A stretch of DNA of 64,000 nucleotides from Zanthoxylum bungeanum (lineage: Eukaryota > Streptophyta > Magnoliopsida > Sapindales > Rutaceae): assembly GCA_019454045.1 (NCBI GenBank), contig SKCR01047743.1, positions 1-64,000 of the forward strand. Direction: 5' to 3'. Position numbers and translations under genes: made by a program. A model generated the notes under the pieces. That model was given only the letters and a program-made list of their open reading frames with translations. It was not told the origin of the DNA and ran no database searches. Positions 1-64,000 of the stretch are shown piece by piece (the first letter of the stretch is position 1; every line of letters starts with the position of its first letter).

Positions 1-583
1 GATCGGAGTTCCGGATCAACGGGAAATCGAGAAAAACCATAAATAGTTTCTTACCGAGATCTCTTCAAAAATTGGAAGTTTTCCAAGATGAAACCACCAC
101 CAAAATGATCCTCTCGTCGAGATCTACACTTTTCCTTAAGAGCTCGGTCGGATTTGAGCTACGGATCAAGACTGAAACTTCTCTTCTCTCTTTTTCTTTC
201 TTTTTCTCTTTCTTTCTCTCCTCTGCCTCACGTCCCTCTCTCTCTGACTCATGTATATCTTTCTTTTCTTTCTTTATTTTATTTCTCTATTCTTTCTATT
301 TCCTCTATTCTTTCTCTGACTCTTGTAATTCTTTTCTTCTTATCTTATTTTTTTTTTATCTTATCTCTTTACTTTCTTTCATTTATTTTCTTTCTTTACG
401 TAAATGCTAACAGTGTAAAATAATAAATATATAATAATATGGCATAATTCGTCTGCCACTCTAAACTTGTCCTTAACCGCATAATTAAATCCAACTTCCA
501 CCAATTTAATATTTAAATCCTTAAAATTCTATCCACCAAAAATAATAAAATAAAATATGGGTAAAAATAATCCGGGGTGTTAC
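1..583 (-). mobile_element. Partial LTR of an unclassified retrotransposon
   Basis: Read on the minus strand, a sequence starting TGTAACACCCCGG at about 583 interrupts the leader of the neighbouring Athila-type element and runs off the window. TGTAACACCCC is a common LTR start of plant Ty3/gypsy elements. Positions 181-415 are a C/T-rich low-complexity stretch, so the overlapping short open frames there are not taken as genes. No internal domain is visible. Confidence 0.4.
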
Positions 584-605
584 ATTAATAGTGAAAGATA
601 AATAA

Positions 606-627
606 GTCCCTAGCAACGGTGCCAAAA
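606..627 (-). other. Primer binding site, Athila-type (element D)
   Basis: The minus strand reads TTGGCACCGTTGCTAGGGA just outside the LTR end at 632. It matches the primer site of the two other Athila-type elements here (23327 and 60426), with one or two changes. The related plant elements are known to use a tRNA-Asp-type primer. Homology of the leader to element C extends only to about 584. Confidence 0.7.
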
Positions 628-631
628 AACT

Positions 632-2496
632 TGATTGGTGGTAAACACACACACGTAACGCAAGCGAACGTATCGCTCAAGTAGTATAAAATGTATCGAT
701 CCCACGAGGACTTAATACCTAAGCTATTAATTTATGAAGCTAAATGTCTACAACTATCTAATTGATTGATTTTCGGTTGGATGGTGATTTTAAACTAAAG
801 ACAAGTAATTAAAACAAAACAAAGGTAGATTTTAAGTTTTAAACAATGATATGAAAATATCCAAGGTTGTGAATCCTTCCAATATCTTTTAAAGATGAAG
901 TGATTATCTCATGTTTGTGCAATATATTGGTTTATTAACCTGGAACACGAAGTTATGCAAAAGCCTCTTCCGATGGTCAGATGTAAATACCCAAAGTAAC
1001 CAAATTAACTATATTCCTATGTTAATTAATAAACTCTGAATTCATTAAGATTATGTTCCAATTATGGCTACCCCCGCCCGACAAGTATATTCATATCCTG
1101 TAAAGAAATCTATCTAAGAGACATTTACCCCAAGGTGAGATCGTGAGCTATTGAGTCTATTGCTAAAACCTAAAATCCATTTTCCAAGTTCATTTTAAGT
1201 TTACCAAATCAATCTTATTAATGGCCAATTAACAAGAAACATTAAGCTTAAGACTCAATAAATAAACCAATATACTACCCAAAATATAAAATAACCACTT
1301 ATAAAACGGTGATATTGAAATTCATCACAACCCTAGATAATAGTTTTAGTGAAAAACATACCTAAATTTACAAAATGCATAGTTAAACAAAATAACATAA
1401 TGGAAAATTAAAAAGTAAAGAAAATTACAACAATAAAAGAAAGTACTGGAGCTAGGGGTTTCACCTTTAATACTTCAAATATAAATTACTCCCTCATCAA
1501 TTAATCATTTCTTGAATTAATTATATTAAAACCGACCATATAGGCGGTGAATGTCATTTGTCCAAAGTCCAACCGATCATATAGGCGGTAACAAAATCAT
1601 ATAAACCGACCATATAGGCGGTAACAAGGTTAGCACATAAACCGACCATATAGGCGGAAACTAAGTCCAAAAATATAAAACCAGCCATATAGGCGGTAAA
1701 TAATTAATTCAATTTACTAATTTAAATTAAGGGAGTAAATCTAAATTATTATATTAAAAGTTTTACCCCATACTTCAGCAAAAAGAGATTACCTACTAAT
1801 GATGTAATTAAAAACACATAAAAATTTATTAAATAAAGAGAAAATACAAGAAAACTTGAATAAACATGTAAGACACTTTCTTTTAGGTTTTCATGGAGAA
1901 ATCCACCAAAGAAAGCATGAAAAATTTACAAAGTTTAGCTTGGTATTTATAGGCAAATATAAAGGCTTCCACCAATTTCTCCACCAAACATGGCACCAAA
2001 TCCTCATGTTTGGTGGAAGTTTGACAATTTTCATTTTTTTTATTTTATTTTTTTGAAAATGACTTTAATAATTACACATAACACACTTCAAGATTTTTCA
2101 TAAATTTCGATAATGAAAACTTCAGAATTTGAAAATCTTATGAACTTCAAAGTTGCATATTTTTGAGTCTTCTTTAATCTGGAACTTGAATGACCTCAAT
2201 CCGATATCGGAATAAAACGTTAAGGCCAAAATACGACAGTTACGTAAAGTTAAAATTTCCAAAATTGTACTTTGTTAGAACGTCATTTCAAGTTTCCAAT
2301 CTCCAAAATCAAAATGTCAAGTCCAGTTTTTGCCCTTATTTGTTTCATATTTAGTCCTGATCAATTCTATTAAGTCCCGATTTTATTTTATCGGCAAAAT
2401 AAACTAAAACACATCAAAACGTTCATAAAACTCGAGAAACTATACAAAATATTAAGTAAAAGGGGCGGTAAATATTGATATATTTTCTGCTCATCA
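632..2496 (-). mobile_element. Athila-type LTR (element D), minus strand
   Basis: This LTR is about 1865 bp. On the minus strand it starts TGATGAGCAG and ends CCACCAATCA, and it is closely similar along its length to the plus-strand LTR at 58551-60419 (1869 bp). Positions 1545-1700 hold four copies of the short motif ACCGACCATATAGGCGG (minus: CCGCCTATATGGTCGG). The primer site lies to its left, so the body of the element should extend left, but it is cut by another LTR at 583. Confidence 0.8.
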
Positions 2497-2905
2497 TATA
2501 CTGTGACACATCGCGATTCCCAAGGTTTACGACATGACGCGTGCTTGGTTCAGATCAAGGTCAAACTGTGGTTGCGGAGACAATGTCAGTTGTGCCAGTA
2601 CTTGTATAAATAAACATGTAATATTTTAAACAAGTAAAATTTTAAACATGCAACTGGCACACAATAAATAAAAATAAAAAGAAACTAAAGTAAAGAAAAT
2701 TTAAAATAAATGCATGGAATGCCTCCCTGCTAGCACTAAGTTTAACATCTTCGGCCAGATATGACCACTTAAATCCTCATGGTGGCTTCTTTTCAGGTGT
2801 TGGTCTGAAAAATACGTCCTTCACAATCGCACGCACTTTCTGTCTGTGTAGTAGTATATATGGGGACAGCTATGCACTGGTCTTCTTCCATCAGTGGATT
2901 ATTGT
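2497..2905 (-). mobile_element. Athila-type internal fragment after pol, minus strand
   Basis: This block matches 35690-36060 of element E, including the stretch with GTGCCAGTACTTG, TTTTAAACATGCAACTGG and the minus-strand AACTTAGTGCTAGCAGGGAGG. The same motif follows the pol stop of element A near 28730. It is therefore the region just downstream of pol in an Athila-type relative. No intact gene is seen. Confidence 0.55.
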
Positions 2906-3189
2906 TTTGAGACAGCTGTGTAAGGAGTTTGAGCTCCTGAGACATATCTCAATCTAATTCGTAACAAGTTAATTTTTATTTATTTCCTTTTGAATTATTT
3001 AAATTTATGAGTTCTTCATAATATTGATTAAATTTGATCTTCATATGCTCATTTGACAGGTATTATCAACTTACACGATAACATATGAACATGGGTTGTA
3101 AGTGAAAATTTTGTAATATTCAATTCTCTAGTTTATTGGAGCCAGCACCTAAAGGCATTAAATATTATAGAATAAAAAAAGGAGAATAA

Positions 3190-3440
3190 TACTGACCAAG
3201 TTTACTTAGTAACCGGACGTCTTGCCTAGCAAGCAGTGACTGTTCGCGTCAAACGGTATAAATTGAGTTAGTTAGATAATAATTAAGTTTCTACTTAGTA
3301 ACCGGACATCATGTCTGGCCAGTAGTGATTGTTCGCGTCAAACGGTAGAGCTTAACTAGTTTAATAAAACTCTTACTCAGTAACCAGACATCTTGCCTCA
3401 GTAAGCATTGATTGTTCGCGTCAAACGGTAAAGCTTGATA
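3190..3440 (+). repeat. Tandem repeat of about 80 bp, three units
   Basis: Three degenerate units each contain a TTACTTAGTAACCGGACATC-like block followed by GTTCGCGTCAAACGGTA. The array sits in the 3' untranslated part of an Athila-type fragment, at the position where element A carries an unrelated repeat. Confidence 0.75.
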
Positions 3441-3488
3441 AAAAAAAATTATTATTTTTTATAAATAAATTTTCATTACCAAAAAAGT

Positions 3489-3686
3489 GTGAACTCTAAC
3501 ATAACTTTAGGACAAGAATATTACACTCTTTTCAACTACACTTGTGAATATTGTGGGCACAATGAATTGATTAATACCTTAATTGTGTATATGAAGAATG
3601 GTAAAAAGTATAGGAGAATTTATGTATTTGGTAATTTAGAAAGAAATAAAACAACTACTAACTTGGATAAGAATTTCACTTTTTAG
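3489..3686 (+). other. Conserved block, possible relic of a small cysteine ORF
   Basis: A 65-codon open frame here starts at GTG, not ATG, and contains a CxxC (CEYC). The corresponding stretch of element A (31165-31370) is clearly homologous in DNA and shares a TLGxxYYxL core in translation, but its frame is broken by stops. Both stretches lie between the 3' tandem repeats and the LTR. Either a short protein was once encoded or the DNA is conserved for another reason. I do not recognise a family. Confidence 0.2.
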
Positions 3687-3800
3687 TTAAACTTCTTATT
3701 TATTTATTTTGTTTCTTTTAACTTTTGTGTGATTGTATTTTATTGACGTTTGTGGGTATCATCGCTGTAAGCCCTCACGAGACTATAACTCATCCACTAG

Positions 3801-5161
3801 GGACAATTATTCTCACCGCTAACCCAAATTTTCTTTGTCGAGTTCCTAAGGATTTAGCATGACTATTCTATTGTTGGCCAGACAATAAAACATGCATTCA
3901 AACACATAGAATAATAAATAATTCAATAACAACCTCAAAAGAACAAAAAGATGTAAATTATTTAAATACTATGCTTAAGATCAATTACAACCCTAAACTA
4001 ATGATTTAGCTACTAATAATGTTCAATAAACACAAGCTATTCATTATCACAAAACAAGAACTCATAAAGATAACACTAAAGAATGAAAGGAATAAAGAAC
4101 TTTCATTTGCAGTCTTCGGCTTCAATCTCCAGCGCTGATTGAGGAACTCGTTCTTGTCTACTCTAGGTGTTTTTCAAATGCTTTGAGGCTCCAAAAGTAT
4201 GTTATGAGTCTTCTTTATATGGGAGTAGGGGTGGCAATTTGGGTCGAGATTCGTTTATTCGTTCGATTCGATTCGCTTTGAAGCGAATGCATGTTTGAAA
4301 AAATATATTCGTTAAATAAATGGGTTGATTCGATTCGATTCGTTTATTAAACTAATCGAATATGAATTTAAGTTAATTAATTCGTCTATTCATTTAGGAT
4401 TCGTTTTATTATTTTCTTTTACTAGTTATTATTATTTTTCAAATAAGATTAGAGAAATTATGGCTAATTACCTTAAAAAGATAACATTGTCGATATTTGG
4501 TGACCTATTTTTTGTAAATATATTAATTACGTATTTCATATGTATATACTTATGAAGAATTAATGTAAATAAATTATGGTAATTTATGACATTGAATAAT
4601 ATCATGACTAAACGAATATTCATATTCAATTCGTTTAATAAACAAATCGAATACGAATCATAATATTATGATTCATTTAATAAATGAATCGAATACGAAT
4701 CCATCACATTTTGATTTGATTTCGTTTATGATTCGAAACGAATTCGATTTGTCAATTCGTTTTGCCACCCCAACCTATGAGCTTTATTTCTTAAGAAATA
4801 TGAGTTTTTCACGGACCAAGAATCACGTCCGTGTGGCGACGCTGGCTCATTTTGATCGGGCATCGCGACGCTCATAGACCGGCATCGTGACGCGCACAAG
4901 AAATTACATTATGCCTCAAATTTGCACTACAACACGTCACGACACATTGACCAACATCGAGACATGCAAGCTGATTATGGAATATGACTCAATTTTTCTC
5001 CGAATTTGCCAATTCATTGCTCGTTGAGTCCAATTGAGTCATATTATGATTTAGACCTACAAAACATACCTAAAGTGCATTAGAACTTTCATACAACTTG
5101 AGATAACACACAAAATGCAAGATAAAAGGGCAGTAAATATAGACATATTGACCGCTCATCA
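3801..5161 (-). mobile_element. E-type Athila LTR fragment, minus strand
   Basis: On the minus strand the sequence starts TGATGAGCGG at 5161 and matches the E-type LTR at 33958-34471, sharing CTCCAAAAGTATGTTATGAG, the GC-rich CGTCGCGACG-like palindromes and GACATATTGACCGCT. It is interrupted by a MITE (4226-4773). No polypurine tract or primer site flanks it, so it is a detached fragment or a degraded solo LTR. Confidence 0.55.
4226..4773. mobile_element. hAT-like MITE, 548 bp
   Basis: The ends are TAGGGGTGGCAA and TTGCCACCCCAA, a 12-bp inverted repeat with one mismatch. The interior is AT-rich with runs of TTCGATTCG on the left and matching AATCGAATACG runs on the right, so it could fold into a long hairpin. 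There is no transposase frame. The adjoining E-type LTR sequence resumes on both sides. The 8-bp flanks (TATGGGAG and CCTATGAG) match poorly, so the target duplication is unproven. Confidence 0.6.
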
Positions 5162-6330
5162 GTTTACAATTAAAAATTATTGTTGTCTGTCGGCCTCTTT
5201 ACTTAAAATCGCTATTTACATGTATCCTAAGCACAATGGACATCGAAATGTGTCTTTGAAGACTTGGAATCATTCAACTCAAATTTCTTCGTAATGGAAA
5301 ATTTGCTCATTTCCATGCACAGAACATTATTCTCATGGAAAAACTGATCGGCACAAATACCACTGAAATTATATTCTGTGAGTATTTTTGGAGAGGTCTA
5401 GTTGGATGGCATAACTGGTCACATAAATTGAAGAAGTTGAACTTGACTTGGAACTATAATAGAATGGGCTCTTCGGAGTCATAAACTTATTAATGGGTGT
5501 ATTGCAATTGTCATCGATATGCATATTATCAAATTGGATTAGAGAGTAACTATCCTGGAAAGATATGTTGGAAACCCATGGCTTGCATGGTATGTTTCAG
5601 TTTTGTTACCAAATGATAAAGTTTGGAATATAAGTATCAATGATTGGTAAAATAGACATATTTCATATTTTAAATAATTGGGGTAATATAAATTTAGATG
5701 AATGATTGTATCATACAAAAATCATTTACGGAAAGGTTATAATATTTCCCATTTTAGAGTCATTCGAATATGGCAACTAAAGATGGTATTCAATTTTTAT
5801 AATGGAATATTTGTGTTACCAACTAAATTGGTAGGATCGGTCTCTCACCCGAATGACCAGGGTTCAAGTGCCGGAGTTAAAATTTTAATTATAATAATTT
5901 TCCGAAATATTACTGTTTAATGTTTATGCATCCCCGTCCAAAGTTCTTTACCAATTCAATAGACACCCTGTTCAAAAACAGCTTGTTTATGCAACTGACA
6001 ACTTGTTTGGATGAGTGTTTTCAATATCCATTTTCAAGATTTTTTTTCCCTGAGCTTCAGATTGGAGAACATAAAGCTGAAAATGCTGGTATTAGTTTTA
6101 CATGATATTTTAATGCTTGTGCAATCAAAATTTTGAATGATATTTTCAAGGGAGGTGTTTTCAAGTTGATATTGTAAATTGGACTGTTTATGTCGCAAGG
6201 TTTTCTCGACTGCTTGTTACTGTTCGTCTGGGAAAAGAAACAATGAGCTCTTTATCGTTGGATTATTGTTCAATATTAGCCACTTGGCCTCCCATATCGG
6301 AATTCAGGAATTTTCGTAAATTCTAATTTG
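5162..6330. other. Intergenic, no recognisable gene
   Basis: AT-rich sequence in which I see no domain, LTR end or RNA gene. Open frames at 5702-6105 are short, overlap without homology and have no recognisable motif. It may be low-copy or old repeat DNA. Confidence 0.4.
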
Positions 6331-6515
6331 CCAGTTAGTAGATATGTAATCCTCCTAAGTTTGGATACCTCAGGATCTCACATTGAAGCTCTGGGTTCGA
6401 ATCCAAGGAGTGTGTTTCTTGTAAAAGCTGAGACAGCCGATAGTTTTTCATGCTCCGCTTAAGCCCGAAAGGGGTAGTTTGACAGTAATATTTCCAACGA
6501 TTCAAAAAAAAAAAG
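6331..6515 (+). mobile_element. Possible tRNA-derived SINE
   Basis: A box-B-like GGGTTCGAATCC near 6392 is followed about 110 bp later by a run of A (6504-6514), as in plant tRNA-derived SINEs. A clear box A is not evident and I could not define target duplications. Confidence 0.3.
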
Positions 6516-6522
6516 TATAAAT

Positions 6523-6721
6523 ATGTTTTGGGATCTGGGTGTTCCCGATGAGGATGATGAGCTTATTACACAATTGAACAAGGCACCTTGCAGAGACTTC
6601 ATCTGGGCCAGTACTATCAGCCTTTGATGATTTGGGGACATTGAAAGATATGATGGGTGAGTCACTCAATAACTTGATTGCTGGCAGAGTTTATCTCTCT
6701 TTTGATGAAAGTTCTTCCTAA
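6523..6721 (+). pseudogene. Coding-like remnant of an unrecognised gene
   Basis: Two open stretches in different frames join at about 6585. The first starts at ATG 6523 and reads an acidic VPDEDDELITQLNK. The second continues with AETSSGPVLSAFDDLGTLKD and stops at TAA 6719-6721. Composition and codon use look like the C-terminal end of a host protein, broken by a one-base shift or lacking an intron. The following sequence resembles a 3' untranslated region into which a MITE inserted. I do not recognise the family and claim no function. Confidence 0.35.
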
Positions 6722-6827
6722 CAATTTTAGAATCTGTCCTGCTCCAAACAATTAGGTTTATTGGTTTGTAAACGTTATTGAGGCATTGTAATGTTTCTTC
6801 TGAACCAAATGAATATGATGTGTTTTG

Positions 6828-7610
6828 TAGGGGTGGGCACGGTTCGGTTTGGTTCGGTTTTTAGCCACCAAACCAAACCATATTTTACGGTTCGGATTTT
6901 TTACCTCTCAAACCAAACCATTAAATAACGGTTTGGTTCGGATTGGAAATTTTTTAAACCAGCGGTTTACGGATTGGTTCGGTTCGGTTTACGGATTATT
7001 ATATTTAAAATAAATTTTCATCCACTTAATTGAAGACAAAAAAAAAAAAGTTTATCCAACAAATAGTATGAAGTGCTAGGGTGTAAGCTGTGACTCCATG
7101 GAACACATGCACTCCATTAAGAATTGAAAAATGAGGCACAATTAATTCTTGTATTTTTTAAAAATTACCTTGAATAATGATGCTACCATCATTCTAATTA
7201 AGAGACAAATTCAACATCTTACTTTCAAGAATAATGATGCTACCATAAAACAAAAAATTTAAGAATAAAAGTATTAACAAATAAATTGAAGAATAAAAGT
7301 ATTAACAAATAAATATATTAACAACAATTTAAGAATAAAAGTATTAACATACTAATTAAAAGAAAACTAGAATAAAATTAAAAGAAAAATACAATTTTTT
7401 TTTTAAAAAATATAATATTTTTTTTTAATTATAACGGTTCGGTTCGGTTTAACAGGTGCGGTTCGGATTAGCTCCTGAACCGAACCGTAACCGTTTGGGG
7501 TGGGCCAATCCGAACCGCAAACCGAACCGTTAGAAAAAAACCGTAAATTCGGTCCGGTTTGGTTCGGTTTGTGTTTGGTTCGGTTCGGTCGGTTTTTTTG
7601 CCCACCCCTA
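6828..7610. mobile_element. hAT-like MITE, 783 bp, with perfect target duplication
   Basis: Terminal inverted repeats TAGGGGTGGGCA and TGCCCACCCCTA are flanked on both sides by the 8-bp direct repeat GTGTTTTG (6820-6827 and 7611-7618), the hAT signature. Both subterminal regions are packed with GGTTCGGTTTGG-like motifs on the left and complementary runs on the right (7430-7600), while the middle is AT-rich and non-coding. An open frame on the minus strand near 7403-7681 only translates the repeat. The element is non-autonomous. Confidence 0.9.
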
Positions 7611-7729
7611 GTGTTTTGTATAGCAATTGTAATGGGACCATAGGATTCTAAAACGGCATCTGGACATATTGCATCCTTCATTTGCCTTTAACCATGGACC
7701 AAAACAGCTTTGTATGTACATTTCTTCTT

Positions 7730-8001
7730 GGAGTCGGCTGAACAAACAACTAAGAACCAAAGGCAACAAAAAAAGTGAATTACTGGTTAAACTAATTTAA
7801 TTAACTGAAAAGAAACTAAAAGTGTAATTTCACTCGAGTACCCAAAAAATGAATTCAAACACTTTTCATTCAATTGAGTTATTATTATGAATTATTAATA
7901 TAATACATTAAATTATTTATAAGTTTCTTTCTTTCGATGGTCAGATAGAAATATTTTGATCAAACCAATTAATTATATGTCTATATTAACTAACTAAAAT
8001 C
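7730..8001 (-). mobile_element. Athila-type fragment, minus strand
   Basis: Positions 7738-7783 match 38337-38382 next to element E's gag (shared AGGCAACAA and GTGAATTACT). Positions 7938-8001 resemble the LTR segment of element D around 985-1045 (GATGGTCAGAT, then a TTAACTA-rich stretch). It is cut on the right by the copia LTR at 8002. Confidence 0.4.
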
Positions 8002-10023
8002 TGTAGGAACCATTTTCCTAGCGCAGCGGAAACGCCTTAGGCACCATAATCGACCTAGAAATTTTTTTTTTTTTTGCCCTTTTCTTTGATGACCGAATCT
8101 GACCTGCCCATGATTTGATATTTTGCTTCTGTTTATAACATTATTTCAGCCCTGGAACAGCAGTCTATATCTGATCCGTTTTACACCAAAACGCACGCAC
8201 AGCTCACCCAAATCAGCCCTAATTAGCGTGTGATGTAGTAATGTTCTAGGTCTAATTTTTCTCACCAAAAAACTACACAACACCCTTCAAATATCCTTTA
8301 TGTTCCAACTCCGAATGGTCTTATGTGCTATGACTAGTTACTAATAAAAGGAAGTGTGGGCTTCACTCATAAAATAAAATCCTTAAACTCTTTAAAGATT
8401 GCAAGAAGGTTTTGAAACCAAATCCCTAAATACTTAGAGATTAAGTTAAGATTTTTCACACCAGAATTTTCTTTTCTCTTTGTTCTTCTTCTTTTTTTTT
8501 CATCATTTGAGAGAAAACAATAACAATGATGACTAGATTTTTCAAGAATGAAAAATTAGGGTAAAAAGATAACACAACTATCCTTTTATACTTATGGTTA
8601 AATTTTTCAAAATCAAAACAAAAAACAAAAACCCGTCAAAATTCAGTCACTCATTTTTATACACCTAAAATTTGTAACAGTCAACTTATTAATTATCATC
8701 ATAATGAAAATTATTGTAATGTTGAAAAGGTGTAAATACTATTAATCTAATGTTGAATTTTTTCAAATCATATTTAAAAAAATTCTTCATTTCAATAAAT
8801 AATATATTAAATAATTTAATATTTACATTAAATTAAATGAATATCTTATAATCATTTATTTTATGAAAAATTATATTAAATATAATATAATGTTATATAT
8901 GTGATAAAATATATTATTAATCTTATTAATAATAATATATGTATGTGAGTATGTAATTGGACTATCCAATCATATTTAATTTGCTATATTATATCGAGCT
9001 AGCACGGGGGCCAAATGGACCTACGATTCCGAGCTCTAATAATCACGGAATATTAATTAAACTCTTAATTAGATATTTCGAATTATTAACTTCAGGTTAT
9101 TCCACTAAAATATGAAGTTGCACTCTCATTGCAGTAGATATATAAAATAAGCCGAATTACGTCGGTGTCCATCGATATAGTCATTGCATACAGATTGGCT
9201 TTTCACGAGTATCTCATAATTAGAGCCGGGTCATAATATCTGTTATACCCCTCTAATTAGTCTTTACATTAAGTACCATTGATTCTCTAATGAACGATTT
9301 ATTCATAGTTATTATGAATATTAATCTTTCTATTCGCAATAGAAAGACTTAGGCGCTCTAATCGTTCAATACCAAATCAACCTTTAAGGAAGATACTCAT
9401 TTACTTCTCGCAAGATGAAGTGAAACTCCATATCTATATAAAACGTCCACAGCTACACACCAAACCATGTCCCCAACGTACGTAGCTATTGATCGGGATT
9501 GCTACACTACACCAATCCATTTTGTAAATCAAAGGACATAGTCTGTCATGCAGGAGTTCGCAATACACTAAGGATTCAAATCAATCCATATATATTCATC
9601 TAGTAGATTGAAATAATTTCTTTATTTAATAGATATTGTAAGAAATTCATTTCTATCTGGGTCCAGTCATATATGATCACATCATATAAGGTGCCTCAAT
9701 TCTAATGTCACCACATGGATGATCTCGGATCAAGGTCGCCATATATTATAGAATTGACCGCAGCTATAGATAAACTATAACAAAGTACCCGCTTTGTTTG
9801 CTCTCTATGGACTATTTTAGATTACTAACTTCAGACTTAAATCTTCTTGTGTATGACACTCATACACTAAGTCTGGGGCCACATGAGTAATCAAGGGTAA
9901 ATAGGATAATTTACAATATGTGATTTAAATCAAATATTTTTTATATATGAATAATGCATCTTTTATTTCGTAACAAATAATTCCATTTACATTACATTAA
10001 GCTTTAGGGCATACATCCCAACA
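8002..10023 (-). mobile_element. Ty1/copia 3' LTR, minus strand
   Basis: On the minus strand it begins TGTTGGGATGTATGCCC at 10023 and ends GGTTCCTACA at 8002, giving a TG...CA LTR of about 2.0 kb. It is directly preceded on the minus strand by a copia-type polypurine tract and by degraded copia pol, so it is the downstream LTR. The matching upstream LTR is absent because the element is cut at about 12012 by element B. Short open frames inside it have no family match and are ignored. Confidence 0.8.
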
Positions 10024-10039
10024 ATCTCCCACTTGCACT
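10024..10039 (-). other. Polypurine tract, copia
   Basis: The minus strand reads AGTGCAAGTGGGAGAT immediately before the LTR start TGTTGGG. This is the usual plus-strand priming site of many plant copia elements. Confidence 0.75.
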
Positions 10040-10079
10040 AGATAAAATGAGACATGTCATGTAATCCTAGACCGTCTAT

Positions 10080-12012
10080 GTGACTTTTAAACACTTCAGC
10101 AAACAAGGCCTTTGTAGACAAATCAATCAAGTTCTCTACGGATGCCATCTTCGTGAACAAAAATGTCTCATATATGTATATCTCCTTGATGATATTATAT
10201 TTCCTTCTATATGTGTTCCCCTTTTGTGGATTCTTGGCTCTTTGGAGTTCGCTAATGCACCATTATTATCGTAATAAAGTGTGAGTAGTTTATCAATGTC
10301 TGGAACAACTTCCAGATCTCCCAAGAATTGTCAGAGCCAGATTGATTCCTTAGTTGCTTCACTAGCTGCTTCACACTCAGCCTCCATGGTGGAGTCAACA
10401 ATACTATTATTTTATTCTCTTCCACACAACGGCCCCACCACTACGGCGAACATGATCAAGATGTTGATTTCCTAAAATTGACATCCGTCTGAAAATCAGA
10501 GTCTGTATATCCCCTGAGGATCATATCATTACCAGAATATACAAGCATATAATTTCTCGTTCTTTTATGATACTTGAGAATATGTTTCATAGCCACCAAT
10601 GATCTAGTTATGAGTTAGATTGAAACCTACTGAACTACTCCCACTGCAAAACAGATGTCTGGTCTCATGCATAACATACATAAGACTACCAACTATTGAG
10701 GCATATTAAATATGTCTCATTTCCACAAACTCATTGAGGTGTCTTAGGAGATTGTTCCTTTGACAAATGAATTCCATGTCGATATGGAAAATTTCCTTTA
10801 TTGGAATTCTGCATCGCAAATCACATAAGGATCTCATCGATATAGAATGTCTGAGATATAGCTAACAATCGTCTCTTGCGATCCCGAATAATCTTGATCC
10901 CAAGTATATAACTGGCCCTCTCAAATATTCATTTAGAATTGGTTAACTAGTTAGGTTTTTTAACGTCTAATAATATTTTACATCGTTCCCATGTGTAAAA
11001 TATCATCGATATACAGAATAAGAAAAATCATATTTTCGTCAATGACGCGTTTATATACACAAGGCTCATCGACGTTCTGCTTAAAATATAAGACTTGACC
11101 GTGGTCTCAAATCTTATGTTCCAAAATCGAGATGCTTTCTTAAGTCTATAAATGGACCTTTGCAGCTTGCAAACCTTTTACTCTTGACTTTGGGCTATGA
11201 ACCCCTTCGGTTGTACCATATAGATACACTTATCGAGATTTCCATTCAAAACATACAGTCTTTACATCCATCTGCTCAAATCTCATAGACATAATATGTG
11301 ACAATGAATAGAGAGAGTACGGATGGATTTGAGCATGGCTACTGGCGAGAAAGTCTCCTCATAGTCAATCTCTTCTTTATGGGTATAACCCTTGGCCACT
11401 AGCATAGCCTTAAAGGTATGTACCTTCTCATTTGTTCCCCTCTTTCTTTATAGATCCATTTGCAAACCTATTAGTTTTACCCTATCAGGTTGGTCTATAA
11501 TTTCCTAGACTGAGTTGGAGTACATAGACTCCATCTCAAGTTCATGGCTTGAGCCATTCCTCTTTATCACGATAGGTCAATGGATCATCTACACATAAAC
11601 TGGATGTGAAAACTTATGCCTCTTCAACTTCTAGAAAGCGATCAGGTTATCGTACAATCATCTCATTATGTCTAGGAGGAAAGTCATTCTGACATACTTA
11701 CATTGACACTCAGATGTCAAAGGTGCTATGTTTTTGTCAACAGTTATTGACGATGGAGTGCTAGTCGAGCAGCCAGCAAGTAACTTCTTCAGTAACATTT
11801 ACAGTGAGGTTTAAACTCCCTTATATAGTCCTCCTCAAGAAACGTAGTGTTTGTCGGCACAAACACTTTATTATCTTCCGGACATAAAAAGAACCGACAT
11901 CTAGTCTCCTTAAGATTTCCTAAAAATAGGCACATCTGATAACATAAACTTAGTAGTCTCTCTCTTCACCCACATGGCTGGACACCCCCATATGCGAAAA
12001 TGTCATAACTAG
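10080..12012 (-). pseudogene. Degenerate Ty1/copia pol (integrase end, RT, RNase H)
   Basis: Read on the minus strand, three landmarks appear in copia order. First is an integrase C-terminal remnant near 11990-11830 with a WGCPA-like motif followed by a GYP-like segment. Second is an RT remnant near 11400-11190 with the TFSPVA-like and NLDKCIYMVQP-like segments. Third is an RNase H segment at about 10250-10190 with YYDNNGALANSKEP and HKRGTHIE. Every frame is broken by stops and shifts. gag, protease and the integrase core are missing upstream because element B begins at 12013. The remnant cannot make an active polyprotein. Confidence 0.7.
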
Positions 12013-12559
12013 TGTGGACAACAGAACCTGGGCGACGCCGTTTCTAGGCTCGCATTTCTGGTTGGGAAGTACTAAATAATATGGAGTCGCCACCCGGTGT
12101 GAACCGGGACACAAGATTTAAGGCCGCACTCACCCCTCGCAAGGGAAGACCTCAAACCGTGGGTCGGAATGGTCCCTTACTCATGTCACTTGTAATGAAA
12201 GGATTTATGTAACAATTTAATCGAGCTAAGTAAATTTATTCCACAAATATCATGCTTCTAGATTCATATGCATACATCAACAAGTTCATCACAACATGCA
12301 ACATCACATGACAATCTCATGAACATATTTCAATCCTATGATATGGAAAACTAAGAACAACCTAATCATGCTTGAGTACTATCTCACGAGCCTATTAACC
12401 AAATAACCTGCTAACAGCCTAATCATGCTTGAATACAATCCCAAGAACACATATAATGGATAAATGCAAGAATACAAATAATACGGTTGGCTATAAACAC
12501 AAGAAAGATCAACCAAGAGACAATTATGCACGAATATGATAAGACAGACTCAGTTCAGT

Positions 12560-12830
12560 GTGTACGCGTTCGTAAACGCGTTCGAACGGTAAACATAAGG
12601 TTCGCGTTCGTGTATGGTGTTGATAACGCGTTCGAACGGAAATAAGACAGAATGCTCGCGTTCTTATGGCGTTTGATAACGCGTTCGAACGTAAAATGAA
12701 ACAGAATGCTCGCGTTCGTATGGCGTTTGATAACGCGTTCGAACGAAAGTGAGACCTGATGCATGACAGGCAAAATACATGCGCGCGAGTTCGAGTTGCG
12801 TTCGTAAACGCGTTCGAACGGGAACAGACC
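12560..12830. repeat. LTR minisatellite around the palindrome CGTTCGAACG
   Basis: Five units of about 50-75 bp each contain CGTTCGAACG, mostly preceded by GATAACG or GTAAACG and followed by a short A-rich spacer and GCTCGCGTTCGTATGG. The equivalent array in the other LTR is at 19780-20040, also five units. Minus-strand open frames here are translations of the repeat. Confidence 0.85.
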
Positions 12831-12934
12831 TGATGCATGAAATAGGACGCAATACATAAATGACAAAATAAAAGGGGCGCGTCGAAGTACTGCCGTAAAG
12901 GTGGCCTTTTGGGGGCTCTTGATCTCTCAAAAGA

Positions 12935-13330
12935 GAGGACCTTTAGACCAACATACTAAGCCCATGCGCTCGACTGAATCATGCTACATAGAATGAAAAG
13001 CAATAATATTAAACATAGTGTGCCCGATTGAACGTATCTTGTATCCAACCGAACACACATCAACCGGCGCGGCAAAGCCTCGTGGTAAAGGGCTTTAGCC
13101 CCTCCCCATAGGGGATCTCACATCGCACTTACTAAGCCCATGCGCTCGGTTGAATCATGCATACAAAAATAAAGACAATCATATCAAACTAAGTATGTCC
13201 GATTGAACGTATTTCGCATTCAACCGAACACACATCAATCGGTGCGGCAGAGCATCGTGGTGAAGGATTTTAACCCTCCGATTAGGGAACCTTTCATCGC
13301 ACTTACTAAGCCCATGCACTCAATCGTATC
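12935..13330. repeat. LTR tandem repeat of about 190 bp
   Basis: Two full units and part of a third share CTTACTAAGCCCATGCGCTC, a GATTGAACGTAT block, CCGAACACACATCAA and a GCGGCA..GC.TCGTGGT block. The same array occurs in the other LTR at 20165-20560. Confidence 0.75.
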
Positions 13331-14747
13331 ATACGGGAATAAACAACATGCAGAATTTAAATAACAAGAAATAGATAGACCAAATCAACACAAAACAAGA
13401 GAAGGTGCCGTTTACTCAAGTGGTACGTGGAGTTGTGTCCCAAGTACAGACCGCACTACCGTCCATTCGGATTCGGCTACGGAATTTACGTCTGGGTTTC
13501 CATCCTATATACCACAGAAGAGACGACACTCTTCCATTTCATTCAAGGCACAACATGCATCCATAAACGACTCTCATGCGAATAAAATTCAATAACAAAA
13601 GAAACGGATAGAAACTAATGAAAAAGTGCCCTCAGGTCTAACCTTTTAAGTCGTCTCTCGGACTCGCGTTTCAAGAAGATCGGAGGGGTGGTAAAGCTCC
13701 GCAACTCTTCCGGTTCACTGGTTCACTGCTCTCGTTCGTGTCTTATTGTTTTGGGTCGTCGTCCGTCCTCCGTCTTTTGCTGCGTTTGTTTTGACTCGAT
13801 TCGCTGCCGCTTGCCACTGTTTTGCTGCTATATTTAGTTACTGTTTTGGGATGTTTTGGCTACTGTTTTGGGTGTTATTTTTGGTGGTGTTATGGTGTGG
13901 TTCGGGGGCTGTTTTATGTGTGTGTTTAGGGCTGTTTGGGATGTGTTTTTCGGTGAGGTGAGGGGGCTGTTCGGGATGTGTTTTTGGTCAAGGCGATGGG
14001 AGTTCTTTGGGTTTGTGATCTTTGTTATTGAGAGTGAGGGAATTGTGTCTATGAGCTTGGGTGTTTCTTATGTGAATGAGCTCGCTAGCCCTGAGAAGGT
14101 TGGTGAAGGGTTCTTTTTATAGGCAAAAGGGTTAGGCTTGACAAGGAAAGGGATTGATTGGCTTGGATAAGGGAAGTCAAAGATTGATGGGGACAAATCT
14201 TGGCTAGATAGGGAAGGTTGAATATTTAGTTTATGTTAATTAGGCATACAATATTTTAAAGTTGGGAATAATATATTGGTTGATTGATTTTAACTTGGTA
14301 TGATTATATTTGATTGGTTTAGATTAGGCATTTAGTTGTTGGTTGATTTAATTAGGCATGCAATTTCTTTAATTTGTGTAAGTATTTTATTTAATTGGTA
14401 TATGATTTTTAGATTTGTTTTGATTTCACCATGTGTTAAATATGTGTTTTAAGTGGGCTTTGGCGTGTGGGCCAAGGGTTTGGGCGAATTGGGCTTAATG
14501 TGAGGCTAGCAGCAAAACCAGAATTACCGACACCGTTCGAACGCTTACTCGAATGCGGCACCAACGTCCGCAATCTGCCTTATGTTCGAACGAAGTAACG
14601 AACGCAGCACCAGCGAAAACAGTGAACCTTGTTTATTCTGAATTCCCCTTCCGATGTCCGTTTTCCGTGACCTCCGTGACTTAAAAGGTAGTGTCTCCAA
14701 AATGAGACTCATCATAGGGACTCATGTGTAAAAATGCAGTGCCTACA

Positions 14748-14759
14748 GTCGCCCCACTT
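14748..14759 (-). other. Polypurine tract of element B
   Basis: The minus strand reads AAGTGGGGCGAC directly before the LTR start TGTAGGC. Together with the primer site at 19203-19220 it shows that B is a minus-strand element with both priming sites kept. Confidence 0.75.
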
Positions 14760-14959
14760 GATGGGACTTGTGTAATGTGCAACAGTGACAATCCTATCAA
14801 AGTATGCAATGCATTTTCACTTACCTGGCTCGCCAGCTGCCACTTTGACTTACAATGTGTTGAGTTGAGTTGATTGGATGGTGAGGTACTGCGACCCCTG
14901 GTTCATTCCCGAACCGTGCTTCCATTCTTGGAGTGTCATTCCCATCTTGTTCATTCTCG

Positions 14960-16230
14960 AACTGTGTTGAGATGAGGCTATATTCCTCTCGAGCTTTATT
15001 CCCGAACTGTTGAGGTGAGGCTTTATTCCTCCCGAGCTTTATTCCCGAACTGTTGAGGTGAGGCTTTATTCCTCCCGAGCTTTATTCTCGAACTGTTAAG
15101 ATGAGGCTTTATTCCTCCGAGCTTTGTTCCCGAACTGTTGACATGAGGCTTTATTCCTGAACTGTGTTGAGATGAGGCTTTATTCCTCTAGGCTTTCTTC
15201 CTTCAATTATGTTGATCGTGGGCTTTGTTCCCGAATTGTTGTAGAGAGTGAGCTTTGTTCCCTGACTGTGTTAACTGTGGGCTTTATCCATGAACTGAGC
15301 TGAATGCAGGCTTTCTTCCTGAATTGTACTGAATGTGGGCTTTATTCCCGAACTGCACTAGATGTGGGCTTTATTCCCGTACTGAGCTGAATGCAGGCTT
15401 TCTTCCTGAAATGAACTGAATGTGGGCTTTATTCCCGAGTTTGCTGGACGTAGGCTTTCTTCCTGAATTGTATTGAATGTGGGCTTTATTCCCGAACTGC
15501 ACTGAATGTGGGCTTTATTCCCGTACTGAGCTAAATGCAGGCTTTCTTCCTGAACTAAACTGAATGTGGGCTTTATTCCCGAGTTTGCTGGACGTAGGCT
15601 TTCTTCCTGAATTGTATTGAATGTGGGCTTTATTCCCGAACTGCACTGAGTGTGGGCTTTATTCCCGAACTGTGCTGACATGAGGCTTTCTTCCCCATGA
15701 GCTTTGTTCTCAAACTATACTGATATGAGGCTTTCTTCCCCTTGAGTTTGTTCTCAAACTATACTGACATGAGGCTTTCTTCCCCTTAAGCTTTGTTCTC
15801 AAACTATACTGATATGAGGCTTTCTTCCCCTTGAGCTTTGTTCTCAAAAATACTGATATGAGGCTTTCTTCCCCTTGAGCTTTATTCCCAACTATACTGA
15901 TATGAGGCTTTCTTCCCCTTGAGCTTTGTTCTCAAACTATACTGATATGAGGCTTTCTTCCCCTTGAGCTTTATTCCCGAACTATACTGACATGAGGCTT
16001 TGTTCCTGGATTGTACCGAATGTAGGCTTTATTCCCGAGCTGAACTAAATATAGGCTTTCTTCCTTAACTGATATGGGCCTCGCCCTCCATCTGATATGG
16101 GCCTCGCCCCCGAGCTGACATGGGCCTCGCCCCCAAGCTAAAGATGATGTGGGCCTCGGCCCTGAACTGATACTGATGTGGGCCTCGCCCTCAAACTGAT
16201 ATTGATATGGGCCTCGCCCCTATGTTGATA
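14960..16230 (-). repeat. Compound tandem-repeat array in element B
   Basis: Four related blocks follow one another. 14960-15190 is built on GAGGCTTTATTCCTCCCGAGC, 15240-15660 on GGGCTTTATTCCCGAACTG alternating with GCAGGCTTTCTTCCTGAA, 15660-16010 on GAGGCTTTCTTCCCC followed by GAGCTTTGTTCTCAAACTAT, and 16070-16225 on ATGGGCCTCGCCC. Unit length shifts from block to block, so the array seems to have grown by repeated local amplification. It lies between gag and the downstream LTR, where pol would be expected. The long minus-strand frame at 15358-15681 is the repeat read in phase. Confidence 0.9.
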
Positions 16231-16795
16231 TTGATGCTAATATTGATGCTTCTGACTGGCTTTCATTTGCCGCTTTCTCTCTTTCTTCTTCAAATCCTGT
16301 GAATACAAAACAAACACAAAACACAAAAAGGAATGCAAAATATGTTAGTGTATGCATGCATGCGTGAATGAGTTTCCTATCTCGTTGGGTTAGCTCTTCC
16401 GTCAATTCCATTGATGACCATTCTTCTCTTAGGGAAAGTACCATTTCCACCTGTCTACCCTGATTTGTTCCAGGAACCTGTTTCTTTCCAAGTCTAACAG
16501 TTTCACTGTCTCCATTTCCTAATTCCTGAATGGCTAACTTATCTTTTCTGCTTGCTTCTTTTGAGGATTCCCTACGCTCTGAGCATCACATTACCAAGAT
16601 TGAACACACTCATGTTGCAAGTTTGAAAGTAATAGTCTTAGGCAAATAAATGAAATGATCGCCTTTATTATTGTTGAGGAAACGTTCGAACAGGTAAACA
16701 AAATCAATGTCTTTATTAAAAGTGCAAGATAAACTAGGAGAAAACAGTGCCCTCTTCTTCAACCCATGGTTCTTCACCATTGTTATCCCTTATTC
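16231..16795. other. Element B, non-coding spacer after gag
   Basis: No domain is visible on either strand. The minus frame at 16220-16450 has a hydrophobic run but no family motif. The spacer separates the repeat array from the gag end. Confidence 0.45.
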
Positions 16796-18065
16796 CTATG
16801 AAGCTGAGTGGTTGAGAGTTCGGAGGACAAGGGTTTCGGGTAGGCCAGAGTTGATCATGTAGTTGGGTAGGGGATTTCTGTGTGTGTTGGGTTGTTCTTT
16901 CTCTGGGTCGGGTATTGTATGGGCATCGATGAGGTTTTGGATTTCATGTTTGAGGCGGGCGCAGTTGTCGGTGTCATGGCATTTTTCTTGGTGGAAGTGA
17001 CAGTATAAGTTTAAGTTCATGTGAGGTGGCACAGGATTTGGAATGGGCCTAGGTTCCAAAGGTTTTAAGAGTCCTTGCGCCTTCAGCTTTTCGAATACCG
17101 TTGACAGAGGCTTACCAAGGTTAGAAAATCGTCTGTTCTTAATGGCAGTGACCTCAGCAGTAGCAGGCATAGTCCCTGAATGTCCCCCAATATTCATTCT
17201 GTTCTGTCCATAAAACTTTCTGTTCTCGGCTTCCTCCTCCTCAATATCCATAACGGTCTCCCTCAGCTGTCGAAAATCAGTAATCATCGAAGTCATTCTC
17301 CTCAGTTTGCCATAAATAGAGGGCTTGGTGCCCTGATGATCATTTTGATCTGGTCCTTTTCTGAGGGCCGGGTCTGCATCTTCAGAAGCTGGCTCCTCCA
17401 GCGGTCCACATATTCCTTGAAATTTTCCTCCGGCTTCTGCTTGATATTTTCTAAGTCACGGAGTGACAAGTCAATCTCCAGGTCCGTGACATATTGTTTT
17501 AAGAAAGCATCAGCTAGCTCCCTCCAATCTTCCTTAACCTGCTTGTCCAGGTTATGGTACCATACTACGGGTGCCCCCTCGAGTGGCATCCCAAACATTT
17601 TCTGTACCTGGCGCTGAGACAAGCCAACTGAACTCAGAACAGACACATACTGACGGAGATGCACCCTCGGATCTCCATTCCCATTGAACTTAGCCAAATC
17701 CGGCATCTTAAACTGCGCTGGCCACTGCTCCTCAAACTTCATTGTCTCATAATCTAGCAAATCTTCATTCTTACCCCTCCTCTTGCGGGTAACGAATTCA
17801 ACCTGATCCATGAGTTTCTGTATCTCGGCTTGAGACCCAATCACTCTGTCTGTTGCATACTCTGCCATATCATCATCAAAAGTGGGGATATCATCCCCCA
17901 ACCCATTCGGAGGCTCCTCGCGCCTTACATTCTCAGAATTTCCCCCAGCACGGGGCACAGCCATATTTGTCATGGCAGTAGTCAAGGCTTGCAATTGTTC
18001 AGTGACCTTGGCGAGACCGTTTTCAACTGATCCATACGGGACACCTCAATATCTGATTCACTCAT
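16796..18065 (-). pseudogene. gag of element B, frameshifted
   Basis: This is retrotransposon gag, the structural capsid and nucleocapsid protein. Minus-strand reading starts at ATG 18065 (SESDIEVSRMDQL), shifts frame near 18030, then reads 17994-17302 with the retrotransposon-gag core (MPDLAKFNGNGDP, then PLEGAPVVWYHNL and FLKQYVTDLEI). It shifts again near 17311 and continues through 17296-16796. The last part has a zinc-knuckle-like CHFHQEKCHDTDNC. The gag ends at 16796 and no protease, RT or integrase follows. Two frameshifts mean this copy is inactive, but the domain order is intact. It resembles gag of Tat/Ogre-group elements, which fits the primer site. Confidence 0.8.
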
Positions 18066-18224
18066 GTCTGTTTCCAGTATTTTGATGAGTCTTCCCTTTT
18101 TTCTAACCCAACGGGGATCTATGATGGCTTTCAGAACACAAGGGTTAACATGATGTATGTATGCATGATGTGCATAAGAGGCATATAACATATAAATCAT
18201 ACTAAGTCAATAAAATTTTCAAAC

Positions 18225-18700
18225 CAGTCGGCCCATTATCATTTTAGAAGCTTTTGGGCTGACTGTCATAGGAGTGAACTCATCCCAGTTTAAATGGCCC
18301 AACGAGTTTAATGTCTCATGGCAAGGAGCCAACTAAATCCAATGGTAACATTCCGAACACAAGCACAAGGTGGCTCATCAACACATAGAAGCCTTTGGCC
18401 CAATCGTCATAAAATACGTTCTTGTCCCATTTAATGGCCCAACAAGCCCATATCTCATGACAAAAGACACAGATGGATTCAAATAGCAATGTTCTCAACA
18501 TAATCATACAAGGAAGATATTATAAACATAAAATAATAACTTCTACCGTGTGGCCCACCATCATTTCAGAAGCTTTGGGCCTAATTGTCATAAGATACGA
18601 ACCTGCCCCATTTAAATGGCCCAGCAAGTTCGCATTTTTGACAAAGAGTCCAATTCATCCAAATGATAATGGTCCTAAAGCACAAGGAAATATTTGTTAT
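18225..18700. repeat. Degenerate 150-160 bp tandem repeat, three units
   Basis: Three units share CATTTCAGAAGC(C)TTTGG, a GTCATA..ATACG block and CCATTTAAATGGCCCA. They lie between the primer site and gag of element B, in its 5' leader. The unit includes the palindrome CCATTTAAATGG in the third copy. No gene is seen. Confidence 0.7.
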
Positions 18701-19202
18701 AGGCTATACACCCGGTCTACGCATGGGTTCGTGAGAGTGTGGACAAAGGCTCTCATCGGCGAAGGGTGGCCCACAACTAGGTCTCCCCCATCAAGGGTTC
18801 GAGCACCCAAGTGAGCACATCCTTTTTTATACACTAAGGTACGTGCCAATGAGCTATGGTGTGTGACAGACTGTCAAATGGATTTCCCGTTGTAGATTCC
18901 CCAGAGGGAAGGTGGAGCGAGGCTCACTTAAATACCCAAGCCTCTTAGGCTCTTATCGCTTGTTGTCAGGAATAAACAACGAGTCCTCCAAATTAGTCCA
19001 TCACAAAAGGCTACGAGTAGATGGCTATCTAGGTGTCTTCACAGCTTTTCCTTCTAGAAAGGTAGTGAGTGAAGGAAGACACTGAACCATTACCTAGCCT
19101 CAAAGTGCCCTTGATTAAACCCCCACTTTATCCACTATAGACATGGCCAATTAAAACATAAATCCAAACATTACAAGACAATATTTCGGGGCCAACTCTC
19201 TA
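18701..19202. other. Element B leader, no gene seen
   Basis: Leader between the primer site and the leader repeats. It contains no domain on either strand. Full Ogre elements carry an extra ORF upstream of gag; I see no trace of one here. Confidence 0.45.
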
Positions 19203-19220
19203 TCCCCAGTGCAGTCGCCA
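19203..19220 (-). other. Primer binding site of element B, tRNA-Arg-like
   Basis: The minus strand reads TGGCGACTGCACTGGGGA three bases beyond the LTR end. This is close to the TGGCGACTCnnCTGGGGA site described for Ogre/Tat elements and attributed to tRNA-Arg; that assignment is from memory. Confidence 0.65.
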
Positions 19221-19223
19221 GAC

Positions 19224-21302
19224 TGTGGACAACAGAACCTGGGTGACGCCGTTTCTAGGCTCGCATTTCTGGTTGGGAATACTAAATAATATGGAGCCGC
19301 CACCCGTGTGAACCGGGACAAAGATTTAAGGCCGCACTCACCCCTCGCAAGGGAATACCTCATACCGTTGGGTTCGGAATGGTCCCTTACTCATGTCACT
19401 TGTAATGAAAGGATTTATGTAACAATTTAATCGAGCTTAAGTAACATTTATTTCCACAAATATCATGCTTCTAGATTCATATGCATACATCAACAAGTTC
19501 GTCACAACATGCAACATCACATGACAATCTCATGACATATTTCAATCCTATGATATGGAAAACTAAGAACAACCTAATCATGCTTGAGTACTATCTCACG
19601 AGCCTATTAACCAAATAACCTGCTAACAGCCTAATCATGCTTGAATACAATCCCAAGAACACATAGAATGGATAAATGCAAGAATACAAATAATACGGTT
19701 GGCTATATAACACAAGAAAGATCAACCAAGAGACAATTATGCACGAATATGATAAGACAGACTCAGTTCAGTGTGTGCGCGTTCGTGTAGCGTTCGTAAA
19801 TGCGTTCGAACGGTAAACAGAAGGTTCGCATTCATATGGCGTTTGATAACGCGTTCGAACGGAAATGCGACAGAATGCTCGCTTTCGTATGGCGTTTGAT
19901 AACGCGTTCGAACGTAAATGAAACAGAATGCTCGCGTTCGTATGGCGTTTGATAACGCGTTCGAACGAAAGTGAGACCTGATGCATGACAAGGCAAAATA
20001 CATGCGCGTTCGATTTGCGTTCGTAAACACGTTCGAACGGGAACAGACCTGATGCATGAAATGGGACGCAATACATAAATGACAAAATAAAGGGGCGCGG
20101 CGAAGTACTGCCGTAAAGGTGGCCTTTTGGGGCTCTTGATCTCTCAAAGAGAGGACCTTTAGACCAACATACTAAGCCCATGCGCTCGACTGAATCATGC
20201 ATACATAGAATGAAAAGCAATAATATTAAACATATGTGCCCGATTGAACGTATCTTGTATCCAACAGAACACACATTAACCGGCGCGGTAAAGCCTCGTG
20301 GTAAAGGGCTTTAGCCCTTCCCCATAGGGGATCTCACATCGCACTTACTAAGCCCATGCGCTCGGTTGAATCATGCATACAAAAATAAAGACAATCATAT
20401 CAAACTAAGTATGTCCGATTGAACGTATTTCGCATTCAACCGAACACACATCAATCGGTGGCGGCAGAGCATCGTGGTGAAGGATTTTAACCCTCCGATT
20501 AGGGAACCTTTCATCATCGCACTTACTAAGCCCATGCACTCAATCGTATCATAACGGGAATAAACAACATGCAGAATTTAAATAACAAGAAATAGATAGA
20601 CCAAAGCAACACAAAACAAGAGAATGTGTCGTTTACTACTCAAGTGGTACGTGGAGTTGTGTCCCAAGTACAGACAGACCGCACTACCCATACGTCCATT
20701 CGGATTCGGCTATGGAATTTACGTCTGGGTTTCCATCCTATATACCACAAGAGACGACACACTTCCATTTCATTCAAGCCACAACATGCATCCATAAACG
20801 ACTCTCATGCGAATAAAATTCAATAACAAAAGAAACAGATAGAAACTAATGAAAAAGTGCCCTCCCTCAGGTCTAACCTTTTAAGTCGTCTCTCGGACTC
20901 GCGTTTCATGAAGATCGGAAGGGGTTAAGCTCCGCAACTCTTCCGGTTCACTGGTTCACTGCTCTCGTTCGTTGTCTTATTGTTTTGGGTCGTCGTCCTC
21001 TGTCTTTTGCTGCTGTTTTGACTCCGATTCGCTGCCGCTGCCACTGTTTTGCTGCTGCATTTTAGTTACTATTTTTGGGATGTTTTGGCTACTGTTTGGG
21101 TGTTATTTTCGGTGGTGTTATGGTGTGGTTCGGGGGGCTGTTTTATTTGTGTGTTTAGGGCTGCTTGGGATGTGTTTTTCGGTGAGGTGAGGGGGCTGTT
21201 CGGGATGTGTTTTTTGGTCAAGGCGATGAGAGTTCTTGGGTTTGTGATCTTTTGTTATTGAGAGTGAGGGAGAATTGTTCTATGAGCTGGGTGTTTCTTA
21301 TG
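19224..21302 (-). mobile_element. Upstream LTR of element B, first part, minus strand
   Basis: This stretch is colinear with 12013-14055 of the other B LTR, including the CGTTCGAACG array (19780-20040) and the 190-bp array (20165-20560), with scattered small indels. Element A interrupts it at 21302/21303 and the rest resumes at 33381. Open frames on both strands are shared with the other LTR and reflect repeats, not genes. Confidence 0.85.
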
Positions 21303-21602
21303 TGATGAGTGATATTTATATCACTATTTCTCACTCATTTGACCTAATGTTTTGTATTGTTTCTCGAGTTTTATGAACGTTTTGATGTGTTTTGTTGTTA
21401 TTTTGCAGATAAATAAAGTCTGGACAGCACTGGAGGCAATTGGGGTAAAAACCGGACAAAAATGCGTCAACATGAATATTTTCATCTTCTGCGCGTCGCG
21501 ACGCTGGATCATTGCGCGCCGCGACGCCCAACATGCACCGGTTTTGCTAAAATGCGCCGGGTCAACGGTCAACAATTTGAAAAGTTTGACTTTGCTAACG
21601 TG

Positions 21603-21921
21603 CGCCGTGCCACGTGTCACCATCACAGAAGACTTGCTAACTTACGCTGCCACGTGTCATCATCACAACGGTGCCGACAATCATCATCTATGCTATCTTG
21701 CGCCAGGACACGTGTCAACATCATAACGGCCTTGCTAAAATGCACCCATGCCACGTGTCACGATCACACGCTGCCGAAAATCTTACCTCATGGTGACGTA
21801 AGCAATGACGTCATGAACAGTGCCACATCATCAGATAAGATCTGAGTCAACGAACCAGCAAGTGACACGTGTCACTGTAGCGCGCGTCGCGACGCGCAGA
21901 CCCTATCGACGCCTATAAATA
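21603..21921 (+). promoter_or_regulatory. LTR promoter: G-box array, as-1-like site and TATA box
   Basis: Five CACGTGTC sites start at 21611, 21651, 21709, 21752 and about 21867; the last lies in the perfect 16-bp palindrome AGTGACACGTGTCACT (21861-21876). An as-1-like pair TGACGTAAGCAATGACGTCA lies at 21794-21813, with two TGACG cores 12 bp apart. TATAAATA follows at 21914-21921. ACGT-core sites bind bZIP or bHLH factors and as-1 sites bind TGA factors, so stress- or hormone-responsive transcription is a reasonable inference. The 3' LTR keeps the same layout (as-1-like copy at 32144-32163). Confidence 0.65.
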
Positions 21922-22196
21922 GAGCGCGAGATTTCAGTTTTTGTTGTACCATTTCCTCCCACTTCTTTGATGTAGTTAGGGAGTTTTTCTCTGTCTAAGT
22001 TTCTTTAATATAGTTTTGTAATTTTTAATTAAGTTCTGTAATAATAATATTTACTTTCTTTATTTTACAGTTTTTACTACTTATTATGAGGAGGTAACTT
22101 CCCTCTGTTAAGGTAAAAGGTAATTCTTTTACTATTGCTTCTTAGATTATTCTCCCATAATTATAATATATTCAAGTTTTAAATTGACTTAATCAG

Positions 22197-22415
22197 GATA
22201 CCGCCAGATTGGTCGGTGGGTATAAATTCATATTCCGATTCCGCCTTTATGGCTGGTTATTTTGGTTCCGCCTATATGGCTGGTTGTTTTCATTCCGCCT
22301 TTATGGCTGGTTATTTTCACTCCGCCTATATGGCTGGTTTATATTAATGATTCCGCCTTTATGGCTGGTTGTTTTTTAACTGATTAAATCAAATATACCG
22401 CCTATATGGCTGGTT
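22197..22415 (+). repeat. Interspersed CCGCCTATATGGCTGGTT repeat in LTR
   Basis: Six to seven copies of CCGCC(TA/TT)TATGGCTGGTT are separated by AT-rich spacers of variable length. The same motif array occurs in the 3' LTR (32571-32785) and in variant form (CCGCCTATATGGTCGGTT) in the LTRs at 1545-1700 and 59385-59525. Confidence 0.85.
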
Positions 22416-23326
22416 GGTAATGTTTTGCAAAGCTTATTTATTTATGGGAGAAATCTAATTAGTATATAGTAGAAGTAATTCCTTTTACCTTAGCAATTAT
22501 TTTAATTCACTTTCAGCATTTATTTTATTTACTACCGCATTTACTTTATGCAATTTTATTTTAAGTCTTTTAAGTTCTTAGCCTTAGTTATGTGTCGTAG
22601 CTAAGTTAGTTATCTAGGGTTGTGATGAATTTCAATTAAACCTGTTTATAAGGGTTAGATTATAGTTTGGGTAATTTAAAGATTTATTTATTGAGTCTTA
22701 ATCTTAATGCTCTTTAATTAACTGGCCATTAATTAAATTGATTAGGTAAACTTAAAATGAACTAGACATAGGGATTTTAAGTTTAAGACCTTAGACTCAT
22801 AGCCACACGATCTTCCTTGAGGATAGATAACATAGAGATTTCCTTACAGGATAGGAATATACCTGTTGGGCGGGGGTAGCCATAATTGGAACTTAATCTT
22901 AATGAATCTAGGTAATTTGGTTGACATAGGCATATGGTTCAATTGGATTATACTAGGTATTTGTAATTGACCATCGGAAGAGGCTTTGCATAAATTAGTG
23001 TTTCAGGTTAATAAATTGATATATTACCCAACTATAGGATAACTACTTCATCTTTTAAATAATATTGAAATAAATCACAACCCTGGATAGTTTTTATAAA
23101 TTAATTTTCATCATTTCGCTTAAGCAAAAGTTATTTACTTGTTTTAAATTTAGAATCATCGCCTTTTTCCAACCAAATCAATCAATCTGTTAGATACCAG
23201 TAAACAGTTAACCTCATATAAATTGATAACAAAAGTTTTAAGTCCTCGTGGGATCGATACTTTTTATACTACTTGAACGATACGTACGCTTGCGTTATAC
23301 GTGTGTGTTTACGCCGGTCAAGTTTT

Positions 23327-23344
23327 TGGCACCGTTGCCGGGGA
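23327..23344 (+). other. Primer binding site of element A
   Basis: TGGCACCGTTGCCGGGGA starts six bases after the LTR end. It fits the tRNA-Asp-type primer known for Athila-group elements (usually TGGCGCC, here TGGCACC). Confidence 0.8.
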
Positions 23345-23432
23345 CTTAGTTATCTTTTATTATTAGTTTAGGGGTTAGATACTTTTACTTATTGTTTTTG
23401 TTTTCTTGTGTTTCAAGTTCTCAGAAAACTTC

Positions 23433-25018
23433 ATGAGACGAACCAGAAGCTTTGAACTCCGACCGCTTGACCCAGAAATTGAAAGAACCATCAGACAGTT
23501 GAGAAGGGAAAGGCGAGAAGCCCAAGAAGCTTTAGTCACATGGAACCTGAACCTTTGGAGGTTGCACCACCAATTCCCATTCGAGACAGAACCATTCCGG
23601 TGGTTGACAGACTCATTTCATGTATTGTACTTCCTCCATTACCAGCAAATGCGGGTGACATCAAAACTTGCATTCAGATGATTCAGCAGTCAGTTCAGTT
23701 TGGAGAAATGCAACTGAAGATCCTAATGCCCACATCAGCAACTTCCTGGAATTTGTTTCGGCACTTTCAATTACAACCGAGAAGCTGAAGAAGCAATGAG
23801 ACTGCGTGTTTCCCATACTCCTTGAAGGACAGAGCTAAAGCGTGGCTACATTCATTACCAGCAGGGTCTATCACAACATGGAACACTTTAGCCACCAAAT
23901 TTCTTGCAAAATACTTTCCACCAGCCAGAACCGGAAAGCTGAGAAATGACATCACATCCTTTTGTGCAGCAAGATTCAGAATCCATGTACGAAGCTTGGG
24001 AAAGGTATAAAGATTTACTCCGGAAATGTCCACACCATGAGATTCCAAAATGGCTTCAAGTCCCAAACATTCTATAATGGACTTTCTGGAATAATGAGAA
24101 CCACAATTGATGCTGCTGCTGGAGGTGCCTTGATGGCAAAAGGAGAAGATCAAGCCTGGGAACTAATCGAAGAAATGGCCAACAACAATTCCTTGTGGCC
24201 AACAGAAAGAAGTCTGATTCAAAGAATTGCAGGAATTTGAAGTTGGAGCCAATACAGGTCAACACCAAGCTAGATCAAATATGCAAATTCATGGAGACTC
24301 TTACCACTGGATCCACAAGTTCACCATATGGAGGAGCACCAGAACCAAATCAACTTGAAGAAACGGTGATTATGTCAACAATTTCAACAGACAGGGAACA
24401 ATCCATATTCCAACACCTACAACCCAGGGTGGAGGAATCATCCTAATTTTTCATGGAGCAACAATTCAGGCCAACAGCGAACTATCCACCACTGGATTCC
24501 AGCAACAGAATAAAGGCCAGGAGCAGACAAATGAACCAGTGATGGCAGAGATGTTAGCTCAATTAAAAAGATATGAAGCCATGATTCAGAGCCAATCAGC
24601 TTCCATCAAAGCACTGGAGAATCAAATCGGACAACTGGCCAATGCTCAGAGCTACAGACCGCCAGGTAATCTTCCCAGCAACACAGAACCAAATCCAAGG
24701 AACCGAGGGAAGGAGCAATGTCAAGCCATTACCTTAAAGAGTGGTACTGAGATCAACAAAGATGTTGGAGTCAAAACAGCTGCTGAGGAAGTTCCAAAAG
24801 AGGCAGTTCCACAGATGGAAAAAAAAAAGAGCAAAAGAAAAGAAGCAAAGGAAAAGAAAAAGAACAGATCACTCCACCACCACCTTTTCCTCAACGTCTT
24901 CAGAAAAACAAACTGGACAAACAGTTTGCTCGTTTCTTGGAGATTTTCAAAAAGCTGCACATTAACATACCATTTGCAGAAGCCTTGGAACAAATGCCCA
25001 GTTATGTCAAATTCATGA
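23433..25018 (+). pseudogene. gag of element A, frameshifted
   Basis: gag begins at ATG 23433 with MRRTRSFELRPLDPEIERT, typical of Athila gag starts. The frame is lost near 23540, again near 23800 and again near 24000. The central gag core is at 23822-24010, including WLHSLPAGSITTWNTLATKF and KYFPPARTGKLRND. The C-terminal part (24539-24740) has ALENQIGQLANAQSYRP followed by an acidic/basic linker. At least three frameshifts make this copy inactive, but all parts are colinear with the C copy at 60552-61890. Confidence 0.85.
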
Positions 25019-25070
25019 AAGACATTCTTTCACGAAAACGGAGATTGGGAGAGACTACGAAACAGTAGCT

Positions 25071-25535
25071 TTGACAGAAGAATGCAGCGCCATCATTCAG
25101 AGGAAACTTCCCCCGAAGTTGAAAGATCCTGGCAGTTTCACAGTTCCATGCACCATTGGAGAACATTACATCGGTAAGGCTTTATGTGATTTAGGTGCCA
25201 GTGTTAATTTAATGCCTTTTTCTATTTACAGGAAATTGCAAATTGGAGAAGCAATGCCTACCTCAGTATCTTTGCAACTTGCTGATCGAACACTCGCATT
25301 TCCGAGAGGAGTCGTTGAAAATGTGCTTGTCAAAGTTGACAAACTCATTCTTCCAGCAGACTTCATCATCCTTGACATGGAAGAAGACAAAGAAGTACCT
25401 ATCATTCTTGGGAGACCATTTTTGGCTACAGGTAAAACTGTGATTGATGTGCAAAAAGGAGAACTAACCATGAAAGTGCAGGACCAAGAAGTGACCTTTA
25501 ATGTTTTCCAAGCCATGAAAATTTCCAAGCGATGA
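25071..25535 (+). pseudogene. Protease region of element A
   Basis: This is an aspartic protease that would cut the polyprotein. The frame reads GKALCDLGASVNLMPFSIY, then ADFIILDMEED and VPIILGRPFLATGKTVIDV. The active-site triad appears as DLGAS rather than the usual D[ST]GA; I believe this variant is seen in Athila relatives. The segment is open for 154 codons but is separated by stops or frame changes from gag and from RT. It lies directly upstream of pol, as expected for Ty3/gypsy. Confidence 0.8.
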
Positions 25536-25726
25536 AAAGGAAGAAGAAGAATGCTTCAGAATTGATGTTGTTGATAAAATTGTTCAGAATACTGAGTCAA
25601 ATCCCACGGATACACTTGAAGCTTGCATCACCAACATGACTGACAGCGAGCTAGATGCTGAAATCTTGGAATGTATCAATACCTTGACAAACCATTCCGA
25701 TTCAAAGTAACACCACCATTGAAAGC

Positions 25727-28695
25727 TTGGAACTGCCAAAGAAAGATCGAATCAAGCCTTCGATTGAAGAACCACCACAGCTGGAATTAAAGTTACTTCC
25801 GAGCCATCTCAGGTATGCATTTCTTGGAAACTCTTCTGAATTACCTGTTATTATTTCTTCTTCTCTAACATTGGATCAGGAAGAAAAGCTACTGAGAGTA
25901 TTACGAGCACAAAAGAGCAAAAGAGCCATTGGCTGGACTATAGCAGACATTCGAGGCATTAGTCCATCATTTTGCATGCACAAGATTCTGATGAATGATG
26001 AATACAAACCCACAGTGGAACATCAACGGAGACTCAATCCAATCATGAAGGAAGTCGTGAAAAAGAAATCATCAAATGGTTGGATGCTGGCATCATTTAC
26101 CCCATCTCAGATAGCACTTGGGTAAGTCCTATGCAGTGTGTACCAAAGAAGGAGGAATTACTGTTGTCACAATGAAAAAAACGAGCTGATTCCAACAAGA
26201 ACGGTGACTGGATGGAGAGTATGTATGGATTACAGGAAGCTGAACAAAGCCACGAGAAAGGACCCTTTTCCGCTGCCATTCATTGACCAGATGTTAGACA
26301 GACTGAGGGGACATGAGTTCTATTGCTTTCTTGACGGATATTCAGGGTACAATCAGATTGCCATCGCACCAGAAGACCAGGAGAAAACTACTTTTACATG
26401 TCCCTATGGTACTTTTGCTTTCCTTCCGCAGGATGCTATTTGGATTATGTAATGCCCCTTCCACACGTTTCAGCGTTGCATGATGGCCATCTTCTCAGAC
26501 ATGCTGGAGCAGAGTATGGAGGTTTTATGGATGATTTTTTTTCTGTGTTTGGAGATTCTTTTGACCATTGTTTGAAAAATTTGGAACAGGTATTACAAAG
26601 GTGCGAAGATACAACCTGGTACTCAACTGGGAGAAATGCCACTTTCATGGTGCAAGAAGGCATTGTTCTTGGACACCGGATCTCACAAAAAGGAATCGAG
26701 GTAGACAAAGCAAAGATAGAAACAATTGAGAAACTACCTCCACCAACATCTGTCAAAGGGATTCGAAGTTTTCTTGGACATGCAGGTTTTTACAGGAGAT
26801 TTATCAAAGACTTTTCCAAGATTGCCAAACCTCTTTGCAATCTTATGGAAAAGGATGTGCCTTTCAACTTCACCAAAGAATTCCAGGAAGCTTTCGAAAT
26901 CTTAAAACAGAAGCTAATTTCTGCCCCCATCATTGTAGCACCAGATTGGACCCTTCCATTCGAGGTAATGTGTGATGCTAGTGATTTTGCTGTAGCTGCA
27001 GTTTTGGGACAACGTAAAGCAAATATTTTCCACACCATTTACTACTCCAGCAGAACTCTGAATGAAGCTCAACTCAACTACACAACCACTGAAAATGAGT
27101 TGCTAGCAGTTGTGTACGCTTTTGACAAATTCCGCTCCTATCTGCTGGGTCCCAAAGTGGTGGTCTACACAGATCATTCAGCAATCAAATATATGATCAC
27201 AAAGAAAGATGCCAACACCAGATTGATCCGTTGGATACTTCTTTTGCAAGAATTCGACGTGGAGATCCGAGACAGGAAAGGAACAGAAAACCAGGTGGCA
27301 GATCACTTATCAAGACTCGAGAATGGAGAAACAGCTGGCAAAGAATTATCAATCAAAGAAACTTTTCCAGATGAACAGCTGTTTGCCATGAAACAACAGG
27401 AAGTCCATTGGTATGCTGACTATGTCAACTACATCGTATCAGGAAAATGTCCGTTGGAATGGACAACTCAACAACGGAAGAAGTTCTTCAAAGAAGTCAA
27501 GCACTATGTCTGGGATGAACCGTACCTGTTTAAACGCTGTGCTGATCAAATATTGAGACGATGTGTTCCACAGGAGGAGGTCAACAGTGTTTTGCAACAC
27601 TGTCATTCATCACCATACGGCAGACACTTCAGCGGAAACAAAACTGCAGCCAAAGTCCTTCAATCATGTTTGTTCTGGCCCACACTTTTTAAAGATGCTT
27701 ATCTTTTTGCTTTTCAATGTGACAGGTGCCAGAGAATGGGGAATATTTCCAGGAGAAACGAAGGACCGTTGCAAAATATTATGGAAGTGGAGATATTCGA
27801 TGTATGGGGTATTGATTTCATGGGACCCTTTGTTCCATCATTTGGAAACCTGTACATCCTGGTTGTTGTAGACTACGTTTCCAAATGGGTTGAGGCAATT
27901 GCACTACCATCCAATGATTCCAAAGTGGTGATCAAATTCCCGAAAAAGAACATTTTCACTCGGTTTGGAACACCTCGAGCAATCATCAGCGATGAAGGCT
28001 CTCATTTCTGCAACAAATACTTCGATGCACTCCTATCCAAATACGGAGTTACTCACAAAGTTGCCACTGCTTACCATCCACAGTCAAATGGAGAGGTTGA
28101 GGTTTCAAACAGGGAGATCAAGAGAATCCTAGAAAGGACCGTTGGATCAACAAGGAGGGACTGGTCTACAAAACTGGATGATGCATTATGGGCCTACCGA
28201 ACAGCTTACAAGACACCCATTGGTATGTCACCATATCAATTGGTGTTTGGGAAAGCATGCCATCTTCCAGTTGAGCTTGAACACAAGGCGTACTGGGCAC
28301 TGAAGAAGTTGAATCTTGATTCACAAGCAGCAGGAGAGAAAAGACTTCACCAACTCAATGAATTGGAGGAGGAATTTCGCCAGGCTTATGACAATGCCAA
28401 ATTGTACAAGGAAAAGACCAAAAAATGGCATGACCGAAAAATAGTGCACAGACAATTGGAACCAAGGCAGCAGGTGTTGTTGTACAACTCGAGATTGAAA
28501 CTTTTCCCTGGAAAGTTGAAATCTAGGTGGTCCGGACCATTTCTGATCACTCAGGTTTTACCATATGGAGCCGTTGAGTTACTGGATCCCAATACCAACA
28601 ACACATTCAAGGTTAACAGTCAGCGTGTCAAGCACTACTGGGGAGAATCATTTGAGCGACAAAAAGAAAGTGTCACACTTTCAGATCCAGCATAA
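25727..28695 (+). pseudogene. pol of element A: RT, RNase H, integrase
   Basis: The domain order RT, RNase H, integrase places it in Ty3/gypsy. RT starts in 25727-26125, shifts near 26130 and again near 26430. It keeps [31 protein letters not shown] and the catalytic FMDDFF (about 26524). From 26398 to 28695 the frame is open for 765 codons: RNase H with [35 protein letters not shown] and YTDHSAIKY; integrase zinc finger ([11 protein letters not shown], then CDRCQRMG); catalytic Asp at 27813, Asp at 27991 and Glu at 28099 (D-35-E spacing); and an Athila-type C-terminus. RNase H and integrase look undamaged, while RT has at least two frameshifts. Confidence 0.9.
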
Positions 28696-28804
28696 ACGTT
28701 CAAAAAGTCACGTCTAGCTGACGACTTTAAACTTAGCGCTCGCAGGGAGGCAACCCATGCAATTTTTATATATATTGTGATTTGGTGTGATTTAATTTTG
28801 TGTG

Positions 28805-28818
28805 TTTAGTTTTTGCAG
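28805..28818 (+). promoter_or_regulatory. Candidate splice acceptor before the post-pol ORFs
   Basis: A T-rich stretch ending TTTTTGCAG lies 16 bp upstream of ATG 28835. It is a good match to a plant 3' splice site and would allow a spliced subgenomic RNA for the ORFs downstream of pol, as proposed for envelope-position ORFs of Athila elements. This is inferred from sequence alone. Confidence 0.35.
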
Positions 28819-28834
28819 ATTTAGTAATTTCAAA

Positions 28835-29191
28835 ATGGAAGAAGCTATCGCAAATCTTCACAAGCAATTTCCTTCTCTTCCTCAAAAATCTCTGATGAAA
28901 GTCTACAAAGCTCACTGGGAACAGATGAGGTTACTGACAATCTATGGTGTTCCCAATGACATTCGTTGGGTAATTGAAGCACGAGTCCGATTGGCAGGTG
29001 AGTCTTCTGATTCTTTTATTTCACATCTGCCTGGTTTTGGAAGAAGCACCTATGCAAAGAAACGAAGAGCTAAGCAAATGGGTGTTTGTTACAAATGTGC
29101 ACGTTGGAATTGCAACACTCGTTGTCGTTCTTTAGGAATGGTGTGTCTGATAATCGCGAAGACAAAATTAAATTCATTAGGGATGGCTTGA
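28835..29191 (+). CDS. Post-pol ORF with carlavirus NABP-like basic/cysteine motif
   Basis: A 118-codon ORF starts at ATG 28835 in good context (AAAATGG), 140 bp after the pol stop. Residues 1-60 (MEEAIANLHKQFPSLPQK...) are helical-looking and unfamiliar. Residues 68-80 read GFGRSTYAKKRRA, followed by cysteines at 85, 88, 93 and 97 (C-x2-C-x4-C-x3-C). A GRSTY-basic-C-x2-C layout is typical of the small nucleic-acid-binding proteins of carlaviruses; the spacing after the second cysteine is shorter here. If the resemblance is real, the protein would bind nucleic acid and the KKRRAK run could direct it to the nucleus. Alternatively an intron starts within it, since GGTGAGTC at 28998 looks like a splice donor, and the cysteine part is then intronic. 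Family assignment is tentative. Confidence 0.4.
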   Translation: MEEAIANLHKQFPSLPQKSLMKVYKAHWEQMRLLTIYGVPNDIRWVIEARVRLAGESSDSFISHLPGFGRSTYAKKRRAKQMGVCYKCARWNCNTRCRSLGMVCLIIAKTKLNSLGMA

Positions 29192-29391
29192 GTAAGGAGT
29201 CTTTAGATGATATATCTTCGACTCTTGAGACGCTTCCCAGTGGATATGTTCACATAGAATTTCGCAGATTACATACACAATTTCAAAAAGAAAGACAACA
29301 GTTAAGTCTTGGGAATCTGACTCAAAAAGACCTTGTTTGCCAATTTATAAGAAAATTGGATGGAAACTTGTCTCTGACGCATAGACGTTAA
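29136..29391 (+). pseudogene. Second post-pol frame, unrecognised
   Basis: This frame overlaps the end of the preceding ORF in a different phase. From about 29136 it reads like ordinary protein (NGVSDNREDKIKFIRDGLS, then SGYVHIEFRRLHTQFQKERQ) and stops at 29391. TTCTTTAG immediately before 29136 could be a splice acceptor, so this may be a second exon of the upstream ORF; equally, a frameshift may separate them. I do not recognise a family. Confidence 0.3.
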
Positions 29392-29474
29392 TCAAGCTAT
29401 AAATTCTTGTACATATTATATCTCTTTGTCTTTTCCTAATAATTGTGATTTGTTTTGTTATTTTCTCCGACAGG

Positions 29475-29569
29475 ATCCAGATCTTGTTGACTATCACGAT
29501 CTATTTTACTATTTTGCTACTAATCGTCATTTGGAAGATACTTGTGCTATTTTTACTCACCCTTTTCAG
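29475..29569 (+). other. Possible exon-like coding segment
   Basis: The stretch is preceded by TTTCTCCGACAG and followed by CAGGTATTA, so it has acceptor- and donor-like edges. In one frame it reads DPDLVDYHDLFYYF and on to THPFQ with normal codon use. The shifted frame is hydrophobic, probably by chance. No family is recognised. Confidence 0.25.
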
Positions 29570-29615
29570 GTATTATAAATTCAACTCATCATTGCACTTT
29601 TGAAGGCATCCTGAT

Positions 29616-30314
29616 TTGAAAAAGAAATACATAAAAAAATGGAAGCCACTTCAAGAAGACGAGTTTGAAAAAATCTGTGTTTTTGCGTGCGGTAGTACTG
29701 TTGGTACTAAACCACAATACATAGAAGCAGCACAGGAATTGGGTCGAGTCTTAGCTGCAAGGAATATGCACTTAATATATGGCGGAGGCAATCTCGGACT
29801 TATGGGGATCGTTTCAAAGGCCGTACAGGAAGGAGGCAGTCATGTTTTGGGAATCGTCCCAAAACCCTTGGCAGAGGCAAATCTTATTGGATCATCAAAC
29901 GGAGAGGAACTGATCGTATCATGTATGTCTGAACGTTTGGTAGAAATGATTAACCGTGCTGATGCTTTTATTGCTTTGCCAGGTGGCTTGGGCACATCAG
30001 AGGAAATTTTTATTGTACTATCTTGGGCGAACCTGAACATACACCAGAAACCAATTGGACTGCTCAAACCAATTGGACTGCTCAACGTTGATGGATTTTA
30101 TGATTTTCTTTGTGTGTTTCTTGATGATGCTCGGAGAAATGGGTTCGTGTCAAAACCTATGAAAGAACTCCTCTTCACTGCCAGACTTGCTCTGGATCTA
30201 ATAGACCAACTCATAGCCTATGAACCACAAGTTGACCCTATCCTATCAAAGACAAATTGGTCTGAGGACGATCGTGGTAAGAGGCGTCGAATTAATCTGG
30301 ATCTTAACCTTTAA
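29616..30314 (+). CDS. LOG-like domain (cytokinin riboside 5'-monophosphate phosphoribohydrolase) in a retrotransposon
   Basis: The open frame covers a full LOG-family fold. LOG enzymes release active cytokinin bases from their riboside monophosphates in the cytosol and nucleus. Seen here: the first strand ICVFACGS (one residue longer than usual), IYGGGNLGLMG near 29776, an arginine in the MSERLVEM segment where plant LOGs have an RK pair (the lysine is replaced by leucine), and the signature PGGLGTSEE at 29979-30005. A direct 18-bp duplication at 30051-30086 repeats KPIGLL. The C-terminus adds a tail not typical of LOG: KRRR (30279-30290) then LDLNL (30297-30311), like a nuclear signal plus an EAR repression motif. 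No ATG precedes the fold in frame (the frame opens after TGA 29601), so expression would need splicing or fusion. It lies 1.3 kb upstream of the 3' LTR of element A. Confidence 0.75.
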   Translation: MKKKYIKKWKPLQEDEFEKICVFACGSTVGTKPQYIEAAQELGRVLAARNMHLIYGGGNLGLMGIVSKAVQEGGSHVLGIVPKPLAEANLIGSSNGEELIVSCMSERLVEMINRADAFIALPGGLGTSEEIFIVLSWANLNIHQKPIGLLKPIGLLNVDGFYDFLCVFLDDARRNGFVSKPMKELLFTARLALDLIDQLIAYEPQVDPILSKTNWSEDDRGKRRRINLDLNL

Positions 30315-30372
30315 TTTCCTGTAGATTTCAGCTAACCAAGTACAACCTTCTAACTCTCCTTTTACTGTTTAA

Positions 30373-30411
30373 GACATTGGGGACAATGTCTCATTTAGGT
30401 TTGGGGGAGGG
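30373..30411 (+). other. Hairpin GACATTG-GGGA-CAATGTC followed by a purine tract
   Basis: A perfect 7-bp stem with a GGGA tetraloop (30373-30390) is followed by TTTGGGGGAGGG (30400-30411). A similar ACATTG..GACAATGT plus TTTGGGGG block is common downstream of pol in Athila-type elements. It could be an RNA structure and a second plus-strand priming site. Confidence 0.5.
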
Positions 30412-30854
30412 ATTTAGTTGATTAGTACCTTGTTTTTAGTTTGAATGTTGTTTTTATTTTTAGTCCAAAATTTTTCGAAAAATACAAAAAAATTGAAAAA
30501 TTTTCAAAAAATTACAAAAATATTTTGCATTTTTGTCTTTGTGTTTTGACTAAAAAGGTGGAATTGGTAAGAGATAGCCGAGTAAGAAGTTTCCACTCCT
30601 GAGACGTATCTCAAACCATTTATTTCAAAACAAGTTAATTTTTGTTTATTTCATTTTAAATTATTTAATTCGTAAATTCTCCTTAACACTGACTAAAATG
30701 GATCTTCATATACTCCGTTGGCAGGTATTATCAACATACATGGAAACATACGGTCATAAGCTAAAATTGAAAAGTTTGTAATATTCCGTGCTATAGCTTA
30801 ATTGGAGGAAGCATCTCTAAATAGTGATGGAGTAAAAAAAAAATATATGTGTCT

Positions 30855-31085
30855 GAGATCCGAGTTATTAAGTCTGTAAGGGTGTTTTAACACCTAGTGC
30901 CCTAAAACCAACTGGTTTGGGAGTCACTAGCCCAAAGCTCGTTACATGGATCGAAGATGCTGCAAAAATATATATATCTGAAGTCTGGGTAATTAAGCCT
31001 GTATGGGTGTTTTAACACCTGGTGCCCTAAAGCCAACTGGTTTGGGAGCCACCGACCTAAAGCTCGCTACATAGACGGAAGATAT
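30855..31085 (+). repeat. Two tandem units of about 118 bp in the 3' untranslated region
   Basis: Both units contain GGGTGTTTTAACACCT (able to form a hairpin), TGCCCTAAA.CCAACTGG, TTTGGGAG.CAC and AAAGCTCG.TACAT. They lie between the LOG-like region and the 3' LTR. The corresponding place at 3190-3440 has a different repeat. Confidence 0.8.
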
Positions 31086-31640
31086 CGTATATAAATAAAA
31101 AATAGAAAAAAAATCAAAGAAAAAAATCAAAAAAAAATTAGAAAAATTATTCCATTGCTACCAAAAGGTGTGAAATCTGATAAAACTTTAGGACACAAAT
31201 ATTACTCTCTTATCAACTGCACTTATGACTGTTGTAGGCAAAAAATGAGTTGTTTAATATTTTGTTAGCTGTGTATATGAAGAATGGTAAAAATAATTGG
31301 AGAATTTACTTATTCGGTAATTTAGAAAGAACAAAACAACTAGTAACTTGGAGTAGAATTTTCACCTGATTAGTCACTAACTTTCTTTAATCTCTTTTCG
31401 CTTGTCTTTTTGCTTTTGCGTGCATTAGTTTTACTACATTTTTACTTTTGTAAAATGTTTGTGGGTATCATTGATGTAAGCCCTCACGAGACTACAACTC
31501 GTCCACTAGGGACACCTAGGGGTTTAAAGGCTTGTTGCATATGCTAAATGCAACCGTGATCCCTACGAAAGTGGCTTAGTTAAATTTTATTTTCATGTTA
31601 TTTTATTTTCTGTTTTGCTCGAGGACTAGCAAAATGTTAG
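31086..31640 (+). other. Element A 3' untranslated region, no intact gene
   Basis: A-rich stretch, then the block homologous to 3489-3686, then conserved AAGCCCTCACGAGACTACAA and GCTAAATGCAACCGTGATCC (also at 58375-58460 and, reversed, near 34560-34660). It runs into the polypurine tract. Confidence 0.5.
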
Positions 31641-31651
31641 GTTTGGGGGTG
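31636..31651 (+). other. Polypurine tract of element A
   Basis: TTAGGTTTGGGGGTG lies directly before the LTR start TGATGAGTGG. Element C has the equivalent TTAGGTTTGAGGGTG before 58551. Confidence 0.7.
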
Positions 31652-33042
31652 TGATGAGTGGTATTTATATCACTATTTCTCACTCATTTGACCTAATATT
31701 TTTTATTGTTTCTCGAGTTTTATGAACGTTTTGATGTGTTTTGTTGTTATTTTGCAGATAAATAAAGTCTGGACAGCACTGGAGGCAATTTGGGGTAAAA
31801 CCGGACAAAAATGCGTCAACAGGAATATTTTCATCTTCTGCGCGTCGCGACGCTGGATCATTGCGCGCCGCGACGCCCAACATGCACCGGTTTTGCTAAA
31901 ATGCACCGGGTCAACGGGTCAACAATTTGAAAAGTTTGACTTTGCTAACGTGCGCCGTGCCACGTGTCACCATCACAGAAGACTTGCTAACTTGCGCTGC
32001 CACGTGTCATCATCACAACGGTGCCGACAATCATCATCTATGCTATCTTGCGCCAGGACACGTGTCAACATCATAACGGCCTTGCTAAAATGCGCCTATG
32101 CCACGTGTCACGATCACACGCTGCCGAAAATCTTACCTCATGGTGACGTAAGCAATGACGTCATGAACAGTGCCACGTCATCGGATAAGATCTGAGTCAA
32201 CGAACCAGCAAGTGACACGTGTCACTGTAGCGCGCGTCGCGACGCGGCCCTAGCGTCGCGACGCGCAGACCCTATCGACGCCTATAAATAGAGCGCGAGA
32301 TTTCAGTTTTTGTTGTACCATTTCCTCCCACTTCTTTGATGTAGTTAGGGAGTTCTTCTCTCTCTAAGTTTCTTTTAATATAGTTTTGTAAATTTTAATT
32401 AAGTTCTGTAATAATAATAATTTACTTTCTTTATTTTACAATTTTTACTACTTATTATGAGGAGGTAACTTCCCTCTGTTAAGGTAAAAGGTAATTCTTT
32501 TACTATTGCTTCTTAGATTATTCTCCCATAATTATAATATATTCAAGTTTTAAATTGACTTAATCAGGATACCGCCAGATTGGTCGGTGGGTAATAAAAT
32601 TCATATTTCGCCTTTATGGCTGGTTATTTTGGTTCCGCCTATATGGCTGGTTGTTTTCATTCCGCCTTTATGGCTGGTTATTTTCACTCCGCCTATATGG
32701 CTGGTTTATATTAATGATTCTGCCTTTATGGCTGGTTGTTTTTAACTGATTAAATCAAAATACCGCCTATATGGCTGGTTGGTAATGTTTTGGAAAGCTT
32801 ATATTATATTATGGGAGAAATCTAATTAGTATATAGTAGAAGTAATTCATTTTACCTTAGCAATTATTTTAATTCACTTTCAGCATTTATTTTACCGCAT
32901 TTACTTTATGCAATTTTATTTTAAGTCTTTTAAGTTCTTAGCCTTAGTTATGTGTCGTAGCTAAGTTAGTTATCTAGGGTTGTGATGAATTTCAATTAAA
33001 CCGGTTTATAAGGGTTAGATTATAGTTTAGTTAGATTATAGT
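31652..33042 (+). mobile_element. 3' LTR of element A, truncated
   Basis: It is colinear with 21303 to about 22675, including the G-box array, as-1-like site and TATA box. It stops at about 33042, so the last 600 bp or so is missing. One clear length difference from the 5' LTR is a 20-odd-bp GC-rich insertion that repeats the CGTCGCGACGCG palindrome near 32230-32265. The LTRs are otherwise very similar, indicating a fairly recent insertion. Confidence 0.85.
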
Positions 33043-33380
33043 TAGCAAGTCTTCTGTGATGGTGACACGTGGCATGGCGCACGTTAGCAAAGTCAAACTT
33101 TTCAAATTGTTGACCTGTTGACCCGGCGCATTTTAGCAAAACCGGCGCATGTTGGGCGTCGCGGCGCGCAATGATCTAGCGTCGCGACGCGCAGAAGATG
33201 AAAATATTCCCGTTGACGCATTTTTCTCCGATTTTGCCCCAAATTGCCTCCAGTGCTATCGAGACTTTATTTATCTGCAAAATAACAACAAAACACATCA
33301 AAACGTTCATAAAACTCGAGAAACAATACAAAATATTAGGTCAAATGAGTGAGAAATAGTGATATAAATACCACTCATCA
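33043..33380 (-). mobile_element. Inverted head of an A-type LTR
   Basis: This stretch is the reverse complement of about 31652-31990, ending CCACTCATCA at 33380. It directly abuts the truncated 3' LTR in head-to-tail-inverted arrangement. The next base (33381) belongs to element B. It is a rearrangement product or the remains of a second, oppositely oriented insertion. Confidence 0.85.
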
Positions 33381-33957
33381 GTCCTCCGTCTTTTGCTGCT
33401 GTTTTGACTCCGATTCGCTGCCGCTGCCACTGTTTTACTACTGTATTTTAGTTACTGTTTTTGGGATGTTTTGGCTACTGTTTTGGGTGTTATTTTCGGT
33501 GGTGTTATGGTGTGGTTCGGGGGGCTGTTTTATGTGTGTGTTTAGGGCTGCTTGTGATGTGTTTTTCGGTGAGGTGAGGGGGCTGTTCGGGATGTGTTTT
33601 TGGTCAAGGCGATGGGAGTTCTTTGGGTTTGTGATCTTTTGTTATTGAGAGTGAGGGAGAATTGTGTCTATGAGCTTGGGTGTTTCTTATGTGAATGAGC
33701 TAGCTAGCCCTGAGAAGGTTGGTGAAGGATTCTTTTTATAGGCAAAAGGGTTAGGCTTGACAAGGAAAGGGATTTGATTGGCTTGGATAAGGGAAGTCAA
33801 AGATTGAGGGGGGACAAATCTTGGCTAGATAGGGAAGGTTGAATATTTAGTTTATGTTGATTAGGCATACAATATTTTAAGTTTGGGAATAATATATTGG
33901 TTGATTGATTTTAACTTGGTATGATTATATTTGATTGGTTTAGATTAGGCATTTAGT
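33381..33957 (-). mobile_element. Upstream LTR of element B, second part
   Basis: B sequence resumes at GTCCTCCGTC, which corresponds to about 20994 in the first part, so roughly 310 bp (20994-21302) is present on both sides of element A. It continues to match 13770-14335 until 33957, where E-type sequence begins. About 410 bp of the LTR end is missing. Confidence 0.8.
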
Positions 33958-34471
33958 AGGGTCATATTTCTCATCTCTTTCTTGCCTTACTGTAGGTGTG
34001 CTTTTAATATTTTAAGGCTCCAAAAGTATGTTATGAGTATTCTTTTTAGGTTTTAGACGAGCTTAAGTTTATATAAGAGGCTCTGAGAGCTTTCCATCTT
34101 AAGAAATAAGAGTTCTTCATGCACCAATGATCGCATCAATGTCACGACGCAGGCTTCTTTTGATCAGGCGTTGCGACCATCATTGACCGGCATCGTGATG
34201 CTCACAAAGAATTTTATTATGCCTCAAATTTGTACTACAGCGCGTCGCGACGCACTGACCAACATCGAGATGACAAGCTAACTCTGGAATATGAGTCGAT
34301 TTTGCTATGAATTTACTAATTTTTATGCTCGTTGACTCTAATTGAGTCGTATTATAATTTAGACTTACGAAACATACCCAAAACACATCAAAACTTTTAT
34401 ACAACTCAAGAGAACATAAAAAAAATATAAGATAAAATGGAGGTAAATATAGACATATTGACCGCTTATCA
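33958..34471 (-). mobile_element. E-type Athila LTR, 3' copy, truncated
   Basis: On the minus strand it starts TGATAAGCGG at 34471, directly after a purine tract (TTACGTTTGGGGGTG). It matches 3801-5161 without the MITE. The outer part is cut at 33958 by element B. Confidence 0.65.
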
Positions 34472-35880
34472 CACCCCCAAACGTAACATTTTGCTAGTCT
34501 TCGAGTAAAATAATAAGAAATAAAACAAAATAAAAACTAAAATAAATTAACCTAAGTTACTTTCCTATGGATCGCGATTGCATTTAACATATGCAACAAG
34601 CCTTTAAACCTCTAAGTGTCTATAATGACGATTTATAGTCTCTTTAGGGCTTACAGTGATGACACCCAGAAACATCATTCATATGCACATGCAATCACAC
34701 ACAAAAATACAAAAATAAAAATAACTAAAATAGTCTTGGGAATTACACGTAACATTATCCTAAAAGAATGCCTAGTAATGAAACCAAAGAACCTTCAAAA
34801 TACTCAATGTAACTCCAATCCAAATTCTTGAATAAATCATCTAAATTAGAATCATAGTGTGTGTGTGAAAAGGTCTGGCCACAAATCGATTCCTAAGTAA
34901 GTCAACTCGGTCATTTCGTCTCAAAAATTTAGATCTGATGGGCCGACAACTTATAGCAAAACATTTCTCTATATTTTATTGAACTATCATACCCTTTAAG
35001 GTAGCATTTCACCTCATGATGGTCCAAACACTTGTATATGGGTAGCTTCACGTTTATCGGTTATAGGTGGTTTGTTTTTTTTTTCAAAATTTTTCAAAAA
35101 AAAAGTTTATTAATTTTTTCTTTCCTTTTTTCCATTCTTTTATTTTAGTCGTACCATACATCATAACACTAACAAACTGAGACAAACGTCTAAGCAAACG
35201 GTCATTCATCGTCTAATAATTTTCTCAACTAGTCACTTTATCGACCATATAGGCTTCTACTGTTAGAAACTTACTTTTAAGTGTTTACGAGTCTAACCTA
35301 GATCACATACTCAAGGCATCAAATAAGAGTAATATGAGCACTTATCATTTTCCGAGATTTCATCCTAAAGCAAACAGACTCATCATTCACACTTATACTT
35401 CACTATCTAGGACTCAAATTTTTTATTTATTTTTTTATTTTTTTTAACAAAAATGAAAATAGCAGGCACTAAACCTGACCTACACACACCCCCAAACTTA
35501 AAGTTTACATTACCCTCACTGTAAAATAAGCGTAAAGAACAAGAATGAGGAACAATACTACCATGCATGAGGTGTATCATTCTCCTACGCCTTTAGGCTC
35601 GCGTCACGATGTGTGGTGGTGTGCATCGCGATGTGCAACGTTGCCACTCTCTACCTCGTTTTTATACTGTGAAGCATTACGATGCCCAGGGTTTATGATG
35701 TGATGCGCGTTTGGTTTAGCTCAAGGTCAGATTGTGGTTGTACGGAATGTGTGGGTTGTGCCAGTACTTGTATAAATAAACATGTAATATTTTAAACAAG
35801 TAAAATTTTAAACATGCAACTGGAAAACAATAAATAAAAATAAAAAGAAACAAAAGTAACGAAAACTAAAAATAAATGAA
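34472..35880 (-). mobile_element. Element E 3' untranslated region, minus strand
   Basis: It contains the reverse of the conserved TGCAACC, AGGCTTGTTGCATATG and CCCTAAAG blocks seen before the LTRs of A and C, then AT-rich sequence with a second CCCCCAAACTTAAAG block near 35490 and GTGCCAGTACTTG near 35760. No gene is seen; the short open frames have no motif. Confidence 0.55.
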
Positions 35881-35910
35881 TGGGTTACCTCTCCGTTAGC
35901 GCTAAGTTTA

Positions 35911-36278
35911 ATGTCTCCATCTAGACGTGACCACCCAAATCCTCAGGGTGGCTTCAATTCAAGTGTTGGTCTGACAACTGCATCCTTCACAATCGTACGC
36001 CCTTTCCGTCTGTGTGGTAGTATATATGGGGATGGATCTGCACTGGCCTTCTTCCATCGATCATCCACTCTCACTCTTACTTGTTTGCCCTTACTAGTGG
36101 TCACAGAGGTTGCCTTCACTGAATGCTCTTTTACTTTCTGTTTGGTTGAGATGGGGTTTGGTTGGGATATACCGGATTTTATCGTGGTGTCAAATTGATG
36201 ACATACTGCAGTTGTAATGTAGTGGTCTTTCGGTGTATTTGCCTTTGGGTATTGATACATTACTATTTCATCGACCAT
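35911..36278 (-). pseudogene. Post-protease remnant of element E, unrecognised
   Basis: A 111-codon minus-strand frame with a basic middle and SPYILPHRRKGRTIVKDAVV near its end. The same end segment occurs in the fragment at 2716-2900. It lies where pol should be and ends just before the AACTTAGCGCT block that follows pol in A, so it may be a remnant or replacement after deletion of RT and integrase. No family is recognised. Confidence 0.25.
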
Positions 36279-36411
36279 TGTCTCTGTCTACAGGTTTATA
36301 CTCACTTCCACTGGCTCCATTAAAGCTTTTTTGTGGACTTTCTTGATCTCCCGTAAATTCAAGCATTCAGATAACCAACTTCTCTCCAATCACTCGGAAG
36401 GTGAAAAGGTC

Positions 36412-36678
36412 TTACTGTACATCTATTATTGCTCCTACTGTTGCCGGAAATGGTCTTCCCAAAATACAAGGTATATATATATCTTCCTTCATATCCAGAA
36501 CGGTGAAGTTTGTTGGAAGTTCAAAATCTCCTACCTTCACCATCACATATTTTATCTTCCCTTTGGGCATTTTTATGGTACTGTCAGCAAACTGCAGGGA
36601 AATGAGGGTTGGTTTTAGCTTATGATACCCCAATCTCTTCGCCATAGGTAGCGACATTAAATCGATTCCTGACCCCAA
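36412..36678 (-). pseudogene. Protease remnant of element E
   Basis: The minus-strand frame reads GSGIDLMSLPMAKRLG, then TLISLQFADSTIKMPKG, FTVLDMKEDIYIPCILGRPF and AIIDV, matching the protease of element A segment by segment. The first active-site segment just upstream of the ATG is degraded. No RT follows. Confidence 0.7.
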
Positions 36679-36699
36679 GTCACATAGTGCTTTGGAACC

Positions 36700-37786
36700 A
36701 CAATACGTAATAGTGTAGTCTATTATAAATATATTTGGATCCTAGTATTTAATTACGGTTGTTCTCTGTAGTATTACACTACAGACCTCTATAAGTTGTT
36801 CTTCCTTGATAGCTCTGCCCACTTATGAAGTCACGCTTCTCTTTGTCTGCTACCTTGTGTATTCATCTGGTTATTTCTTCGACATTAGCCTAGTCATGAA
36901 TAAAGACTTCGGTTTATAGTGCAACAAACTTCTTTTGGATTTTTGTTTAATTGGGATGTAGGTTTTGGATGGCTCGACTCTTTATGCTTCCTCATGGCTA
37001 ATTGTGATGGCATTGCAGAATTCCTTCCCCTTTCTTCTAGGGTTGGCTTCTGTGTTAATAAGGATCTCTCTCTGTGGCATATAGCTTTGATTAATGGTTA
37101 GTTGTCCGGTTTTATTTTCCAGTACACGAAGTGAGGCTGTGTACCAACCCTTCCAATCTAGCAGTGTTTTTTACGTTTTCTATGTTCTGCTCAACTATCT
37201 ATCTCAGTACTTCCTCCATGGATGATTTGCTTTCTTATGTGGCATCATCATTCTGTTGCTGGAACTGTGATCTGTCTGATGGACCTGTCATTTGGTTGTT
37301 ATTTCACCCAAGGTTGTAGCTGTTGGAGTAGGGATTATGGCCTTTTCTGTTGTCGTTTTGACATAATTAACAGATTCGTCGTACTGAGTGTATGGCTCTA
37401 CATTCTGTCCCCCCCCCCCCCCCCACATCCTACACTTGTAGCTCTTGCGATTTTCACAGCCTGTATGCTTAACACTTCAAGTCACTTATAGATTCATTCT
37501 ATGTGGGCATTATATCTGTGTTTGACCTGACCTCATGGACTCTTACTAATCGTTGATGCATACTTCTTTCTGTTGGCCATAACAAATTATTATTGGTCAT
37601 CTCTTCTAATAGGTCTCAAGCTATATTCTCATATTTAGCCATTAGCGCACCCCTAGCAACTGGATCTACCATGGTCTTCCTCATGCCAGAGAGCCCATTG
37701 TAGAAGGTCTGAACTTGCAGTCATTTTGCGATCTCGTGATGTGGACATTTGCGTGGCATGTATTTGTGCCTCTCTCATGCCTTGTA
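36700..37786 (-). pseudogene. Degraded gag C-terminal region of element E
   Basis: It lies between the gag core and protease remnants, and no long frame survives. A pure C run of about 18 bases at 37409-37427 could be real slippage or an assembly artefact. Plus-strand frames here are short and unsupported. Confidence 0.35.
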
Positions 37787-38240
37787 TTAGGAGTCTGAAT
37801 CATATTGTGTGAATGGCGTGATGTCATTACACATCTTTACTGTTCTAACTGGAGAAAAATATTTGGCGTGGAACTTGGTGGCCAAGTTTGTCCATGTAAA
37901 GATAGACCCTGCTAGTAGTGACTTGAGCCATCTCTTAACTTTATCATTTAAGGAGTACGGGATCACACGAAGGAAAACTGCTTCTTCTGCCCCTCTGTTG
38001 AAGTTGAATGTGCTACAGACTTCCAGGAAGCTGCGTACGTGCGCATTCGGATCATCATTCGGACCACCCCCAAATTGCATTGATTGTTGTACCATATGGA
38101 TATAAGTCTTGATATCGCATGCATTGGCTTGAATGAGTGGTGGGACGATACATTATATGAGTCCATCTACTATTGGTATCATCCTGTCCCAAATTGGAAT
38201 TGGCGTTGCTACGCCCAGTAGTTCAGGCTGTTGGTCGTTC
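37787..38240 (-). pseudogene. gag core of element E
   Basis: The minus-strand frame 38095-37787 reads NAHVRSFLEVCSTFNFNR, LRVIPYSLNDKVKRWLKSLL and FTWTNLATKFHAKYFSPVRT, the same gag core as in A and C. Upstream, near 38240-38155, the minus strand gives ELLGVATPIPIWDRMIPIVD, matching the gag N-terminal part, in another frame. Inactive. Confidence 0.75.
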
Positions 38241-38410
38241 ACGATGCCTGAAATCAAAGAAAAATAAAAAAGAAAGATAAAACAAAAATGAGAGGGATAT
38301 TTAACTAAGCAAATAGAGTATTGTCCTAATATTAAACAACTAAGAACGAAAGGCAACAAACAAAGTGAATTACTAGTTAAGAGAATACAAACGAATCTAA
38401 ACCACACTCA
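38241..38410 (-). mobile_element. Element E gag start and leader remnant
   Basis: A-rich sequence, then the block shared with 7738-7783. E-type similarity fades near 38410, where the upstream flank of the aldolase gene begins. No primer site or 5' LTR is found, so the element is truncated. Confidence 0.4.
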
Positions 38411-39030
38411 AGTGCTAGTTGTGCGATTTTAAAATGGACCCACTTCATGATTTGTCCAGATTATAGTCTATGTGGAATGGAAAATCTCCAGCCATCACAT
38501 GGAACAGCTGCTTTGTCAATTTCTCTGCCGTTAACAAGCTCATCAAGTCTCTAATCAACCACGGCCGTTAATTAAAATGAGCCAGAAACAAAGAAGAGAG
38601 GTTATATTACATCATAGCCTCACACTTATCTTTCCATATGAATCTCCCAATACTCTTTACTAGGACTGAACTTGACACATTCGTCTATATCTACTAACAC
38701 TAGCAGAAATATCATGGCTTTTTCAAACCAAATTGCCCATAATTTTCTCAGTCTACAACAAGGTTGGTATGAAACCATCCATTTCAATCACGCATGCATG
38801 GTGCCAAGTAAGTAAAAAATTATCACCCACATGGCGAACTCTCATTCGTTGATTCATGACAGCCTCAAATGAGACATCCCATGATTCACTGAACAATTAT
38901 AAATACAGTGAAGTGATATGCATGTGGTAAAGAGGCACAAAAAAGCAGTGAAGATAAGATTATACAAGTAGCTGAAGCTAACTAAGGCCTCTCAAGCGCG
39001 CGAACAGAACAAGAAACAAAGAAGCAAAAA
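38411..39030 (+). promoter_or_regulatory. Promoter and 5' untranslated region of the aldolase gene
   Basis: TATAAATA at 38898-38905 lies about 130 bp before the start codon. A GATAAG-type I-box core (CTTATC at 38625-38630) suits a light-regulated photosynthetic gene but is short enough to occur by chance. The leader just before the ATG is A-rich (GAAGCAAAAAATGG), a good plant start context. About 500 bp separates the TATA box from the end of element E. Confidence 0.5.
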
Positions 39031-39480
39031 ATGGCCTCAGCCTCTGCATCTTTGCTCAAGTCATCCCCTGTTCTTGACAAGTCTGAGTGGGTCAAGGGCC
39101 AGGCCATCCGCCAATCTGCTGTCTCCGTCCGCAGCCTCCCCAATGGCCCCTCTACCCTAACCATCTGTGCTGGTTCTTATGCTGATGAGCTTGTCAAGAC
39201 CGCAGTATGTTTCATGTTTTTGATTGATTGATTGATTGATAGATTAATCCATGAATATGTTGTAATTTATGGCAAAAGTTTAAACTACTTCTAGTTTTAT
39301 GATAAGGTTCTTAGACAGTTATTACAAATTAAAAGTAGCTCGCACTTTTACCAACCACTTTTTCAAAATATAATCTAAGTTGTTAGTGACACCAAATTTG
39401 CATGCTTGTCACATTAACGAATAATGTTAGAGCCAGACACTTATTGTACAAACTAATGCAACATAATAGTGCCCACATGA

Positions 39481-39514
<34 letters not shown>

Positions 39515-41160
39515 AACCATATATGAAAAGAATGAGAAATAAATTAGGGGGGAAACCCTCAAATTCTAAGATAACATTAATCTTTTTCCCTATCTTGAGT
39601 GTTGAGAAAATTATAGCTTGTGTCATGATGTAAAATATAGTTGCAATTTCAAATCAGATCGTTTTTCTTGGCTATCAACTAGTTGTGTAGTGTTAGCAAC
39701 TTGAAATACTAATTAAGTGCATTTTGTTGGGGGAATAGAAAACAATTGCATCACCAGGGCGTGGAATTTTGGCCATGGATGAGTCAAATGCAACCTGTGG
39801 AAAGCGTCTTGCCTCAATTGGGCTAGAGAACACTGAGGCTAACCGCCAGGCATACCGTACCCTCCTAGTCACAGCCCCTGGTCTTGGTCAGTATATCTCT
39901 GGTGCCATCCTCTTTGAGGAGACTCTCTACCAATCAACCACTGATGGTAGGAAGATGGTTGATGTGCTTGTTGAGCAAAACATTGTCCCTGGTATCAAAG
40001 TCGACAAGGTAATTAAGATAATTACCTTAGATATTGTTATTAAATTCATGCATTCTATTGTGTTATTGGGACAAGAATGATATTCCAACTTGTGTTTTGA
40101 CAATGAATATAACAGGGTTTGGTTCCCCTTGCTGGTTCCAACGATGAGTCATGGTGCCAGGGTCTTGATGGCCTTGCTTCTCGCACAGCTGCTTACTACC
40201 AACAGGGAGCTCGTTTTGCCAAATGGTATGTGTGTATATATATATATATCTATTACTTAATCTGAGAAAAATTAACTATGTATTCAAATTGGTTTCAAAT
40301 GTAATATATAAAATATTGATTTAATTTGATTGATTAGGCGTACCGTTGTGAGCATTCCCAATGGTCCATCTGCCTTGGCAGTCAAGGAAGCATCCTGGGG
40401 TCTCGCCCGCTATGCTGCCATTGCACAAGTAAGATATCTCAACTACAACTTGTTTACCCAACTATTTTTTTTTTTCTGATCATTGATAAAATTTTGATAC
40501 TTGGAGCTTGTAGGACAACGGATTGGTCCCAATTGTGGAGCCAGAAATCTTGCTTGATGGTGAACATGGCATTGACAGGACTTTCGAAGTAGCTCAGAAG
40601 GTTTGGGCCGAAGTTTTCTTCTACCTTGCTGAGAACAATGTCATGTTTGAGGGTATTCTCCTCAAGCCTAGCATGGTCACTCCTGGTGCTGAATGCAAGG
40701 ACAAAGCCACACCACAGCAGGTTGCTGACTACACCCTCAAGCTCCTCCACAGGAGAATCCCCCCAGCTGTCCCTGGAATCATGGTAAGTTTCTTAAACAA
40801 AACCCTTCAGTTTCCCAATTCTAATCAAAATGTTTTTGCAAACTCATTGACTGATGCATTGAAACTTATCGTATTTTGCAGTTCTTGTCTGGTGGGCAAT
40901 CTGAGGTTGAGGCGACCCTCAACTTGAACGCCATGAACCAAGGTCCCAACCCATGGCATGTGTCATTCTCTTATGCCAGAGCTCTCCAAAACACCTGCCT
41001 GAAGACATGGGGCGGCAGGCCAGAGAGTGTAAAGGAGGCTCAGGACACTCTGCTTGTCCGTGCCAAGGCCAACTCACTTGCTCAGCTTGGCAAGTACACC
41101 GGTGAGGGAGAGTCAGATGAGGCCAAGCAAGGAATGTTTGTCAAGGGCTACGTTTACTAA
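39031..41160 (+). CDS. FBA: Fructose-bisphosphate aldolase, class I, chloroplast type
   Basis: This enzyme catalyses reversible cleavage of fructose 1,6-bisphosphate, and sedoheptulose 1,7-bisphosphate in the Calvin-Benson cycle, in the plastid stroma. Six exons with GT-AG borders give 397 codons: 39031-39204, 39739-40008, 40116-40225, 40338-40428, 40514-40783 and 40882-41160. Exons 1, 2, 5 and 6 start in phase 0; the exon 3/4 border splits a Trp codon. Residues 1-46 are Ser/Ala-rich ([12 protein letters not shown]), a likely transit peptide. The body has [68 protein letters not shown] and the Schiff-base lysine in [12 protein letters not shown]. The C-terminus ends KGYVY with the conserved final Tyr. 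Length equals that of known plastid aldolases. No defect is seen; intron 1 has a run of 30 T (39483-39512). Confidence 0.97.
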
Positions 41161-41340
41161 ATTGTTTACACCAAAGCTATAGACCATGGGAAGATCATAA
41201 GATCACAAGAATGGTAAAGAAACTTGATAAATATGAAGTTATTTCGGGTGTGTTAATGCTTTATAGCGGTGCTTTGTAGACATTTTGTTCACGATTACAT
41301 GTACTTTTAGCAACTTAATAAACATCTTGGTAATGTGATG
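41161..41340 (+). terminator. 3' untranslated region with polyadenylation signal
   Basis: AATAAA occurs at 41317-41322, about 155 bp after the stop, in a T/A-rich context. This is a likely aldolase poly(A) signal. Confidence 0.6.
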
Positions 41341-42199
41341 AGTTAGTGTGTACTTATGATAAGATTTTTGGGGAGAGTATTGTCAAAGAGTATAAGTTAA
41401 TTTATAAATTAAGGAACAAATGTTAGAATATAAGTTAATGTCAAAAAATAAACTTATGTTATGAGATTATGATTTTGTTAGCGTTAACGCTAACATTAAA
41501 GTAGATGTTTAGTAGAGTGTCGAAACACTAGCGTTAATGCTCTAGCGACGTTCTACCAACGTAAGGCAAATTCTCTACGTTTAAGTGCATCATAATTTAT
41601 ATTGCTTTAATTTACTGTGTTTAAACTAAAATTTGTCTAAACTATGAATAATACAAACATAATTATCTTTTAAACATATTATTTAGATTAGGGTTAATTC
41701 CCTTTTACCACTAGAAGTTATAGCAACTTTCAACCCACACCCAACCTATTTAAACATTAATTCACCCTCATTTACCGAAGAATTGGCAAAGGTTTGACGA
41801 AGAATTTCATCAATGCAACTCATGTTTACTATAATCTTTTGAACGGTAAATGAGGATACGTTGATATTTTAATAGGTTATAGTGATGAGTTGAAGATATA
41901 CAAAACGCCTAAAGTAAAGAAGAAATTAACCCTTTGGATTATTAATTAAGCAAATTAATTAAAAAGAAGTTTATTAATAAATCCCAAAATAATTCCCAAA
42001 ATATATTAAACATATTTTACATCATTTCATTACATAATATAATTGTAGACTCACATACTTATTGTTCGGGTTTATGCCTTGAAAGCTGCTTACAATATGT
42101 AAACGTTAAAATAAATAAAGATAAGTATTTTATATTTATCTGTTTGTTTAGATTTTATAAATTATAAATTGTCAAATGGGAAATTAGTAAAACTAGTGA
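41341..42199. other. Intergenic, no gene seen
   Basis: AT-rich sequence without domains. It includes the perfect 20-bp palindrome TGTTAGCGTTAACGCTAACA at 41476-41495, followed by partial copies of AGCGTTAA up to 41550. Confidence 0.5.
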
Positions 42200-43545
42200 A
42201 AAAAAATTTATCATATGCCAAAATAAACCACAACTTTTGGCGTTTGCTAAAATAGCCAAATTTTCCGAAATAGACTTCGAAGAAACTGAATTCTCCGAAG
42301 TTTTTATCGAATCTGCGAAGTTCTAAATTTATTTCAATTTTTTTTTAATTTAAAATTTCGGAGATCCGAAGTTTTAATTTTTCCATTTTTTAATTTCAAA
42401 CTTCGAAAATCCAAAGTTTGGCTTTGAACCTCCGAAGTTTTACTTAGGATATCCAAAGTTGGAAAAAATATCTATAAAATCGGACTGGGTCCTGCCAGAA
42501 GAGTTATCAGGTATAATATTATTTTATTTTACTGAACAAACATTCAAAAATATTTTTAACAATATTTTGATTCTCAATGTGGGTTTGAATGTATTGCCAC
42601 CAAATGAACATGTTTCAGTGGGACGGCCGAAAATAAATAGAAAACCTTCACTGGGCGAACAAACAGTGTAAGTCATATGTGGTCGATGTGGCGGATGTGG
42701 ACATAATAGACGTTCATGTATGACTCCGCTTAGCCAAAATCCAAGTCAACTTTAACTTTGTTAAAGAAATTTAATTATCATTTTATTTGATTCTTCACGT
42801 TATTTTGTTTTCTCTGATTATTCACGTCGTCGTTTTTTTCTATACAATATATGAATTGAATTTTTTTTAGGTTTTCAGACTTATATGTAAAAATCATATC
42901 TATAAACAAAAACAGTTAACTTTACATCAAAATAAAAAGATAAACTACAAATTATCAAAGTTAATTTCGTTAAGTACATTATCAGACTCAGGATCCCTCT
43001 CAGCTACCATCCTCATCTAATGTATGCTCCATTCCCTTCTGGTGATCCTCCATACTCTTCTGCCGCTCATCGATCCTCATCTAAGCCTCTCTATCGAAAT
43101 AACCTTGTCACATAAGAAAGTGACTAATGGATCACCAGCGACAGAAAGATAAGCATGAGATGGGTCCGCGCCATCTAAGCCTACTGGAGGAAGATGAGGA
43201 GGAGTAAGAGGGGCATCAACCTGTGAAGGCTGGTTCTACGTAGCACGTCGACCTATCATATAGATAAATGAAAGAATTAGATGAATGAATCACAATCAAA
43301 TTTTTTCATAAAAATATATAGGTCATTTTGTTATACCGGTTATGAAAACATCTCATGCATCTGTGCAATAGAGGCTCCTCTATCGCATGAATTCCTAATT
43401 AATGATAGTCGGATGCTCAAATGACACCACTTAGTCATCCAAATTCAGTTGAAAATGCTAAAAACGTCGGTGATGACCATGTCATGGGAAATGCCTCTCG
43501 TACTACGGGCATGGACTTGAAACCAATGTCATATAATAAGGGCTC
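42200..43545. mobile_element. MULE-like element, left arm
   Basis: Positions 42200-42470 (AAATAGCCAA, TTCCGAA, TCTCCGAAGTT and so on) are inversely related to 55690-55990, forming long imperfect terminal arms about 13.5 kb apart around the inserted element F. A transposase-like zinc-knuckle remnant lies inside (42600-42755). The rest, 42960-43545, reads on the minus strand as short coding-like patches (for example TPPHLPPVGLDG and RIDERQKSMEDHQKGMEH) that I cannot place. No terminal target duplication was found. Confidence 0.45.
42600..42755 (+). pseudogene. C-terminal zinc knuckle of a MULE-type transposase
   Basis: The plus strand reads VGRPKINRKPSLGEQ, a stop, then CGRCGGCGHNRRSC in the same frame, a C-x2-C-x4-H-x4-C knuckle. 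A GRPKKxR...C-x2-C-x4-H-x4-C tail is typical of Mutator-like transposases. The rest of the transposase is missing and an in-frame TAA interrupts even this piece. Confidence 0.55.
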
Positions 43546-43550
43546 TCATG

Positions 43551-46262
43551 TGTTAGGGTTGGTGCTCGGAGCGCCAATCCGGATCGTATTTATGTTTGAT
43601 TCATGAATACGAGCAATAACTTTTCCATAAATTACTTATTTATGGTAGCACCTCTTGTCTTTTATTATATATATTCGATCTAATTCATTAGATTGAAACT
43701 AAATCATATTTAGTGATTTATATATATTTGACAAAAACCCGATAACATATAACGTAGTGCGCAATTATAACATAGCTTGTAATTGACATTGGGAAGTGTC
43801 ACACTAGATATATATTATCAAATAAAGTTTCTGGTCAAGATTTAATAACACGGGTCGGTTAGTAAAATCCGCTGAAATCAGTATATGTCGTATATCGTGA
43901 CTTGGTCCGATGGTTTATCCCAATGAACCATGAGTCTCGAGAGACTCGTATAGACGTGTAAGTGTTTATTTGATAAACAATGAATGACTCACCGAAGATT
44001 TCCTAATATAGGGTACACCAACGTCAATAGAAATCTTCTCGGGTTGAGTAGCATAGTGATTCTTTGACTTGAGATACCACTGTGGATATATGAGTTATCC
44101 TCCACACTTAGATAGCAGTCACGTCACCGATCTATTAAGATCATACCTCCGCATGTTCGTTGGGTGTGGACTCATGCTCATGATATCTTGTGTGTATCAA
44201 GATAGGATCCGTCAGTTTTGTTTATAGAGCGTAGGTATTCATTATGGGATTAACAATCCGTTAAATCCATGGATCTGTGGTATACTGTAGAAGTGAGTTC
44301 TAAGTATTTTTATAAGATTTCTAATAGAATCGTCGACGAGATTATACCTATAGAGATTTGACGTTAATTTCTATATCTCTGGAATAATCCGAATACCTGT
44401 GACGGAGGGATTATACGTATGCGATGACCTTGACATGTATAGTTCAGCGCGTTTATCTGTGGTCGTCATAATTTACTGGTGGGTAAAATGTGGACACGAA
44501 ATTAGATTTTGTGACGGATATGTCTGAACTTAGATAGTCTCACTAATGAAATATACTCATAAAGCACTAGGAAAACTTTTATGAATAATACTGATTATTT
44601 ATGAATCGTTTAACAGTTAAACGAAAGATACATGCATATAAGGCTTTTTGGTCATTTCCTAATTAATGTATATTTGTATTTAATATTTGATTTTATTAAA
44701 TACACATTAATTAAATGTAAAATTGTGATATTTGACATATATCATTAATATATGTATTTGAGATATTTAAAGTAAATATAATACATATATTTGAGATATT
44801 TATATTTAAATAATTATTTAATTGTTAAATAATTAAAGTAATTAAAAATATAAAATATCTAAGTTGATATTTATTAAAGAAAATTATTAAAGTGTATAAG
44901 TTTGACTTTTACATTAATTGAAATGATTATCAAAATGATCTTTGCTTCTTTAATTGTTAAAAAGCAAAATATCTTCTTAGATGTTTGTTTGGAAAAATTG
45001 AAAAAAAAAATTGTTTTATTTTTCCATTAAATTTCGGCCCTTAACCCTATTATATAAAGGTTTTGTTTTTCATTTTTCTTCACTTTTGAAGTCTCCAAAT
45101 AGAACACAACAAAAGAGAGTTGAGAGAAAAAGTTTGAAGCCAATAAGTTAACCAAGGAAGAACTTGAATTTTAGTAAGTATTTTCAACTTCCTATTAGAA
45201 GAAAAATTATTTCTTTTGTTCTTGGCTACAACATATGTTGTTCTCAAGTTTTTCTACTATATTATGTTTGTGTTATGATGGTTGGAAGCATGAATGAAAG
45301 ATGTATGCATGTGTGTTTAACAAAGTATGCTTATAAATGGTGTATAAGCACAGTTTTGATCATTTGATGATCTTGTTGCCATTCTAGAGTTGTTAGGCCA
45401 CTCTTTGATGACCTCGAATTGTTCTTGAGTTGTTCAAAGTGGTGAGACTTGTTTGGTGTTGTAGAGATTAAATTAAAGTATTGGATTTGGTTAATTTTGG
45501 TTAATTTGGTTAATTGGACTAATTTGAGAAATTAGGGTTCTTAACCTAAACCAAAATTTGGGCTTTTCATATATGTGTTGTATAATGATGTATATATGAT
45601 GTACATTTAATTTGGTGTTGATTGAATATCATCTAATGTTGTTTTGAACAAATTTGGACCAAAATGCAAAATCTGGAAAATGTAGGGTGCCCTCGGCAAT
45701 TTGAGAAAATCTGAACAAATTAGGACTAAAATGATCAAAATGCAAAGTTTTGGGATCTCACGGTAAATAGAGAAAAATTTGATTTTTGAATAAAAATTCA
45801 GTTTTTATTTATTGAGTAATTAGAATAAATTAGTTTATTTTAATTGCCCAAGAATAATAATTACTGGAATTTGTTTCGGAATGAAAATACACGAAAATGG
45901 CGAAAAAACGGCGTTACCGGGTAACGCCTGCCCAAACAGTGAACTAGTCACTGTTCAGGCAGCCCACAAACTATTCAAATATTTTTGGGCTAACCTGGGC
46001 AGTCCCCATGTGCATTGGTCGGTCCGTTCGGTCATAAACGTGTTTTATGCTATTTTACAGAAAAATATTTTCGTAAAAATTTCGCGGAGTTTCTAAATTA
46101 TTTATGTCGTTATATGATATCGAATAAATATATTTAGGTGAAATATGAATGAATTATTAATATTGGATATTGAATAATTTATTCGTAAGTTTAAAAATTT
46201 TAAAATACGATTTCGCCCAAACCGCGCTTCTTCCGCTGCGCCACCTTGATAAAACCCCAACA
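43551..46262 (+). mobile_element. 5' LTR of element F
   Basis: This 2712-bp TG...CA LTR runs from TGTTAGGGTTGGTGCTCGG to ACCCCAACA. It is followed at once by a tRNA-Met-type primer site. The LTR repeats at 50276-54994 (interrupted) and in part at 56026-57633. Flanking bases TCATG (43546-43550) and CCATG (54995-54999) are a probable 5-bp target duplication with one change. Two strong hairpins lie at 45910-45962. Confidence 0.85.
45910..45962. other. Double hairpin in F LTR
   Basis: GGCGTTACCGGGTAACGCC (8-bp stem, CGG loop, 45910-45928) is followed by AACAGTGA-ACTAG-TCACTGTT (8-bp stem). The first hairpin is altered but visible in the copies near 52673 and 57290. Confidence 0.6.
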
Positions 46263-46265
46263 AAA

Positions 46266-46277
46266 TGATATCAGAGC
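46266..46277 (+). other. Primer binding site of element F
   Basis: TGATATCAGAGC starts three bases after the LTR, one change from the TGGTATCAGAGC site complementary to initiator tRNA-Met, used by many plant copia and some gypsy elements. Confidence 0.75.
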
Positions 46278-49200
46278 GAGTCTGATTCTGAACCCATGAT
46301 ATGATTAGCCCTTTAAATTTTATATTTAATCTAATCTTTACTTTTAACATGCATTTATTTATTTAATTCGATTAAATAAAATGAATTACATCTTTTAGGA
46401 AAATCCCCGTTAAATAAGGTTATATAAGTGACTAGTATTAGGAATACTTGTTTCCTCGTCCGCCTTGTCAATACGGATGTGAATGTTTTCATGATGCTAT
46501 AGCTGTATCGTGTCAAAGCTATGCAGTTATAGTTGAAGGTAGTTCATTTGCGCCGGTAGAACTTATATGATAATAGACAAATTCAAGTGAAAATGGAAAT
46601 CCTAAACGTGCCAAAGCTGTCAGAACTACATCGGTAGCTTGAGTTTATCATTGACAAGTGAAGCATTGATACGCCTCCGGTGAATGTGCCAAAACTGTCA
46701 CAACGAGAAACTGTCAGGACAAAATCAGGAGTCACAGTGAGTGTGATGGACAATGAGTTGTCTACCAGTGAATATATGTAGGCGAGAACGTGCAAAAGCT
46801 GTGAGCCGGAATATATTCATGGGGTCCACTTCCCATTATGGAAGTCGATTTAATTATTGAAATCTCATTTTTCGTTGGGGACTACGATATTACGTAAAGT
46901 AGTGGGAGACACTGCTGAGTTAAAAATCCATAACTAAGGCAGTTTGTAATATTATGAAAATTGTCGCTTATGTTTTTTTCCTTATTCTATTATTTAGATA
47001 GAATTAAACTTTTATCCACTGCATGCATATTTTATATATGTTTTCTGACTTTACTTATGGTTGCAGATTTCTAGAATAGGTTCTAGTTTAGAATAGACTA
47101 TGATATAATCATTCTAGAGAGAATAGTTTCTTATACAGTGAAGATTGACATGAATTGGTTCATGTCTTGAGATTCTTCACTGGCATTAAGAAAACATCAT
47201 TAGGTATTTGTTTATCTGATAATGACGTTTATTGGCTTTAGTGACATTTAGAGGTCACGTGTCAGACATTGTTTGCTATTCAATTATTTACAAATGTTAT
47301 AAATAGTTGAAGGTAAATAGTAAAGCTAAAGAAAGAATATGTGTATAGTTGTGTATAGAAAATGTCGATTTTCACAATACGGCAACTATAAGTATTGGAT
47401 ACCAGATCTCCCGTCTAGTTATTTAAAATATTGTTGAATGATTTTTTTGATATTTGATATTAGAACTTACGACTATTTAATAGTTACTTGTTCTCTGTAA
47501 ACAGTTGTTACATATTTTAAAACGACTAGTAGTTTCATTGACGAATAGATAAACATTAAGGAAAATATTCGGTTAAGTAAATAACTTAGAATAATATTTT
47601 ATGAGATTTTATCACTTAAGTATTAGATGCTTATTCCATATGGTAAAGGATGGTCTGATACGAGATCACACCACATATCCTTATCCATTTAATGAATATT
47701 ATATTCGGGAAGGTGATTAAATCTCATTTAACCAATGATTGTCATTAGACCAGAAAATTTATTAAACTGATATATTGGATGTATCTACTTTAATGAGTTG
47801 TAAATTTCTTAAGGTAGTTTTCTTTACTTCGTAACTTAGCCAATGAATCGTCGTGACTTAGTTACGTGTTTCTGATGAAACGCAGATAGAATACTTTGAC
47901 TAGTTCAAAGATATTCTATCTGAAGTTTTGAAAACTGTATCTTTAAGATTCATCGTGAATCTTTGAATTTTTCAAAGATGTTTGATATGATCAAACATAT
48001 GAATTTATGGTAATTAGTTCTAAATTTATTGAATGAATATGATTCTTACTCAATATGATTCTTCTACGATTCCATCGTAATGGAATTGGTTAGTGGGAGA
48101 AATCGAATCTTATATGATTTGATTCGCTTGATATTGAGTGTTACCGAATTAGTTTCAATACTCTTGGGGATATGCTCCAGAAATACTTATCCATCCATTT
48201 AATTAAGGTTCCATTAGTTTCTACAGTTACGTATATGATATGTACAAGTAGAGTATTCTAATCTTGAAATGTTTAAGATTTGAATCTTTCTTTTGTATAA
48301 TGGTTATATAATTGAAAGTACTTACGCCTAGGAGGTACGACTAGAAGTTTATCATTTATTCTATTTAATAGAATATTGTATTCTATTTGATAGAATATCC
48401 TTTCTATAATTTCGAGTATTAAAATTATTTTATTACCTAGTGTGTAACATCGGATGTTGACCATTATAGAAAATACTTGACTTATTGAAGTCAAATGTGA
48501 GAGTGATAAACTATAAATGGAACTACATAATTAATAAGATGAAAATACCATTTAATTTCTTCCATATAAATTCAATAGGGTGTCAGAATCAGTTGCAAAG
48601 TATTTGATATTTAATGGTTCTGTTATTTTCTTATCGAATAAAGTTATTATATAACTTATAGTGGGAACGATATTTGATATCGATTTCGGAAATTAGCATT
48701 AGACCATAGATCTAAGATTGTTCATAGCTTACTATGATCAAGTTTGGAACTTGATTGAGCTTTCATTATGAATTGTTCATAAAATGTGGAAATGGTTTAC
48801 GCAGCAAAAGAAAAATGAGCTTATTAAAGGTTTGACCTTTATAGTACGACAGTGAGAAAAGTTATACTCAGTAATCTATTGTAGATTCTGAGGAAACTTG
48901 TCTCTAGTCACACCAATTGAACAATTAAAGATCTGTTGGTTAATGTTGATATTAAATTGTGTATTTTAGCTAGGAATGCAAAGTGGCGTTTTTGAATGGT
49001 TTCTTCGGATAAGAGATCCGTTGTGATTTCTTAGTTTCAAGAGTTCGTTTTGGAATGACCCTGGAGTTTGTATTCTGCTAAGATTATAATTTGATATATT
49101 AGCTTATAGAGCCTATTGTAGACTCGGATGAACTTTCTAGAAATATGTGTTTTCTAAGTTTGATATCAATCAGATTGTCTGATTTTATCAAAGCATAGAG

Positions 49201-50262
49201 AATACATATGAGATAGAAGGGTTAGTGGGAGCATACAAATTTCTTTCTAGTGATTTACATCATAATGAAATTATCATTATTAAGGTAATAATGAGATGTT
49301 TATGAGGTAAAAGGTTTCCCTGAGTCTTATTTTCTCCTTGAAAGCAGTGGGAGTGGTCTCTGTTATATTTGATATAAAGTTTCATATATGATATAAAACT
49401 TAGAGACTTGTGAGATGCTCTCATTAGTCGTACATTAGATATGATCTAATAAGGGACATAGTGACTATTTGTGTGACAGTTAGTATAACTATTTGATAGT
49501 TAATGTGTCTATTGTATATAATATTCATCTTTAGTAAATGATGATTCCTTGATCGAAAGAGAAATTGATTAGAATGTCTAGTCAATCTTATGCATCATAT
49601 GATGATGGCATAATGAATACTATATTAAGTGCGATAAGAGATATCAATTTAATCGTAATTTTTACGAAATATTCTGATATCCTCTAGACCATAAGATGTG
49701 TCTTGAAATATTTTCTTTATTATCTTTGAGATATTAAGAATGATTTTTTTATTAATGGATAATAAAGTTTGCAACCATTAAGGTCAGATTAGTTTTGAGT
49801 CTAATTATGACGTTAGATTATCTACGTCATAACGAGTCAGAAAATATACAGTGGGAGTGTCACGATTGATTCCACTGTGAGAGTGGAGTTAGTTGTAACT
49901 TATAAAGTATTGACTTATGAAGTGACATAATGACCTTATAGATTAGAAGTTTGATATAAGTGTTGTGTTTGCGGTTGTCTACATAGTATTTTGGATTTGA
50001 TCCGTAAATACTTAGACAACTTAGTAGCTAAAGCACAATGTTGATATGACATCTGAGTCATATTGATGTAGAACTTATTTTCTACAAAAATATGAATTAT
50101 GCTGGCTAAGGGAAACAATTGGGATTGTTTGACAAGCTCAATATGTTATAGCGGACCTACTCGTTGTTGCCTACCTCTTGAGCGCTAGGTGAGTTCTTGA
50201 GGGCCATGTGTATGTGATACACATTTAGATGTGCATATGATACCGTGGATTGGCACTAGAGC
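46278..50262 (+). mobile_element. Internal region of element F, no recognisable coding sequence
   Basis: About 4 kb of AT-rich DNA with no open frame over about 80 codons on either strand and no gag, protease, RT or integrase motif that I can find. With long LTRs and intact priming sites, F looks like a large retrotransposon derivative (LARD) mobilised by another element, or a copia element decayed beyond recognition. Confidence 0.6.
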
Positions 50263-50275
50263 AAGTGGGAGAAAT
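50261..50275 (+). other. Polypurine tract of element F
   Basis: GCAAGTGGGAGAAAT lies directly before the second LTR. It is like the copia tract at 10024-10039 read on its own strand. Confidence 0.65.
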
Positions 50276-52923
50276 TATTAGGGTTGGTGCTCGAAGCGTC
50301 AATCCGGATCGTATCTATGTTCGATTCATGAATACGAGCAATGCCTTTTTCCATAATATTACTTATTTATGGTAGCACCTCTTGTCTTTTATTATATATA
50401 TTCGATCTAATTCATTAGATTGAAACTAAATCATATTTAGTGATTTATATATATTAGACAAAAACCTGGTAATATATAACGTAGTGCGAACATAGCTTGT
50501 AATTGACATTGGGAAGTGTCACTACTAGATATATATTATCAAATAAAGTTCCTGGTCAAGATTTACTAACATGGGTCGGTTAGTAAAATCCGTTGAAATC
50601 AGTATATGTCGTATATCGTGACTTGGTCCGATGGTTTATCCCAATGAACCATGAGTCTCGGGAGACTCGTATAGACGTGTAGGTGTTTATTTGATAAACA
50701 ATGAATGACTCACAGAAGATTTCCTAATAGATGGTACACCAATGTCAATATGAATCTGCTCGGGTTGAGTAGCATATTGATTCTTTGACTTGAGATATCA
50801 CTGTAGATATATGAGTTATCCTCCACACTTAGATGGCAGTCACGTCACCGATCTATTAAGATCAAACCTCCGCATATTCGTTAGGTGTGGACTCATGCTC
50901 ATGATATCCTGTATGTATCAAGATAGGATTCGTTAGGTATTCATTATGAGATTAGCAATCCGTTAAATCCATGGATCCGTGGTACGCTGTAGAAGTGAGT
51001 TCTAAGTGTTTATAAGATTGCTAATAGAATCGTCGACGAGATTATACCTATAGAGATTTGACGTTAATTTCTATATCTTTAGAATAATCCGAATACCTGT
51101 GACAGAGGGATTATATGTATGCGATGACCTCGACCTGTATAGTTCAGCGAGTTTATCTGTGGTCGTCATAATTTATGAGTGGGTAAATTATGGACACGAA
51201 ATTAGATTTCGTGACGGATAAGTCTGAACTTAGAGAGTCTCACTAATGAAATATACTCGTAGAGCACCAGGGCAACTTTTATGAATAATACTGATTATTT
51301 ATAAATCGTTTAACGGTTAAACGAAAGATACATGCATATGGGGCTTTTTGGTCATTTCTTAATTAATGTGTATTTGTATTTAATATTTGATTTTATTAAA
51401 TACACATTAATTAAATGTCAAATTGTGATATTGGACATATATCATTAATATATGTATTTGAGATATTTAAAGTAAATATAATACATATATTTGAGATATT
51501 TGTATTTAAATAATTAAAATAATTAAAAATATAAAATATCTAAGTAGATTTTTATTAAAGGAAATGATTAAAGTGTAAAAATTTGACTTTTACATTAATT
51601 GAAATGGTTATCAAAATGATATTTGCTTCTTTAATTGTTAAAAAGAACAATATCTTCTTAGATATTTTTTGTAAAAATTGAAAAAATTTGTTTTATTTTT
51701 CCATTAAATTTCGGCCATTAACCCTAGTATATAAAGGTTTTGTTTTTTCATATTTCTTCACATTTGAAGTCTCCAAATAGAACACAAACAAAGAGAGTTG
51801 AGAGAAATAGTTTAAAGCCAATAAGTTAACCAATGAAGAACTTGAATTTTAGTAAGTATTTTAAACTTCCTATTATAAGAAAAATTATTTCTTTTGTTCT
51901 TGGCTACAACATATGTTGTTCTCAAATTAATCTACTCTCTTATGTTTGTGTTATGATGGTTGGAAGCATGAATGAAAGATGTATGCATTTGTGTTTAACA
52001 AAGTATGCTTATAAATGGTGTATAAGCACACTTTTGATCATTTGATGGTCTTGTTGTCATTCTAGAGTTGTTAGGCCACTCATTGATGACCTAGAATTAC
52101 TCTTGAATTGTTTAAAAATGGTGAGACTTGTTTGATGTTGTAGAGATTAATTAAAATGTTGGATTTGGTTAATTTTGTTTAATTTGGTTAATTGGACTAA
52201 TTTGAGAAATTAGGGTTCTTAACCTAAACCAAAATTGGGGATTTTCATATATGTGTTGTATAATGATATATATATGATGTACATTTAATTTTGAGTTGAT
52301 TGGATATCATCTAATGTTGTTTTGAACAAATTTGGACCAAAATAAAAAATCTGGAAAATGTAGGGTGCTTTCGGCAATTTGAGGAAATTATGGGATTTTT
52401 GTTGTGAGTTGTATTTTCATGTATAAGACATGTATAAATCATTTTGGTAGTGATTTGGAATCACTTAAATTTGTATTTGACAAATTATGACTAAAATGAT
52501 CAAAATGCAAAGTTTTGGGGTCTCACGGCAAACAGTGGAAAATCTGATTTTTGAATAAAAATTCAGTTTTTATTTTTTGAGTAATTAGAATAAATTAGTT
52601 TATTTTAATTGCCGAAGAAAAATAATTACCGGAAATTATTTCAAAGTGAAAATACGCGAAAACGATGAAAAACGGCATTACCGGGTAACGGCTGCCCAAA
52701 CAATGAACTCGTCATTGTTCGAGCACCCCACGAACTGCCCAAATATTTTTAGGGCTGACCTGGGCAGTCCCCATATGCATTGTTCGGTCCGTTCGGTCGG
52801 AAATGTGTTTTATGATATTTTACGGAAAAACGTTTTCGTAAAAATTTCGTGGAGTTTCTATATTATTTCTGTCGTTATATGATATCGAATAAATATGTTT
52901 AGGAGAAATATGAATGAACTATT
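50276..52923 (+). mobile_element. 3' LTR of element F, first part
   Basis: Colinear with 43551 to about 46156. The first bases are TATTAGGG instead of TGTTAGGG, so the terminal TG is mutated. Several small indels exist between the two LTRs, for example about 115 bp extra near 52380-52495. It is interrupted by solo LTR G1 at 52924 and continues at 54887-54994. Confidence 0.85.
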
Positions 52924-54886
52924 TGTTGGACAGTTATGACCCATAGCGTCACTGTTTGTAAAATGCATTGTGTTTTTGTACGAATTAACTATGTAGTAAT
53001 GAAATTGCCTTTTACCGTTTTGTAATTTAATTACTTTGATATATATAAATGGTAAAAGTCCATATGATTATTTCCGGATTGAGATGATATGAGACAGTAT
53101 CAATCCATAAAGGTTTAATCATTAAATATCCATAGTCGTAGTATTATCGAGACTGGACATCGATAATACGGAATAGACTAGTATTGCACTTGTGCGCATT
53201 GTGAGGGCATAACGGCACAGTTCTCATATGTTTAAGTATTGGATACTTGTGCGCATTGTGAGGGCATAACGGAAAACAGCTTCACTCTGGATAGACCCCG
53301 CGGAATCCCATTGGTAGTATGTATATGTGTCTATGGGAGTCCGCTTCAGGGTAGGTGTATTTGGTCTTAACCTGAGACTTGCATCGCTAGTACTTGCGAC
53401 AATCGGTAAACTTTCGTTTTGGTCGTCCAGGGCTTTAACAGGTTCTGTGTGCGCCTCTTCTAGGTTTATTGAGAATCGTAGTGTATTGGATGTGATGTCA
53501 AGATGGGAGTATCACTTCAGACATATGGAGATGATGATCATGCAGGGATTCGGAACTAGTTTTCTATAGTGCTGCAACCATCGTGATAATATGACAAGGT
53601 CATGATTATCCGATTCAAAAAGACTAGTTGCTTGATATCCGATATGTGCTTCGTACGGGGCAGACACTTTCCAGCCCTAGGTCTTGCACGTGACATCCGA
53701 TACTGGATCGCTATACGCTATACTACGTATACTACGTCTGACATAGATTATATATTCCAGTAAGAATATTTCTGGAGAATTAGGTAGGCACGGTGCTTTG
53801 CTAGAAGCCAACCATGTCTTGTAAATCGGTAAGCACATAGTACGAGGTACTCACTTTATCGGATAGTCCGATAACCGGATTTACTGCCAACATATCCAGA
53901 GATCTCTTGGGTCGCTTCCCAAAGATTCACCGATGACAGTTGACTTAAAATATAATTAATCTGGGATTAATTTAGAGAGAGAGAATTAATCTGGGATTAA
54001 TTGGGGCTTTATTTAATCCGGGATTAAATGTGTTCAGTAGAGAGAGAACGCGATTAATTTGGAATTAATCGGTAAAATAAATTTAATAGTTAAATTTGAT
54101 TTTTCTATTTAATTATTTAAATGGGCTAAAATTAATATATCGGATATATTAATACGAATTGGATTTCGTTACGAAATTAAATTCGGACTTTAATACGAAC
54201 GAACGAGTTAATTTAGAATTAATTCGTAAACGACGATCGTAATATATTTTCGAGGCATCGATATTTAATTAAATTAGATTTAATTATTTAACGACGGAAG
54301 TTCGTTTAATCGGATTAAACGGAACCGAGCCACGGTAAATGTTCGTAGAGATATTTGAATTTTGAATTCAAATATGTGGGGCCCACTTCACATGTGTGGT
54401 AGGTGGTGATAGTTGGCATTTATGCCAAGCCACCAACCACTCAACCACCTTGTTTTACTTTTTGTAAACCATTTACCAAACCTACCAAGTTTAGGGTAAA
54501 AAGGGTGAAATAGTTTTACCTAAAGGTGAATAACAAAAAAGGAAAATCTCTACGCTTGTTACACAACACATCATTTCACAAGTTGAAAATGAAAACCCTA
54601 GTTCTTGGAGACCTTTGGGCGTGACCTTTGGGCGTGACCTTTGTTCTTCTCTTCACTTGGATTTTGTTCATCAAATCAACAAGCTAGCACTTAAGCAAGT
54701 CAACAAAGGTGATAGGGAAACATCTCAAAAGTTTGGAATCATCAAAAGGTTGGATCTTGGAGATCATCATCTCAAAAATTTTAAAGCTCTATCCACTCAT
54801 TGTAAGTTTATTCCGCACCTTATAATGATCATATGAAATGCTTTTCATGCTTATTAGATCCTATGAATGTTCTAGGAACACTAACA
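52924..54886 (+). mobile_element. Solo LTR G1 with 5-bp target duplication
   Basis: This 1963-bp TG...CA sequence starts TGTTGGACAGTTATGACCC and ends GGAACACTAACA. It is flanked by CTATT on both sides (52919-52923 and 54887-54891), and the F LTR is continuous when it is removed. No internal region or second LTR is present, so it arose by LTR-LTR recombination. Its relative starts at 63011. Open frames 53327-53569 and 54615-54836 show no family. Orientation is taken from the TG...CA reading and could be reversed. Confidence 0.85.
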
Positions 54887-54994
54887 CTATTAATATTGGA
54901 TATTGAATAATTTATTCGTAAGTTTAAAAATTTTAAACATGATTTCACCCGAATCGCGCTTTTTCCGCTACACCGTCCTGATAAAACCCCAACA
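54887..54994 (+). mobile_element. 3' LTR of element F, last part
   Basis: It resumes at the CTATT duplication and ends AACCCCAACA at 54994, matching 46155-46262. CCATG follows (54995-54999). Confidence 0.85.
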
Positions 54995-55990
54995 CCATGT
55001 CCACCCTACGGTCCTGCATAAACAAAATACTTTTTTAAGAATTATTATTCATACAAAATCTAAATAAATTAATTAGTACAATATTTTCTTACCTGAAGTA
55101 TGCAATCTAACAAGACGATGCCTAAAATGCTAACCTCGTCCGCATGACCGATACGTGACACGATGATCAACTGAATAACATCTTTTATAGGTCTAATACA
55201 TATATTAATGTGCTTCTGCTTCAAAGCATGCAATTGACCATCGTAAATATTGCTCGTTCTCACTTTGTGAGCCACGGTCTCAATATCCTACCTATGACAG
55301 CTCTCTAATCTAGCCCAGTTTTGAAATGCCAGCCATCTCCTCCATAATTAGGCACCCCAATACCTCACATATCAGGCCAGATATAATATCCAACTTTTGC
55401 CAAAACAGCCAAGTAGGAAACTGAAAATGGTGCCTCATGATCAATTCCCGGTTGATGTTCTGATGAACATCCGACATAATCTACTATAAACTGGGACATC
55501 TACAGTAAATAGGTCGTCTCATCCCATCTGCCACAGTAGGTCAATCTGTCTATAGCCAGTAATATCTTATATATCTACTGTATACACCTCAACAATGGGT
55601 CGTGTTCTCCATACAATCTGAATCGAGTGAATGTCTCCTCGTTGGGGAAGAAATAAGGAACAAAACCAGTCATTCTACACTTCAGGGAGTACTTCATATT
55701 TCCTAAGCTAAGTTCAGATAAAATATCGGATTTCCTGAGTTCCTTATAACTCGAAGATGATTTTTTATCGTATTATAAATCTTCGGAGACCTCCGATATT
55801 TATATATTATGTTAAAACTTCATAGATCCGAAATTTGAATTTCTGATTTCCGAAGTATAATTGAAAAAATAATAAAATTTCGAAGATCGAAAGTTTAAAT
55901 TTTGGATCCCCGAATTACACGAACACTTCGATGCCAACTTCGGAGAAACTAGCTTTTCCGAAGACTACTTCAAGAAATTGGCTATTTTTG
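54995..55990. mobile_element. MULE-like element, right arm
   Basis: Continues the element that F interrupted. Positions 55690-55990 are the inverted partner of 42200-42470, ending in CTTCGGAGAAACTAG and GGCTATTTTTGACG (left arm minus: inverse of AAATAGCC). Positions 55069-55690, on the minus strand, have coding-like stretches such as FVPYFFPNEETFTRFRLYGE broken by stops; the family is not recognised. Confidence 0.4.
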
Positions 55991-56025
55991 ACGTTCCTAT
56001 CTATATCCCCGATATAATATCAATA

Positions 56026-57633
56026 GCCTGTGACGGAGGGATTATACGTATGCAATGACCTCGACTTGCATAGTTTAGCGAGATTATCTGTGGTCGTCAT
56101 AATTTATGAGTGGGTGAATTATAAACATGAAATTTGATTTCGTGGCGAATAAACCTAAGCTTAGAGAGTCCGACAATATCAAGTGTACTCGTAGAGCACT
56201 TGAGCAACGCATTATGAATAATAAAAATTATTCATAATACTTTATCGGATTAAATAAATTAATTTGAATCGTTTAACAGTTAAATGAAATATACATGCAT
56301 AAGAGGCATTTCGATCATTTCCTAATTAATATGTTTTTGTATTTAATATATGATTTTATTAAATACACATTGATTAATATTCAAATGAGATATTTGACAT
56401 ATATCATTAATATATGTATTTGGATTATTTAAAGTAAATATAATACATATATTTAGATATTTGTATTTAAGTGATTATTTAATTATTTAATTGTTAAATA
56501 ATTAAAGTAATTGAAATATAAAAACTCTAAGTTGATATTTAGATTTGGAAATGATTAAAGTGTAAATGTTTGACTTTTACATTTAAAAAAAAGGTTATCA
56601 AATTAGATTTGATTTCTTTATTTTGTTTGAAAAATTGGAAAATATTTTTTTCTTATTTTATTGGAAAATTTGGCCACTACCTTAGCATATATAAAGGGTT
56701 TTATTTTTCATTTTTTCCATTATGTTAAACCTCCAAAATACACAAAAGAAAGATTGAGAGAAAAAGAGAAGTGTTAAGAAGAAAATCAAAGAAAACTTGA
56801 AGATTAGTAAGTAATTTCATATTTTCTTTAGATAGAAAAATATTTCTATTATTCTTAGCTTTAACATATGATGTTCACATATTTTTCTACTCTCTTTATT
56901 TTGTGTTGAGAAGTTCAGAAGCTTGAATGAAGGATACGTGCATGTCTGATAATTAAAGTAAGCTTGTTAATGGTTAACAAGCACCATTTTGGTCATTTGA
57001 TGACTTGGTTGTCATTCTAGAGTGTTGTGACCACTCTTGTAATACCTAGAATTGTTCTTGAGTTCTTCATTGGTGGATACTTTGATTGGTGTTAATATTA
57101 ATATGGTTAATGTTGAGAAAATTAGATTTAAAGCATGAAAAATGATTATTTTTGCATCCAGATCAGATCTGAAAATTCTGAAAAAAAAATTGATGAAAAA
57201 TATATTATTTAAATGTAATGGATGTGTATTGGCATTGTGATAATTGCCAGAAATTATCCCAACGTGAAAATATGCGAAAACGGTGAAAAACGGCGTTACC
57301 GGGTTAGTTTTGGGCTTACCGGGTAACGACTATCCAAACAGTGAATTAGGCAGCCCATGAACTTCTCAAGTACTATTGGGGCTGACCTAAGCAGCCCCAA
57401 TGTTTATTGGTTGGTCAGTTCGGGCAAAAACGCATTTTATGCTATTTTACGGAAAAAAATATTTTCATAAAAGTTTCGTGGTGTTTCTAAATTATTTATA
57501 TCATTATTTGATATCGAATAAATATGTTTAGGTGAAATATTAATGAATTATTCATATTGGATATTGAATAATTTATTCGGTAAGTTTAAAAATTTTAAAC
57601 TATGATTTCGTCTGAATCGCGCTCTTCAGTTGC
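56026..57633 (+). mobile_element. Partial F-type LTR
   Basis: Colinear with 44393 to about 46235 of the F LTR (GTGACGGAGGGATTATACGTATG through CGGCGTTACCGGGTTA to CGAATAATTTATTCG), with the first 840 bp and the end missing. It is more divergent than the two LTRs of F, so it is an older insertion. Confidence 0.75.
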
Positions 57634-57639
57634 GTCTGA

Positions 57640-58299
57640 CCCTAACATGATAACCAAGCACAACCATCGCAACAACCTCCCCAGGTACACCAGAATTTCC
57701 GAAATTCCTAGAATTATATACCATATGTCCCACCACCTAGGAAAACCTTGCATGCATTCATTAAAAAATAAGAAGTCATCAATAACCAAAATGTGCAAAC
57801 ATTGATTGATCTGAAAGATACTTTCTCCAAAATTGCAACTGCATTGTCCATTAATGAGAAAGGAAAGTTTCCTCCACAACCACAACCAAACCCCAAGAGT
57901 CATCAAAACCCTCACAATAGTAGTTCTGGCAGTCAACACATAGATCAAGTCAAATCTATTATTACTCTTCACAGTGGTAAGATCATCCACAGACCTATTC
58001 TTGAACCTCACGAAGTTGAAAATAAATCGGATTCAGAGGGTAAAGAAAGGGTTGATGAACCATTATCTATCATTGATGAAAATAATTTTTCTCATACACC
58101 TCAATTGGCTCAAGCATTAAAAACAAAGAAATTGAACTATTCCCCAGAGATATACGAAATATTCAAACAGGTGAATGTCAATATTCCTTTGTTAGATGTC
58201 ATCCAACAGATATCATCTTATGTCAAATTTCTAAAAGACTTGTGTACCGTTAAAAGAAAACATCAGGTAAGAAAGAAAGCTTTTCAACCTGATACATAA
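57640..58299 (+). pseudogene. Athila-type gag C-terminal fragment
   Basis: The frame from 57793 reads QTLIDLKDTFSKIATALSIN, then VKSIITLHSGKIIHRPILEP, and later VNVNIPLLDVIQQISSYVKF and CTVKRKHQVRKKAF, the segment between the gag core and protease of Athila elements. It ends at 58299, just where protease would begin. The next bases are already the 3' untranslated region, so protease and pol were lost in one deletion. Confidence 0.7.
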
Positions 58300-58550
58300 C
58301 TTGTTTATTCTCTTTTCTTTTGTCTTTTTGCTTTTGTGTGCATTAGATTGACGTTTGTGTGTATCGTCACTGTAAGCCCTCACGAGACTACAACTCGTCC
58401 ACTAAGGACACTTAGAGGTTTAAATGCTTGTTGCATACGCTAAATGCAACCGTGATCCCTACGAAAGTGGCTTAGTTTAATTTTTATTGTTTATTGTATT
58501 TTATTTTGTTGTTTTGCTCGAGGACTAGCAAAATGTTAGGTTTGAGGGTG
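58300..58550 (+). mobile_element. 3' untranslated region and polypurine tract before the shared LTR
   Basis: It contains AAGCCCTCACGAGACTACAA, GCTAAATGCAACCGTGATCC and, at the LTR border, TTAGGTTTGAGGGTG. The order is the same as in element A at 31480-31651. Confidence 0.75.
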
Positions 58551-60419
58551 TGATGAGCGGAAAATATATCAATATTTACCGCCCCTTTTACTTAATATTT
58601 TGTATAGTTTCTCGAGTTTTATGAACGTTTTGATGTGTTTTAATTTATTTTACAGATAAAATAAAATCAAGACTTAATGGAATCAATCAGGACGAAATAT
58701 GGAACAAATAAGGGCAAAAATTGGACTTGACATTTTGATTTTGGAGATTGGAATCTTGAAATGGCGTTCTAACGAAGTACAATTTCGGAAATTTCAACTT
58801 TGCGCAATTGTCGTATTTTGGCCATAATATTTTATTCCGATATCGGATTTAGGTGATTCAAGTTCCAGATTAACGAAGACTCAAAAACTACAACTTTGAA
58901 GTTTATAAGATTTTCGAATTCTGAAGTTTTCATTACCGAAATTGATGAAAAATCTGAAGTGAGTTATGTATAATTATTAAAGTCATTTTCAAAAATAAAA
59001 ATAAAAAATAAAAAATGGAAATTGTCAAACTTCCACCAAACATGCTTGTGCTATGTTTGGTGCCATGTTTGGTGTCGTGTTTGGTGCCATGTTTGGTGGA
59101 GAAATTGGTGGAAGCCTTTATATTTGCCTATAAATATCAAGCTAAACTTTGTAAATTTTTCATGCTTTCTTTGAGGGATTTCTCCATGAAAACCTAAAAG
59201 AATGTGTCTTGAATGTTTATTTAAGTTTTCTTGTATTTTCTCTTTATTTATATAATAAATTTTTATGTGTTTTTAATTACATCATGAGTAGGTAATCTAT
59301 TTTTGCTGGAGTCTGAGGTGAAACTTTTAATATAAAAATTTAGAATTACTCTCTTAATTTAAATAAGTAAATTGAATTAATTATTTACCGCCTATATGGC
59401 AGGTTTTACATTATTGGACTTAGTTTCCGCCTATATGGTCGGTTTAGGTGCTAATCTTGTTACCGCCTATATGGTCGGTTGGACTTTGGAAAAATGACAT
59501 TCACCGCCTATATGGTCGGTTTTAATATAATTAATTCAAGAAATGATTAATTGATAAGGGAGTAATCTATATTTGAAGTATTAAAAGTGAAACCCCTAGC
59601 TCCAGCACTTTCTTTTATTGTTGTAATTTTCTTTACTTTTTAATTTTCTGTTATGTTATTTTGTTTAACTATGCATTTTGTAATTTTAGGTATGTTTTGT
59701 AACTAAAAATATTATCTAAGGTTGTGATGAATTCCAATATCACCGTTTTATAAGTGGTTATTTTATGTTTTGGGTAGTATATTGGTTTATTTATTGAGTC
59801 TTAAGATTAATGCTTCTTGTTAACTGGCCACTAATAAGATTGATTTGATAAACTTAAAATGAACTTGGATAATGGATTCTAGGTTTTAGTCATAGACTCA
59901 ATAGCTCACGATCTCAGCTTGGGGTAAATGTCTCTTAGGTAGATTTCCTTACAGGATAGGAATATACCTGTCGGGCGGGGGTAGCCATAATTGGAACTTA
60001 ATCTTAATGAATTCAGAGTTTCTTAATTAACATAGGAATATAGTTAATTGAGTTACTTTGGGTATTTACATCTGACCATCGGAATAGACTTTTGCATAAT
60101 TTCGTGTTCCAGGTTAATAAACCGATATATTGCACAAACATGAGATAATCACTTCATCTTTAAAAGATATTGGAATGATTCACAACCTTGGATATTTTCA
60201 TATCATTGTTTAAAACTTAAAATCTACCTTTGTTTTGTTTTAATTACTTGTCTTTAGTTTAAAATCACCATCAACCAAAAATCAATCAATTAGATACTCG
60301 TAGACATTTAGCTTCATAAATTAATAGCTTAGGTATTAAGTCCTCGTGGGATTGATACATTTTATAGTACTTGAGCGATACGTACGCTTGCATAACGTGT
60401 GTGTGTTTACCACCAATCA
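58551..60419 (+). mobile_element. Athila-type LTR shared by two internal regions
   Basis: This 1869-bp LTR starts TGATGAGCGGAAAATA and ends CCACCAATCA, nearly identical to element D in reverse. A polypurine tract precedes it and a primer site follows, so it is at once the 3' LTR of the deleted unit on the left and the 5' LTR of element C. Positions 59385-59525 carry four copies of CCGCCTATATGGTCGGTT or close variants. ORF 59015-59197 is built on a repeated TGTTTGGTGCC and is not a gene. Confidence 0.85.
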
Positions 60420-60425
60420 AGTTTT

Positions 60426-60443
60426 TGGCACCGTTGCCGGGAA
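60426..60443 (+). other. Primer binding site of element C
   Basis: TGGCACCGTTGCCGGGAA starts six bases after the LTR end, differing from the element A site only near its 3' end. Confidence 0.8.
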
Positions 60444-60551
60444 ACTTATTTATCTTTCACTATTAATTTTGGTGTTAGATATCTTACTTGTGTCTAATTT
60501 GGTTTTACTTATTATTTCTGTTTTCTTGTGTTTCAAGTTCTCAGTCACTAC

Positions 60552-61887
60552 ATGAGAAGAACCAGAAGCTTTGAAATACGTCCGCTTGACCTAGAAATTC
60601 AAAAAACCATCAGACAGTTAAGAATGGAAAGACGAGAAGGCCAAGAAGCACTGATCAAAATGGAACTTGAACCTTTGGAAGTTGCACCACCAATTCCTAT
60701 TCGAGACAGAACTATTCTGGTGGTTGACGGCTTCTTTCATGTATTGTACTTCCTCCCTTACCAGCAAATGCGTGTGACATCAAAACATGCATCCAGATGA
60801 TACAGCAGTCAGTTCAGTTTAGGGGAATGCAACTGAAGATCCTAATGCCCACATCAAAAACTTCCTGAAAGTTTGCGGCACATTCTATTACAACCGAGCG
60901 GCAGAAGAAGTAATGAGACTACGTGTTTTTCCATATTCCTTGAAAGACAAAGCTAATGCTTGGCTACATTCACTACCAACGGGTTCCATCACAACTTGGA
61001 ACACTTTAGCCATCAAATTCCTTACAAAGTACTTTCCCCCAGCCAGAACTGCAATGTTAAGGAATGAAATTATATCATTTCTACAACATGACTCTGAATC
61101 CCTCTGCGAAGCTTGGGAAAGATACAAGGATTTGCTTAGAAAATGTCTTCACCATGAGATTACAAATTGGCTACAAGTTCAAACCTTCTATAATGGACTT
61201 TCTGAATTAATGAGAACCACAATTGATGCTGCTGCTAGAGGAGCTTAAATGGCGAAAGGAACAGATTAGGCCTGGGACTTAATTGAAGAAATGGCGAACA
61301 ATAATTCTTTGTGGCCAACAGAAATGAGCATGATTCAACGAATCACAGGAATTTACGAAGTTTGAGCCAACACAGCAATGAATGCCAAACTGGATCTGAT
61401 TTGTAAAAATCTGGAAACTATTAACATGAAGGTTAATGCTGGATCCACAAGTTCACCATATGGAGGAGCATCAGAAGCAGAATCGTACAATCAACATGAT
61501 GAGACGGTAAACTATGTCAAAAATTTCAACAAACAGGGGAACAATCCATATTCTAATACCTACAACCCATGGTGGGGGAATTATCCCAATTTTGCATGAA
61601 ACAACAATTCTGGGCAAATGAATAATCCACCACCAGGATTCCAACAGCAAAACAAATGCCAGGAGTATGTAAAGAAACCAGAAATTGAAGACATGCTTGC
61701 AGAAATGTTTAAAAAGCTAGACGCAAAATATGACTCTCAAGCATCCAAATATGATGCTATGTTTCAATCCCAATCAGCATTAATTCAAAATCAAGCAGCA
61801 TCTTTGAAAACACTGGAGAATCAAATGGGACAACTGGCCAATGCTCAGAGTTACAGACCGCAAGGTACACTTCCTAGAAATACATAA
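60552..61887 (+). pseudogene. gag of element C, frameshifted
   Basis: The ATG at 60552 gives MRRTRSFEIRPLDLEIQKT, as in element A. A shift near 60745 leads to a new phase. The gag core at 60913-61248 is better kept than in A (WLHSLPTGSITTWNTLAIKF, KYFPPARTAMLRNEI, then DSESLCEAWERYKDLL). A stop follows at 61246, and further open pieces are 61378-61599 and 61618-61887, the last with LKTLENQMGQLANAQSYRP. Inactive. Confidence 0.8.
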
Positions 61888-61919
61888 CCAAATCCAAGGA
61901 ACCGATGGAATGAGCAATG

Positions 61920-63010
61920 TCAAGCAATTACTTTAAACAACGGTAATGAGATCACCAAAGATGTTGGAGTCAAGGCATCCACTGAGGAAGTTCCAAAAGA
62001 AAGCAGCGAAGCAAAACCACAGATGGAGGAAAAAGAAGCAAAAGAAAATGATCGAGAAATATTCACTCCACCTCCACCATTTCCACAGCGTCTCCAGAAA
62101 AATAAACTAGACAATCAGTTTGCTCGATTCCTAGAGATCTTCAAAAAGCTGCATATCAACATTCCATTTGCAGAAGCGTTGGAATAAATGCACAGCTATG
62201 TCAAATTCATGAAAGACATTCTGTCACGAAAGCGGAGATTGGGAGATTACTATACAGTAGCAATGAAAGAAGAATGCAGCGCCATCATTCAGAGGAAACT
62301 TCCCCCAAAGTTGAAAGATCCTGGCAGTTTCACCATCCCTTGAACCATAGGAGAACATAACTTCGGTAAGGCTTTATGTGATTTAGGTGCTAGCGTTAAC
62401 TTGATGCATTTTTCTATTTACAGGAAACTGTAAATTGGAGAAGCAATGCCCAACTCAGTCTCTCTGCAACTTGCTGATAGATCGCTCACATTTCCGAGAG
62501 GTGTAGTTGAAGATGTATTGGTCAAAGTCGACAAACTCATTCTCCCAGTAGACTTTATTATCCTTGACATGGAGGAAGACAAAGATGTGCCCATCATCCT
62601 CGGGAGACCATTCTTGGCTACATGTCGAACCATTATTGATGTACAAAAATGAGAAATAACCATGAGGGTACATGACCAAGATGTAAAATTCAATATTTTC
62701 AAAGCCATGGAATTCCCGAATGATGAAAAGAAGGAGGAATGTTTCAGACTTGATGTGGTAGATGGTATTATCCATAACTCAGATGAAAAGCAAAGTTCAA
62801 CTGATAAACTTAAAGCATGTCATCTACCTGTGGAGCCTGAAGATAAAGTGTACTGCACACTGAACAAGTTAAATATTGAACTGCAAGCATCTGAAGAGAA
62901 AATGCTCCACCAACTCGACGAATTGGAGGAATTTCACATACAGCCTTTCGAGAATGCCAAATTATACAAAGAAAATATCAAGAAGAGATATGATGAGAAG
63001 TTAGTGCGCA
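61920..63010 (+). pseudogene. Element C protease joined to integrase C-terminus by deletion
   Basis: From 62090 the sequence follows the gag-protease linker and protease of element A: LADRSLTFPRGVVEDVLVKV, FIILDMEEDKDVPIILGRPF, then a stop in place of the GELTM Gly/Glu. At 62810 the frame passes straight from the post-protease linker into [14 protein letters not shown], which in A lies near 28250 at the integrase C-terminus. RT, RNase H and the integrase core (about 2.6 kb in A) are missing, yet the 62662-63010 frame runs open across the join. The unit then breaks off at 63010 where LTR G2 begins. Confidence 0.8.
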
Positions 63011-64000
63011 TGTTGGATAATTATGACCCATAGCATCACTATTCGTAAAGAACATTGTGTTTTTGTACAAATTATCTATGTGACAAAAGGAAATTACTAT
63101 TTTATCATAATTATAATTAGATTACTTGGATATATATTAATGATAAAAGTCGATATGATTAAATCGGATTAATAAGATATGAGACGGTATTAATCCACGA
63201 ATGGTTTAATCATTAAATATCCCTAGTCAAAGTATTATCGAGACTGGACATTGATAATGCGGAATAGACTAGTATTACACTTGTGCACGTTATGGAAGCT
63301 TAACGGCATAGTTCTCATATATTTAGGTATTGGATACTTATGCAAGTGTAATAAGAGGTTCTGTTAATTGTTGGATCGGGAACATTTTGCTCTGGATAGA
63401 CCCACTCGGAATCCCATTGGTAGTATGATTATGTGTCTATGGGAATCCGAATCAGGGTAGGTTTATGTGATATTTAACCTGGGACTTACGTCATTATTAC
63501 TTGTGACAATTATTTTACTTTAGTATTGGTCGTCTGGAGCTTTAACAGGTTCTGTGTACGCCTGTATTGGGTTTGCTGAGAATCATAGTGTATTGGATGG
63601 GAGTATCACTTCAGTCATATGGATATGATGGTCACACAGGATACAGAACTAGTACTCTTAAAGCTGCAGTTATCGGGATAGTATGACTAGGTCATGAATT
63701 TCCGATTACAGAGATTAATTACTCAGGATCCGATATATGCTCCGTACGGGGCAGACACAAAGCCAGCCTTAGGCCTAGCATGTGACATCTGATACTGGAT
63801 CGTATTACATATTACATAATATTAGTATTACTACGCCTGATACATATGATATTCCTCAGTGACTATTTCTGGAGAATTGGGTAGGCACAGTGCTTTGCTA
63901 GAAGTCAATCATGTCTTGTAAATCGGTGAGAACATGGTACGGGGTACGCATGTGTTCGGATTGTCCGATAACCGTATTTACTACCAACATATCCAGGAAT
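63011..64000 (+). mobile_element. G-type LTR (G2), cut by window end
   Basis: Starts TGTTGGATAATTATGACCC and is colinear with G1 from 52924 for the rest of the window, with moderate divergence. It interrupts the integrase C-terminal frame of element C. Whether it is a solo LTR or the start of a full element lies outside the window. Confidence 0.8.

Follow-up and report, generated by a model that had tools for sequence, protein, structure and literature searches.

A dead Ty3/Gypsy retrotransposon copy with two broken accessory genes, NABP-like and LOG-like, between pol and the 3′ LTR

Introduction

If a retrotransposon carries a gene of the LOG family, does it carry a cytokinin-activating enzyme? 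This question is raised by a stretch of DNA of 64,000 nucleotides, here called the window, which has the appearance of plant DNA and contains several LTR retrotransposons. The original prediction, made from the letters alone, had described a LOG-family ORF inside one of these elements, considering it either as a captured gene that could change the hormone state or as a domesticated accessory gene. The element copy in the window is dead: its two accessory genes are both disrupted, and relatives have intact versions of them. We consider it fairly likely that this Ty3/Gypsy (Athila-like) copy belongs to a lineage with two accessory genes downstream of pol, one NABP-like and one LOG-like with an altered pocket, and that the LOG-like gene is a module which is present in some elements and absent from others. 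For domestication we found no evidence in the analyses described below.

Results

The enclosing element

The element is bounded by a 5′ LTR at 21301-22681 and a 3′ LTR at 31650-33041, both on the plus strand, as are all further features of the element given below. The two LTRs have a length of about 1.4 kb and show 35 mismatches and 9 gap events in a global alignment with 1368 aligned bases (K2P 0.026). At substitution rates of 1.3e-8 and 7e-9, this corresponds to an age of the LTR pair of about 1 to 1.9 million years.

The gag-pol region between the LTRs is spread over several frames. It includes a protease-like ORF (24966-25535), for which Pfam gives weak matches that stay below the cut-offs (best E 0.0026). 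The last ORF of gag-pol is a pol ORF (26335-28695) with RNase H and integrase domains (PF17917, 3.7e-35; PF00665, 1.1e-16; PF17921, 3.5e-8). A gag-pol that is flanked by an LTR pair and has RNase H ahead of integrase is the layout of Ty3/Gypsy elements. The lineage is presumably Athila, a name that stems from the original prediction and from features of the 3′ sequence.

Directly next to the 3′ LTR, at 33040-33380, is an inverted fragment from its own LTR family, and some 315 bases that precede the element (20995-21309) occur again at 33381-33699. Together these represent a nested or rearranged insertion. Further repeats in the window are a direct repeat of 2.1 kb (12013-14080 and 19224-21309, 94% identical), part of which occurs again at 33375-33957, and a tandem array at 14950-16100 with periods of 29 and of 44/45 bases. 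A fragment of a class-I fructose-bisphosphate aldolase is found at 40514-40927 (PF00274, 9e-37, residues 2-90 of 137). A second related element (58297-64000) has the same orientation, matches 22584-25575 at 79%, has its gag domain at 60823-61245 and is cut by the window end. In a tblastn search of the window, for which 7 LOG-like relatives and 6 that are NABP-like served as queries, neither accessory gene turned up a second time.

A second accessory gene between pol and LOG

The interval between pol and the LOG-like ORF contains another accessory ORF (28835-29370), which had been missed by the original prediction. Its relative P0121, with 182 aa, matches two pieces in different frames, and the ORF is thus frameshifted in the window. 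Part 1 (28835-29143, beginning with MEEAIANLHKQ) is 85% identical to residues 1-103 of P0121, and part 2 (29143-29370) is 88% identical to residues 103-178. The 182-aa protein is basic and rich in cysteine, with a basic run that is followed by the pattern C-x2-C-x4-C-x3-C. Part 1 is above the cut-off of the Pfam model Carla_C4 (PF01623; 2.2e-6, 28.0 bits vs 20.9) and just misses that of Viral_NABP (PF05515; 22.7 bits vs 23), while P0121 is above both. We refer to this gene as NABP-like.

Relatives of the NABP-like protein are numerous. A single-sequence search returned 69 of them, 65 with PF01623, and a profile search returned 841 at E up to 0.1, from which 120 were listed. Named members among the matches listed are from Xanthoceras, Populus, Acer, Rhamnella and Orobanche, and three clusters, one each for Acer, Populus x canadensis and Xanthoceras, comprise 15, 36 and 47 sequences. 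A length of 181-184 aa is found for 89 of the 158 members collected. The cysteine pattern is present in 98 of the 120 members that have at least 160 residues, and in 87 of the 120 it follows the basic run.

It is a real possibility, even if we lean the other way, that the NABP-like ORF is unrelated to virus proteins, its basic run and zinc finger having arisen independently and its Pfam matches reflecting composition. The spacing of the cysteines is in favour of this, as the carlavirus zinc finger is given as C-x2-C-x12-C-x4-C in the relevant part of PMC8839810 and this spacing is not found in the ORF from the window. The structure model of the NABP-like protein is of low confidence (pTM 0.34) and gave no significant match among virus-protein structures (BFVD; best E 0.11, TM 0.15 and 0.23). 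A solved relative was not found either (best E 0.74). On the other hand, two separate virus models of Pfam match the aligned members, which are half (79) of those collected: at E up to 0.01, PF05515 is found in 72 and PF01623 in 71 of the 79 (best E 1e-8). The PF05515 match spans about 85 residues and thereby reaches past the cysteine cluster. In addition, the weak BFVD matches, 34 in number, include 5 proteins named as silencing suppressors or nucleic-acid-binding proteins of viruses, and the top match is one of these.

According to the carlavirus passages of PMC12172455, cysteine-rich proteins of carlaviruses have been described as silencing suppressors, and p12 of CVB is a weak silencing suppressor and also a hyperplasia-inducing transcription factor. 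A search of titles and abstracts, with most subscription papers outside its coverage, returned, among the papers listed, no earlier description of an NABP-like gene in retrotransposons, and such a gene is likely to be absent from print. The betaflexivirus sequence from cucumber in the part of PMC3136472 that concerns us is replicase-like and different from the NABP-like gene. The section of PMC9289625 on extra domains in retrotransposons names 9 of 15 such domains, and an NABP-like domain is not among these nine.

An independent element in which LOG was not found

An independent locus, L001, supports the view that the NABP-like gene belongs to the element. This contig of 3330 bases, a plant-like retrotransposon, has been filed in a public Nomurabacteria (bacterial) MAG, where it is probably a contamination. 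Its pol aligns with that of the window, and its integrase (rve, 2.4e-16) is followed by an intact NABP-like ORF of 182 aa at 1799-2347 (PF05515, 34.2 vs the cut-off of 23; PF01623, 19.8, just below the cut-off of 20.9). For the NABP-like gene, the comparison between the window and L001 gives a dN of 0.228 and a dS of 0.948, and thus a dN/dS of 0.24 (bootstrap 0.15-0.37, 171 codons). In a pol block of 170 codons, dN is 0.21 and dS is saturated.

The two elements also have in common a 3′ non-coding stretch with GACATTGGGGACAATG, which is located at 30326-30413 in the window (alignment score 68, vs a control mean of 25 and a maximum of 40 in 200 shuffles). From the end of the NABP-like ORF to the CATTGAGGACAATG stretch at 2576 there are about 230 bases in L001, and about 1 kb in the window, where LOG is included. 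By tblastn with 7 LOG relatives, LOG was not found in L001, which stops 983 bases past the NABP-like ORF. At the left end of the LOG segment, the alignment with L001 is not above control (score 56; control mean 49, maximum 77). Either a lineage with the NABP-like gene would have gained the LOG segment, or LOG would have been lost from it; with two elements, gain and loss are inseparable.

The LOG-like gene and its lesions

The LOG-like ORF covers 29604-30314 (236 codons), and its LOG body, with the motifs YGGGNLGLMG and PGGLGTSEE, starts at 29664. The assignment of the original prediction, a LOG-family ORF that follows pol on the same strand and precedes the 3′ LTR, is borne out by the LTR pair, by Pfam (PF03641, 4e-31; PF18306, 3e-16), by NCBIfam (TIGR00730, 2.5e-42, 144.6 bits vs a cut-off of 96.35) and by the match to the solved LOG3 from Arabidopsis (E 2e-55). 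It is also borne out by an AlphaFold2 model of 29664-30311, which was built with 70 relatives and has a mean pLDDT of 83.6. The best PDB matches of this model are LOG3 and LOG8 (E 1e-18 to 1e-17, TM about 0.9 by target length), and with 2a33 (E 9e-19, TM 0.92 by target) it shares the Rossmann fold of LOG proteins. In the alignment with LOG3, the PGGxGTxxE motif occurs as PGGLGTSEE and the catalytic residues Arg99 and Glu122 are present.

The original prediction had regarded an upstream ATG as missing. One is present at 29639, although in a frame other than that of the LOG body, so that the window's gene has no intact coding sequence with a start. This ATG opens the peptide MEATSRRRV (29639-29665), as it does in the intact relatives P0001, P0002 and P0004, and represents the original start of the gene. 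Within the LOG core, a perfect tandem duplication of 18 bp, KPIGLLKPIGLL, occurs at 30048-30083. At the protein level this duplicates KPIGLL, is absent from all 25 aligned relatives and coincides with a drop in model confidence (block means 66 and 77). The first (CGS) motif contains an extra residue, which is absent from all 24 of the 25 aligned relatives that cover this position. With the ATG out of frame, the core duplicated and a residue added to the CGS motif, the window copy is unable to make a normal LOG protein.

The frameshifts in the two accessory ORFs may be mere assembly errors. This is not supported by the LTR pair, where 9 gap events vs 35 mismatches do not make a clear excess.

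Conserved catalytic residues and a rebuilt pocket

A protein search with the LOG-like ORF returned 2299 relatives, and the counts given here are for the best 120 of these; being nearest to the window, they lean towards the residues that the window itself has. The nearest ones, P0001-P0006, are 72-83% identical and come from ENA contigs. Named proteins among the matches listed, including those from Populus, Xanthoceras and Reevesia, are 48-56% identical. Residue roles in the pocket were taken from the Corynebacterium LOG, as given in the structural part of PMC4979012, where Lys100 is among the AMP-site residues.

Catalytic residues are kept by most of the 120 (Arg99 by 109, Glu122 by 115), and so are Glu121 (116), Gly118 (119), Thr119 (113), Trp129 (118) and Met96 (110). 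Replacement prevails at three positions of the pocket: His97 is kept by 34, Lys100 by 14 and Glu125 by 14 of the 120. Where the lysine has been lost, position 100 is Leu in 62, Ile in 29, Met in 14 and Phe in one of them. The window has retained Met and Trp from the prenyl-site set Met96/His97/Lys100/Glu125/Trp129; in place of the His, Lys and Glu it has Ser, Leu and Ile. All five residues are kept in 14 of the 120 listed relatives, Xanthoceras proteins among these. The parts of the protein for catalysis and phosphate binding have been conserved, while the base/prenyl pocket was rebuilt.

A tree was computed from 99 rows, namely the window, 95 of the 120 relatives (those with 195-260 aa, which left out 25 for their length) and 3 reference enzymes, with the lysine column retained in the alignment. 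All 88 rows that lack the lysine are on one side of a single branch (support 99/91), which requires one change. The lysine is present in 11 rows, which comprise 4 from Xanthoceras, the 3 reference enzymes and 4 further proteins. As all lysine-less rows are behind one supported branch, the lysine was probably lost once and before the insertion into the window. The exchange of Lys to Leu pointed out in the original prediction is thus present in the window, but it is common to most near relatives and is not a sign of decay of this copy. The same tree does not support a one-off recent insertion of LOG, which the original prediction had named as the case against itself: in it, the nearest relatives group in a deep clade.

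That the LOG segment was transduced once, was amplified with the element and is a functionless passenger seems rather unlikely. It would fit with the broken copy in the window, with the element L001, in which LOG was not found, and with the replacement of R99 by Gln in 11 of the 120 listed relatives, which suggests that catalysis has been lost in some sublineages. However, a length of 217 aa is shared by 63 of the best 120 relatives (of 2299), and the phosphate-binding and catalytic residues are kept down to about 50% identity, which is unlike neutral decay. Also, the change in the pocket is ordered rather than random. This conservation of length and residues points to selection on LOG, to be read with the ascertainment that comes from a database of predicted ORFs only.

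That a functional cytokinin-activating enzyme was captured by the element and serves to alter the hormone state seems unlikely to us. The retention of PGGxGTxEE and of the catalytic Arg and Glu, and the 14 relatives with a complete set of prenyl-pocket residues, would agree with such an enzyme. Against it, His97, Lys100 and Glu125 have been replaced in the window and in most near relatives. In the mutant data of PMC4979012, as far as that excerpt lists the mutants, alanine changes of “these crucial residues” of the AMP site, with the exception of S19A, nearly abolished AMP hydrolysis. The score with the LOG equivalog of NCBIfam (NF058542) is 105.7 bits, far from the curated cut-off of 300. In addition, the copy in the window is broken, with no in-frame start and with a duplicated core segment. 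Thus, the hormone activation that had been proposed for this gene is not supported, three of the five prenyl-pocket residues being changed here and in most near relatives. Judged by its residues, cytokinin activation by this LOG-like protein is doubtful. The protein has probably kept a phosphoribohydrolase-type chemistry with altered specificity, or it only binds nucleotides.

LOG as cargo of retrotransposons

The proposal that LOG is carried by the retrotransposon has held up. Besides its position within the LTR pair and on the strand of pol, this is supported by relatives which share not only LOG but also its surroundings. Such context can be seen for few relatives, as most are on contigs without visible surroundings. 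The 5′ context of the gene (29531-29638) is common to P0010 and P0009: P0010 matches 29531-29686 by tblastn (E 0.002; the first LOG residues are part of this match), and P0009 resembles P0010 upstream of the LOG start. The CAG at 29567-29569 is separated by 69 nt from the ATG in the window, and the corresponding distance is 23 residues in both P0009 and P0010. By eye, the region 29475-29569 between the NABP-like ORF and LOG is exon-like, with AG and GT at its flanks.

In Xanthoceras, LOG is fused in the gene model P0011 to a piece with a match in the window at 58057 (E 3e-7) and weaker ones at 62068 (E 0.003) and 24853 (E 0.017), the latter two in gag-pol regions. By eye, P0016 carries the same piece.

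The report cited for a LOG-family domain in such elements is said to be that of Steinbauerova et al. 2011. In its section on extra domains, PMC9289625 describes YgdH, a domain of the LOG family, in consensus sequences of LTR retrotransposons from two Citrus species and, without its filter, also in elements from Populus trichocarpa; this result is called “in line with” a 2011 report. With an association in Citrus and Populus in print, at least in that section, LOG cargo as such is already known, and it lends further support to LOG being carried by the element in the window. That LOG is instead a host gene, with the element inserted into or around it, is hardly credible: LOG genes are ordinary plant genes, but this one is enclosed by an LTR pair and follows pol on the same strand, the 3′ sequence of the element that is common to L001 follows directly downstream, and the section of PMC9289625 just mentioned associates LOG with elements.

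Viral contigs were also scanned, and no plant element was found among them; two of the scans did not return any relative. A match in contig L002 lies inside an ORF of 573 aa that, by eye, resembles a phage ATPase/nuclease subunit, and was taken for a chance match. A further scan gave L003-L005, which are 34-38% identical to LOG.

Discussion

The reading that we favour is a lineage of elements with an NABP-like gene downstream of pol, in which a pocket-altered LOG-like gene is a module that some members have. The NABP-like protein would serve the element as a nucleic-acid-binding helper, either as an RNA or DNA chaperone or by interfering with silencing. The LOG-like protein retains the Rossmann fold, the phosphate loop and the catalytic Arg and Glu, and for this reason the binding of nucleoside monophosphates has most likely been preserved, and their cleavage perhaps as well. 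Its base/prenyl pocket was probably rebuilt early in the history of the clade, with the lysine lost on one branch; with such a pocket, its substrate is probably not a classical cytokinin nucleotide. In the lineage, the LOG segment would be present or absent downstream of the NABP-like gene.

For both proteins we infer the function, and the sober reading is that the first is a chaperone of nucleic acids and the second a nucleotide-binding enzyme in modified form. A bolder reading, which we offer tentatively, is that a widespread element lineage took up, or was the source of, an RNA-virus-type gene for a nucleic-acid-binding protein or silencing suppressor that has been kept under purifying selection, that a sublineage added a LOG-derived enzyme with a rebuilt pocket, and that this two-gene module acts on silencing and on the nucleotide or hormone state. 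If the NABP-like protein acts like the carlavirus proteins, the element carries a modulator of silencing or transcription together with a nucleotide enzyme that descends from a hormone enzyme.

LOG cargo has so far been in print as a domain hit. What is added here is that the pocket has changed and has stayed changed in the nearest relatives. As a consequence, the name “cytokinin-activating” may be wrong for such genes, for example for the Populus entries called “LOGL10”. The second conserved gene resembles silencing suppressors of plant RNA viruses, and this would make an exchange between retrotransposons and RNA viruses, as well as a retrotransposon counter to silencing, directly testable.

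Comparison with known systems

With LOG3 and LOG8 from Arabidopsis (2a33, 1ydh), the LOG-like ORF has in common the fold, the PGGxGTxEE motif and the catalytic Arg and Glu. It differs in the prenyl pocket, where His97, Lys100 and Glu125 have become Ser, Leu and Ile, in its tandem duplication and in having no in-frame start.

The Citrus and Populus elements with a YgdH/LOG domain, as treated in the section on extra domains of PMC9289625, resemble the element in the window in that a plant Ty3/Gypsy element has a LOG-family domain as an extra. In that section, neither a change in the pocket nor a companion virus-like ORF is described; the window has both, and its copy, set against those elements, is broken.

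With the cysteine-rich nucleic-acid-binding proteins of carlaviruses and related viruses, the NABP-like protein shares a basic run followed by a cysteine cluster, and it matches PF01623 and PF05515. Unlike the carlavirus proteins, it has 182 aa and another cysteine spacing, and its gene is located after pol in a retrotransposon.
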